From positions 1-36,392 of IMG/VR virus record IMGVR_UViG_3300020215_000100: DNA of 36,392 nt. One strand, given 5' to 3'. The DNA comes from a virus. The notes under the pieces were generated by a model that saw only the letters and a list, made by a program, of their open reading frames with translations, did not search any database and was not told the DNA's origin. Position numbers and translations under genes: made by a program. This document shows, one piece after another, positions 1 through 36,392 of this stretch; within the stretch, counting starts at the first letter, position 1, and each line of letters begins with the position of its first letter.

Positions 1-94
1 CATCTGCCCGCCCGCGCTCGTACGCCTCTTGCGTGGGTGACTTTGCGGGGGCATTAAACGCCTCGATCATACGCATGCGATCGTAGTCTTTCAC
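1..94 (-). CDS. Partial hypothetical protein, 3' end outside the window
   Basis: The first 31 codons of a leftward gene are visible and the rest lies to the left of the window. It starts with GTG at 94, whose bases overlap the TGA stop of the upstream gene (GTGA), so the two are probably translationally coupled. The visible peptide begins MKDYDRMRMIEAF and is charged and helical-looking. In-frame ATGs at 76 and 70 are alternative starts. No family was recognised. Confidence 0.55.
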   Translation of the reverse strand, partial: MKDYDRMRMIEAFNAPAKSPTQEAYERGRAD

Positions 95-1068
95 CGCCGC
101 CTCCAAATGCCCACGTAGCCGCCACCAAGGCCGCTGGCACTTGGTGACCAGCGGGACTCGCGGCGCATGTCCCTCGCATCTTGCCTGTCGATGGCGGCGG
201 ACAAGCTGCCATGGCCATGTCTTCCGCGGTTCAGCATCATCGCCATAATTTCCTTTTCCTGTCGCAGGTGCTCTGCCCAGCGCTCCTCGGGGGAGGGCTC
301 GCTTGTCTTTGGTGGCTCAATGTTGTTGCACATTTCCGTGTGGCGAGCGGGCAGGGTGCAAAATGTGTTCTTGCCGCTGCGGATGACCACGTATCCGCAT
401 ATGGGCCCCGTCGTTGGCTTCTCTTCCTCGGGGCCGCCGAGGTAGGTGATGGTGTATTTGGTGCTGCACGCCAGCGCGCCATTTTTGACGGGGACGGGAA
501 ATTCATTGTTTGTAAAGGCGTTTGGCTTTGCCACAACTGTGTGTTCGCAACCGGTCCTCGTCCTCACCCGCATCCCTGGCTTCAGGAGCTTCGGGTCGGT
601 GACGATGTCACCGGGTTTTAGTGCCGGCGTGGCTGGGGCGGACGGATCCTCACGCGGGAGGCGCTCAAAGGTCTCCTCTCCATCGAGCCCCCTGTTGTCG
701 ATTAGCCGCCAGCTGGCTTCGATGCCCGCTTCAGGGAAGTTGTTTTTTCCCGACGATATCACCCTGCACCATCGTGAGCACTCGCCGTATTGAGATGGCC
801 CCAGCACCTCTAGGACCATGCCGCTGCTGCGCGACCGAAATTTGTCCCCAACCTTAATGTCCGCGTGTGCAGCCTCCGCCTCCTCGCGCGGGAGGCGCTC
901 GGCCGGGATGTGTTCCCAGGTGTCAGACCATCGATCTAGTGTAAACGCTCCCATTCCATTTTCGTCGCGGTACAGCCTATAGCCGCCCGAGTCTAGCTCG
1001 CTGGTCGCCTCCCACGTTTCCCCGGTGACCCTGTGCCTGAACTTATCCCCTATCTTAATGTCGCTCAT
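91..1068 (-). CDS. Hypothetical protein with repeated SH3/KOW-like modules
   Basis: This 325-residue protein has no recognised function. Its first half contains two similar modules of about 65-70 residues. Module 1 begins DIKIGDKFRHR (from about residue 3) and ends ERLPREE. Module 2 begins DIKVGDKFRSR (about residue 70) and ends ERLPRED. A third, more diverged start (LKPGMRVRTRTG) appears near residue 165. The 'xGDKFRxR' opening followed by short beta-like segments suggests small beta-barrels of the SH3/KOW type, which is an inference. The C-terminal third is charged and has a glycine-rich end. The ATG at 1068 overlaps the upstream TGA (ATGA), and the stop overlaps the next gene, so this is the middle of a coupled leftward early operon. 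Confidence 0.75.
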   Translation of the reverse strand: MSDIKIGDKFRHRVTGETWEATSELDSGGYRLYRDENGMGAFTLDRWSDTWEHIPAERLPREEAEAAHADIKVGDKFRSRSSGMVLEVLGPSQYGECSRWCRVISSGKNNFPEAGIEASWRLIDNRGLDGEETFERLPREDPSAPATPALKPGDIVTDPKLLKPGMRVRTRTGCEHTVVAKPNAFTNNEFPVPVKNGALACSTKYTITYLGGPEEEKPTTGPICGYVVIRSGKNTFCTLPARHTEMCNNIEPPKTSEPSPEERWAEHLRQEKEIMAMMLNRGRHGHGSLSAAIDRQDARDMRRESRWSPSASGLGGGYVGIWRRR

Positions 1069-1475
1069 TGCGCCCCCTCCTTCTCCAGTCTCCGTTGCTC
1101 TCTGAATTTCCTGATCTGTGCTTTAGGGATGTCCCGGTGGTCTTTGCACACCATGCCAAATATCGGAGCCGCAGTATTTTTGCACCCGGGGACTGGGCAG
1201 TATTGCTTTGGCAGCTTTCTCTTAGGCCTCAACGTTTGCCCATAAAACACACCCGCTACACGAGGGGTGAGCTGTGGCGTTGGCGGGGGCACTGGCATAG
1301 CCGTAAACGCATTGTGGGGCAGCCCTGGGGCGCCCTGCCCTGGCGCCTGCACCTGGGCCCTAATAGCGTCTAATGTCTCTCTAAGGCGCTCTGTATAGTT
1401 AGCCTCGATAGCGGCCGTAAGCTCCCTCGTAAAGTTAGCTATGATGTCGTGGATGCTGAGTCTGTCATTTGGCAT
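1065..1475 (-). CDS. Hypothetical protein with C-terminal zinc-finger-like motif
   Basis: This is a 136-residue protein and the first gene of the leftward operon. It starts at ATG 1475 behind a good ribosome-binding site (GGAGG, 8 bases upstream on the minus strand). The N-terminal 50 residues look helical (IIANFTRELTAAIEANYTER). The middle is proline-rich. The C-terminal part holds CPVPGCKNTA followed by CKDH, a C-x4-C ... C-x2-H spacing that could bind zinc, and then a basic tail. DNA or RNA binding is possible. No named family was recognised. Confidence 0.75.
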   Translation of the reverse strand: MPNDRLSIHDIIANFTRELTAAIEANYTERLRETLDAIRAQVQAPGQGAPGLPHNAFTAMPVPPPTPQLTPRVAGVFYGQTLRPKRKLPKQYCPVPGCKNTAAPIFGMVCKDHRDIPKAQIRKFREQRRLEKEGAQ

Positions 1476-1578
1476 TAGCGTTACCTCCGGTTGCTATTCT
1501 GCCTATACCTATGCTTTTACGCAAGGTCTAAATCTTCTGTAATTTCAGATAACAGTAAAATATGTCAGTGGTACACTC

Positions 1579-1608
1579 TTGACACGCAATCTTTTCATAG
1601 TGGATAAT
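1579..1608 (+). promoter_or_regulatory. Sigma70-type promoter
   Basis: TTGACA at 1579-1584 is a perfect -35 box. GATAAT at 1603-1608 is a five-of-six -10 box, with an 18-base spacer. Transcription would start near A1615 and run right into the hairpin cluster, with no good start codon for about 280 bases. This is the best -35/-10 pair I found in the window. Confidence 0.7.
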
Positions 1609-1614
1609 ATACTT

Positions 1615-1840
1615 AACGCGTGCGCGGGTCAGAGCTGAGGCTATCGCAGATAGCCGAAGCAAGAGGCAACCACAGGTTGCCGGTAGCCCTAAGCGCTGCT
1701 TGCGCGCGACGCCGCTCGGTACTGGGCTTCCCAGAGAGCGCAAGCGAACACCAACCGTCCGGGCCCTGGGATAGGCAGTAGGTTTGATGGCCGCTTTTGG
1801 TGATGGGTGTGCCGCTAAGCTTTGCTTAGCTGGCCCTGCA
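1615..1840 (+). ncRNA. Candidate structured non-coding RNA (hairpin array)
   Basis: Directly downstream of the 1579-1608 promoter lie several perfect stems with three-base loops. They are GGCTATC/GATAGCC at 1639-1655 (loop GCA), GGCAACC/GGTTGCC at 1665-1681 (loop ACA), CTGGG/CCCAG at 1722-1734 (loop CTT) and GCTAAGC/GCTTAGC at 1814-1830 (loop TTT). The first stem extends through a tandem GA/GA mismatch to GCT/AGC (1634-1660), a typical sheared G-A RNA motif on the plus strand. GCTTGCGC (1698-1705) can pair with GCGCAAGC (1738-1745), enclosing the CTGGG hairpin. GGGTC (1626-1630) can pair with GGCCC (1832-1836) to close the whole set. No known RNA family was recognised. The ends are estimates, and a DNA-level role such as a replication origin is the main alternative. 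Confidence 0.45.
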
Positions 1841-1883
1841 ACCTTGAGTGACGATTCCGGTAGCTGCGTCAATGTTGGCGGGC

Positions 1884-1889
1884 TATAAT
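1884..1889 (+). promoter_or_regulatory. TATAAT -10 box, possible leaderless start
   Basis: A perfect TATAAT ends 7 bases before the ATG at 1897. If it is used, the transcript would begin at or next to that ATG and be leaderless. No good -35 box is visible at 16-18 bases upstream, so the call rests on the -10 box and its spacing. Confidence 0.4.
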
Positions 1890-1896
1890 GCTGACT

Positions 1897-2082
1897 ATGG
1901 GCAAGCGAGTCTCCGGGCGGAAGCGGAAGACTAAGAGCATTAAGGTGGACTGGCCGCCCGAGACGTTCGCCAGGTTGATTCAGGATGGCTTAATACGCGT
2001 GCTATCAGCGGAATTGACCCCATTGGGCGAGCAGGCGGTTAGGGACTATGTGAACGCGCTAGAGGCCACTAATGGCCGGTAG
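1897..2082 (+). CDS. Small basic hypothetical protein
   Basis: This protein of about 61 residues has a very basic N-terminus (GKRVSGRKRKTKSIK) and a helical C-terminal half. It may bind nucleic acid, but no family was recognised. Two in-frame ATGs compete. The one at 1888 lies inside the TATAAT box, whereas 1897 fits a leaderless transcript from that box, so 1897 is preferred. Neither has a clear ribosome-binding site. The gene overlaps the next one by 11 bases and opens a three-gene rightward operon. Confidence 0.6.
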   Translation: MGKRVSGRKRKTKSIKVDWPPETFARLIQDGLIRVLSAELTPLGEQAVRDYVNALEATNGR

Positions 2083-2308
2083 CTCACAATCAATCAAAGA
2101 CCGCGCGATGCATAGGCTTACCATGCGCCAGGTCGCAAATGGCCTTGGCGTTACCTGGCGTACTGTTAAAGCCTGGATTAATAGGGGCTGGCTTAGCGCC
2201 TCGAGGCCCGGCAATGGCCGCGTAGTACTGATTAGGCGTGCTGCTATTAGGCGGCTATTACGAGAACACCCGGAGATAGCTATGAGGACTGGGTTTAAGG
2301 GGCTGTGA
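2072..2308 (+). CDS. Helix-turn-helix DNA-binding protein (MerR/excisionase-like)
   Basis: A 78-residue protein. Residues about 15-65 form a winged helix-turn-helix of the MerR/excisionase type. The segment TMRQVANGLGVTWRTVKAWI matches the helix-turn-recognition helix pattern, followed by a short wing (GNGRVVLIRR) and a last helix (AAIRRLLREHPE). Proteins of this fold act as phage early regulators or as directionality factors. No integrase is seen in the window, so a regulator is more likely. The ATG at 2072 has AGAGG six bases upstream. A second ATG at 2108 would give a shorter protein still containing the domain. The stop overlaps the next start (TGATG). Confidence 0.75.
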   Translation: MAGSSQSIKDRAMHRLTMRQVANGLGVTWRTVKAWINRGWLSASRPGNGRVVLIRRAAIRRLLREHPEIAMRTGFKGL

Positions 2309-2766
2309 TGGGTTGCGATGGCTGCGGGCTACTGCACATTGCAGGTAATTGCCCATGGGCGGAGGATGAGCAGCCGGAGGCTGCGAAGCCTGTGTCGCTG
2401 TACGGGGCCATTGTTGGTTGTAACGTTGTCGTCTGCATGGACTGCGGCGCTTGGCATGACTGTGATCCGGGGTCTAGCGAGATGGGCGAGGATGTATTAG
2501 CTGCCGCCCGTAAGGTCATGGATGACCATGCAGATGCGTTTAAGGCGCTGGCTAATGGTGCGCTGGATATGGTGCAGGGTGATGCGAGGAGGACGATGAA
2601 GGGCGAGAGGAGGACGTCGCAAGCGCCACATGCATCCAGGTCCCAGAAACATCGCTCTGCAAATTCAGCGCCAACTACAGAGCAGGCGAAATCCCCACAC
2701 AGCCCCACTGAACACAAGCGCAGCGCTGGCAGGGCCAAGCGCAAGCGCAGTACTAAGCGTGCGTAA
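2308..2766 (+). CDS. Hypothetical protein with N-terminal Cys/His motifs and basic tail
   Basis: A protein of about 152 residues. The first 55 residues contain CDGCGLLHIAGNC and CMDCGAWHDC, two Cys/His-rich clusters likely to bind zinc. The middle is a helical acidic segment. The last 60 residues are low-complexity, rich in K, R, S and T, which suggests nucleic-acid contact or a disordered tail. The start at ATG 2308 overlaps the previous stop and has AAGGGG about five bases upstream. A GTG at 2305 is an alternative. No family was recognised. It is the last gene of this operon. Confidence 0.7.
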   Translation: MGCDGCGLLHIAGNCPWAEDEQPEAAKPVSLYGAIVGCNVVVCMDCGAWHDCDPGSSEMGEDVLAAARKVMDDHADAFKALANGALDMVQGDARRTMKGERRTSQAPHASRSQKHRSANSAPTTEQAKSPHSPTEHKRSAGRAKRKRSTKRA

Positions 2767-2855
2767 TCATTGGTGCGCGTCGTATCTGTGTTGTGGAACA
2801 TTGATAGTCTGACTGTAGGTGCTGCGTTGCTCATTGGCACGTGGATTGCTTAACT

Positions 2856-2907
2856 CGCAGATTGACCCGGGGGGTCTGCGTAACCCACATATACCCCCGG
2901 GTGGGGG
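2856..2907. terminator. Hairpin pair between convergent genes (possible terminator)
   Basis: Two hairpins lie in the 190-base gap between the rightward operon (ends 2766) and the leftward endonuclease gene (ends 2959). One is CGCAGA/TCTGCG at 2856-2880. The other is CCCCC/GGGGG at 2894-2907 with loop GGGT. The position fits transcription termination from both sides, but neither is followed by a clear T-run, so function is inferred from position and pairing. Confidence 0.4.
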
Positions 2908-2958
2908 AAAGTGCGGCGACAAAAACGCTATCGGCTCACTGTGTCCACATGGGAAGGG

Positions 2959-3684
2959 TCAGGCAGTCTCTTGGCTCACCGCGTAGAACCTGGCCAAGTA
3001 TTCAGCAGCGGACGCGCAGCGATTTACACAGTTACGCAGATTCCCGATCGCTAGGTTACAGCTAGAGCACAGCAGGCCCCGGACAATACCGGTCTGGTGG
3101 CAGTGGTCGATAACCAGTTCCTCGGCTGTGCCACAGATGGCGCATAGTCCATCCTGGGCCTTACTCATTCCCGTGTACTGTTCTTCGCTAAGGTCATATT
3201 GCTTCAGCCGTCGAAGCAGGCGCACCCGGTCGATACAAGCCCGACATTTGCGCCGCTTACCAGGGGCCTCAAGCGGAGTTTGGCACGCCTCGCAAACGCG
3301 AACGCCGCCCACCCTGGACTTGACCTTTTTCAAATGGTTACATCGCAAAGAGCAAAATCGCGCCCTGAAGGCCTGGAATTGTATGCCACAGGTTTCGCAC
3401 ACAAATGTTTTCTTTGGGCGCCTAACATACCACGCATACTCACCCTGCCGCCTGCATGGGACCGAGCAGTACGTGCCGGCAATAAACTGGGTCTTAAACC
3501 CCGCGCCACACACCTTGCAGGTTTTGTCAAAAACATCTGGCACCGCATCGCCGCGGTTCACATGTTCCATAATTAGCGCCACGTACTCCTGTCGACGGCG
3601 CTCCCGTGCCCTGTTTTTGCAAGGTTTCGAACAGTAGGCGGCGCCACCGTTAACCTCGGCGCTGCATTCCTTGCACAGCCTCAC
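2959..3684 (-). CDS. Endonuclease VII-family nuclease with four N-terminal zinc ribbons
   Basis: A 241-residue protein. The C-terminal domain (about 165-240) matches the recombination endonuclease VII / His-Me finger family: C181-x2-C184, the catalytic-type DHCH motif (D193, H194, H196), then GLLCSSCN with C206 and C209. Family members resolve branched DNA or act as homing-type nicking enzymes. Ahead of it are four Cys-rich units: C4/C7/C18/C22, C56/C59/C73/C77, C96/C99/C111/C115 and C131/C134/C147/C150, each likely to bind one zinc. Such a tandem set is unusual next to this nuclease domain. It starts with GTG at 3684 behind a purine-rich site. It stands alone on the minus strand between two rightward groups, as mobile nuclease genes often do. 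Confidence 0.85.
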   Translation of the reverse strand: MRLCKECSAEVNGGAAYCSKPCKNRARERRRQEYVALIMEHVNRGDAVPDVFDKTCKVCGAGFKTQFIAGTYCSVPCRRQGEYAWYVRRPKKTFVCETCGIQFQAFRARFCSLRCNHLKKVKSRVGGVRVCEACQTPLEAPGKRRKCRACIDRVRLLRRLKQYDLSEEQYTGMSKAQDGLCAICGTAEELVIDHCHQTGIVRGLLCSSCNLAIGNLRNCVNRCASAAEYLARFYAVSQETA

Positions 3685-3709
3685 CCTTCTTCCCTGTCTC
3701 CTCTTCGCG

Positions 3710-3723
3710 TGTTAATATTAACA
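3710..3723. promoter_or_regulatory. Perfect 14-bp palindrome in a divergent promoter region
   Basis: TGTTAATATTAACA is its own reverse complement. It sits in the 51-base gap between the leftward endonuclease gene (start 3684) and the rightward gene (start 3736). In both directions it reads TG-T-TAATAT, an extended -10-like sequence, so the same 14 bases could give a promoter on each strand. It could also be an operator for a dimeric repressor. Confidence 0.5.
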
Positions 3724-3735
3724 TAGAATTACCAA

Positions 3736-4056
3736 ATGGACGCCGCTAAGTCCCTTCGCATCGAAGCGTACATGGCCCACCTGAACATGTACGAGCAGGC
3801 AGAGCGCGAATGGGGCGCAGGGGACCCCCAGTGCGAACGTTGGTGGCGCCGGCTGCAGGAAATGGACGCCCGGCTCACCCGCCATGACAAGAAGCTCATC
3901 GAACAGATGCTGGCAGAACGGGACGCCAAGCGGGCGGCAGATGCCGAAGAAGGCCGAAGGTTCGCCCAGATGGTCAGGGAACGCCTTAAAGAGGACCAGG
4001 AATGGCGCGAGGGGCGCCCTTCGGGGCCCCAAGAGCGCAAGGTAGTAGGAAAATAG
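3736..4056 (+). CDS. Charged helical hypothetical protein
   Basis: This 106-residue protein is rich in E, R, K, W and M and predicted by eye to be almost wholly helical, with coiled-coil potential from about residue 35 to 90 (LIEQMLAERDAKRAADAEEG). No family was recognised. It has no clear ribosome-binding site upstream of ATG 3736, which lies only about 17 bases after the palindromic -10-like box. A GC-rich hairpin begins at the last base of the stop codon. Confidence 0.65.
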   Translation: MDAAKSLRIEAYMAHLNMYEQAEREWGAGDPQCERWWRRLQEMDARLTRHDKKLIEQMLAERDAKRAADAEEGRRFAQMVRERLKEDQEWREGRPSGPQERKVVGK

Positions 4057-4082
4057 GGGTGCACCCGCGGGTGCAGTCCCCC
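4056..4082. terminator. GC-rich palindromic hairpin after 3736-4056
   Basis: TGCACCCGCGGGTGCA at 4060-4075 is a perfect 16-base palindrome flanked by GGGG (4056-4059) and CCCC (from 4078), so the stem can extend to about 12 pairs. It immediately follows the stop codon. No T-run follows, so it may be a weak terminator or an mRNA 3' end protector. Confidence 0.45.
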
Positions 4083-4119
4083 TGACGCCTTAAAAGTGAG
4101 CTAATTGCTTCCGATGCAG

Positions 4120-4128
4120 TGTGATAAT
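4120..4128 (+). promoter_or_regulatory. Extended -10 promoter element
   Basis: TGTGATAAT fits the TGn-TATAAT extended -10 form with one mismatch. It lies 20 bases upstream of the TTG start at 4148 and just after the 4056-4082 hairpin, in an AT-rich patch. No convincing -35 box is visible. It would drive the chain of small genes from 4148. Confidence 0.45.
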
Positions 4129-4147
4129 TGTAACTTGAAGTAATAAA

Positions 4148-4339
4148 TTGCGCACCCGAGAATATTTCTGCTACTTATGCGCCTGCCGATTGGAGGAGCC
4201 GCCGGCGCTCGTGGGTGAGCCGACGTTGTGCGGGGACTGCTTAGAAGATTTGGATAACGACTTAGTGATCCGGGAGCTGTCCCGTGACGAAAAGACGGAC
4301 CCTGGGGTGGGTCCATACGTAAAAGTGAGGGGAATTTGA
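4148..4339 (+). CDS. Small zinc-ribbon protein
   Basis: A 63-residue protein. FCYLCACRLEE followed by LCGDCLEDL gives a C-x2-C ... C-x2-C arrangement with about 18 residues between the pairs, a zinc-ribbon-like knuckle. The rest is acidic. There is no in-frame ATG before the motif, so the TTG at 4148 is the most likely start, although its ribosome-binding site is weak. The stop overlaps the next start (TGATG). It is one of several short Cys-rich proteins in this cluster. Target and role are unknown. Confidence 0.6.
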   Translation: MRTREYFCYLCACRLEEPPALVGEPTLCGDCLEDLDNDLVIRELSRDEKTDPGVGPYVKVRGI

Positions 4340-4686
4340 TGGGAATGAATCGTCGGGGCTTTTTAGGGGTCGTTGGGGCGGCTGCCGTTGCGCCGAAGGC
4401 GGCATTTTCTGCCCCACGTGATGATTCGGCGTACCTCCAGGGGCTGATTGATAAGGCGGCCAAATCAGACCGGCGCGTTATCATGCCACATGGGACATTT
4501 TATCTGCACAGGGGGCTAACGTTCCCCCCTGGCAATTGGTACGTGTCTGGTAGCGGCTCGAAACTCATTGTTCACTGTGACGAAGCAGCGCTGATGTTCA
4601 CCGGATCTAGCACAGTGCACTGTTCGGGCTTTTGGTTCGAGTTGGCGGCGCCTACCAGTTGCGCCGCGATTTTGATGAGGGGTTAA
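4339..4686 (+). CDS. Short beta-helix (pectate-lyase-like) protein with Tat signal
   Basis: A 115-residue protein. The N-terminus reads NRRGFLGVVGAAAVAPKA, a twin-arginine (Tat) signal with R5-R6, a hydrophobic stretch and a possible cleavage site after AFSA (about residue 25). The remainder looks like the N-terminal cap and first rungs of a pectate-lyase-3 type beta-helix: YLQGLIDKAAKSDRRVIMPH, GTFYLHRGLTFPPG, then VSGSGSKLIV. Full enzymes of this fold are several times longer, so this is a truncated or minimal form. The start at ATG 4339 has AGGGG seven bases upstream. ATG 4345 is also possible and would put RR closer to the start. An exported phage protein of this kind is unusual. It may derive from a tailspike or a host enzyme. 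Confidence 0.65.
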   Translation: MGMNRRGFLGVVGAAAVAPKAAFSAPRDDSAYLQGLIDKAAKSDRRVIMPHGTFYLHRGLTFPPGNWYVSGSGSKLIVHCDEAALMFTGSSTVHCSGFWFELAAPTSCAAILMRG

Positions 4687-4688
4687 AT

Positions 4689-4883
4689 TTGAAGTACTTA
4701 CAGCGAAGTTTTAGCGTTGGCCTGGGATCGGATGACTATAACGGCAACTATGACGCCGTTTTCGGTCGCCAAAAGGCGGTCTGTATGGGCTGCCACGGCG
4801 AAATTAGGCTAAAGGAAGGCGAAAAGGCTGTTATGCTGTGTTACGGTTGTGAATTAGAGGCCCAGGAAAAAGATGGCAAATAA
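4689..4883 (+). CDS. Small CxxC...CxxC zinc-ribbon protein
   Basis: A protein of about 64 residues. CMGCHGEI and CYGCELEA form two CxxC knuckles about 20 residues apart, typical of a zinc ribbon. The N-terminal half contains SFSVGLGSDDYNGNYDAVFG. The start is taken as TTG 4689, because GAGGGG lies about six bases before it and just after the stop of the preceding gene. An upstream ATG at 4632 would lie deep inside the 4339-4686 gene. The gene overlaps the next by 11 bases. Function unknown. Confidence 0.6.
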   Translation: MKYLQRSFSVGLGSDDYNGNYDAVFGRQKAVCMGCHGEIRLKEGEKAVMLCYGCELEAQEKDGK

Positions 4884-5088
4884 ACTGGCGTCGAAGGTAT
4901 CCGAAGCAATGAGGAAACGTGCCCTTGGCATCCGCCAGGCCGTGGAGAACCGGGCTTGGGACATCGGCCAAGGGGCCACCCCAGCAGAGCGCCTCGAGTA
5001 TGATTGGCTAATGCAATGGGCCGGAGAGATTGAGCAGGCGGTGGTCGATGAAGAGAAGCAAGAAAAACAGCAGCCGAGACGGCCATGA
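4873..5088 (+). CDS. Small helical hypothetical protein
   Basis: A 71-residue protein, all helical in appearance. The basic N-terminal part (KVSEAMRKRALGIRQAVENR) is followed by an acidic C-terminal helix and a QPRRP tail. No signal peptide or membrane segment is visible. The ATG at 4873 lies inside the previous gene, and the stop overlaps the next start, so translation is likely coupled. No family was recognised. Confidence 0.6.
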   Translation: MANKLASKVSEAMRKRALGIRQAVENRAWDIGQGATPAERLEYDWLMQWAGEIEQAVVDEEKQEKQQPRRP

Positions 5089-5279
5089 CCATCATAGAGG
5101 CATTTCGCGCCGCTAAGGCGACCGGGAAAATGCCGGCCAGGGGCAGACGGCTCGACCAAGGCCTAGCGCTAGCATGGGGCGAAATCTATGAACCCGGCAT
5201 TGGCCACTTCATGGCGCAAGCATGGAGGCCTAAGATCGAAGATATCCTCGCTGACGATTGGGAGTTGGTGGAGCCATGA
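5085..5279 (+). CDS. DUF2829/Tad2-like small protein (possible anti-defence)
   Basis: A 64-residue protein. It opens MTIIEAFRAAKATGKMPARG and closes WRPKIEDILADDWELVEP. Both ends resemble the DUF2829 family, whose members typically start with a helix 'EAL..LK.GKK..R' and end 'L.EDLLAEDWEVV'. Some DUF2829 proteins (Tad2) bind the signalling nucleotide made by the bacterial Thoeris system and block that defence. The middle of this protein is shorter and different from the usual form, so the sponge function is an inference only. The ATG overlaps the previous stop, and the stop overlaps the next ATG (ATGA). Confidence 0.5.
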   Translation: MTIIEAFRAAKATGKMPARGRRLDQGLALAWGEIYEPGIGHFMAQAWRPKIEDILADDWELVEP

Positions 5280-5581
5280 CCAAGCACAGCCCGGGGCCGT
5301 GGCAACCGACCGAGGAGCAGATTGAAGATGTGGCCATGGCCATCTTCCACACGGGCGGCGGGGCGATAGAGTGTGCCCGCAGGGCCTGGCCCATCATCGC
5401 CGCCCAGGTGCTAGAGGCGGCGGCGAGGGAGCTTGATGTTGAGGCGGATGCCTGTGAACGGGTGACCAGAGAGGCCTTACTTGACGGGCCAAACGTCGAC
5501 GGCGTGTGCACCGGGTGTCTTACTCGCTCGGCCCCTAAGACCAGGGCCATGGCCGCGCGCATCCGGGCGATGAAGCCATGA
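5276..5581 (+). CDS. Hypothetical protein
   Basis: A 101-residue protein starting at ATG 5276, overlapping the previous stop (ATGA). It begins MTKHSPGPWQPTEEQIEDVA, followed by a long helical segment rich in A and E and a short CTGC motif near residue 83. Many phages carry small proteins beginning with a similar 'SPGPW' stretch. Their role is unknown to me. The stop overlaps the next start. Confidence 0.65.
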   Translation: MTKHSPGPWQPTEEQIEDVAMAIFHTGGGAIECARRAWPIIAAQVLEAAARELDVEADACERVTREALLDGPNVDGVCTGCLTRSAPKTRAMAARIRAMKP

Positions 5582-5823
5582 CCGGGCGTAAGATGTGCGA
5601 GTATGTCTGCCAGTGGCTACAGGAAAAGCACGGCAAAACCGTAGATCCGGACGTCCTTTGGAACGCATCGCCAACAGGCGAGCTGTGGCACGTATGGGAG
5701 CTTTACGCGCAGGCAAGGCGCGAGATGGGCGATCCACTCCCTCCCCCCTGTGGTGGATGTGGCTCACTTGTTCTTGGCGAACACCACATTGATGGGTGTA
5801 CTGGCGTCAGGGGTACATCCTAG
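5578..5823 (+). CDS. Hypothetical protein with C-terminal Cys/His cluster
   Basis: An 81-residue protein starting at ATG 5578, overlapping the previous stop. The N-terminal 50 residues look helical (EYVCQWLQEKHGKT). The C-terminus has CGGCGSLVLGEHHIDGC, four possible zinc ligands or more (C58, C61, HH and a late C). It is the last gene before the 5835-5862 inverted repeat. Function unknown. Confidence 0.6.
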   Translation: MTGRKMCEYVCQWLQEKHGKTVDPDVLWNASPTGELWHVWELYAQARREMGDPLPPPCGGCGSLVLGEHHIDGCTGVRGTS

Positions 5824-5834
5824 CAATATTCGTG

Positions 5835-5862
5835 CCACCGTGTTATATATAATATACGGTGG
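5835..5862. promoter_or_regulatory. Inverted repeat enclosing a -10 box (operator-promoter)
   Basis: CCACCGT (5835-5841) and ACGGTGG (5856-5862) are perfect 7-base inverted repeats around a 14-base AT-only centre apart from one G. The centre contains TATAAT at 5848-5853, and TGTTATATA at 5841-5849 fits an extended -10. A repressor dimer on the arms would cover the promoter, or the element could fold as a hairpin. The GTG start at 5859 lies within the right arm, so a transcript from this box would be almost leaderless. Confidence 0.5.
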
Positions 5863-6065
5863 TGTCTTCCGAAGATCGCGCCATGCGCCAGGCGCGAGTT
5901 ACACGACAGACGCGACACGAGAAAGCGCGGCGCATCGAGGGGCGGTGTGGGTACGGCGGTTGCCAGGCGCAGTCTGGTGACGCGTACTATTGCCAGCAGC
6001 ATTTAGTCGTTAAGGCCGCCCAACGACGTCGCTGGCGCAAACAGCGCCTGGCCAGGGGCTATTAG
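5859..6065 (+). CDS. Small very basic Cys/His protein
   Basis: A protein of up to 68 residues. It has many R and K residues and a CGYGGCQAQSGDAYYCQQHL segment (C-x4-C ... C-x2-H), probably a zinc finger, followed by a strongly basic tail (RRRWRKQRLARG). Nucleic-acid binding is likely from charge and motif. The start is uncertain: GTG 5859 or 5862 would suit a leaderless message from the adjacent -10 box, while ATG 5883 would remove the first eight residues. No ribosome-binding site is clear for any of them. Confidence 0.55.
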   Translation: MVSSEDRAMRQARVTRQTRHEKARRIEGRCGYGGCQAQSGDAYYCQQHLVVKAAQRRRWRKQRLARGY

Positions 6066-6448
6066 TGGCCCGCAAGGTTTCAGCGGCAGAGCGCCGCGAA
6101 CGTAACGAGCGCGCTCTACGTACAATAATCTCTAACGCCCAGTTACGGGCGGCCAGGTCTGTTGCTGGCTTGTTTAAACAGCCTGGCGAAGAGGGGTACA
6201 ACCCCGACGCCGCTGTTGCCTGGAAGGATGCAACCGTAGCCACCCGCGCGGCCCTGCGCATGGTGGAAGGGACGATGGCAGCGGAGGCCCGCAAAGATGC
6301 GGCCGCTGCTGCGCCCAAGGTCTTGGGTGTTGTTGTAGTCCCGCAGGCGGCAGCAAGCATCGCCGAATGGGAGGCTAAAGCGCAGGCCGCGCTAGGTCCG
6401 GTAATCGACGTCAAGGCGGAGCCAACGGAGGGCGGCGATGGAGAGTAA
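6065..6448 (+). CDS. Putative terminase small subunit (position-based) or hypothetical protein
   Basis: A 127-residue alanine-rich helical protein. GTG 6065 has AGGGG six bases upstream. The N-terminus is basic (ARKVSAAERRERNERALR), and the rest forms long helices ending in an acidic tail. Two small genes precede the large terminase, and this is the better small-terminase candidate by size and basic N-terminus. However, no DNA-binding motif of known TerS families is visible, so the call rests mainly on position. It overlaps the next gene by 11 bases. Confidence 0.45.
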   Translation: MARKVSAAERRERNERALRTIISNAQLRAARSVAGLFKQPGEEGYNPDAAVAWKDATVATRAALRMVEGTMAAEARKDAAAAAPKVLGVVVVPQAAASIAEWEAKAQAALGPVIDVKAEPTEGGDGE

Positions 6449-6665
6449 CGACGTCACCGATGCGCCGTTCTTTGAGACGCTAATTGATCGGCTTGATGAC
6501 ATCCAGGCGATGCACATTAATAGCCGCGATTTAGAAAGCCTTATTATTAAGCTGTCTCACGACGTCCACCCGCTAGTTATTGCGGACGCGGCCAACCTGC
6601 GCGGGCTAAAGAAAATCGCTACGATGGCCCGGCGCCTGGCCCGCAGAGAGATGGGCCGTGAATAA
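6438..6665 (+). CDS. Hypothetical protein upstream of terminase
   Basis: A 75-residue protein starting at ATG 6438 with GGAGG six bases upstream. The first half is acidic (FFETLIDRLDDIQAMH) and the last 20 residues are basic (KKIATMARRLARREMG). It overlaps the terminase start by 8 bases, implying coupled translation. It could be a small terminase partner, but no family was recognised. Confidence 0.6.
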   Translation: MESNDVTDAPFFETLIDRLDDIQAMHINSRDLESLIIKLSHDVHPLVIADAANLRGLKKIATMARRLARREMGRE

Positions 6666-8151
6666 TCTCGCCGGCGCCGACATCGCCTGGAAGCCGCTTC
6701 CGGCGCAAGAGCTGGCGATGACCTGCCCGGCCCGCGAGGTGGCTTACGCAGGTGAAAAGGGAGCTGGCAAGTCCGAATGGCTGGCCGCGTGCTGGTTCCC
6801 GCTGCTGACGCTCGCGCATAAGAAGTGGCAAGAGACCGGTCGCCCCCAGCATCGTTGCCGCATCATCATTTTCCGTAAGAACATGTCCCACCTAGAGGAC
6901 TTGATCGCTAAGACCAAGTTCCTCTACCCGCTGTTTGACCCAGCCATGGGCATCGCTGGCTGGAACATAAACAAATCACGTTGGACGTTTTCAAGCGGCG
7001 CAACGGTGGAATTCCACCATTTGGACGGCCCCAATGACCATCTCGGCTACCACGGGCAAGAGCTCGTTGGTATCGGCTTTGACCAGATAGAGCAGACCGA
7101 AGAACACGTCTATCGGTTCATTATCGCCAACCTTCGTTCCGGCGATTCCGACTACCACGCCAACCGCATGGTCAGGTGTACGGCAAACCCGGGCGGCTTC
7201 GACTGGATTATCCCGTACTTCCACATCGACCAGTGCCCCCAGGGCGGCAAGGTCTTTGTCGACAAGATCACAAACAGCGACGGCTCGGTGCACGAATACA
7301 CCCGCTGTTTCATCCGCGCCAAGTTGCGGGACAACAAGCACCTGCCGGCTGACTACGAAGCACAGCTAAGGGCCACGCTCACCGAGGATGAGGTGGCGAT
7401 GTTCCTGGAGGGCGACTTCTTCCGGGTGGCCGGCAGCTATTTCAGCAAGTTTATTCGCCCGAAGCTGCACTTCCAGAAGTCGCGCCCCCTGCCCTCTTCC
7501 TATGAATGGCGGTATGGGATTGACTGGGGCTCGACAAACCCGGCCTGCTGGCTTCTCGCCGCACGTGATAATGACGGCACGGTCTATATCGTCGATGAGC
7601 TTCATCGGCCAGGTATCAGCGGCCGCCACTTTGGCGAACTTCTCGCCAGGAAATTCGCGAATCAAAACTGGTGCGAAGATAAACACTTTGCTGTCGATGA
7701 ACACTGGGGCGTCATCGATAAGCAGGCGCTCGATAAAGACAACGGCGACGCCACGGCAGGCGCTGGGATTATGGAATGCGGGTTCCGCCTATTCCCGGCA
7801 CAGAAGAACCGGGAGGCCGGATGCAACCAGCTTAAGGAGCGATTCCTGCTTAACGCTGATGGCTCCCCTCGCCTTGTCGTTTTCGAGGACCGCTGCCCCA
7901 ACCTTGTTCGCGCGCTAAGCGCCATCAAATCACAGGCACCGAAAGACCCGGAGGATTACGAGGAGCATTCGCCACACTCTCACGCCGTAGATGCCCTGCG
8001 CTTCGTACTGATGGAAATGCCGGTGGACACCGTTAGCCCGAAAGACCCGCGGGACGTTGAAGTAGAGCGCTGGTTGAAATACATGCGCGACTCTCAGCGG
8101 GCGAAGCAGCCGACGGACCGATACACCACTACGACCGGGTACGGCGACTAA
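6658..8151 (+). CDS. terL: Terminase large subunit (packaging ATPase/nuclease)
   Basis: A 497-residue protein that pumps DNA into proheads and cuts the concatemer. The ATPase domain has Walker A GEKGAGKS at residues 32-39 and a Walker B-like strand ending GFDQIEQ around D142. Here the residue after the Asp is Gln rather than the usual Glu. The C-terminal RNase H-type nuclease domain shows YGIDWGSTNP with D289, VYIVDELH, and HAVDALRF with D445, the expected acidic residues. The length equals that of the P22 enzyme (about 499). GTG 6658 overlaps the preceding gene by 8 bases. It opens the late morphogenesis block and is followed directly by a Cys-rich protein and the portal. Confidence 0.93.
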   Translation: MNNLAGADIAWKPLPAQELAMTCPAREVAYAGEKGAGKSEWLAACWFPLLTLAHKKWQETGRPQHRCRIIIFRKNMSHLEDLIAKTKFLYPLFDPAMGIAGWNINKSRWTFSSGATVEFHHLDGPNDHLGYHGQELVGIGFDQIEQTEEHVYRFIIANLRSGDSDYHANRMVRCTANPGGFDWIIPYFHIDQCPQGGKVFVDKITNSDGSVHEYTRCFIRAKLRDNKHLPADYEAQLRATLTEDEVAMFLEGDFFRVAGSYFSKFIRPKLHFQKSRPLPSSYEWRYGIDWGSTNPACWLLAARDNDGTVYIVDELHRPGISGRHFGELLARKFANQNWCEDKHFAVDEHWGVIDKQALDKDNGDATAGAGIMECGFRLFPAQKNREAGCNQLKERFLLNADGSPRLVVFEDRCPNLVRALSAIKSQAPKDPEDYEEHSPHSHAVDALRFVLMEMPVDTVSPKDPRDVEVERWLKYMRDSQRAKQPTDRYTTTTGYGD

Positions 8152-8474
8152 TGCTTATAACACTCGGCGCTAAACGCCCGCAGGTCGAGGCGATGAACCC
8201 GGACGCAAAAGAAATTATTCCGGGCGAGCGCCCGCCATTGATCAGCCCGCATTGCTGGCAATGCCAACTGCCTGTTGAGAGGTTCACGCTCGATTTCATC
8301 TCTACCCCTTTCTATTTGTCTGTTCAGTTTCAGTGCCACGGCCGCACGGGCGGGACAAAGATCCCAGCCGAGGAGGCCGTCTACAAGTCGCGCAACGGTG
8401 GCGTTATTTGGGTGTTCACCGAATCGTCAGCGCGACCAATTAGCAACCCGAGGTTAGCTTATGGCCGAAGATAG
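8151..8474 (+). CDS. Conserved-type phage protein with Cys motif, between terminase and portal
   Basis: A 107-residue protein. HCWQCQLPVERFTLDF followed by FQCHG gives a C-x2-C ... C-H pattern that may bind zinc, within a mostly beta-strand segment. Proteins with a 'C.xC..PV' to 'CHG' layout are, as I recall, often found beside phage terminases, but their role is not known to me. The ATG at 8151 directly follows the terminase stop (TAATG), and the gene overlaps the portal by 14 bases. Confidence 0.7.
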   Translation: MLITLGAKRPQVEAMNPDAKEIIPGERPPLISPHCWQCQLPVERFTLDFISTPFYLSVQFQCHGRTGGTKIPAEEAVYKSRNGGVIWVFTESSARPISNPRLAYGRR

Positions 8475-10764
8475 CGAGTTTACCGAGCCCAAGAGCGGGC
8501 TCGATGGCAGCGGTGACAATTCCCGCGGCGCCTTTGTCAGCGTAGGGAAGAAAACCCGCCGTCCGCCCACTGCAGAGGCCGGCCCATCGGAGGCGACGAA
8601 TCTTGTCTCTCTGTTCAGTAAAAAAGAACAGGAGCAGATGGCGCAGAAGGTTTTCGATAACTACGTCGCCGACGTTCGTAGCCGCGCGCCTCGGATGAAG
8701 AAGTGCAAAGAGTTCATCGAATTCTATGCATCGGTGATGAAGGCCAAGTCCTTCCCGTTTAACGGGGCGGCGAACGTCAATCTCCCTATCCTCGCGCAGC
8801 CCGTTTTACAGGTACATGCACGCCTATACGACATGGTGTGGCCTGAGAACGGGAAAATCCTGTACTCCGCGCCTACGGACATCTCGGACATGGGGCGCGC
8901 TATGGCGACCGAGAAGTTCGCCAATAGCTACATCAGAACCAAGATGCCGGAAATGGGCACGGGTCTGGATGACACCCTGGCTCAGCTGTGTATTTTCGGG
9001 AGCGCCTTTCGCCGCACGTACTGGAACAGCTACGAGCAGCGCGTTTGCAGCGACTGGATCCCGATTGAAGATTTTGTCGTAGCACACGGCCACAGGTCGC
9101 AAGACCCGAGCATGCGTGACGTCCCCAGGTACACCCTCGTCCAGCATATGACGGTTTGGGACCTAATGATGTACGGCGCCGAGGGCATTTTCGAAAATGT
9201 CGTCGGGCTGCGCGCGGAGGATTCGAATGAAGACGGCGAAACGGCGTCGGAGCTCAAAACGACGCTCGAAAAAGTCGACGGCCGCACGGGCGGAGAATCG
9301 GGAGACGACGACGCAACCCGAATGGTGTTGGAACAGCACTGCGTTTGGCGAATGCCTAATCGTCCCGGGAAACATCCGGCTTTTGACGGCAAGCCCCACT
9401 ACGTCATTGTTACCCTCGATGAGCCCTCTAAGCGTGTTCTCCGCGTCGTATTACGTGAGGAAGATGATCCCGAAGACCTGAAACGCTACAACAAAGAACT
9501 AGCGCAGATTAAGGACTTCCAGATCAAGAGCGAGGGCTTCGCCCGCGAGCAACAGGCGCGAACCACAGTCCTTGAAGTTGCCGCCGCGCAGGGCTTGCCG
9601 CCTCCGAAGCTGCCTGAGCTTACCGCCCCGGTCGCTCCATTTGGCGTAGATAAAGAAGGCGCACCAGTAGAGCCAAAAAAGCCGCGCCAGCGCCAAATTA
9701 CGTTCTTCACCCACTACCGTGCCTTCCCGTCCGAGGGCTTCTACGGCCTCGGGTTCGGCGACTTCCTGATGCCGCTGAACAAGGCGGCGAACACGCTGCT
9801 CAATCAGCACATTGACGGTGTCACGTTCCGCAATGCGAAGCCTGGGTTTATTTCCCGCCAGCTGCGCACGGCACGCGGGAATCAGTATGTTCGCCCGGGC
9901 GAGTTAATCGAAGTCGACGCCCCGCCCGACGCTCTTAGCAAGGGAATCGTATGGCTCGATCCCCCGCTCAATGACCCGACTACGGTGAGCCTGGTTAACC
10001 TGATTTCGGGCGCCGCTGAAAAGCTAGCCGGTTCCAGTGACATCATGTCCGGCGCCACGTCAGGCGCGAACCGGACGGCGAAAGAGATCCAGATCCTCAA
10101 TGCGCAGCTGATGAAACAAATCAGCGTGCTTGCCCGTCGGGTTAAGGAAGCCTTTAAGCACGAGCTCGATAAGATTTGGCGTTGCTGGGGCGTGTTCTTG
10201 CCAGAGGACCCGGAGCCAACACCTGTACAGGGCGAGGGAGGCCGGCCGGAAGAGGTGATGATTAGCCGGCAGATGTTCGTGCCCGACGCCCGGGTAATGC
10301 CCGCCTCCGACCCTCGGATGAAGTTCGAGAAGGTTGAAGAAAGCATGCAGGTATTCGGCGTTGTCATGAACAACCCGATGCTCATGCAAAACCCGATGGT
10401 CTTGCGTGCAGCGACCGAAGAGGTGCTGCGGGCGCACGATGCCGAGCATTTGGTGGGCATGATGGGGCCGCCGCCCGGGCCGCCGCAACCTCCCCCGCCC
10501 GCACCGCATTGGGAAGAGGAAGCGGGATGGCTGCGAGAGCAGGACCATCCGGTGCATCCGGCCGATGACGACGACCAGCATACGCAAATGCACATGGCGT
10601 TCCTGCAATCGCCATCGGCGCAAATGATGAGTAAGACGGGGCGGGATATGGCGGAGCGCCACTTGCGCTTTCACCAGGCGCAGGCACTGGAGAAGCGCGC
10701 GCAGGCACTCCAGGGCCCGCCGATGGGACCGGGGGTGGGGATGATGGGGGGAATGGGTGGTTAG
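8461..10764 (+). CDS. Portal protein
   Basis: A 767-residue protein forming the dodecameric DNA entry ring of the head. Its position right after the terminase, its length (P22 portal is about 725) and its mixed helical body identify it. A typical portal core segment is VSLVNLISGAAEKLAGSSDI, followed by SGATSGANRTAKEIQ and long helices (residues about 500-580). The acidic N-terminal 40 residues look disordered. A proline-rich stretch near 667-685 precedes a Met/Gly/Gln-rich C-terminal tail, which may correspond to the helical barrel end. ATG 8461 has GAGG upstream. No separate head protease gene follows, consistent with a scaffold-based assembly. Confidence 0.88.
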   Translation: MAEDSEFTEPKSGLDGSGDNSRGAFVSVGKKTRRPPTAEAGPSEATNLVSLFSKKEQEQMAQKVFDNYVADVRSRAPRMKKCKEFIEFYASVMKAKSFPFNGAANVNLPILAQPVLQVHARLYDMVWPENGKILYSAPTDISDMGRAMATEKFANSYIRTKMPEMGTGLDDTLAQLCIFGSAFRRTYWNSYEQRVCSDWIPIEDFVVAHGHRSQDPSMRDVPRYTLVQHMTVWDLMMYGAEGIFENVVGLRAEDSNEDGETASELKTTLEKVDGRTGGESGDDDATRMVLEQHCVWRMPNRPGKHPAFDGKPHYVIVTLDEPSKRVLRVVLREEDDPEDLKRYNKELAQIKDFQIKSEGFAREQQARTTVLEVAAAQGLPPPKLPELTAPVAPFGVDKEGAPVEPKKPRQRQITFFTHYRAFPSEGFYGLGFGDFLMPLNKAANTLLNQHIDGVTFRNAKPGFISRQLRTARGNQYVRPGELIEVDAPPDALSKGIVWLDPPLNDPTTVSLVNLISGAAEKLAGSSDIMSGATSGANRTAKEIQILNAQLMKQISVLARRVKEAFKHELDKIWRCWGVFLPEDPEPTPVQGEGGRPEEVMISRQMFVPDARVMPASDPRMKFEKVEESMQVFGVVMNNPMLMQNPMVLRAATEEVLRAHDAEHLVGMMGPPPGPPQPPPPAPHWEEEAGWLREQDHPVHPADDDDQHTQMHMAFLQSPSAQMMSKTGRDMAERHLRFHQAQALEKRAQALQGPPMGPGVGMMGGMGG

Positions 10765-11074
10765 CAATATTCCGGAATTTCTTCGACTTAAACAAGCGGA
10801 CCATGACGAAGCGAGAAACCTCCCGTATGTCCGCGCGCTCGTCGATTACCTGAGTTACGAAATTAATTGTGGGAATAACGCCGCCCTGCTGTATGTCGGC
10901 GAGCGCAATCACGACCGTGCGTATTACGCAAGGGCTAAAGCCGAGGCGTTGGAAGAGCTGTTTTTCAGGATGCACCTGAAAGATCCGCCGGAGCCGGAAG
11001 CGGAGCCGGAGTTTGTCGACGAGGCAATGCCGCCGAGTCTGTTGAAGGGGAGTGGGGATGCTGGGACCGAATGA
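10757..11074 (+). CDS. Hypothetical protein after portal
   Basis: A 105-residue protein starting at GTG 10757 inside the end of the portal gene. It looks helical (residues 10-75), and its C-terminus is acidic and proline-rich (PPEPEAEPEFVDEA). The stop overlaps the start of the GroES-like gene. No family was recognised. The position suggests a head-assembly accessory. Confidence 0.65.
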   Translation: MVSNIPEFLRLKQADHDEARNLPYVRALVDYLSYEINCGNNAALLYVGERNHDRAYYARAKAEALEELFFRMHLKDPPEPEAEPEFVDEAMPPSLLKGSGDAGTE

Positions 11075-11561
11075 ACTACCGTTTGCCGCTGTTGGCGAGA
11101 GATGCCTAATCAAAGCAGATCCTGCAAAGAGATTTTCTGCAGGTGGCCTTGCGCTGCCCGCGGAGTCTCTACTTAGGCCATTCAGCGGCCAGATTATCGA
11201 TGCTGGCCTGCAGGCGCGCGATAAGCTTTACGACAATGGGCTAGCCGTTGGACACCGGGTCTTTTACGGCAAGTTCGCGGGCGTAATAGAGGAGTGGGAC
11301 CACGTCATCGAGGGCGACCACACCCTGCCCGATGATCAATACGAATGGCGGCGGATTCCCTCTGAACCAGACCAGCCGACTAAATACAAATGCGACAAAA
11401 CCGGGGCGATCCGTGTGATTCAGCCGCTGGTGCTTATCAACGTTGACGACATTTTGGGTTCCGAAGACCTGTCTCATCTCTTGGCAACCGGAGCCCTGAG
11501 ATACGAATTCGGCAGAACTGAAGATGGACGTACGCAACATGTGCTTGAGAGGAATGTGTAA
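11058..11561 (+). CDS. GroES-like co-chaperonin
   Basis: A 167-residue protein with a GroES (Cpn10) fold. The N-terminal strand GERCLIKADPAKR is followed by FSAGGLALPAES, which aligns with the GroES mobile loop (GGIVLP-type) that docks on GroEL. Next come SGQIIDAG and then AVGHRVFYGKFAGV, matching the family's 'vGDrVlYgkyaG'. The end of the fold, VLINVDDILG at about 125-134, matches 'l.e.DIL'. Between the last two lies an extra segment of about 40 residues (84-123), and a 30-residue tail follows. Host GroES is about 97 residues. The protein probably replaces or modifies host GroES so that GroEL folds the coat or another virion protein, as T4 gp31 does. ATG 11058 has GAAGGGGAG just upstream. 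GTG 11052 is an alternative. Its stop overlaps the scaffold start. Confidence 0.82.
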   Translation: MLGPNELPFAAVGERCLIKADPAKRFSAGGLALPAESLLRPFSGQIIDAGLQARDKLYDNGLAVGHRVFYGKFAGVIEEWDHVIEGDHTLPDDQYEWRRIPSEPDQPTKYKCDKTGAIRVIQPLVLINVDDILGSEDLSHLLATGALRYEFGRTEDGRTQHVLERNV

Positions 11562-12478
11562 TGGGATTTCTTAGTGATGGCGGGGGCGCGAATATTGAGG
11601 CGCTAGAAGATAATACGGAAGCAACGGCGCAGACAGAGGAGTCGGTACAGCAAGAGGCGGACGAGGAGCCCGCGGTAGCGGTAGAGCCACCGAAGGGCGA
11701 AAAGGTCCAGCTGCCCAGCAGGCGTCAGCGCGCCGCCCAGCGGAACGACGAGCTGTCGTCTAAGCTGCGCTCGATCGAAGAGACTCTCAATAAGCGAGAC
11801 GAGGAATACCGGCGTGAGCTTGCCCGCAAGGAGGAAGAACTTAACCGCCTCCGCGGTGGCTTCGATGCTATTAAGCCACTGCTAGAGCGGAGCGCACAGC
11901 CGCAGGCGCCCCAGGGGCCGCAGGAAACGCCAGATGACCTGTACGCCAAAGCGCGTAGCGCCTTGGACGCCGGCCGGTTCGACGAATACGAGCGCCTCCA
12001 TCGCCAGGCGATTAAACTGGAAATCAAACAGGAGCTGGCGCCTAAGCAGGCGGCCTCGCCGCCCGCCGTGCCACAGGCAGCGGGCCCGGTGGCACCCATG
12101 GATCCGCGGTTGCAGGTTATTATGACCCAGCACCCGAAAGTGACGATGCACCAGCGGGGATTGGAGCTGGTGACTGTTAAAGACCGTGAGCTTGCCATTA
12201 TGGGCTACACCGACGGCCCAGAGCGCTGGAAACGCGCGTTTGAATTGGCCGAGGCCTCCATTGGTGGCAGCGAGACACCTCCGCGGCAATACTCCCAGCA
12301 AGGGGCCGCTGCGATGGCGGCTGTTCCCACTGCCCGTGGTCAAGCTGGTGCCGGGCCAAAATCACCCGGAGTTACGCTCACTCCAGAGGAAATCCGCTGG
12401 GCCAAATTAGCCGATATGTCATTGGAAGAATACGCAAAAACTGTTGCGGAATTGCACCCCGAACGCGTTGAACAATAA
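11561..12478 (+). CDS. Putative scaffolding protein
   Basis: A 305-residue protein, close to the length of P22 scaffold (303). The N-terminal 55 residues are acidic and disordered-looking (A, E, Q, V). Residues about 65-105 form a charged coiled coil (SIEETLNKRDEEYRRELARK). A P/Q/A-rich linker follows, then a helical C-terminal half. Composition, length and position before the coat gene fit an internal scaffold that guides prohead assembly and leaves before packaging. ATG 11561 overlaps the GroES-like stop, with GGA upstream. Confidence 0.75.
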   Translation: MGFLSDGGGANIEALEDNTEATAQTEESVQQEADEEPAVAVEPPKGEKVQLPSRRQRAAQRNDELSSKLRSIEETLNKRDEEYRRELARKEEELNRLRGGFDAIKPLLERSAQPQAPQGPQETPDDLYAKARSALDAGRFDEYERLHRQAIKLEIKQELAPKQAASPPAVPQAAGPVAPMDPRLQVIMTQHPKVTMHQRGLELVTVKDRELAIMGYTDGPERWKRAFELAEASIGGSETPPRQYSQQGAAAMAAVPTARGQAGAGPKSPGVTLTPEEIRWAKLADMSLEEYAKTVAELHPERVEQ

Positions 12479-12515
12479 AGCGTCAGGGGTACAGGCTATA
12501 CAAAGCAACACAATC

Positions 12516-12524
12516 TGATATTAT
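12516..12524 (+). promoter_or_regulatory. Extended -10 element upstream of capsid genes
   Basis: TGATATTAT fits TGn-TATAAT with one mismatch and lies in an AT-rich patch after the scaffold stop. A start near 12531 would give a leader of about 115 bases before ATG 12647. No clear -35 box is seen. Confidence 0.4.
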
Positions 12525-12546
12525 TAACGTAGGACATTATTCCCCT

Positions 12547-12564
12547 GCTGGCCGCTGGGCCGGC
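12547..12564 (+). promoter_or_regulatory. Leader hairpin upstream of capsid genes
   Basis: GCTGGCC (12547-12553) pairs with GGCCGGC (12558-12564) across loop GCTG, seven pairs including one T-G wobble. It lies about 16 bases from the expected 5' end of a transcript from the 12516-12524 element and has no T-run after it. It is more likely a 5' stabilising hairpin than a terminator. Confidence 0.4.
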
Positions 12565-12646
12565 TGCGGTGCGTCCTCTTTGATCCCCCGCTGGGTTTGT
12601 TCCCGAAACAGCGCGGTGAAGCAGGGAGCAGAGGAAACACGCACGC

Positions 12647-13156
12647 ATGGCCGATAGAGAGGAAAAGGGGAAGGTCGTTCCGCCGCGCAACAACTTCAAA
12701 CCGAAGCCGGTTCTGAAGAAAGCGACCATTACTGACCAAGAGGGCGCCAAACCCGGCTACGTCCGTAAATGGTTCGTTAAAGACAACCCCAAGCATCCGT
12801 CTTATTACGAGCGGAAGCTTGAGCGTTATGCGGTTGGTGACCCGGTGGTTGGGCGTTATTGGGTAGAGCCGTGGACCGTCGTACGCCGTGATGAAGCGAA
12901 GCCCGGCGACAAACGCGACGATGACACGAGCGGCTTGGACTCAGCGCTAACCCACGGTGACCTAGTCTGCCTTGAAACGACCGTAGAGAACTACGCCGTC
13001 ATCGAAGAAGTCGAGCGCATGCAGGACGAGCAAAAGGCGAAGCGAATTCGCCGGGGCGACTCCGAGCAGGTTTCCGGCGCTTCCTACAAGTCCCGCGTTG
13101 GTCGTGGCGACCAGTTTGTTAGCCACAGAGATCTTCTTAATAGTCCGCAGGAGTAA
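12647..13156 (+). CDS. Hypothetical head-module protein
   Basis: A 169-residue charged protein lying between scaffold and coat genes. It has many aromatic and basic residues in the first half (PGYVRKWFVKDNPKHPSYYE) and an acidic helix near 120-140. The repeated YxR/YxER patterns suggest a folded, not membrane, protein. ATG 12647 is preceded by AGAGGAAA. No family was recognised. It may be a minor capsid or assembly factor. Confidence 0.7.
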   Translation: MADREEKGKVVPPRNNFKPKPVLKKATITDQEGAKPGYVRKWFVKDNPKHPSYYERKLERYAVGDPVVGRYWVEPWTVVRRDEAKPGDKRDDDTSGLDSALTHGDLVCLETTVENYAVIEEVERMQDEQKAKRIRRGDSEQVSGASYKSRVGRGDQFVSHRDLLNSPQE

Positions 13157-13164
13157 CTTAACAA

Positions 13165-13758
13165 ATGCCTAACGTTATGCACCCGGGGTTTGCCCCGGTG
13201 CGCGTTAAGGGCGGTGGCACTGTCACCTATGCCCGCAAACGCGTTCTTTCTAACAACTCTACGGCAATCGCCCTTAACGATTGTTGTGCAATTGCCGCCG
13301 GCGGCGACCTGGTTGTTTCGTCCAGCGCCACTGCTGCCGTTGCTACCGTTTCTGGCGGCGCCAGCTACGTCAACAGCAACAGCGAGCGCGTTGGTGCCAA
13401 GAACCTGCCCGCCAGTACCACCTATAGCGGCACGACCGTTGACCCGGTGAATGCTTCTTACATCTTCGCCGTTGACAACTTCGATCAGACCTATCACCGC
13501 GCCTCGATTGATGAGGCCGTGGCCCTGACCGACCTTAACCTGAACTACAAGATCGTTCTCGGTACCGCCGTTAACGGAATTTCTCAGCACGAGCTGGATG
13601 CTACGAGCCGGGCGACCACGAACACTGGCCTCCCCTGGCGCGTGACTGAGTTCGTCTTTTCCCCTGACAACGACGTCGACGCGGCTGATGCCCACGTTTT
13701 CTGTCTCATTAACCTGGGCATGATCGAGCCCGCCGCCTCGCAAGAGACCGGTACTTAA
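13165..13758 (+). CDS. Putative head decoration or minor capsid protein
   Basis: A 197-residue protein rich in A, S, T, V and N, with beta-strand character and few charges, directly ahead of the coat gene. It contains GGGTVTYARKRVL near the start and a C-terminal VDAADAHVFCLINLGMIEP. Composition and location fit a capsid surface protein. I do not recognise a named family. It is 18 bases from the coat gene, and both are likely made in high amounts. Confidence 0.6.
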   Translation: MPNVMHPGFAPVRVKGGGTVTYARKRVLSNNSTAIALNDCCAIAAGGDLVVSSSATAAVATVSGGASYVNSNSERVGAKNLPASTTYSGTTVDPVNASYIFAVDNFDQTYHRASIDEAVALTDLNLNYKIVLGTAVNGISQHELDATSRATTNTGLPWRVTEFVFSPDNDVDAADAHVFCLINLGMIEPAASQETGT

Positions 13759-13776
13759 TTCGGAGTTTTTTAGACT

Positions 13777-14682
13777 ATGGCTCTTTCAACTGCACAGCTT
13801 TGGGGCGGCGTAGAACCCGTCGTCCGCAAATTTTATGGTCTCGAGCGACATCGCAAGAAACCCGTCTACAAGAAAATCTTCAAGACGACCAAGGGCAAGG
13901 AAGCCGTTCGCCATTCGATGGAAATGGGCGGCCCCGGCCAATTGTCACTGAAGACGGAAAACGGCGCAGTTTCTTCGCTCTCTATCCGTCAGGGTCCGAA
14001 CAAGACCTGGAACTACGACTTGTATGCCGGGGAAATCACCCTGTCGTATGAGTTGGCCCGTGATACCCGCATTCGGGAAATTGAGACGACTTCGCGCAGC
14101 CTCGGCCGCGCTACGGCGTTGACCCCCGAGAACATCACGGCCCTGTTTCTGGATCGTGCGTTTAACAGCTCCTTCCCTGCCGTTGCGGACGGGAAAGCTC
14201 TGTGCGCCACCGATCACCTGATCGTCGGCACGAACGCGTCGACCGGGTCAAACATGCTCAGCGGTGGCCCAGCTCTCAGCGAAACGTCGCTCGAGGACGT
14301 GTACACCAACCTGATGAGCATGCCTGGTCCCGATGGCATGATCTCGCCGCTGATGCCCGAGAAGCTGGTTGTTCCGGCCGGCCTCGCGCTGACCGGTGAG
14401 AAGCTGACGACCAAGGGCAAGACCCTGGGCAGCGCCTACAACGATCCCAAGGTGGTTGGCCATGACCTGGAACTGGTGGCGAACCCGTTCCTCGGCTCGG
14501 CTACTCGCTGGTTCGTTCTGACCGACGCGGTCAACGGGCTGTTCGTGGAATTCGACGGCGACGAAGAAAACTTCATGGAGGACAACTCGGTTACGACTCT
14601 CCAGAAGATCTACGTCGCGTTCTTCCGCATGCGGCACGGCTGCGACGATTGGCGGCACGTCTACGGCTCTAACGCCTCGTAA
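13777..14682 (+). CDS. Major capsid protein (Mu gpT-like, HK97 fold)
   Basis: A 301-residue protein forming the icosahedral shell. The sequence resembles the Mu gpT-type major head subunit. Features are VRKFYGLERHRKKPVYKKIF at the N-terminus, LYAGEITLSYELARDTRI, ENITALFLDRAFNSSF, the LCATDHLIVG segment, and ANPFLGSATRWFVLTDAVNG followed by FVEFDGDEENFMEDNS. gpT is about 305 residues, so the length fits. The P22 coat (430 residues) has an inserted domain absent here. The ribosome-binding site is GGAG upstream of ATG 13777. High expression is expected. Confidence 0.88.
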   Translation: MALSTAQLWGGVEPVVRKFYGLERHRKKPVYKKIFKTTKGKEAVRHSMEMGGPGQLSLKTENGAVSSLSIRQGPNKTWNYDLYAGEITLSYELARDTRIREIETTSRSLGRATALTPENITALFLDRAFNSSFPAVADGKALCATDHLIVGTNASTGSNMLSGGPALSETSLEDVYTNLMSMPGPDGMISPLMPEKLVVPAGLALTGEKLTTKGKTLGSAYNDPKVVGHDLELVANPFLGSATRWFVLTDAVNGLFVEFDGDEENFMEDNSVTTLQKIYVAFFRMRHGCDDWRHVYGSNAS

Positions 14683-14693
14683 GGAGTTACCCA

Positions 14694-15662
14694 ATGGCAA
14701 CTCCTGGACTTATTACGAACCACCCTGGGATGATGGCCGCCTTCGGCGCGCCGTTTATCCCTACGGAGTTCATTGGTACCGGCGGGAAGATCTTCTGGGT
14801 GGGCAACCGCTCGGGGCTCCCCGCTGGCGACGGTAGCAAGCCCGATTACCCGCTTTCGACGATCAACGCGGCCTTGGCCAAGTGTTCGTCCGGCCGCGGG
14901 GACATCGTCTATATCCTGCCCGGTCACGCTGAGAATATCAGCGCGGCCGACGCATGGTCTAGCCTGGTGGCGGGAACCAAGATCATCGGCCTCGGCACCG
15001 GGAATGAACGCCCCACGTTCACCTGGACCGCGGCAGCTGGAACGGTGCTCTTTGACGTCGCGAACGTGCTCCTTCAGAACTGCCGGCTCCTCATGGCCGG
15101 CGCCCTGGATAGCACCACGGCCCTGACCGTGACGGTTGGCATCCCGGTAACCGCCTCAGGATGCACCCTACGCGGCTGTTATTTAAACATCGGGGTAGAC
15201 TCAGATCAGTTGACCACGGATGCAATTACGCTGTCCGCGGACGCCGATCAGTTTACGTTGGAAGGCAACTGGATCGAAGCGTACGCGGGGGCGGTTATTA
15301 CGACCGTTCTTAAGACCACCGCTGGCGGCGCCAACGACCTGCGTGTTCTTAACAACGTTATTACGGCCGAGGTTGCTACAGCCGCTACTGGCGTTCTGCT
15401 CGACCTGGATGCGGGCGCTCTTCTGCGGACGCAAATCATCGGCAACCATCTGCACAACCAGACTGCTAACGCTAAATACGTGATGGACCTGCATGCCTCG
15501 TCCACCGGTATTATCGATGGCAATCGGTATTACGTGGGTGACGGCGCTACCGGCCCGGCTTCGCTGGGCTCGCCCGTCTGGGGCCTGTCAAAGATCGGCC
15601 TCAACTACTGCGTCACGGCAGTAGACGTGTCCGGCATTTTGTGCCCGGCCGCTGACTCCTAA
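14694..15662 (+). CDS. Beta-helix structural protein, probable head fibre or decoration
   Basis: A 322-residue protein with right-handed beta-helix character: many short strands with T, N, D and V (VLLQNCRLLMAG, LRVLNNVITAE, LRTQIIGNHLHNQ, STGIIDGNRYYVG). The N-terminal 45 residues include IFWVGNRSGLPAGDGSKPDY and PLSTINAALAKC, typical of pectin-lyase-like fold proteins. It sits directly after the coat gene, so a head surface or fibre role is more likely than a tail enzyme. ATG 14694 has GGAG eight bases upstream. The stop is doubled (TAATAA). Confidence 0.75.
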   Translation: MATPGLITNHPGMMAAFGAPFIPTEFIGTGGKIFWVGNRSGLPAGDGSKPDYPLSTINAALAKCSSGRGDIVYILPGHAENISAADAWSSLVAGTKIIGLGTGNERPTFTWTAAAGTVLFDVANVLLQNCRLLMAGALDSTTALTVTVGIPVTASGCTLRGCYLNIGVDSDQLTTDAITLSADADQFTLEGNWIEAYAGAVITTVLKTTAGGANDLRVLNNVITAEVATAATGVLLDLDAGALLRTQIIGNHLHNQTANAKYVMDLHASSTGIIDGNRYYVGDGATGPASLGSPVWGLSKIGLNYCVTAVDVSGILCPAADS

Positions 15663-15675
15663 TAACTAAACCACC

Positions 15676-15701
15676 GGGGGCGGGGCTTCGGCTCCGCCCC
15701 C
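15676..15701 (+). terminator. Very stable TTCG hairpin after coat genes
   Basis: GGGGGCGGGGC (15676-15686) pairs with GCTCCGCCCCC (15691-15701) through a TTCG tetraloop closed by C-G: eleven pairs with one G-T wobble. It lies 14 bases after the stop of the beta-helix gene. No T-run follows, so it may be a partial terminator or a barrier that protects the 3' end of the coat mRNA. Confidence 0.65.
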
Positions 15702-15761
15702 AGGGGGCCTTCGATTTCAAACTATCGCAGACCCGTTAGATACACGGAAGGTGAAACGTTA

Positions 15762-15965
15762 ATTGCGTGTTCCGTGTGCGGGTTTCCACAGCTGTATCCG
15801 AGTGAACTGCGGCTGTGCGACGACAAGCTTTTTTACTGCTTTCGTCACCGTGAATTTGAAGACGGCAAGACGGAGCTAACCGATAGCCGCGAGCGCGCTT
15901 CACAGAAGCCCCGGCTAGACAACGCTAACCCGCCCGTAATCGGGCGCAAACCGAGCTGGAGATAA
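15762..15965 (+). CDS. Small Cys-rich zinc-finger protein, possible ATT start
   Basis: A 67-residue protein if read from ATT 15762. It carries CSVCGFPQLYPSELRLC and then a further C-x2-H, a treble-clef-like set of ligands, and a basic tail. GGAAGGTG at 15746-15753 lies eight bases before ATT 15762. The only other in-frame start, GTG 15774, has no ribosome-binding site and would remove the first Cys of the CxxC pair. ATT starts are very rare, so the start is uncertain. The gene ends on the first base of the gp4-like gene. Function unknown, but it is packed between head and tail genes. Confidence 0.6.
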   Translation: MACSVCGFPQLYPSELRLCDDKLFYCFRHREFEDGKTELTDSRERASQKPRLDNANPPVIGRKPSWR

Positions 15966-16660
15966 TGGCCCTCGATACATCAGACACATGGGCACAGACT
16001 CGGGACGAGATTATTAAGGACGCTTTGGCTAACTTAGGGGTCGTCGGCCCCGATGCCACGCCCTCCGGCCCCTCGCTGCTCCATGCGGCCCGTACACTAT
16101 CTAGCTTAATTAAATCGCTGGACAGCGAGGGGCAACTTACTTGCCGGATATCGGAGTTTACTAAGACAACGACAGACGGCACGGCCAGTTATGCGCTCGA
16201 TACCAGCGCATACGATGTAGATGCGCCGATGAATTTCAAGCGCAGCGGCAGCAATGAACGCTCGCTTATTCATCCCATGACTCGCGATGAGTACATGAGC
16301 ATTGCCGATCGTACGATTGAGGGTGTTCCGTCGCGGTATTACATCGAAAAAAGCATCGACAGCAGCACGCGGGCGGTGCTGACCATGTACCTCTGGCCCG
16401 TTCCAGACGCCACCGGCGACACGGTCACATACGCCGCGTTTTCACGGGCAAAGGATGTAGATCTCGGGACGCATAACCCTAGCTATCCACAGCCGTGGAT
16501 CCGTTGCCTAAAATACGGACTGTCTATTGACCTGGCGCCAACGTATGGGCAGGCGGCTCTGATTCCGGCGTTCAAAGCCATCTTCGATGAAGAGAAGTTC
16601 CGGCTACTGAACGCGGACAACGAGAAACAGAACTTAACTTTCGTGCCCTTCGGACTGTAG
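15965..16660 (+). CDS. P22 gp4-like head-completion / tail adaptor protein
   Basis: A 231-residue protein. The N-terminal helices (TRDEIIKDALANLGVVG, then ARTLSSLIKSLDSEG) and the C-terminal segment ending NLTFVPFGL match the style of the P22 gp4 family, which forms the ring between portal and tail and stabilises packaged DNA. The mixed alpha/beta body includes TMYLWPVPDA. P22 gp4 itself is 166 residues, but longer members are common. Position after the coat and before a gp10-like gene supports the call. ATG 15965 has GGAG four bases upstream. Confidence 0.78.
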   Translation: MALDTSDTWAQTRDEIIKDALANLGVVGPDATPSGPSLLHAARTLSSLIKSLDSEGQLTCRISEFTKTTTDGTASYALDTSAYDVDAPMNFKRSGSNERSLIHPMTRDEYMSIADRTIEGVPSRYYIEKSIDSSTRAVLTMYLWPVPDATGDTVTYAAFSRAKDVDLGTHNPSYPQPWIRCLKYGLSIDLAPTYGQAALIPAFKAIFDEEKFRLLNADNEKQNLTFVPFGL

Positions 16661-18286
16661 ATGGCCACCACAAGTAGACCTATTTCAGAGCTTGTTGTCG
16701 GAATTCGCGACACCTCCGGGGCCGTTGTGGCATCTGGTAAGGCGCGTTTTTACCAGCCAGGAACGCTCGTCGCCCAAAGCGTTTTCAGCGATGACGCTTG
16801 TTCGTCGGCGATTACCCAGCCGCAAACGCTAAACGCCGCTGGCCAGGCGACCGTTTACACGCTTGAACCCGTTCGGATGATCGTCAAGGACTCCACCGAG
16901 ACGACGACCTATTACGACGGCATCGTAAATCTGAACCGCGCTGATGCTGTTTATTTGACCGTATCCGGGATTTCTGGCGGTAACGAGACCACGCTAGAGA
17001 CGGTCCTTCAAAACGTCTCCTCTTCCTTCGGCTCCGGCTTCCAGTACCTGGCGAACTCCACCGCCACGGCAATGAACGTGAAGGACGCGCTTAACCAAAA
17101 TCGCGTCAACGTTAAAGCCTTCGGCGCTACCGGCGACGGCAGCACAAACGACTATGCGGCCGTCCAGGCCTGCATCGATTTCGTTGAGTCCCTCGGCGGC
17201 GGCATTGTCTATTTCCCATATGGCACGTACCTGCTGAACACTGGGCTGACTATCGACGTGGCCGGCGTATCCATTGAGGGCGCGGGCAAGTCGGCCGCCG
17301 TTCTCAAGAACGGCAGCTCTAGCAATACGCTGATTACCTTCAACCCTGGCGCCGCTGGCGACAGCAAGGCGCACATCAGGGACATTGGAATTACCGCCAG
17401 CACGACCAGCAGCGGGACTGCGATCCTGGTTACCAATGGCGACAGGATCGAGATTAGCAACGTCCAGGTAGCCTTGCACCGGACGTCAATCGACTGCAAT
17501 GCGGTTACCGCGGCCCGCGTAGAACACTGTTACGTCGTATCGACCGATGATAACGCTTCATCCATTGGGGTGCGCGTCGGAACCCGTGGCTCTGTCGAGC
17601 GCTGCGAAGTGGCCAGCGGAACCACCAACGGAACCGGTATCATCCTTAACGGGTCATTCGCCCGTGCAGACCTGTGCTACGTGGCCAACTGGGCCACTGG
17701 CATTAGTATGACCGGAGCGGACTCGGTCGTCCCGATTGCCTTCATTTCCGGTTCTACCACTGGGGTGAGCGTGGGCGCCGTAGCCAGCGTGACCGTCGGC
17801 GACGTTCATTACTCCGGCTGCACCACGGATATTAGCGTCAACAGCTCGGCAACGCTGCTGCGTGATATTGGCAGGCACTCAAGCGCCAGCAACAGCGGCG
17901 CGACGCCGTTCCCGATTCACATGCGCTTCAAGGCGCCAACGTTTACGTCGGTGACAACCAATAACCCTACTCTTTCCCCGACTCACACGACCGAAATCGT
18001 TCAAACGTGGCAGCTCGATAGCGGTGCTGCAGGAACGCCGAGCGTGGCAGCGCCGTCTGGGTCCAATAAGCAAGTTGGCGATGTCATCTGGATTAGTATT
18101 CGTAACACGTCCGCTAGCGCCGGTACCCTGGCGCCCAGCTACAACAGCATTTACAAGATGCCGGACGGCTCGACCAACGTCGGCACGACATATAGCCTGA
18201 CGACCACCCAACACTCTACTCTCGGGTTCCGGTGGAATGGGACCAATTACGTTTTGATTTTCCAAATTTACGGCATTTCTGCGTAA
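16661..18286 (+). CDS. Tailspike-like protein with pectate-lyase-3 beta-helix
   Basis: A 541-residue protein. The N-terminal 120 residues (RPISELVVGIRDTSGAVVAS) look like a beta-rich virion-anchoring domain. From about 150, VKAFGATGDGSTNDYAAVQA opens a pectate-lyase-3 beta-helix, followed by FPYGTYLLNTGLTI and VSIEGAGKSAAVLKN. Strand repeats continue to about 400, and a beta C-terminal domain follows. Such spikes bind and often cleave surface polysaccharide. Catalytic residues cannot be assigned by eye. The placement between gp4-like and gp10-like genes is unusual, since P22 has its tailspike at the far end of the late genes. The start directly follows the upstream stop. Confidence 0.8.
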   Translation: MATTSRPISELVVGIRDTSGAVVASGKARFYQPGTLVAQSVFSDDACSSAITQPQTLNAAGQATVYTLEPVRMIVKDSTETTTYYDGIVNLNRADAVYLTVSGISGGNETTLETVLQNVSSSFGSGFQYLANSTATAMNVKDALNQNRVNVKAFGATGDGSTNDYAAVQACIDFVESLGGGIVYFPYGTYLLNTGLTIDVAGVSIEGAGKSAAVLKNGSSSNTLITFNPGAAGDSKAHIRDIGITASTTSSGTAILVTNGDRIEISNVQVALHRTSIDCNAVTAARVEHCYVVSTDDNASSIGVRVGTRGSVERCEVASGTTNGTGIILNGSFARADLCYVANWATGISMTGADSVVPIAFISGSTTGVSVGAVASVTVGDVHYSGCTTDISVNSSATLLRDIGRHSSASNSGATPFPIHMRFKAPTFTSVTTNNPTLSPTHTTEIVQTWQLDSGAAGTPSVAAPSGSNKQVGDVIWISIRNTSASAGTLAPSYNSIYKMPDGSTNVGTTYSLTTTQHSTLGFRWNGTNYVLIFQIYGISA

Positions 18287-19716
18287 TGGCCCTTCTCAAG
18301 GTTGACATAGCAGCTGGCCAGGTAAGCGGGGTTGACGATCTCAGCCCCGCCGCCTCGTCTGTCGTTAACTTCCAGGTTGACGAATCCAATGTCATTAAGC
18401 CTCGCGCTGGGCTGTCTAGTTACTCGGTTACCGGGCTTACCACCTCCAAGATCATTGGACTGCAACGGTGGAGCTGGTACACGGTCCTGGTCGACTCGGG
18501 GCGCTCCTTCCAGGTCATCAGCGACTTCGGTCCCGCGGCGGCGGTTAATGTTTCAGACGGCACCGCCGGGACCAAGTTAGAGGGCACGAAAACACGCGTT
18601 ACCTGGGTAAGCGGTAGCGACTACGTTTATTGTACCGGTGGCGGCCGCATTCAGCGCTGGACAACTACGCTCCGGAACACCGAGGTCATCAGCGCCTCCC
18701 CCACGTGTACGCATATCGCCAGCATTGGCAATTATCTGATTGCCAACGATTCGAGCGCCCCCGACAGCTTCCGCTGGTCAGATATCGGCGAAGGCGCATG
18801 GGGGACGTGGCCAGCTGCGAACACAACCACGGCGAGCGCGAGGCCCGATGAAATTAGGGCGATCTACGAAAACGCCAACCGGCTGTTCGTATACGGCGAT
18901 TCGTCGGTTCAGGTCTACGAAGTCGGCGTCGACCCCACCCTGCCCTTCGACCTAATAGGTTCGAGCGACAACGGCATCGGTGCGCCGTACGCCTGGGCGA
19001 AGCTCGATGATCAATGCGCATGGCTTGACCACAGACGTCGCGTTCTCATCGGCGACGGCGTGAGCGGCGAGCATGTGTCACAGGCCATCGACCGCGACCT
19101 GCGCGGGCTGACGACCATCAGTGACTGCTTTATGTACCGAGAGGAAAAGGGGCAACACAGCCTGCTGGTTGTTCGCTTTCCGACCGAGGGGCGCACGTTC
19201 GTTTACAACATGAAGCGCCAGAGCTGGTCTGAGCGCAAGAAGTACACAGCGCCGTTCCAGGGGGACTACCCGGTCAACGCTTATGTTTATCGGCCTTCTG
19301 ATAACTCGCACATCGTTGCCAGCACGTCGACGACCGGCGCTCTCTACAAAATTGACGACACGGTCAGCACTGACATTGGCCACCCGCTCGTCTGCGAAAT
19401 GACCACCGGATGGCAGGAATTCGACACGTCCACCCGCAAGCGATCTAGCCGGATGCGCCTGATGTTCCGCCGTGGCACCGCCGCCCAGGGCGCTACGCCT
19501 GGCTCTCTGGAAATTCGCAGACAAGACAACGGCCAGCCGTGGAGCAACTGGGTTCATATCAGCGCCGGCGTTCCAGACGACTACGACACAGTCAAAGATA
19601 TCTTCGACCTGAACGGCGTGTTCACCCGCCGGCGCTACGGCCTCCGGTGGAGCAATAGCGACAGCATGTCAATCGTTAGCCTGCACGATGACATCACAGA
19701 CCTAGGGGTACCGTAA
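18286..19716 (+). CDS. P22 gp10-like tail hub / DNA stabilisation protein
   Basis: A 476-residue protein (P22 gp10 is about 472). It is beta-propeller-like, with repeated strand motifs such as RLFVYGDSSVQVYEVGVDP, CAWLDHRRRVLIGDGVSG and RTFVYNMKRQSWSERK. This family forms the tail hub below gp4 and keeps packaged DNA in. The start ATG 18286 overlaps the tailspike stop (TAATG). An upstream in-frame ATG at 18232 lies inside the tailspike gene and is less likely. It follows gp4 in P22 too. Confidence 0.82.
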   Translation: MALLKVDIAAGQVSGVDDLSPAASSVVNFQVDESNVIKPRAGLSSYSVTGLTTSKIIGLQRWSWYTVLVDSGRSFQVISDFGPAAAVNVSDGTAGTKLEGTKTRVTWVSGSDYVYCTGGGRIQRWTTTLRNTEVISASPTCTHIASIGNYLIANDSSAPDSFRWSDIGEGAWGTWPAANTTTASARPDEIRAIYENANRLFVYGDSSVQVYEVGVDPTLPFDLIGSSDNGIGAPYAWAKLDDQCAWLDHRRRVLIGDGVSGEHVSQAIDRDLRGLTTISDCFMYREEKGQHSLLVVRFPTEGRTFVYNMKRQSWSERKKYTAPFQGDYPVNAYVYRPSDNSHIVASTSTTGALYKIDDTVSTDIGHPLVCEMTTGWQEFDTSTRKRSSRMRLMFRRGTAAQGATPGSLEIRRQDNGQPWSNWVHISAGVPDDYDTVKDIFDLNGVFTRRRYGLRWSNSDSMSIVSLHDDITDLGVP

Positions 19717-20072
19717 TGGCCTGGTCTGCGTCGTTTCCTCAGGAGTCTTGGAAGGACAGCGACTCACGCGGCTTCCTGCGCGAAATCCATAAGCGCATCA
19801 AATTTGGTTCGTTCACCTGGAATCCGCCGAACTGCGCCGCTAACACGACTACGGACACGACGCTTACGACGTCCGACACCGACGCCGTCGATGGGCTGCG
19901 CGCTGGCATGGCGGTATCGGTTACCCCGCCATCGACGCTCGATGCCGGGCTAGTGGTGGGCGGCGCCTGGGTGGCAACAGACAATACACTGACTATTCGC
20001 CTTGGGAATCTAACGGCCGGCGGGATTAACCCGGCGTCGGGCACCTGGGCATTTATGGGGACGCTTATTTAG
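19716..20072 (+). CDS. Small virion-associated beta protein
   Basis: A 118-residue protein. The C-terminal 75 residues (VDGLRAGMAVSVTPPSTLDA, then LTIRLGNLTAGGINPASGTW) are a beta-domain type I have seen in phage fibre and surface proteins. It occupies the place of the P22 tail needle (gp26), but it has no coiled coil, so it is not a needle by appearance. The ATG overlaps the gp10-like stop. Confidence 0.65.
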   Translation: MAWSASFPQESWKDSDSRGFLREIHKRIKFGSFTWNPPNCAANTTTDTTLTTSDTDAVDGLRAGMAVSVTPPSTLDAGLVVGGAWVATDNTLTIRLGNLTAGGINPASGTWAFMGTLI

Positions 20073-20073
20073 C

Positions 20074-21933
20074 ATGGGCCTAGACGACATTTGGGGCGCG
20101 GCCAAAACCGCCTATAGCTATACGCCAATCGGCGCATATCACACTCGTGTCCTGCCATGGGCCGCCGGTCAAATGGACCCGGCTAAGGGCTTTAACAGCA
20201 TGGCCGAGGCGATGGACCAGGCGTCGCAGATGTCGAGCGATTTCTCCAATACGCAATGGGGACGTCAAATGGAGGGTCTCGACAAGGCCCTCGGTGCTAT
20301 GTCTCCCAGCGACTCCCTTTGGTATCAAACCTACGGCACACAGCGGCCCGGGGCGATGGAGGAGTATTGGAAACAATACGGGGCGCGCTTCAACGACCCG
20401 ACGGCCTCCGGCGACGCCCTTAGTCGTTTCGACAATTACATGAAGCAGCCATCCTATATGGAGGGCAGCATGCTTCAGCAGGCGAATCGGTTTCTCGACG
20501 GTCGCCTACAGTCTGAGCAAGCCTACGAACGCAGCCAGCAACAGCTGTCCGGTCCGTCGGCGTCGCAGAATCAATACAATCTGTACGCCGGAGCTTACGG
20601 CGGACCCGGTGCCGCAGAGTCGTTCTACCAACAGAACGCCGGTAGGTTTAATCAGCCTACGAATACCGCTGACATGTATCGCCGCCTCGGTGCCCAGCTT
20701 GAGGGCCCCGGCCGGTCGGAGATGTTCCAGTTGGACGCGCCGTCGACGCTACAGAACAGCCTAGCCGCCGCCCAGCGGTTTGCCTCAGCCGCCACCAATA
20801 TCGATCGCGGCGAGCAAGAGGCCAAGGGCTACTACCGCGGCGCCAACGATATCAACGATTACTACGCTTCTCAGCGCGGCGCGCTCTCCGGCCCTGGTAC
20901 CTACGAAAACTGGATTACCAGCGAGCTCTACGGGGTTAACCCGGCGATGGAGATGGAGAAGCAGGAAGGCCTTGCTTCTCTGAATCAGGAACTAGCCCGC
21001 CGCGGACACTTCAACAGCGGCGGCGCCGGCGTGGCCCTGGGCAAGTTTCTGGGTACGCACGCCGCTAAGAGCTATGAGAACCGGGCCCAGCGTGCGGCGC
21101 AGGCGCAGCAGATGCAGCTTGGCCGCATTGGCACCGGTGCCCAGGTGGCCGGGCAGTCATCCGGTAATCGCCTCGCACAGGGCCAGGCTCTGGCTGGATT
21201 CGACGTCAACAGCGAAGCCGCGCGCCTCGGTCGTATGCAGTTTGGCCAGAGTGCAGCCGAAGCGGCGTCGCGCGAGGCGATGGAGGCGCAGAGGCTTAAG
21301 CTGGCGGCCGCCGGGCAGGCAGACCAATCGCAATTGGCACGCCTTCAGGGCCTGTCGTCGATGGCCAACACGGCGGATCAGGGGACGCTTGCGCAGCTGC
21401 GAGCCCAGCAAGAAGCAGCACGCTCAGCGCAGGAGCAAGAGCTTGCGCGGCTTGCTGGCGGCATGTCGGCCGCTGGGCAGAGTGACCAAAGCCAGCTGGC
21501 GCGCCTTCAGGCGCTATTCCAGCAGGGCCAGGGCGTAGACGACGCCAATTTCCGCCGTGGCCAGCAGTACTTCAACATGGGTCAGGCGATGGATCAGGGA
21601 CAGCTTGCTCGCTATGGCATGCTCGGGCAGCTGTCGCAGCAGCAGGACTCGGCGACCCTGGCGCGGCTTCTGGGCGGGGGCCAATTGGCCGGCATGGCCC
21701 AAGGGGCGGAGCTGGATAGGCTTCGCCAAATGTTCGGAACGCGCATGGGCATTGATCAAACGCGCGCTGGGCTTTATGGCGGATTCTATGGCCAGGGCGG
21801 GGCCCTTAGCGGACAACCGATGTCAGACGCAATTAACGCCATGGTTAACGCCTCGGAGGCGAGAGCCGGCGGGACAATGGCAAGGCAGGACATGGCCGGG
21901 CAATTGCTTGGGATGCTCCTGGGGATGGCCTAA
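20074..21933 (+). CDS. Putative DNA-ejection (internal virion) protein, Q/A-rich with repeats
   Basis: A 619-residue protein, the first of three large proteins in the place of the P22 ejection proteins (gp7, gp20, gp16). The first half repeats a unit resembling GPGAAESFYQQNAGRFNQPT (a similar stretch begins RPGAMEEYWKQYGARFNDPT), and LEGPGRSEMF and LSGPGTYENW recur later. The second half is Q, A, L and G-rich with helical repeats such as QADQSQLARLQGLSS and QSDQSQLARLQALFQ. Amphipathic, charge-poor helices suit a channel or membrane-crossing role during ejection. The function is inferred from synteny and composition. Confidence 0.65.
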   Translation: MGLDDIWGAAKTAYSYTPIGAYHTRVLPWAAGQMDPAKGFNSMAEAMDQASQMSSDFSNTQWGRQMEGLDKALGAMSPSDSLWYQTYGTQRPGAMEEYWKQYGARFNDPTASGDALSRFDNYMKQPSYMEGSMLQQANRFLDGRLQSEQAYERSQQQLSGPSASQNQYNLYAGAYGGPGAAESFYQQNAGRFNQPTNTADMYRRLGAQLEGPGRSEMFQLDAPSTLQNSLAAAQRFASAATNIDRGEQEAKGYYRGANDINDYYASQRGALSGPGTYENWITSELYGVNPAMEMEKQEGLASLNQELARRGHFNSGGAGVALGKFLGTHAAKSYENRAQRAAQAQQMQLGRIGTGAQVAGQSSGNRLAQGQALAGFDVNSEAARLGRMQFGQSAAEAASREAMEAQRLKLAAAGQADQSQLARLQGLSSMANTADQGTLAQLRAQQEAARSAQEQELARLAGGMSAAGQSDQSQLARLQALFQQGQGVDDANFRRGQQYFNMGQAMDQGQLARYGMLGQLSQQQDSATLARLLGGGQLAGMAQGAELDRLRQMFGTRMGIDQTRAGLYGGFYGQGGALSGQPMSDAINAMVNASEARAGGTMARQDMAGQLLGMLLGMA

Positions 21934-23442
21934 ATGGCATATCAAAAAGTACAATTTGGATTCCCCCGTCGGCCAATTGACCTGGGTGCGCCGTCAATCT
22001 TTCAGGCAATCAAACAGCGACGCGACGAAGGGCGAGCGGCCGACGAGCGGGTTGCTGCGCAGGCCGAGGAGCGCTTTAACAAGCGCCGGGCTGGCTACAC
22101 GAATGCCCTTATGCAGGCACAGGCGTTTCTTGACAAGGGTGACATTCAGACCGCCCAGGCGCTTCTAGCGCCGTATGTCGGCGGAATGCAAGAGGTTGCC
22201 AGTGGGCCTCCGCCTAGTGCATCGCCGGTTACCCCGGCCGCCCAACCTGTCGCAGGCGGATCCGCAGCCCCGGACCAGCTAGACGGCGGTCGCAGCGTTG
22301 GTAGCCCCGGCGAACGAATTCAGTATCCGACCGACACCGAAGAGCCCGAAAGGTCTGTCCCGGCGTTCACCGTTGGCGGGCCCAGTATTGAGCAGCTTAT
22401 GCAGCAGGCGGCGCCGCTGGGCGCTGCGGTCGCCACCGGCCGGCCACCGGCCGATGCCGTCGACCAAATCCTGTCACAACCAGCTAACCCCATTATGGCC
22501 GCGAGACAGGGCCAGCAGGCGCAACGAGCGCGGACTGTCCTGCAATACTTCGACCCCATGGGCAATCGGGTGACACTAGACCCGGAGGCCAGGCGGCAAG
22601 AGGCGCTTCGTCGGCAAGACGAGGAGACGAACCGTATCCTTGGCGTGTCGGATGGACTGGCTGATCCAGAGGATCAGAATGTGTATCGGGCGGCTCTGCT
22701 GACTACGCGTGACCCGGAGCTGGCGATGAGGATCGTCGAGCAACGCCGGTCGACGCGCGAGGCGCTAAGGGTGAAGGAGCAGGACTACCAGCGGAACCGG
22801 GCGGACCGGATTGAGGATCGGGACTTCCAGGCAAAGGAGGCGAAGGAACGGGCCCATATCGCAGCCTCGGCCGCCAGGGCGCGGCAGAATGATAAGCCAC
22901 TAACCGACCCGGAGCGCAAGGCGGGCGCAGCCGCGGCCCGTCTGGATACGCTATTGGCCGACTACGACAGGATCAAGCCACCCGACGACAACACCATGCG
23001 GACGATTATGTCCGACGTAGCGAGAGAGGCGGCGCTTGAAAAGTCGCCGCTCGCCAAAGCGGCACTTATCGAAACCGGCAGGTATACGCCACTCGGCGAA
23101 AAGCTCACACCGCAGGCGCGCTCGTACATTAACCAAATGAAAGAAATCGCCGCCGTTATTCTGCGTAAGGAATCAGGGGCAACGATTACGGCGTCCGAGC
23201 TTGAGGATGTGATTCAGCGATACTCGCGCCAACCCGGAGACACGCCGGCCGACCTGGCACAGAAGCGGAAAAACTTGGGCTTGGCCGTCGAGGCGATCCG
23301 CGGAGAAACACGTCTTGGGGACGCCGCGGTAAAAGGCGCCATGCCAGACAAGAATGCCGAGCGGGCGGCGAGGAAGAAGGGCGGCGGCAAGAAACCGTCT
23401 GCGTCGATCGACGAACTCGTCGACCAGGCAATGAAGAAATGA
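21934..23442 (+). CDS. Putative ejection / internal virion protein
   Basis: A 502-residue mostly helical protein. The N-terminal 180 residues are P, A and Q-rich linkers. From about 240 there are long charged helices, and a C-terminal motif ILRKESGATITASELEDVIQ followed by RYSRQPGDTPADLAQKRKN closely resembles a motif I recall from podovirus internal or structural proteins. The lysine-rich tail (RKKGGGKKPS) may contact DNA. It starts right after the previous stop. It is the second of three ejection-type genes. Confidence 0.65.
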   Translation: MAYQKVQFGFPRRPIDLGAPSIFQAIKQRRDEGRAADERVAAQAEERFNKRRAGYTNALMQAQAFLDKGDIQTAQALLAPYVGGMQEVASGPPPSASPVTPAAQPVAGGSAAPDQLDGGRSVGSPGERIQYPTDTEEPERSVPAFTVGGPSIEQLMQQAAPLGAAVATGRPPADAVDQILSQPANPIMAARQGQQAQRARTVLQYFDPMGNRVTLDPEARRQEALRRQDEETNRILGVSDGLADPEDQNVYRAALLTTRDPELAMRIVEQRRSTREALRVKEQDYQRNRADRIEDRDFQAKEAKERAHIAASAARARQNDKPLTDPERKAGAAAARLDTLLADYDRIKPPDDNTMRTIMSDVAREAALEKSPLAKAALIETGRYTPLGEKLTPQARSYINQMKEIAAVILRKESGATITASELEDVIQRYSRQPGDTPADLAQKRKNLGLAVEAIRGETRLGDAAVKGAMPDKNAERAARKKGGGKKPSASIDELVDQAMKK

Positions 23443-23446
23443 TGGA

Positions 23447-23650
23447 TTATTTCCAGGGAAATGAAAGCGGCGTTTCCCACGCTGCGCGAATGAGGCGGAT
23501 TACGCCCCAGCCGGCAAAAAACAGCACCACCGGAATAGCGAGTGCAACGGCGAATTGCACGACACCATTGATCACGTCGCCAAGATCACGAAGCTCCCTG
23601 GCGCACTCCAGAGCTTCTCGTTTTACGGCCTTAGACGCCTCGCGAATCAT
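23447..23650 (-). CDS. Small antisense membrane protein
   Basis: A 67-residue protein on the minus strand in the 224-base gap between two rightward late genes. It has a charged N-terminal helix (about 1-25), one strong membrane segment at about 29-52 (VVQFAVALAIPVVLFF) and a short C-terminus. The start is taken as ATG 23650, with GGGG just upstream on the minus strand. A longer frame to 23719 would run into the next gene. The gap has no convincing plus-strand gene. A single-membrane-span protein expressed against the late operon would suit a superinfection-exclusion or lysogeny-type role, but this is speculation. Confidence 0.5.
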   Translation of the reverse strand: MIREASKAVKREALECARELRDLGDVINGVVQFAVALAIPVVLFFAGWGVIRLIRAAWETPLSFPWK

Positions 23651-23666
23651 GACCCCAGGATAGCAC

Positions 23667-25301
23667 ATGTCGGAAGACAGAGAACGCGTCAAACAAATGT
23701 TCACGTCCCTGCGCGCCAAGGGGTTTGGGGACGAGGAAATCCTCGCGGCCTATGACCGGTGGAAGGCCAAGCAGGCGCCTGCGCAACCACGCAGCGCGTC
23801 CCTTGAACCGGATGTCTTTGCCGACAGACCAGCTGGACTGCGTATGCCCGGCACGGCGCAGGAAACACCGTCGCCTACGCCGCAGGCTGAACCCGGGGTC
23901 CTTTCGAGTATTTATCGTTCGATTGCGGCGCCATTGTTAACAATCGATCCGCGTGCCTCGGAAGAAGAAATGCGAGAGCACGTAAGGGACAGCGCCGCCT
24001 CGTCTGTTGGGCTTATGACTGGCGGGGCGACGAACGTCGCTCTCAAGGCGGCACCTAAGGCAATTGGCCCGGTAACAAAGGGCGTTGTTGGCTCGTATGT
24101 GACCGGCAAGGCCGCAAGGGCAGCTGGCGCTGATGCCGTCGGTGAGGATGCAACCGCGGCAGCGAATAACGAAGATGCAACGGACGCCGACATGCTTATC
24201 GGCGGGGCGGTTCCACTGCTTGGGATGACCGCTGCAGTAGGATCGGATGCCTTGCGCAGGATGAGCAAGTGGACCAAGCGCTATGGCGAAGCCAGGGAGG
24301 CCGGCGTCTTTAATCGCCCAGATATGAGAGGTGTGCCATCCAGCGAAGAAGGCAAGCAAATTGTCGCCGATCGCGCCCAGCAGACAATTGCTAAGAAGTC
24401 GATAGAAAAACTTAGGGCCGTCGGTGAAAAACACGAAGCGGCCAAGCTTTCCCTTGAACGCAACACGCCCTATCACGACTCTTCTCCGGCGATCGCCGCA
24501 CTTGACGAAATAGCGAAGAAAAACACCACCGCAAGAACCGGGGCGATAAGAGACGATGCCCTTGACGCCGCAATTCAAGAGGCTCGTCGCCTTATGGACA
24601 TTGACCCGGAGACGGGCCTTGCGCATATCGATGACCTCTTGGAGGCGCGGCGAACCTTGGCGGCGCGGGCGAAATACGGGAAAAATCAGACGCCAACCAG
24701 GGAAAACTTAGCGTACAAGAAAATTGAACGGGCAATCGATAAGGCCATACCGGACGAGATTAAAGAGATCGACGACGCATATCATGCCCAGGCAACCGAA
24801 AACGAGCGCCTAAACGACGCCCTCTATCGTAAGCGTGTAAAGAATGTTTCGCGCGGCGTGCGCGAAGATGGCACGCCGGACATTGATTCCGCTCTTGAAG
24901 AGGCAGGGGCCAGGCGCATCGCTAGATATGCAGACGATACACTCCCCTCGTATTCACAGCGTCGAGCCATGGAGCGTATCCGGAGGATGGACCCCGCATA
25001 CGCGGAGCAACTTGATTTAGCCACCGCCCAAGCGGCGAAGATGGCAACGCTCCCTGGCGGTAATCGTGTGCAGGACACGATGTCGGCCCTTGTTAAGCAA
25101 GGGCAGATTGTTCCGTTCTTGCAGCAAAATGCGCGTGCTTTTTCAGCACGCGCCGCCGATCCGGCCCTGACGGCAACTCGCGATCTCCTGGCTGAACGCC
25201 CGCTGTCCGCATCCGTTGGCGCCATCATCAACGCCCGCCTGGCCGAAAAAGAGCGCGACGAAGAACGAGCCCGCAAACTCAAGAAGGGCGGGAAGCGCTA
25301 G
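23667..25301 (+). CDS. Putative ejection / internal virion protein
   Basis: A 544-residue protein, third of the ejection-type set. The N-terminus (VKQMFTSLRAKGFGDEEILA) looks like a small helical domain. Residues about 105-195 are rich in G, A and V (GVVGSYVTGKAARAAGADAV) and may insert in membranes. The rest is charged helical coiled coil up to a lysine/arginine-rich end. It has no recognised catalytic motif. Its stop overlaps the end of the leftward gene at 25298 by four bases. Confidence 0.65.
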   Translation: MSEDRERVKQMFTSLRAKGFGDEEILAAYDRWKAKQAPAQPRSASLEPDVFADRPAGLRMPGTAQETPSPTPQAEPGVLSSIYRSIAAPLLTIDPRASEEEMREHVRDSAASSVGLMTGGATNVALKAAPKAIGPVTKGVVGSYVTGKAARAAGADAVGEDATAAANNEDATDADMLIGGAVPLLGMTAAVGSDALRRMSKWTKRYGEAREAGVFNRPDMRGVPSSEEGKQIVADRAQQTIAKKSIEKLRAVGEKHEAAKLSLERNTPYHDSSPAIAALDEIAKKNTTARTGAIRDDALDAAIQEARRLMDIDPETGLAHIDDLLEARRTLAARAKYGKNQTPTRENLAYKKIERAIDKAIPDEIKEIDDAYHAQATENERLNDALYRKRVKNVSRGVREDGTPDIDSALEEAGARRIARYADDTLPSYSQRRAMERIRRMDPAYAEQLDLATAQAAKMATLPGGNRVQDTMSALVKQGQIVPFLQQNARAFSARAADPALTATRDLLAERPLSASVGAIINARLAEKERDEERARKLKKGGKR

Positions 25302-25708
25302 TGGACATCGCCCGCGACTTCATCTATCGGAATGCCGAGCTTCGTCGCAAGCTCAGCAATGATCTCGTCGCTCACCGTGGCGCCGTCATCAATCCGATAC
25401 CCAATCACATCGCCCTTATGGGTAACCATAAGGCTTACGCCGGTGGGAAACCCGCGCTTTCTCAGCGCCTCTACAACGCTTCTGATGTGTGCGGCCATGG
25501 GGCGCATACTAGCAACGAACTTACCCGTGCGTCTAAAAACAGCGTCGCCAAGATCATCCTCAAGGCGCATCAAGCAATCCCGGAGGCTTTCCACGAGTCC
25601 GCCGCCGACCATGCTCTGGGAGTGAATTTCAGCCGCACCCTCGGGTATCGCAGCGGCAACATACCAGCGTTGGCCATCGTCCGTATTGGCGCTGATGGTT
25701 AGACACAT
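25298..25708 (-). CDS. Antisense hypothetical protein with own promoter
   Basis: A 136-residue protein on the minus strand inside the late block. It looks like a well-folded alpha/beta protein: SLRDCLMRLEDDLGDAVFRR, then VSLMVTHKGDVIGYRIDDGA and an acidic helix. It has no recognised domain. On the minus strand TGTTATAAT (25723-25715) ends six bases before ATG 25708, so the mRNA would start at the ATG and lack a leader. The opposite reading frame (25301-25702) is less protein-like. Its place, after the third ejection gene and before the fibres, matches where P22 has its immI and sieA genes, so an immunity or exclusion role is possible. Confidence 0.6.
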   Translation of the reverse strand: MCLTISANTDDGQRWYVAAAIPEGAAEIHSQSMVGGGLVESLRDCLMRLEDDLGDAVFRRTGKFVASMRPMAAHIRSVVEALRKRGFPTGVSLMVTHKGDVIGYRIDDGATVSDEIIAELATKLGIPIDEVAGDVH

Positions 25709-25714
25709 AGCCTA

Positions 25715-25723
25715 ATTATAACA
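25715..25723 (-). promoter_or_regulatory. Extended -10 promoter, leaderless start
   Basis: The minus strand reads TGTTATAAT, a perfect TGn-TATAAT. The first base of ATG 25708 is seven bases after the box. This is the expected start point of transcription, so the message is probably leaderless. No strong -35 box is visible. Confidence 0.6.
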
Positions 25724-25757
25724 CGAAGTTAGTTTTTAGTTTAGGAGCTTATAACTT

Positions 25758-26150
25758 ATGTCAGTCGTTACTCACTTTACGCCCCCGACTCCGTCGGTGG
25801 CCAACAACGCCGTTAGTGTTGTTTTCGACAGCACCCGTTCCTTTGCGAGTGCGCCGTCGTCAACCACCGTCGGTGATTTCCGCGGCCGCCATCCAAGCAC
25901 CCGCATTGCAGGCGTCGCCCTCTGCACAGACCAAAACGTCACCCTCCGCCTCGACTACCTCAAAAGCGATGGCACCTGGGTCACCGGCGCCAAAAGTCAG
26001 ACGTGCACGGCCGGTACCGACCAGCCCATCGACTGGCTTGCGTCTGCGTCTGACTGGCGCGTAGTGGTCGCCAACGGCGCCACTGGCCCCACGGCGCTGA
26101 CCCTGTACGGCTGGCACATCACCAAGGGCGATCGCGCCAGCGGAGCATAG
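25758..26150 (+). CDS. Putative virion surface protein
   Basis: A 130-residue beta-rich protein with low charge (NAVSVVFDSTRSFASAPSST, then CTDQNVTLRLDYLKSDGTWV). The pattern of strands suggests a small jelly-roll or immunoglobulin-like domain found in phage decoration or fibre-associated proteins. ATG 25758 has AGGAG about 11 bases upstream. It begins the fibre gene group after the antisense gene. Confidence 0.6.
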   Translation: MSVVTHFTPPTPSVANNAVSVVFDSTRSFASAPSSTTVGDFRGRHPSTRIAGVALCTDQNVTLRLDYLKSDGTWVTGAKSQTCTAGTDQPIDWLASASDWRVVVANGATGPTALTLYGWHITKGDRASGA

Positions 26151-26153
26151 CCA

Positions 26154-26984
26154 ATGGCGATTGCCGATACCTCATATTTCCCACAGCGCCCTCCACCCGC
26201 CGACGCCAAGTACGTTACGCAGACTGCGGATTCAACGCTATCTGCCGAGCAGTCCCTGGGGACGTTGACCACCGGCCTATTGCTGAACACTGTCACCGGA
26301 AGCACCGGCGTACTTTCCAAGGCGACATACGGCACCGATTACGATATCCCACGCAACGTCGAGGAGACCGAGGCCAAGCGCGCCTACGAGGCGCTGGGCA
26401 CTGCGAATCTAAACTTCTGGTTCTATCCGGTTTCATACGTTGGAACCGGCGGCATCGCTGGCGCCTCGAACAGCGGCAGCGGAGCCCAATCGGTGCAGGC
26501 GGGCGCGTATCAGCTCGCCACGGGCGCAACCGCAAACTCTTGGACGCGAATCTTTGCGTTTAACGACGGCGCCGATTTCGGGAAGAGCATTCGCACCGGG
26601 CAGAACTGGTACATCTCCGCGCGCTACAAGCTGACGACGGCTATCGATAACCAGGTGATCGCGTTTTGCGGGGCTGGCGACTCTGCCGGTGCACAGCTCG
26701 GAATGGGCGTTTTCGGGTCTACCAGCACAACCAATTTTCATCTCAGCGGGCCAAGCGGAACCGCCATCAACGGCGGCGTGGCCATAGATACCGCATTCCA
26801 CACGCACCGTGCGTACCGCGTCGGCGCCACAACCACCTACCAAATCGACACTAGCACAGCGGTCACCGGTGACGTAAACATCGCGACCGATCTGACCCCG
26901 TATTGCTACATCCAAAACGGAACCACTGCGGCGGCCCGCACGATGCAAATCGTGTGGATCTGCGCCGCGAGCCCCTCCTTGTAA
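26154..26984 (+). CDS. Tail fibre / receptor-binding protein A
   Basis: A 276-residue protein. Its N-terminus MAIADTSYFP, then YVTQTADSTLSAEQSLGTLT, resembles a common phage fibre adaptor segment. The C-terminal 180 residues (from NFWFYPVSYVG) are beta-rich and look like a lectin-type receptor-binding domain. The N-terminus is similar to that of the fibre at 28022, so both may attach to the same virion site. ATG 26154 follows GGAG by nine bases. Confidence 0.7.
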   Translation: MAIADTSYFPQRPPPADAKYVTQTADSTLSAEQSLGTLTTGLLLNTVTGSTGVLSKATYGTDYDIPRNVEETEAKRAYEALGTANLNFWFYPVSYVGTGGIAGASNSGSGAQSVQAGAYQLATGATANSWTRIFAFNDGADFGKSIRTGQNWYISARYKLTTAIDNQVIAFCGAGDSAGAQLGMGVFGSTSTTNFHLSGPSGTAINGGVAIDTAFHTHRAYRVGATTTYQIDTSTAVTGDVNIATDLTPYCYIQNGTTAAARTMQIVWICAASPSL

Positions 26985-26986
26985 TC

Positions 26987-28018
26987 ATGGCGGAAAACAG
27001 CTCTGTCAGGGCGAAGCTCGGTGCTTTCCTCAAGGTTCAATCGAACCCTGCAGCGTCCGACTCGCCCATGGCGGAGGTGAAGCGCGCGGCATTCGACGCT
27101 TCCACTGGCGCAGCTCAAAACGGCCACGCTGTGATCGGCCTGGTACTTGGTAACGAGGGCACCGCCCAGGTACCAATTAAGGTCGATGCCGGGAACTACT
27201 CGTACACCTCAATTGGCGAGTTTGCCAAGGTCATCCCGATCGCTCTTTTCACCCCATACGTCCAATTCAATGGAGCGGGCTCGCCATCGGTAATTAACCG
27301 TTTCGCCGCCGTCGTTATCCCGCACACGGCCGTGTTTTCTAACGGCGCCGTCAGTATCACCAACGCGGCGACGCTCTACCTCGACGGCGCTCCTGACATC
27401 AACGCTGACGCCACGGTGACCGGCCAGAATCTGGCGATCTGGGTCGACGGCGACGACGTGCGCTTCGACGAGTCCATTTGGTGGGGGCAGGACGGGGCGC
27501 CATTTGAGGACGTGGTCGGCAGCGAAAACTCCCCCATCTCTTCCAATGGCCACTGTCGCCGACGGTTCAACAACGTCACCAAGGGCATGGAGCTTTCTAT
27601 CGACGGTGAACAGTACCGCCCCTGGCCGATGGCTCTCAATTACTTTGAAAACTTCGACCCTCCTAGCCAGGAATACCCGGTTGGAGAGACGACCGTACGG
27701 ACGGTTCTGCCGTCGTCGGTGTCCTCGCGAAAGGGGCAGTGGACGATCATCCCCCACCGATGGACCCTTCCTGCCGCGGTCAACGTCTCAGGCGGCCAGC
27801 TGCGACCCGGCATCCGCATCGAAGTGAATACCGGCTCTGCCCAGCTCTCGCAAAACACAGACACCAGCGGGGAAATACAGGTTGCCCGCGATTCGATGTA
27901 CTTGGCTCTGGCCAACTCCTACACGGTTAAGTTGAGGCTCGTCGTCAACAACACAAGCGCGTCGCCACAGACCGCAGACATTGGGAACTTTCAGTGCGAG
28001 GCGACGTTTATCGGATAA
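26987..28018 (+). CDS. Putative fibre or virion structural protein
   Basis: A 343-residue beta-rich protein starting at ATG 26987. It contains GYVL-free strand pairs such as AATLYLDGAPDINADATVTG and QNLAIWVDGDDVRFDESIWW. It lies between two fibre genes. No family was recognised. Neighbours, low cysteine content and strand-rich composition point to a virion surface role. Three bases separate it from the next start. Confidence 0.6.
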   Translation: MAENSSVRAKLGAFLKVQSNPAASDSPMAEVKRAAFDASTGAAQNGHAVIGLVLGNEGTAQVPIKVDAGNYSYTSIGEFAKVIPIALFTPYVQFNGAGSPSVINRFAAVVIPHTAVFSNGAVSITNAATLYLDGAPDINADATVTGQNLAIWVDGDDVRFDESIWWGQDGAPFEDVVGSENSPISSNGHCRRRFNNVTKGMELSIDGEQYRPWPMALNYFENFDPPSQEYPVGETTVRTVLPSSVSSRKGQWTIIPHRWTLPAAVNVSGGQLRPGIRIEVNTGSAQLSQNTDTSGEIQVARDSMYLALANSYTVKLRLVVNNTSASPQTADIGNFQCEATFIG

Positions 28019-28021
28019 CCA

Positions 28022-29734
28022 GTGGCAATAGCTAATACCTCATATCATCCAGCGTCAGCCGGCGCAGGCGCAGGCACTGACGAGGCGTATATTACCGTCG
28101 CCACAGACGGAGATTTATCCAACGAACGGGCCCTTGCCGCCGAATCTGGCGTCCTGACCATCACGGATGGCGGTGCTAACGGCAATATAACCATTGGCGT
28201 CGCCACGGACGGCATCACTAACGCCAAGCTACGCAACAGCGGCGCCCTAAGCGTAATCGGGCGTAGTGCGAACAGCGCCGGCGACCCTGCCGATATTTCC
28301 GCTACTGCCGCGTCTGGGGCCGTCCTTCGCGAGTCGGGTAGCGCCATCGGCTTCGGGACAATCTCCACCGACGGCTACGCCGATAATTCCGTCACATACG
28401 CCAAGATGCAAGACGTCTCGGCGACCGACCGCCTCATCGGGCGGGACACCGCCGGAGCGGGCGACCCCGAGGAAATATCCGTCGGCGGCGGGCTAGAGTT
28501 CACAGGATCAGGTGGGATTAGGCGCTCGGCGCTTACGGGGGATGTAACGGCGGCTGCCGGGAGCGGCAGCACCACAATCGCAAATGACGCTGTCACTACA
28601 GCCAAGATCCTGGACGACAACGTCACATACGCCAAAATCCAAAACGTCTCAGCGACTGACAGGATCTTGGGCCGCGACACCGCCGGTGCCGGTGACATTG
28701 AAGAGCTGACAGTTGGCGGAGGTCTGGAATTCACCGGGGGCGGTGGCATACAGCGCTCCGCACTGACCGGCGACGTTACCGCCACGGCCGGCTCAAACGC
28801 CACCACTATCGCGAACAACGCCGTCACGAACGCCATGATTCGCGATAGCGCCGCCCTGTCGGTCATCGGGCGCTCGGCCAACTCAGCCGGGGACCCCGCT
28901 GATATCGCCGGTACCGATGGGCAGGTTTTGCGGGTCTCGGGGACGACGCTCGGGTTTGGACAGGTCGCCACGGCCGGCATCGCGGATGATGCAATCACCG
29001 CCGATAAGCTTGGCATTCTGACGACCAAGGGCGACCTGATCACATACACGACCCTACCCGCCCGTCTTGCAGCCGGCACTGACGGCCACGTACTCACAGC
29101 TGATTCCAGCCAGGCAGCAGGCATTAAGTGGGCCGCAGCGGCCGCAAGCGGTGGCGGGGCACGGGATCGGTATTGGGCAGGCACACAGGGGGGAGATCAG
29201 TATTACCGCATAGCTGGACTTAATGGGAATCGCACGCTCGCGGCCGGGGCCATGACCACCGGCAGATTATACGCCCTGCCGTTCTTTACCGGGTCAGACA
29301 CTGTAACGATAACCAAGCTGACTATTTACGTCAGCACGCTGGCAGCCAGTGGCGTAGCGCGGCTGGGGATCTATAGCCCCACCAGCACGACCAACATGGC
29401 GCCGAGCGCGCTTGTTGTCGACTCCGGGGAATTCGCTACAACCACCACCGGGAAAAAGCAACAGACCGTAAGCGCAGCACTAAGTGCCAATACCCTTTAC
29501 TGGGCCGTTGCCATTTTCGGGACCGCAGCGCCGTCGGTTGCGGCGATGGACTCAACAAACCACGCCGATGCGATGATTGCCATTGGGAATAATCTGCTGA
29601 ACGCTACAAATACTGTTCAAATTGGGTTTTACCGCTCGGTCGCCTACGGCGCCCTGCCGGACCCGTTCGGTTCGGCCACGATTTTTTCATTTGCTGACAT
29701 TGACCCGATACCGGCGATTGGCGTGGCCCCATAG
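28022..29734 (+). CDS. Long tail fibre / receptor-binding protein B with internal repeats
   Basis: A 570-residue protein starting at GTG 28022. The N-terminus MAIANTSYHP, then YITVATDGDLSNERALAAES, matches the adaptor of the 26154 fibre. Residues about 123-199 and 200-276 are two tandem copies of a 77-residue unit (VTYAKMQDVSATDRLIGRDT in the first). LSVIGRSANSAGDPADI occurs before and after them. These beta-repeat shafts are typical of trimeric fibres. The C-terminal 190 residues (from RDRYWAGTQGG) form a separate beta domain, probably the receptor-binding tip. Confidence 0.75.
   Translation: MAIANTSYHPASAGAGAGTDEAYITVATDGDLSNERALAAESGVLTITDGGANGNITIGVATDGITNAKLRNSGALSVIGRSANSAGDPADISATAASGAVLRESGSAIGFGTISTDGYADNSVTYAKMQDVSATDRLIGRDTAGAGDPEEISVGGGLEFTGSGGIRRSALTGDVTAAAGSGSTTIANDAVTTAKILDDNVTYAKIQNVSATDRILGRDTAGAGDIEELTVGGGLEFTGGGGIQRSALTGDVTATAGSNATTIANNAVTNAMIRDSAALSVIGRSANSAGDPADIAGTDGQVLRVSGTTLGFGQVATAGIADDAITADKLGILTTKGDLITYTTLPARLAAGTDGHVLTADSSQAAGIKWAAAAASGGGARDRYWAGTQGGDQYYRIAGLNGNRTLAAGAMTTGRLYALPFFTGSDTVTITKLTIYVSTLAASGVARLGIYSPTSTTNMAPSALVVDSGEFATTTTGKKQQTVSAALSANTLYWAVAIFGTAAPSVAAMDSTNHADAMIAIGNNLLNATNTVQIGFYRSVAYGALPDPFGSATIFSFADIDPIPAIGVAP
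28390..28850 (+). repeat. Tandem 77-codon repeat in tail fibre gene
   Basis: Two adjacent copies, at about 28387-28617 and 28618-28850, encode nearly the same 77-residue unit. DNA identity is highest in CGTCACATACGCCAA and GACACCGCCGG blocks. Many differences are at third codon positions, so the copies are not very recent. Repeats like this can recombine and change fibre length. Confidence 0.65.
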
Positions 29735-29743
29735 GAGTAACTA

Positions 29744-30004
29744 ATGCATGCGACGCCGCAGAAAACTGATAATTGGGAAAGTAATCACGGATGGGCAGCA
29801 GTTGCCATCCTCGCGATTGGCCTCTTTATTGGCGTGGCTAAAGGACCCGAGGATTCTCGCGGTCTTGGGAGCGCTCACGCTGCGGGGGCTAGATCGGCTG
29901 AGCGAGGAGATAACGGGAACGGTGCTGGTAATTGCAGTGGGCGGCAAGGCAACGCGGTGGACGGCGGCGACGGTGGGGAGACTTGTACAGAAGATAAAAG
30001 GTAA
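29744..30004 (+). CDS. Possible small membrane protein (holin candidate), frame 1
   Basis: This 86-codon frame starts at ATG 29744 behind AGGAG and has a hydrophobic segment at residues about 16-33 (WAAVAILAIGLFIGVAKG), as in a one-span holin. Its C-terminal half is glycine- and asparagine-rich and looks less like a normal protein. It almost wholly overlaps the second frame that starts four bases later. Its place, before a lipoprotein protease and near lysis genes, fits lysis, but evidence is limited. Confidence 0.35.
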   Translation: MHATPQKTDNWESNHGWAAVAILAIGLFIGVAKGPEDSRGLGSAHAAGARSAERGDNGNGAGNCSGRQGNAVDGGDGGETCTEDKR

Positions 30005-30008
30005 ATAG
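29748..30008 (+). CDS. Small basic protein overlapping frame 1
   Basis: This 86-codon frame starts at ATG 29748 with the same ribosome-binding site. It has a basic N-terminus (MRRRRKLIIGK), moderate hydrophobic stretches at about 33-47 (DPRILAVLGALTLRG) and 57-66 (TVLVIAVGG), and a basic end. Codon third positions are GC-rich in its later two-thirds, so it is likely the main frame there. It could be a small membrane-associated lysis protein. No family was recognised. Confidence 0.5.
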   Translation: MRRRRKLIIGKVITDGQQLPSSRLASLLAWLKDPRILAVLGALTLRGLDRLSEEITGTVLVIAVGGKATRWTAATVGRLVQKIKGK

Positions 30009-30009
30009 C

Positions 30010-30639
30010 ATGTTGAAGCACTTGGTTAGTTTCGCTGTCGGATGTTCGGTTTTTCTCTCTGGCTGCGGGACAGCCAAGGCTTATGCGACCCCGGCCACCA
30101 CGGTAGAGGTCATCGAGAGCCGCGACGCTGGGCATACCCCGCCTTCGCAGCCGTTCGTACTGGAAGAGATAAACGCCTTTTCCATCGAGGCACTGATTGA
30201 GGAGCTGGACAGCGCCGTCAAAGCCGGCGCCAAGAGCATCACCCTGAAGATCAACTCGCCCGGTGGGTCCGTGTTCGCCGGGTTCGAACTGGTGCGAAAG
30301 ATGGAAGAGCTAGGCGTTCCCGTCCACTGCAAAGTTGACGGGGCGGTCGCCAGCATGGCCGTCTACGTCCTCGAAAGCTGCACCACTCGCACCATGACCA
30401 AGCGCAGTTTTATGATGCTCCATGGCCCTGGGGCGTATGGCGAGATGGGCGGCCAGGCGCATGAGTTCGCAAACATGGCCGAGTTCCTGCGTATCCTGCA
30501 GGCGGCGTATGTCGCGCACATTGCGGACCGAGTCGGCGTAGACCCAGCGGTTATTCAGGCGAAAATCGACGGCGGCCGCGAATGGTGGCTGACGCCCCAA
30601 GAAGCATTGGCCGCGAAACTAATAGACGCGGTCAAATAG
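30010..30639 (+). CDS. ClpP/SppA-like serine protease with lipoprotein signal
   Basis: A 209-residue protein. The N-terminus is a lipoprotein signal peptide with lipobox LSGC at residues 16-19, so C19 would be lipidated and the enzyme anchored in a membrane. The rest has the ClpP/crotonase fold: KINSPGGSVFAGFELV at about 80-95 (oxyanion loop), GAVASMA with the nucleophile S115, and MMLHGPGAYG with H138. The third catalytic position, normally Asp (as in ERDtW), is E191 in GGREWWLTPQEA. The end matches 'EALaakLIDaV'. Similar enzymes serve as phage head proteases, but those lie near the portal and lack a lipobox. Here the gene lies among fibre and lysis genes, so the substrate is unknown. Confidence 0.8.
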   Translation: MLKHLVSFAVGCSVFLSGCGTAKAYATPATTVEVIESRDAGHTPPSQPFVLEEINAFSIEALIEELDSAVKAGAKSITLKINSPGGSVFAGFELVRKMEELGVPVHCKVDGAVASMAVYVLESCTTRTMTKRSFMMLHGPGAYGEMGGQAHEFANMAEFLRILQAAYVAHIADRVGVDPAVIQAKIDGGREWWLTPQEALAAKLIDAVK

Positions 30640-30647
30640 CAACTCTA

Positions 30648-30656
30648 TGTTATAAT
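30648..30656 (+). promoter_or_regulatory. Extended -10 promoter element
   Basis: TGTTATAAT is a perfect TGn-TATAAT, 20 bases upstream of ATG 30677. It is identical to the element at 25723-25715 on the other strand. No -35 box is apparent. It would serve the endonuclease gene separately from the late operon. Confidence 0.5.
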
Positions 30657-30676
30657 TTAGCGGCCTAAAGTTTAAT

Positions 30677-31012
30677 ATGGCCGACGCGATTAAGGTCCCA
30701 TCACCTAAAACGCTTGCCAAATACGGCCTAGATCAGGCTGGGTGGCTAGAGATTCTCGCCCGCCAAGGTGGCGTGTGTGCAGTGTGCAAGCGCGTACCAG
30801 CGTCCGGCAGGCTCTGTACAGACCATGAACACGTGCGCGGCTATAAAAAGATGCCGCCAGAGGAACGCCGCCGACGGGTACGTGGAATCCTATGTTTTTT
30901 CTGCAACCACTATTATGTAGGGCGAGCAATCACCGTCGAGAAGTCGCGGAACGTTTCCGCTTACCTTGAGGCTTACGAGGCGCGGCTTTCCTCCGTCTGG
31001 CTTCCTCGTTAG
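30677..31012 (+). CDS. Endonuclease VII-family HNH nuclease
   Basis: A 111-residue protein, about the size of a minimal endonuclease VII. It has C34-x2-C37 in GVCAVCKR, the DHEH active-site motif (D49, H50, H52) and C73-x2-C76 in GILCFFCNHY, a zinc-stabilised His-Me finger. Family members resolve branched DNA before packaging or act as homing enzymes. It is the second such gene in the window. Its 3' end overlaps the end of the leftward operon by 83 bases. It has no clear ribosome-binding site. Confidence 0.8.
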   Translation: MADAIKVPSPKTLAKYGLDQAGWLEILARQGGVCAVCKRVPASGRLCTDHEHVRGYKKMPPEERRRRVRGILCFFCNHYYVGRAITVEKSRNVSAYLEAYEARLSSVWLPR

Positions 31013-31145
31013 CTAGCCATTCTCTGGCGTCGTCTATCGCGCAGCAACGCCCGCACGCTTCGGGGCCTTCGCGCTTACAAGCGAAATCCCACTCATGTCT
31101 CGACTCGGCGGTAATCCGCCGCAAGAGTGTGATCGGCCCGCTCAC
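30930..31145 (-). CDS. Small basic hypothetical protein, end of leftward operon
   Basis: A 71-residue protein. GTG 31145 overlaps the TGA of the gene before it (GTGA), which supports coupling. It has EACGRCCAIDDA in the middle and a very basic tail (RKPQGKRKRSATSRR). Its 3' part is antisense to the end of the endonuclease gene (83 bases shared), a convergent overlap. No family was recognised. Confidence 0.55.
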   Translation of the reverse strand: MSGPITLLRRITAESRHEWDFACKREGPEACGRCCAIDDAREWLANEEARRRKAAPRKPQGKRKRSATSRR

Positions 31146-31441
31146 ACCGCCTCGATCTCAATATACGCGTCCTCTACCGTCGGATCTGACGCCGCATAGT
31201 CAACCCTGACGACAGGTGTCGTCCTATCTTCGTCGGCCTCGGCCTCGCGCAGTTCGCAGGTCTTAGCGTATGACTGAAATGCCGCCGCCACGCGCTCGGC
31301 CACGTAGGAATACAGAGCTTGTTGATCTAATTTATCGAGCTTTGCGATAAAGTCTATATAAACGCCAGGCGGCAGGCGCCGCCGCGAGGCTATGGCGGAG
31401 TGAAAGGCTGTGTCCGCCCAGCTTTTGGCTAAATCGATCAT
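31142..31441 (-). CDS. Hypothetical protein downstream of lysin
   Basis: A 99-residue protein starting at ATG 31441, overlapping the lysin stop (ATGA). It looks like helices (residues about 1-65, including LDKLDQQALYSYVAERVAAA) followed by an acidic beta C-terminus. No membrane segment is visible, so it is not an obvious holin or spanin. Confidence 0.65.
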   Translation of the reverse strand: MIDLAKSWADTAFHSAIASRRRLPPGVYIDFIAKLDKLDQQALYSYVAERVAAAFQSYAKTCELREAEADEDRTTPVVRVDYAASDPTVEDAYIEIEAV

Positions 31442-31929
31442 TTGTACCTCCCATAGTCCAGAAAGCCGAGAATTTCGCCTATTTTTCTCTTCCGATAATA
31501 GACTCCATCGCCCTCCCGTTCCCCGCCGTAGTCAGTATTCCCCTCAACGGTATGCACCTCGTGGTTACTGTTCATTTCGACGATTCCCGCGTGGCCCTTC
31601 CCGCCGCCCTTGTCGATAATGAAAATATCACACGGCCCTAGCTCCTTTACTCGTACGATATCCGGAGCCAGCTCCCACAGGCGCAAGACCCCAGATGTCC
31701 GCGGCAGCGGACTGCGCATATCTAGAATATCCGCCGCCTCTTGATAGCAGTAGCGCACGAACCGCACGCACCACGCTTCTCGTTTTGCCGGGTCGGCGCC
31801 GCAGGCCAGGTGATATTTGTCCACCTGGCGCCCACGGTTACGCGACGACTCGCGGACGCCTACCTGGGTCAGGGCGATTTCAAGCGCCCGCTCCTTGAGG
31901 TCTTGGTACGTGAACGGATTCGTCGCCAT
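31438..31929 (-). CDS. CHAP-type peptidoglycan hydrolase (endolysin)
   Basis: A 163-residue soluble protein. It has EAWCVRFVRYC with catalytic C54, GHAGIVEMN with H113 and TVEGNTDYGG with E129/N131, the Cys-His-acid layout of CHAP/NlpC-type amidases or endopeptidases. The N-terminus (ALEIALTQVGVRE) resembles the usual opening helix. It cleaves peptidoglycan at lysis. No signal peptide is present, so a holin is needed for release. It lies in the leftward operon with replication genes, unlike the fibre-side lysis cassettes of many phages. Confidence 0.85.
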   Translation of the reverse strand: MATNPFTYQDLKERALEIALTQVGVRESSRNRGRQVDKYHLACGADPAKREAWCVRFVRYCYQEAADILDMRSPLPRTSGVLRLWELAPDIVRVKELGPCDIFIIDKGGGKGHAGIVEMNSNHEVHTVEGNTDYGGEREGDGVYYRKRKIGEILGFLDYGRYK

Positions 31930-31944
31930 GCTATCCGCACCTCA

Positions 31945-32301
31945 TCAGCCAACCACGCGGCTATCGCCTGTACCAGCCAGTGTTTCCGCATCCAGACACC
32001 CCTGGTATGTGAAGCCGCTAAGAAGCGTATCGAGCCCGATAACGCCCTCGAAGGCCTTGCCGTCGATTGAGTACGTGCAGCGCCAGACGCGTCCAGTGCC
32101 CGTTGGTTGCTGCAACATAATATGGATGCTGTTGTCATCCGCTACCCACCAATCGCATTTACGCGGCTGGTACGCCTGTCCCCGCAGCTCTGACATTGCC
32201 CTCGCCTCCCTTATCTTTGAATCATTGTTCATCGCGATAAACACAAACACAGGCAGCGCCACGAGGGCCGCTACCAGCAGAACGGTAGTCGTAGCGCCCA
32301 T
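31945..32301 (-). CDS. Membrane-anchored hypothetical protein (lysis-associated?)
   Basis: A 118-residue protein with one N-terminal membrane segment (TTVLLVAALVALPVFVFIAM, about residues 5-24) and a soluble part with two Cys (RKCDWWVADD and RVWRCTYSIDG), perhaps a disulfide in the periplasm. It lies just upstream of the lysin in the same operon. It could be a signal-anchor holin partner or spanin-like protein, but it matches no family that I recognise. Confidence 0.6.
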   Translation of the reverse strand: MGATTTVLLVAALVALPVFVFIAMNNDSKIREARAMSELRGQAYQPRKCDWWVADDNSIHIMLQQPTGTGRVWRCTYSIDGKAFEGVIGLDTLLSGFTYQGCLDAETLAGTGDSRVVG

Positions 32302-32304
32302 TGA

Positions 32305-32562
32305 TTACAGCTCTTCGCGGGCGATGGAGTTGGCCCAACAGCTCGTGTTCCAATAGCCCCGCTCGTTTTTCTTACTTGTTACCGTCACGGTCGCGGTGAC
32401 GTAGTCACCTTCAGAGAGCCTGCCGGCTGATTCCTTGACGCCATCTTGCCAGCAACGAAGTGCCAGCGCCGCCTTGCCAGCGCCGCCCTCATCGACGATT
32501 AGCGTGATCGACTTCGCATCCTTCTCAATAGCCGTTACAACTCCGGTCACTTTCGCGTTCAT
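32305..32562 (-). CDS. OB-fold protein, possible single-stranded DNA binding
   Basis: An 85-residue protein. The strand pattern (KVTGVVTAIEKDAKSITLIV, then GDYVTATVTVTSKKNERGYW) and NTSCWANSIA fit a small OB-fold similar to phage SSB-like (DUF3127-type) proteins with aromatic residues for stacking on bases. GGGAG lies just before ATG 32562 on the minus strand. It sits near the ERF and nuclease genes, which supports a role in DNA replication or recombination. Confidence 0.6.
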   Translation of the reverse strand: MNAKVTGVVTAIEKDAKSITLIVDEGGAGKAALALRCWQDGVKESAGRLSEGDYVTATVTVTSKKNERGYWNTSCWANSIAREEL

Positions 32563-32660
32563 ATCGATCTCCCTTGCATGTGTTCTGTTTCAGAAAAATG
32601 CCCCCTGTTTTGCGCTGGAAATGGTAACAGCGCTTACGGCCGGGGGCCCGCCGCGAAGAG

Positions 32661-32900
32661 CTACGCCGGGGAGGTAACGGCCGGCTCACTCTCAGTTGGC
32701 AATGCCGCCTTTGCAGCACGAGCCCCACGTGGTGCAAGGTTGGCGTTTTTGCCAAGTTCCCTACGCTCTTCTTCCAAATACTTCGCCCTTCTCGGGTCCA
32801 GGCGAATGCAGTTGGAGCATTTGCAGAGATTGTTCGTCGGCTTGCTCGAAAATGATTTGAATTCGATGCCGCCAAAATCAGAAACCAGCTCATCATCCAT
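32661..32900 (-). CDS. Small Cys-containing hypothetical protein
   Basis: A 79-residue protein. The motif CKCSNCIRLDPRRAKYLEEE has three Cys close together, and a basic alanine-rich tail follows. The ribosome-binding site AGGAGG lies seven bases before ATG 32900. It overlaps the end of the nuclease gene by eight bases. No family was recognised, and possible metal binding is an inference. Confidence 0.65.
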   Translation of the reverse strand: MDDELVSDFGGIEFKSFSSKPTNNLCKCSNCIRLDPRRAKYLEEERRELGKNANLAPRGARAAKAALPTESEPAVTSPA

Positions 32901-33885
32901 TGTTCTTACCTCCTAGCCAGTCGCTTACAGCGCCGTTTTCCTTGCCCGCCTTGCCATTGGCGTTGACCCATCTAAACTGTTCGATCTTCCCGCCGCCGCG
33001 TACGAGCCCCTTCTCCTCAATCAGTGGCAATAGGCCCGCCTCCTCTAGGCGCTCGATGCTGACGGAGCGCCGCCCGTTGACCATGACAGGGGCCCATTTC
33101 TTATTGCCGTCAATGATGCCGTCGTTCTCACGTGCGAAGTCCTTTAGGTGTGCCTTCGCAATCTCAAGCGCGTCCTCCATTGCCTTGACGACCCTAAGAG
33201 CCTCTGGAGCATTCTGCTTAGTCAGGCCAGCGGGGCGCGTGTACGGCGCAAGGGCGGTTTCGCCAAGCGCCGCGGGCATCATCCATGCTTCGCAATGTGT
33301 ACGCCGATAGCACTTGTCGCAGTGGGGCCCGCGAACGGCTTGGTTACGGTCTCGCCCGACCGCCGCTCGCACTCGGTCCAAAATGGCCCAATAGTCGGCA
33401 CCGTCGCTAAACCAGCGAGATAGCCGCAAAGGTGGATATTCGGTGAAGTACAGCCCAACGCGGAATCTCGGCGCGTTTCGTGCCATAGCCGCAGCCAGGC
33501 CATAGGTAAGAATCTGCAAGTTGTCATCTGGTGGATCCACCTTGTCGGGGTTACCGGTCTTGAAATCCACGTTGGTTAACGAGAGATCGTCGTGGGTCAA
33601 CAGTAGGTCAGTCGTCCCTTCGGACAACGTCTCCCCTGTCTCTGGGTCGACAAGCGAAACCGGCAGCTCCGGCTCTGCCTTGGCGTGCTTCGGCATCGTC
33701 GCAAAGATAGACGCCAGTCGCGGATCGCCCTTCCGCGTGGTGATGTATTCGGCCATCGCCGAGTGAAACTTCGTTCCCGCCTCAGCGGCCGACGAGCCCT
33801 CGGCGTGTTCCTCCGACAGCTTCACTGCATAGCCGCAATGCTCGGCGAGTGGCAGCAGCGAAGGGCGGATTGGCTTATTGGCCAC
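32893..33885 (-). CDS. Cas4/AddB-like PD-(D/E)xK nuclease with Fe-S cluster
   Basis: A 330-residue protein. The core has H41 (TKFHSAMAEY), a TTD motif with D93, VDFKTG with D107 and K109, and LQILTYGLA with Q124 and Y128: the RecB/Cas4-type nuclease motifs in order. C17 and C189-x2-C192-x5-C198 (CDKCYRRTHC) match the four-cysteine iron-sulfur cluster of Cas4 and AddB. It would resect double-stranded DNA ends and load the ERF protein encoded next to it. The start is taken as GTG 33885, with GAGG upstream. TTG 33897 would add four residues. It overlaps the ERF gene. Confidence 0.85.
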   Translation of the reverse strand: MANKPIRPSLLPLAEHCGYAVKLSEEHAEGSSAAEAGTKFHSAMAEYITTRKGDPRLASIFATMPKHAKAEPELPVSLVDPETGETLSEGTTDLLLTHDDLSLTNVDFKTGNPDKVDPPDDNLQILTYGLAAAMARNAPRFRVGLYFTEYPPLRLSRWFSDGADYWAILDRVRAAVGRDRNQAVRGPHCDKCYRRTHCEAWMMPAALGETALAPYTRPAGLTKQNAPEALRVVKAMEDALEIAKAHLKDFARENDGIIDGNKKWAPVMVNGRRSVSIERLEEAGLLPLIEEKGLVRGGGKIEQFRWVNANGKAGKENGAVSDWLGGKNNG

Positions 33886-34516
33886 GGGCCGCCTCAATTA
33901 GCTTGTCAATCTCAGTGGCATACAGCTGCTTCAACGACGTGATCGTCCGGCCGGTTTTCTCCTGTGCCCACTTGGCGTTTTCGGCGGGCCCCTTCCCCAG
34001 TAGCTTGGCCAGCTCGGCCACCTTCGCCGTGGGGGCGGCGGCGGCCTCCTCTGCCGCCTTTTGCGCATTTAACATTCCGTCGCGGAAATCTTTTCCCGCT
34101 GGTGCAACATTGGCTCCGTTGCCAACCGCCGCCGGCGCCCTCGGCTCCGACGCCCCATCGTTGTCCTCTGGGGCCAAGCTGAGAATTGCCATAAGCGAGT
34201 AACGACGAGCGTAGGTAACAGCAGCGCCAAGTGACTGCGGGTCGTTCTGCCGAGCCGGCGTCAGCGGGTACAGGTACGGCCCAATTACTTCGCCGCTGGC
34301 GTGGAAGAGCACAGTCTCCAGGGCATGCCCGCCGTTGGCAGAGTCGCTAACCCCCTGCACTGGGATCAGGTCGTTGTCCATGAGCGCCCCAAGGCACGTG
34401 TCGTACACGCCTTGCAAGTCCACATATCGGCTCTTGAAGTGCGGATTTACCGACTCCTTAAGCAGCGGGCCCATCGCTTTGCGCGCTTTAATTAGCGCTG
34501 CAATTGCATTTTTCAT
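33875..34516 (-). CDS. erf: ERF-family single-strand annealing protein
   Basis: A 213-residue protein. HFKSRYVDLQGVYDTCLGAL and SLGAAVTYARRYSLMAILSL followed by EDNDG are hallmark ERF-type segments. The middle is a flexible A/P-rich linker, and the C-terminus (TSLKQLYATEIDKLIEAARG) is helical, as in P22 Erf. It anneals single strands and promotes recombination or genome circularisation. It pairs with the Cas4/AddB-like nuclease, which its gene overlaps by 11 bases, and lies near the OB-fold protein. Confidence 0.85.
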   Translation of the reverse strand: MKNAIAALIKARKAMGPLLKESVNPHFKSRYVDLQGVYDTCLGALMDNDLIPVQGVSDSANGGHALETVLFHASGEVIGPYLYPLTPARQNDPQSLGAAVTYARRYSLMAILSLAPEDNDGASEPRAPAAVGNGANVAPAGKDFRDGMLNAQKAAEEAAAAPTAKVAELAKLLGKGPAENAKWAQEKTGRTITSLKQLYATEIDKLIEAARGQ

Positions 34517-34525
34517 CCTTACCCC

Positions 34526-34765
34526 CTAGTCGCCGTAGTAGTTGGGATCGTCGTCCAAATAAAAATCATCGTCGCCGGCTGGGCTGCGAAGCGGCTTGCG
34601 CCGGCTATCCATCCCGCAGTAGGTACAAAACTCTGGTGTCCCATTGAAGCCAGCCGACACCGTTGTGACCTGGTCGCACACCGAATGGAGCCAATCATGT
34701 TTGTCACCGAAGTAACCAAGGTCTTCCCACCCTGATAGCTGCTTAGTTCGCGGTCGTGCTGACAT
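34526..34765 (-). CDS. Small acidic hypothetical protein with CxxC
   Basis: A 79-residue protein. It has SVCDQVTTVSAGFNGTPEFC followed by TYCGMD, giving C-x2-C plus an earlier Cys, perhaps a zinc or metal site, and an acidic, tyrosine-rich tail (DDDFYLDDDPNYYGD). It overlaps the upstream gene by 23 bases. No family was recognised. Confidence 0.65.
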   Translation of the reverse strand: MSARPRTKQLSGWEDLGYFGDKHDWLHSVCDQVTTVSAGFNGTPEFCTYCGMDSRRKPLRSPAGDDDFYLDDDPNYYGD

Positions 34766-35147
34766 TGGCGATAGTGGCCGTGGGGTTTTTGTCGTTTTCG
34801 CGGATCAGGTCGGCAACCGCTTTCAACGATTCCGATACGTGGTCAATTCCGATTGAAAGGGCTTTCCGCTGTTCCGGTGAATTGTCGAATTGAGACGAGA
34901 GCACTTCGAAGGCCTCCGACATGCCCATTTTGAAAACGGCACACATTGCCTCGTCGCGAAGGTCCAGCTTTGCCGCCTCTAGCTCGGCCCGATGTTTCGC
35001 ACCGAGCGCCTCGGCAACTTCAAGAACCTGCGCCAACTTCAGGGACACCGGATTGCCCGCCACGGCGCCATCACCACGAAAACCACTCTTCCATTCTCGC
35101 TTAGGAGCCATTCCCAACCACGCCTTGACCTTACTCCACATTGCCAT
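34743..35147 (-). CDS. Hypothetical helical protein in replication operon
   Basis: A 134-residue protein. The first 30 residues are basic and aromatic (WSKVKAWLGMAPKREWKSGF). The rest is helical (VLEVAEALGAKHRAELEAAK, then ESLKAVADLIREND). A membrane-binding amphipathic N-terminus is possible. No family was recognised. ATG 35147 and 35141 both fit. Confidence 0.65.
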   Translation of the reverse strand: MAMWSKVKAWLGMAPKREWKSGFRGDGAVAGNPVSLKLAQVLEVAEALGAKHRAELEAAKLDLRDEAMCAVFKMGMSEAFEVLSSQFDNSPEQRKALSIGIDHVSESLKAVADLIRENDKNPTATIANVSTTAN

Positions 35148-35162
35148 TTGCCAACTATTTCG

Positions 35163-35414
35163 TTATTCAACATTACTATCTAGTGCCACCTTCGTTTCGC
35201 GGTTACATGTGCGCGCTTGGTGGCCCAATTGATCGCAATTACGGCAACGGACACGGCGCCTGGTGAAAAATATGTCCTCAACGGCATATTTCCGCCGCGA
35301 GCAACGCTCGCAGATCGAATAGTCGCCCGATGGCTCTTTGCAGTCTGTGCAAAGGCCGGCCGCACGCAATTGGCTATATCGCTCGCGCAGGTATTTCGCA
35401 TTGTCGTAGCTCAT
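35163..35414 (-). CDS. Two-zinc protein with CCHC zinc knuckle
   Basis: An 83-residue protein. The first Cys set, C22-x2-C25-x9-C35-x2-C38, forms a zinc ribbon. The second, CRNCDQLGHQARTC (C57-x2-C60-x4-H65-x4-C70), is a canonical CCHC zinc knuckle, a single-stranded nucleic-acid binding motif best known from retroviral nucleocapsid proteins and seldom seen in phages. ATG 35414 overlaps the helicase stop (ATGA), so the two are coupled. An upstream ATG at 35462 would lie inside the helicase gene. It probably binds ssDNA or RNA in replication. Confidence 0.75.
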   Translation of the reverse strand: MSYDNAKYLRERYSQLRAAGLCTDCKEPSGDYSICERCSRRKYAVEDIFFTRRRVRCRNCDQLGHQARTCNRETKVALDSNVE

Positions 35415-36392
35415 GGCGCTTCCTCCGCTGATTCTTCGAACGTCATAAATTCCGCATGCCATTGCACCGAGACTCGTCCAGTGGGCCCTCCACGGTGCTT
35501 AGCGACGATCAGCGACGCCGGTCCGCTGCCGCTGAGCATTTGCGGCCGGTGCGGGAATATCACCATGTCCGCGTGCTGCTCGATTTCTCCGGAGTCGCGC
35601 AAGTCTGATAGCACTGGTTCGCGCCCGTCCTTTTCGCTGGCTCGGTTGAGCTGCGACACCAACACCACCGGGCAGTTGATGTCTTTCGCCAGGGCCTTCG
35701 CCGCCCAGGCCATGCGGCCGACTTCAAGAGCGCGTGTTTCGGCCTTGTCGGTGCTGCGAATCAGGCCGACGTAATCAATTGCGACAATCGCCTGTGGGGC
35801 AGGGTTTTGCGCCCGCCAGCGCTTAGCGTTCGCCGTTATCTGCTGCGCCGTTAGTACCCTGTCGTCAACCCATAGGGGCAGGGACGACAGCCTGGCGCAA
35901 TGCTGGTGAAGGGACTTGAATTGCCCGTAATCGATTTTCCCGGTGCTGATTGAATGGACAGAGAGCCGGGCCTCGGCCCCGACGATTCGCTCCGCCATCT
36001 CCGTCGCGGACATCTCCAGTGAAAACAGAAGCCCCGGGACGCCGCGCTTCGCTGCCCGCCATAGCAAATTGCCGACGAAGGCTGATTTACCGACGCCTGG
36101 GCGCGCCGCCACTACGACCAGCTGGGGCGCCTTGATGCCGCCGATCATGCGGTCGAAAGAGCCTATGCCGATGCTGACCCTGTGCCCCTCCGGGTTCCTG
36201 GCCCTGTCCTCAACCGCCTGCATAAGCCCGCCGAGGGTCTCGCCCAGCGGGCGGGGCCCGCCTACCCCGCGAACGGCTAGGTCCGCGATGCGAAGCTGCG
36301 CTTCAGAAACCAGCTCGTCCGCGGATGCACCGTTATCGCCGGCCCGCTCGGTCAGCTCTGCACAGAGGCTTATAAGCCGGCGCAGGGTCCCA
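35411..36392 (-). CDS. DnaB-like replicative helicase, N-terminal part cut by window edge
   Basis: The reading frame is open to the right edge, giving 327 codons of a longer gene. The RecA-type helicase core has Walker A ARPGVGKSAF, then LLFSLEMSATEMAERIV, Walker B QAIVAIDYVGLI, a QLNRASEKDGREPVLSDLRD segment and a final strand block, all typical of DnaB helicases that unwind DNA at the fork. Upstream, the residues before the core (LRRLISLCAELTERAGDNGA) match the linker region of DnaB. The first ATG in view (36223) is internal. The gene overlaps the zinc-knuckle gene by four bases. Confidence 0.88.
   Translation of the reverse strand, partial: GTLRRLISLCAELTERAGDNGASADELVSEAQLRIADLAVRGVGGPRPLGETLGGLMQAVEDRARNPEGHRVSIGIGSFDRMIGGIKAPQLVVVAARPGVGKSAFVGNLLWRAAKRGVPGLLFSLEMSATEMAERIVGAEARLSVHSISTGKIDYGQFKSLHQHCARLSSLPLWVDDRVLTAQQITANAKRWRAQNPAPQAIVAIDYVGLIRSTDKAETRALEVGRMAWAAKALAKDINCPVVLVSQLNRASEKDGREPVLSDLRDSGEIEQHADMVIFPHRPQMLSGSGPASLIVAKHRGGPTGRVSVQWHAEFMTFEESAEEAP

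Follow-up and report, generated by a model that had tools for sequence, protein, structure and literature searches.

The closest described counterpart in layout is the putL element of phage HK022, ~70 nt of RNA which forms two stem-loops directly 3' of the promoter PL and acts on RNA polymerase via the β' zinc-binding domain (PMC9378689). Structured 5' leaders of phages in general are untranslated and stand directly before the first gene of an operon. Paired operators are also common at divergent phage control regions, and those of the lambda type are 17-bp palindromes with centres ~24–26 bp apart.

The leader analysed here resembles each of these in some respects. It lies in a window (the whole stretch of DNA that was analysed) of 36,392 nt from a linear virus record, in which end repeats are absent. 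As in put, two hairpins (H1 and H2, at about +19 to +66) are located near the promoter of a long operon, but this operon encodes packaging and structural proteins and is not an early one. The resemblance to put is used here as a working analogy in layout and not as a statement of membership. The leader shares its structured, untranslated position before the first gene with other phage leaders, none of which was found to be related to it in sequence. H1 and H2 are also paired 17-bp palindromes in a divergent control region, with centres 26 bp apart, but unlike lambda-type operators they lie within the putatively transcribed leader and not over the promoter.

Gene layout and promoter at the divergence point

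The leftward genes (minus strand, 1475 to 91 and 36223 to 31142) encode a DnaB-like helicase, an Erf-like annealing protein, an exonuclease and an endolysin. The rightward genes (plus strand, 1888 to ~31012) form the packaging and structural set, with a large terminase of the ordinary type (6658–8151), a head-tail adaptor/portal (from 8461), a major head protein (from 13777), a head protease (from 30010), and also tail and connector proteins. The single exception inside this run is the minus-strand gene at 2959–3684, which is endonuclease VII-like. Between the replication/recombination genes on the left and the terminase/structural genes on the right lies a non-coding gap of 412 bases (1476–1887), which is the largest intergenic gap of an otherwise dense genome and is located at the divergence point. 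This gap would serve the phage as its divergent control region. It contains a 100-bp AT-rich stretch (1501–1600, GC 0.36). The first gene of the rightward operon (1888–2082, plus strand, 64 aa) has a coding score of +16, and a family search with its protein found no family. An HTH protein weakly resembling small terminases (phrog_57, E 5e-4) is encoded at 2072–2308 on the plus strand.

A strong promoter had been proposed in the gap, and our scan supported it. The sigma-70-type promoter (1579–1608, plus strand) consists of TTGACA (1579–1584), 18 nt and GATAAT (1603–1608). It scores 11/12 and is the sole site of at least 10/12 on both strands of the whole window. The rightward transcript is expected to start near 1615. 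A search for plus-strand terminators in 1400–2200 found none before the operon's first gene, so the leader and the operon would be on one RNA. A weak promoter-like site was also observed on the minus strand (1604–1632, CTGACC-17-TATTAT, 9/12). Its -10 element overlaps that of the plus-strand promoter, so the two promoters could exclude each other.

Coding potential was assessed by codon statistics trained on the confident genes of the window. The coding signal was absent in every frame of 1616–1887, in agreement with the earlier view that the region holds no real protein frame. The minus-strand frame 1528–1872 and the small plus-strand frames were considered as genes and rejected, as they scored not coding. 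A 33-codon open frame at 1787–1888 (plus strand) carries a Shine-Dalgarno-like stretch (AGTAGGT), has the hairpin H4 inside it and ends in TAATG, which overlaps the start codon of the gene at 1888. Its coding score is low, yet it is too short to be excluded as a gene.

Hairpins and folding of the leader

The preliminary description listed four stems with three-base loops in the leader, and all of them are present in the sequence. H1 (1639–1655, GGCTATC-GCA-GATAGCC) has a 7-bp stem, which is extended by tandem G.A mismatches and three pairs to 1634–1660, also as described. H2 (1665–1681, GGCAACC-ACA-GGTTGCC) and H4 (1814–1830, GCTAAGC-TTT-GCTTAGC) have 7-bp stems too, and H3 (1722–1734) is CTGGG-CTT-CCCAG. 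Perfect hairpins with a 7-bp stem and a 3-nt loop were observed three times in 1579–1840 versus 0.024 expected, and three such hairpins appeared in 0 of 3000 dinucleotide shuffles of this segment, with the caveat that stems of at least 7 bp across the whole window numbered 23 versus 9–27 in 20 shuffles. A second trio of hairpins sits near 25063, and several hairpins of this size occur in the coding DNA of the window.

The sequences of H1 and H2 agree at 12 of 17 positions (five of the seven stem pairs and two of the three loop bases). The chance of such likeness between two random hairpins of that composition is ~0.004. The differing stem pairs, 4 and 6, change from U-A to A-U and from U-A to C-G, with both sides altered and the pairing preserved. 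This pattern suggests that H1 and H2 are diverged copies maintained as hairpins, a weak internal covariation from one comparison, and it could also arise from symmetric change in duplicated operators. The 3' arm motif GRTWGCC occurs a third time as GGTAGCC (1682–1688), which in the minimum-energy fold is an alternative partner for the 5' arm of H1.

In the same fold, a stem of ~1619–1632 with 1693–1708 closes around H1 and H2 and delimits a 5' domain (1616–1712). This domain folded better than its shuffles (z -3.7, 1 of 400 shuffles as good), and so did the core at 1632–1690 (z -4.5), both with boundaries picked after inspecting the sequence. For H1 alone (1634–1660), the z-score was -4.1 and 0 of 400 shuffles were as good. 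When the whole window was scanned evenly in 110-nt segments, the best plus-strand segment in this region was 1596–1705, whose z of -2.1 had rank 101 among about 1,300 (~best 8%). The z-scores of the other segments were -1.1 (1695–1750), +1.3 (1712–1812) and -1.9 (1800–1845). For the long segments, z was -0.68 at 1617–1860, where 53 of 200 shuffles were as good, and -0.61 at 1616–1836. The proposed structured RNA of 260 bases is therefore not borne out, because 1617–1860 folds like its shuffles, and the expected advantage in folding energy holds for the first ~97 nt but not for the whole region. The unusual part of the leader is its first ~100 nt; the remainder to 1887 has no significant structure. 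Correcting this extent is the main result at present.

Three further pairings had been proposed, and all of them are complementary in sequence. They are a possible long-range 8-bp stem enclosing H3 (1698–1705, GCTTGCGC, with 1738–1745, GCGCAAGC), a stem closing the whole region (GGGTC 1626–1630 with GGCCC 1832–1836, one G-U) and a "switch" pairing (CGCTC 1713–1717 with GAGCG 1736–1740). None of them is thermodynamically favoured in the 1616–1860 transcript, where the mean pair probabilities were 0.02–0.03, 0.06 and 0.07, respectively, versus 0.99 for H2, 0.89 for H4, 0.38 for H1 and 0.15 for H3. The 1713/1736 pairing reached 0.59–0.88 in transcripts with the 3' end at 1750–1800. When the full proposed architecture was enforced, its energy was -101.4 versus a minimum of -102.5, i.e. 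~1 kcal/mol higher, so by this model the complete architecture is a possible fold but not a favoured one. In the modelled growing transcript, H1 formed first, with probability 1.0 up to 1690, and H2 was constant at 0.99. With the closing stem of the 5' domain present, H1 fell to 0.34–0.38, in competition with pairing of its 5' arm to part of 1682–1688.

Relatives of the phage and of the leader

The first gene of the leftward unit (1065–1475, minus strand) encodes a small protein with a CPVPxCxN..APIFGMVC motif, of a Myxococcota-type family. All of its 25 relatives in genome contigs are from MAGs titled Myxococcales/Myxococcota, Deltaproteobacteria or Proteobacteria, often at multiple loci within one genome. 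On the basis of this family, the host is likely a member of Myxococcota. A distant phage portal (26% identical) together with head genes was found in contigs of two Myxococcota-phylum genomes (G025:C24 and G110:C104). In the scanned stretches of these distantly related phages, comparable leader hairpins or a comparable promoter were absent. G110:C104 has the same divergent layout, with early genes on the left, terminase/portal on the right and a 213-bp gap.

DNA searches found no homologue of the leader in phage records, and the exact H1+H2 pattern had no match in genome contigs. Two matches of the exact H2 pattern in viral contigs were rejected, as they represent a hairpin that resembles a terminator, follows a gene and is unrelated. 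Searches of IMG/VR for neighbours with the 1888–2082 protein, the terminase and the single-sequence portal each gave none. The 1065–1475 protein retrieved one contig of 94.8 kb from IMG/VR, without terminase and without the leader region. Another contig was found there via the 2072–2308 protein (L003/L004), and its short DNA matches were dismissed as CCGG-rich chance. A portal alignment gave 15 loci at ~25% protein identity, which makes them too distant for RNA comparison, and the leader model matched none of them. In 379 Myxococcota genomes, DNA search yielded 21 short matches, mainly in the GC-rich 1685–1741. The best of these (L034, 33 bases) is not significant across the 379 genomes, and in the match covering H1 (L037) the stem is broken.

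A covariance model, R1, was also employed. It was built from the single leader sequence entered twice, which makes its E-values approximate and its range limited; over 284 Myxococcota genomes its best E was 0.3, in one genome. R1 found no leader homologue in the retrieved loci. It also gave no match in HK022 24000–34000, where it served as a model of the present leader only and where the put elements are unannotated in the record. An Rfam scan of the whole window detected no family at gathering score. P37 (RF01678) gave a weak 22-bit match at 1633–1679 on the opposite strand (gathering score 50), which was taken as chance because below-cut-off matches of the P37 model occur in 9 of 14 control genomes.

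Possible functions of the leader

The best explanation, held tentatively at a probability of about 0.42, is that the rightward operon begins with a structured 5' leader and that this leader influences the operon in cis, through a put-like effect on polymerase or through protection of the mRNA 5' end. The host-type sigma-70 promoter (1579–1608) would start the transcript of the packaging and structural genes. The first ~100 nt would fold as they emerge, H1 with its G.A extension and then H2, and the GC-rich outer stem would later close around both. The leader may then affect the polymerase during elongation, as the put antitermination RNA does; alternatively, it may shield the long mRNA at its 5' end. 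Since the leader and the operon would be one RNA, a cis role is the simplest possibility. Put-like antitermination taken alone, which is suggested by analogy, is rather improbable. It is very doubtful that the leader represents a new class of protein-independent antitermination leader, unrelated to put in sequence, working with a Myxococcota-type polymerase on a packaging/structural operon of ~29 kb.

H1 and H2 might instead be DNA operators, through which a dimeric phage repressor would block the promoter from +24 to +66 and whose palindromes would give the RNA fold as a by-product. The frequent occurrence of paired operators in divergent phage control regions is consistent with this idea, as are five GRTWGCC-like half-sites in 1639–1688, a weak third site (CGTTACCTCCGGTTGCT, 3 mismatches, 1479–1495) just before the leftward start codon, and the HTH protein of the phage. 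However, the two good palindromes and the weak one are inside leaders rather than over the promoter, and other matches in the window with at most 2 mismatches are only at chance level. H4 falls outside the consensus. Pairs 4 and 6 are changed jointly in both halves, which an operator does not need, and the G.A extension of H1 is meaningful in RNA but not in a DNA operator. The symmetric changes and the extension favour RNA pairing. We regard operators as unlikely, though worth serious consideration as the main rival to the cis-acting leader. The same weight is given to an ordinary GC-rich untranslated leader, in which the hairpins cluster by chance and whose sole role is to separate the two promoters. 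The z-scores of the whole leader (-0.68) and of 1712–1812 (+1.3) fit this explanation, and hairpins of similar size occur several times in the coding DNA of the window. It is opposed by the absence of three such hairpins in 3000 shuffles, by the core z of -4.5 and by the 412 bases left free despite the dense genome.

The preliminary description had also raised a regulatory RNA, a packaging RNA and an origin. The first idea survives as a leader with a promoter and non-random hairpins, but hardly as a separate small RNA that acts in trans after being freed from the leader through processing or premature termination. Such an RNA would have its own strong promoter and a compact 5' domain, but a plus-strand terminator of its own is absent in 1400–2200, no Rfam family was found at gathering score, and the P37 match is on the opposite strand and at chance level; we consider it highly improbable. 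A replication origin or a packaging signal/RNA is extremely improbable. The position at the divergence point beside the AT-rich stretch and the small-terminase likeness of the HTH protein would suit it, but iterons are absent, DnaA-like boxes are at chance level (33 vs 29), and a phi29-type RNA is not expected beside the ordinary large terminase.

Overall, the promoter is real and the short structured leader is probably real too, and ordinary in kind so far. Its likely role is local and regulatory, and a new RNA machine of 260 bases is the less probable reading. Should the 5' domain have a function, the phage would carry an orphan regulatory leader at its main control point, and few phages of its probable hosts, the Myxococcota, have been characterised. 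Should this leader act on polymerase, RNA-only antitermination would have a second, independent example.

Two minor observations were made within the rightward operon itself. The gene at 2959–3684 (minus strand), endonuclease VII/HNH-like, opposes the operon and resembles a homing insertion. The gap 15676–15785, after a structural gene, carries a GC-rich hairpin (GGCTCCGCCCCCAGGGGGCC) that is a possible internal terminator, and its folding energy is low on both strands (z -3.6 and -3.7).
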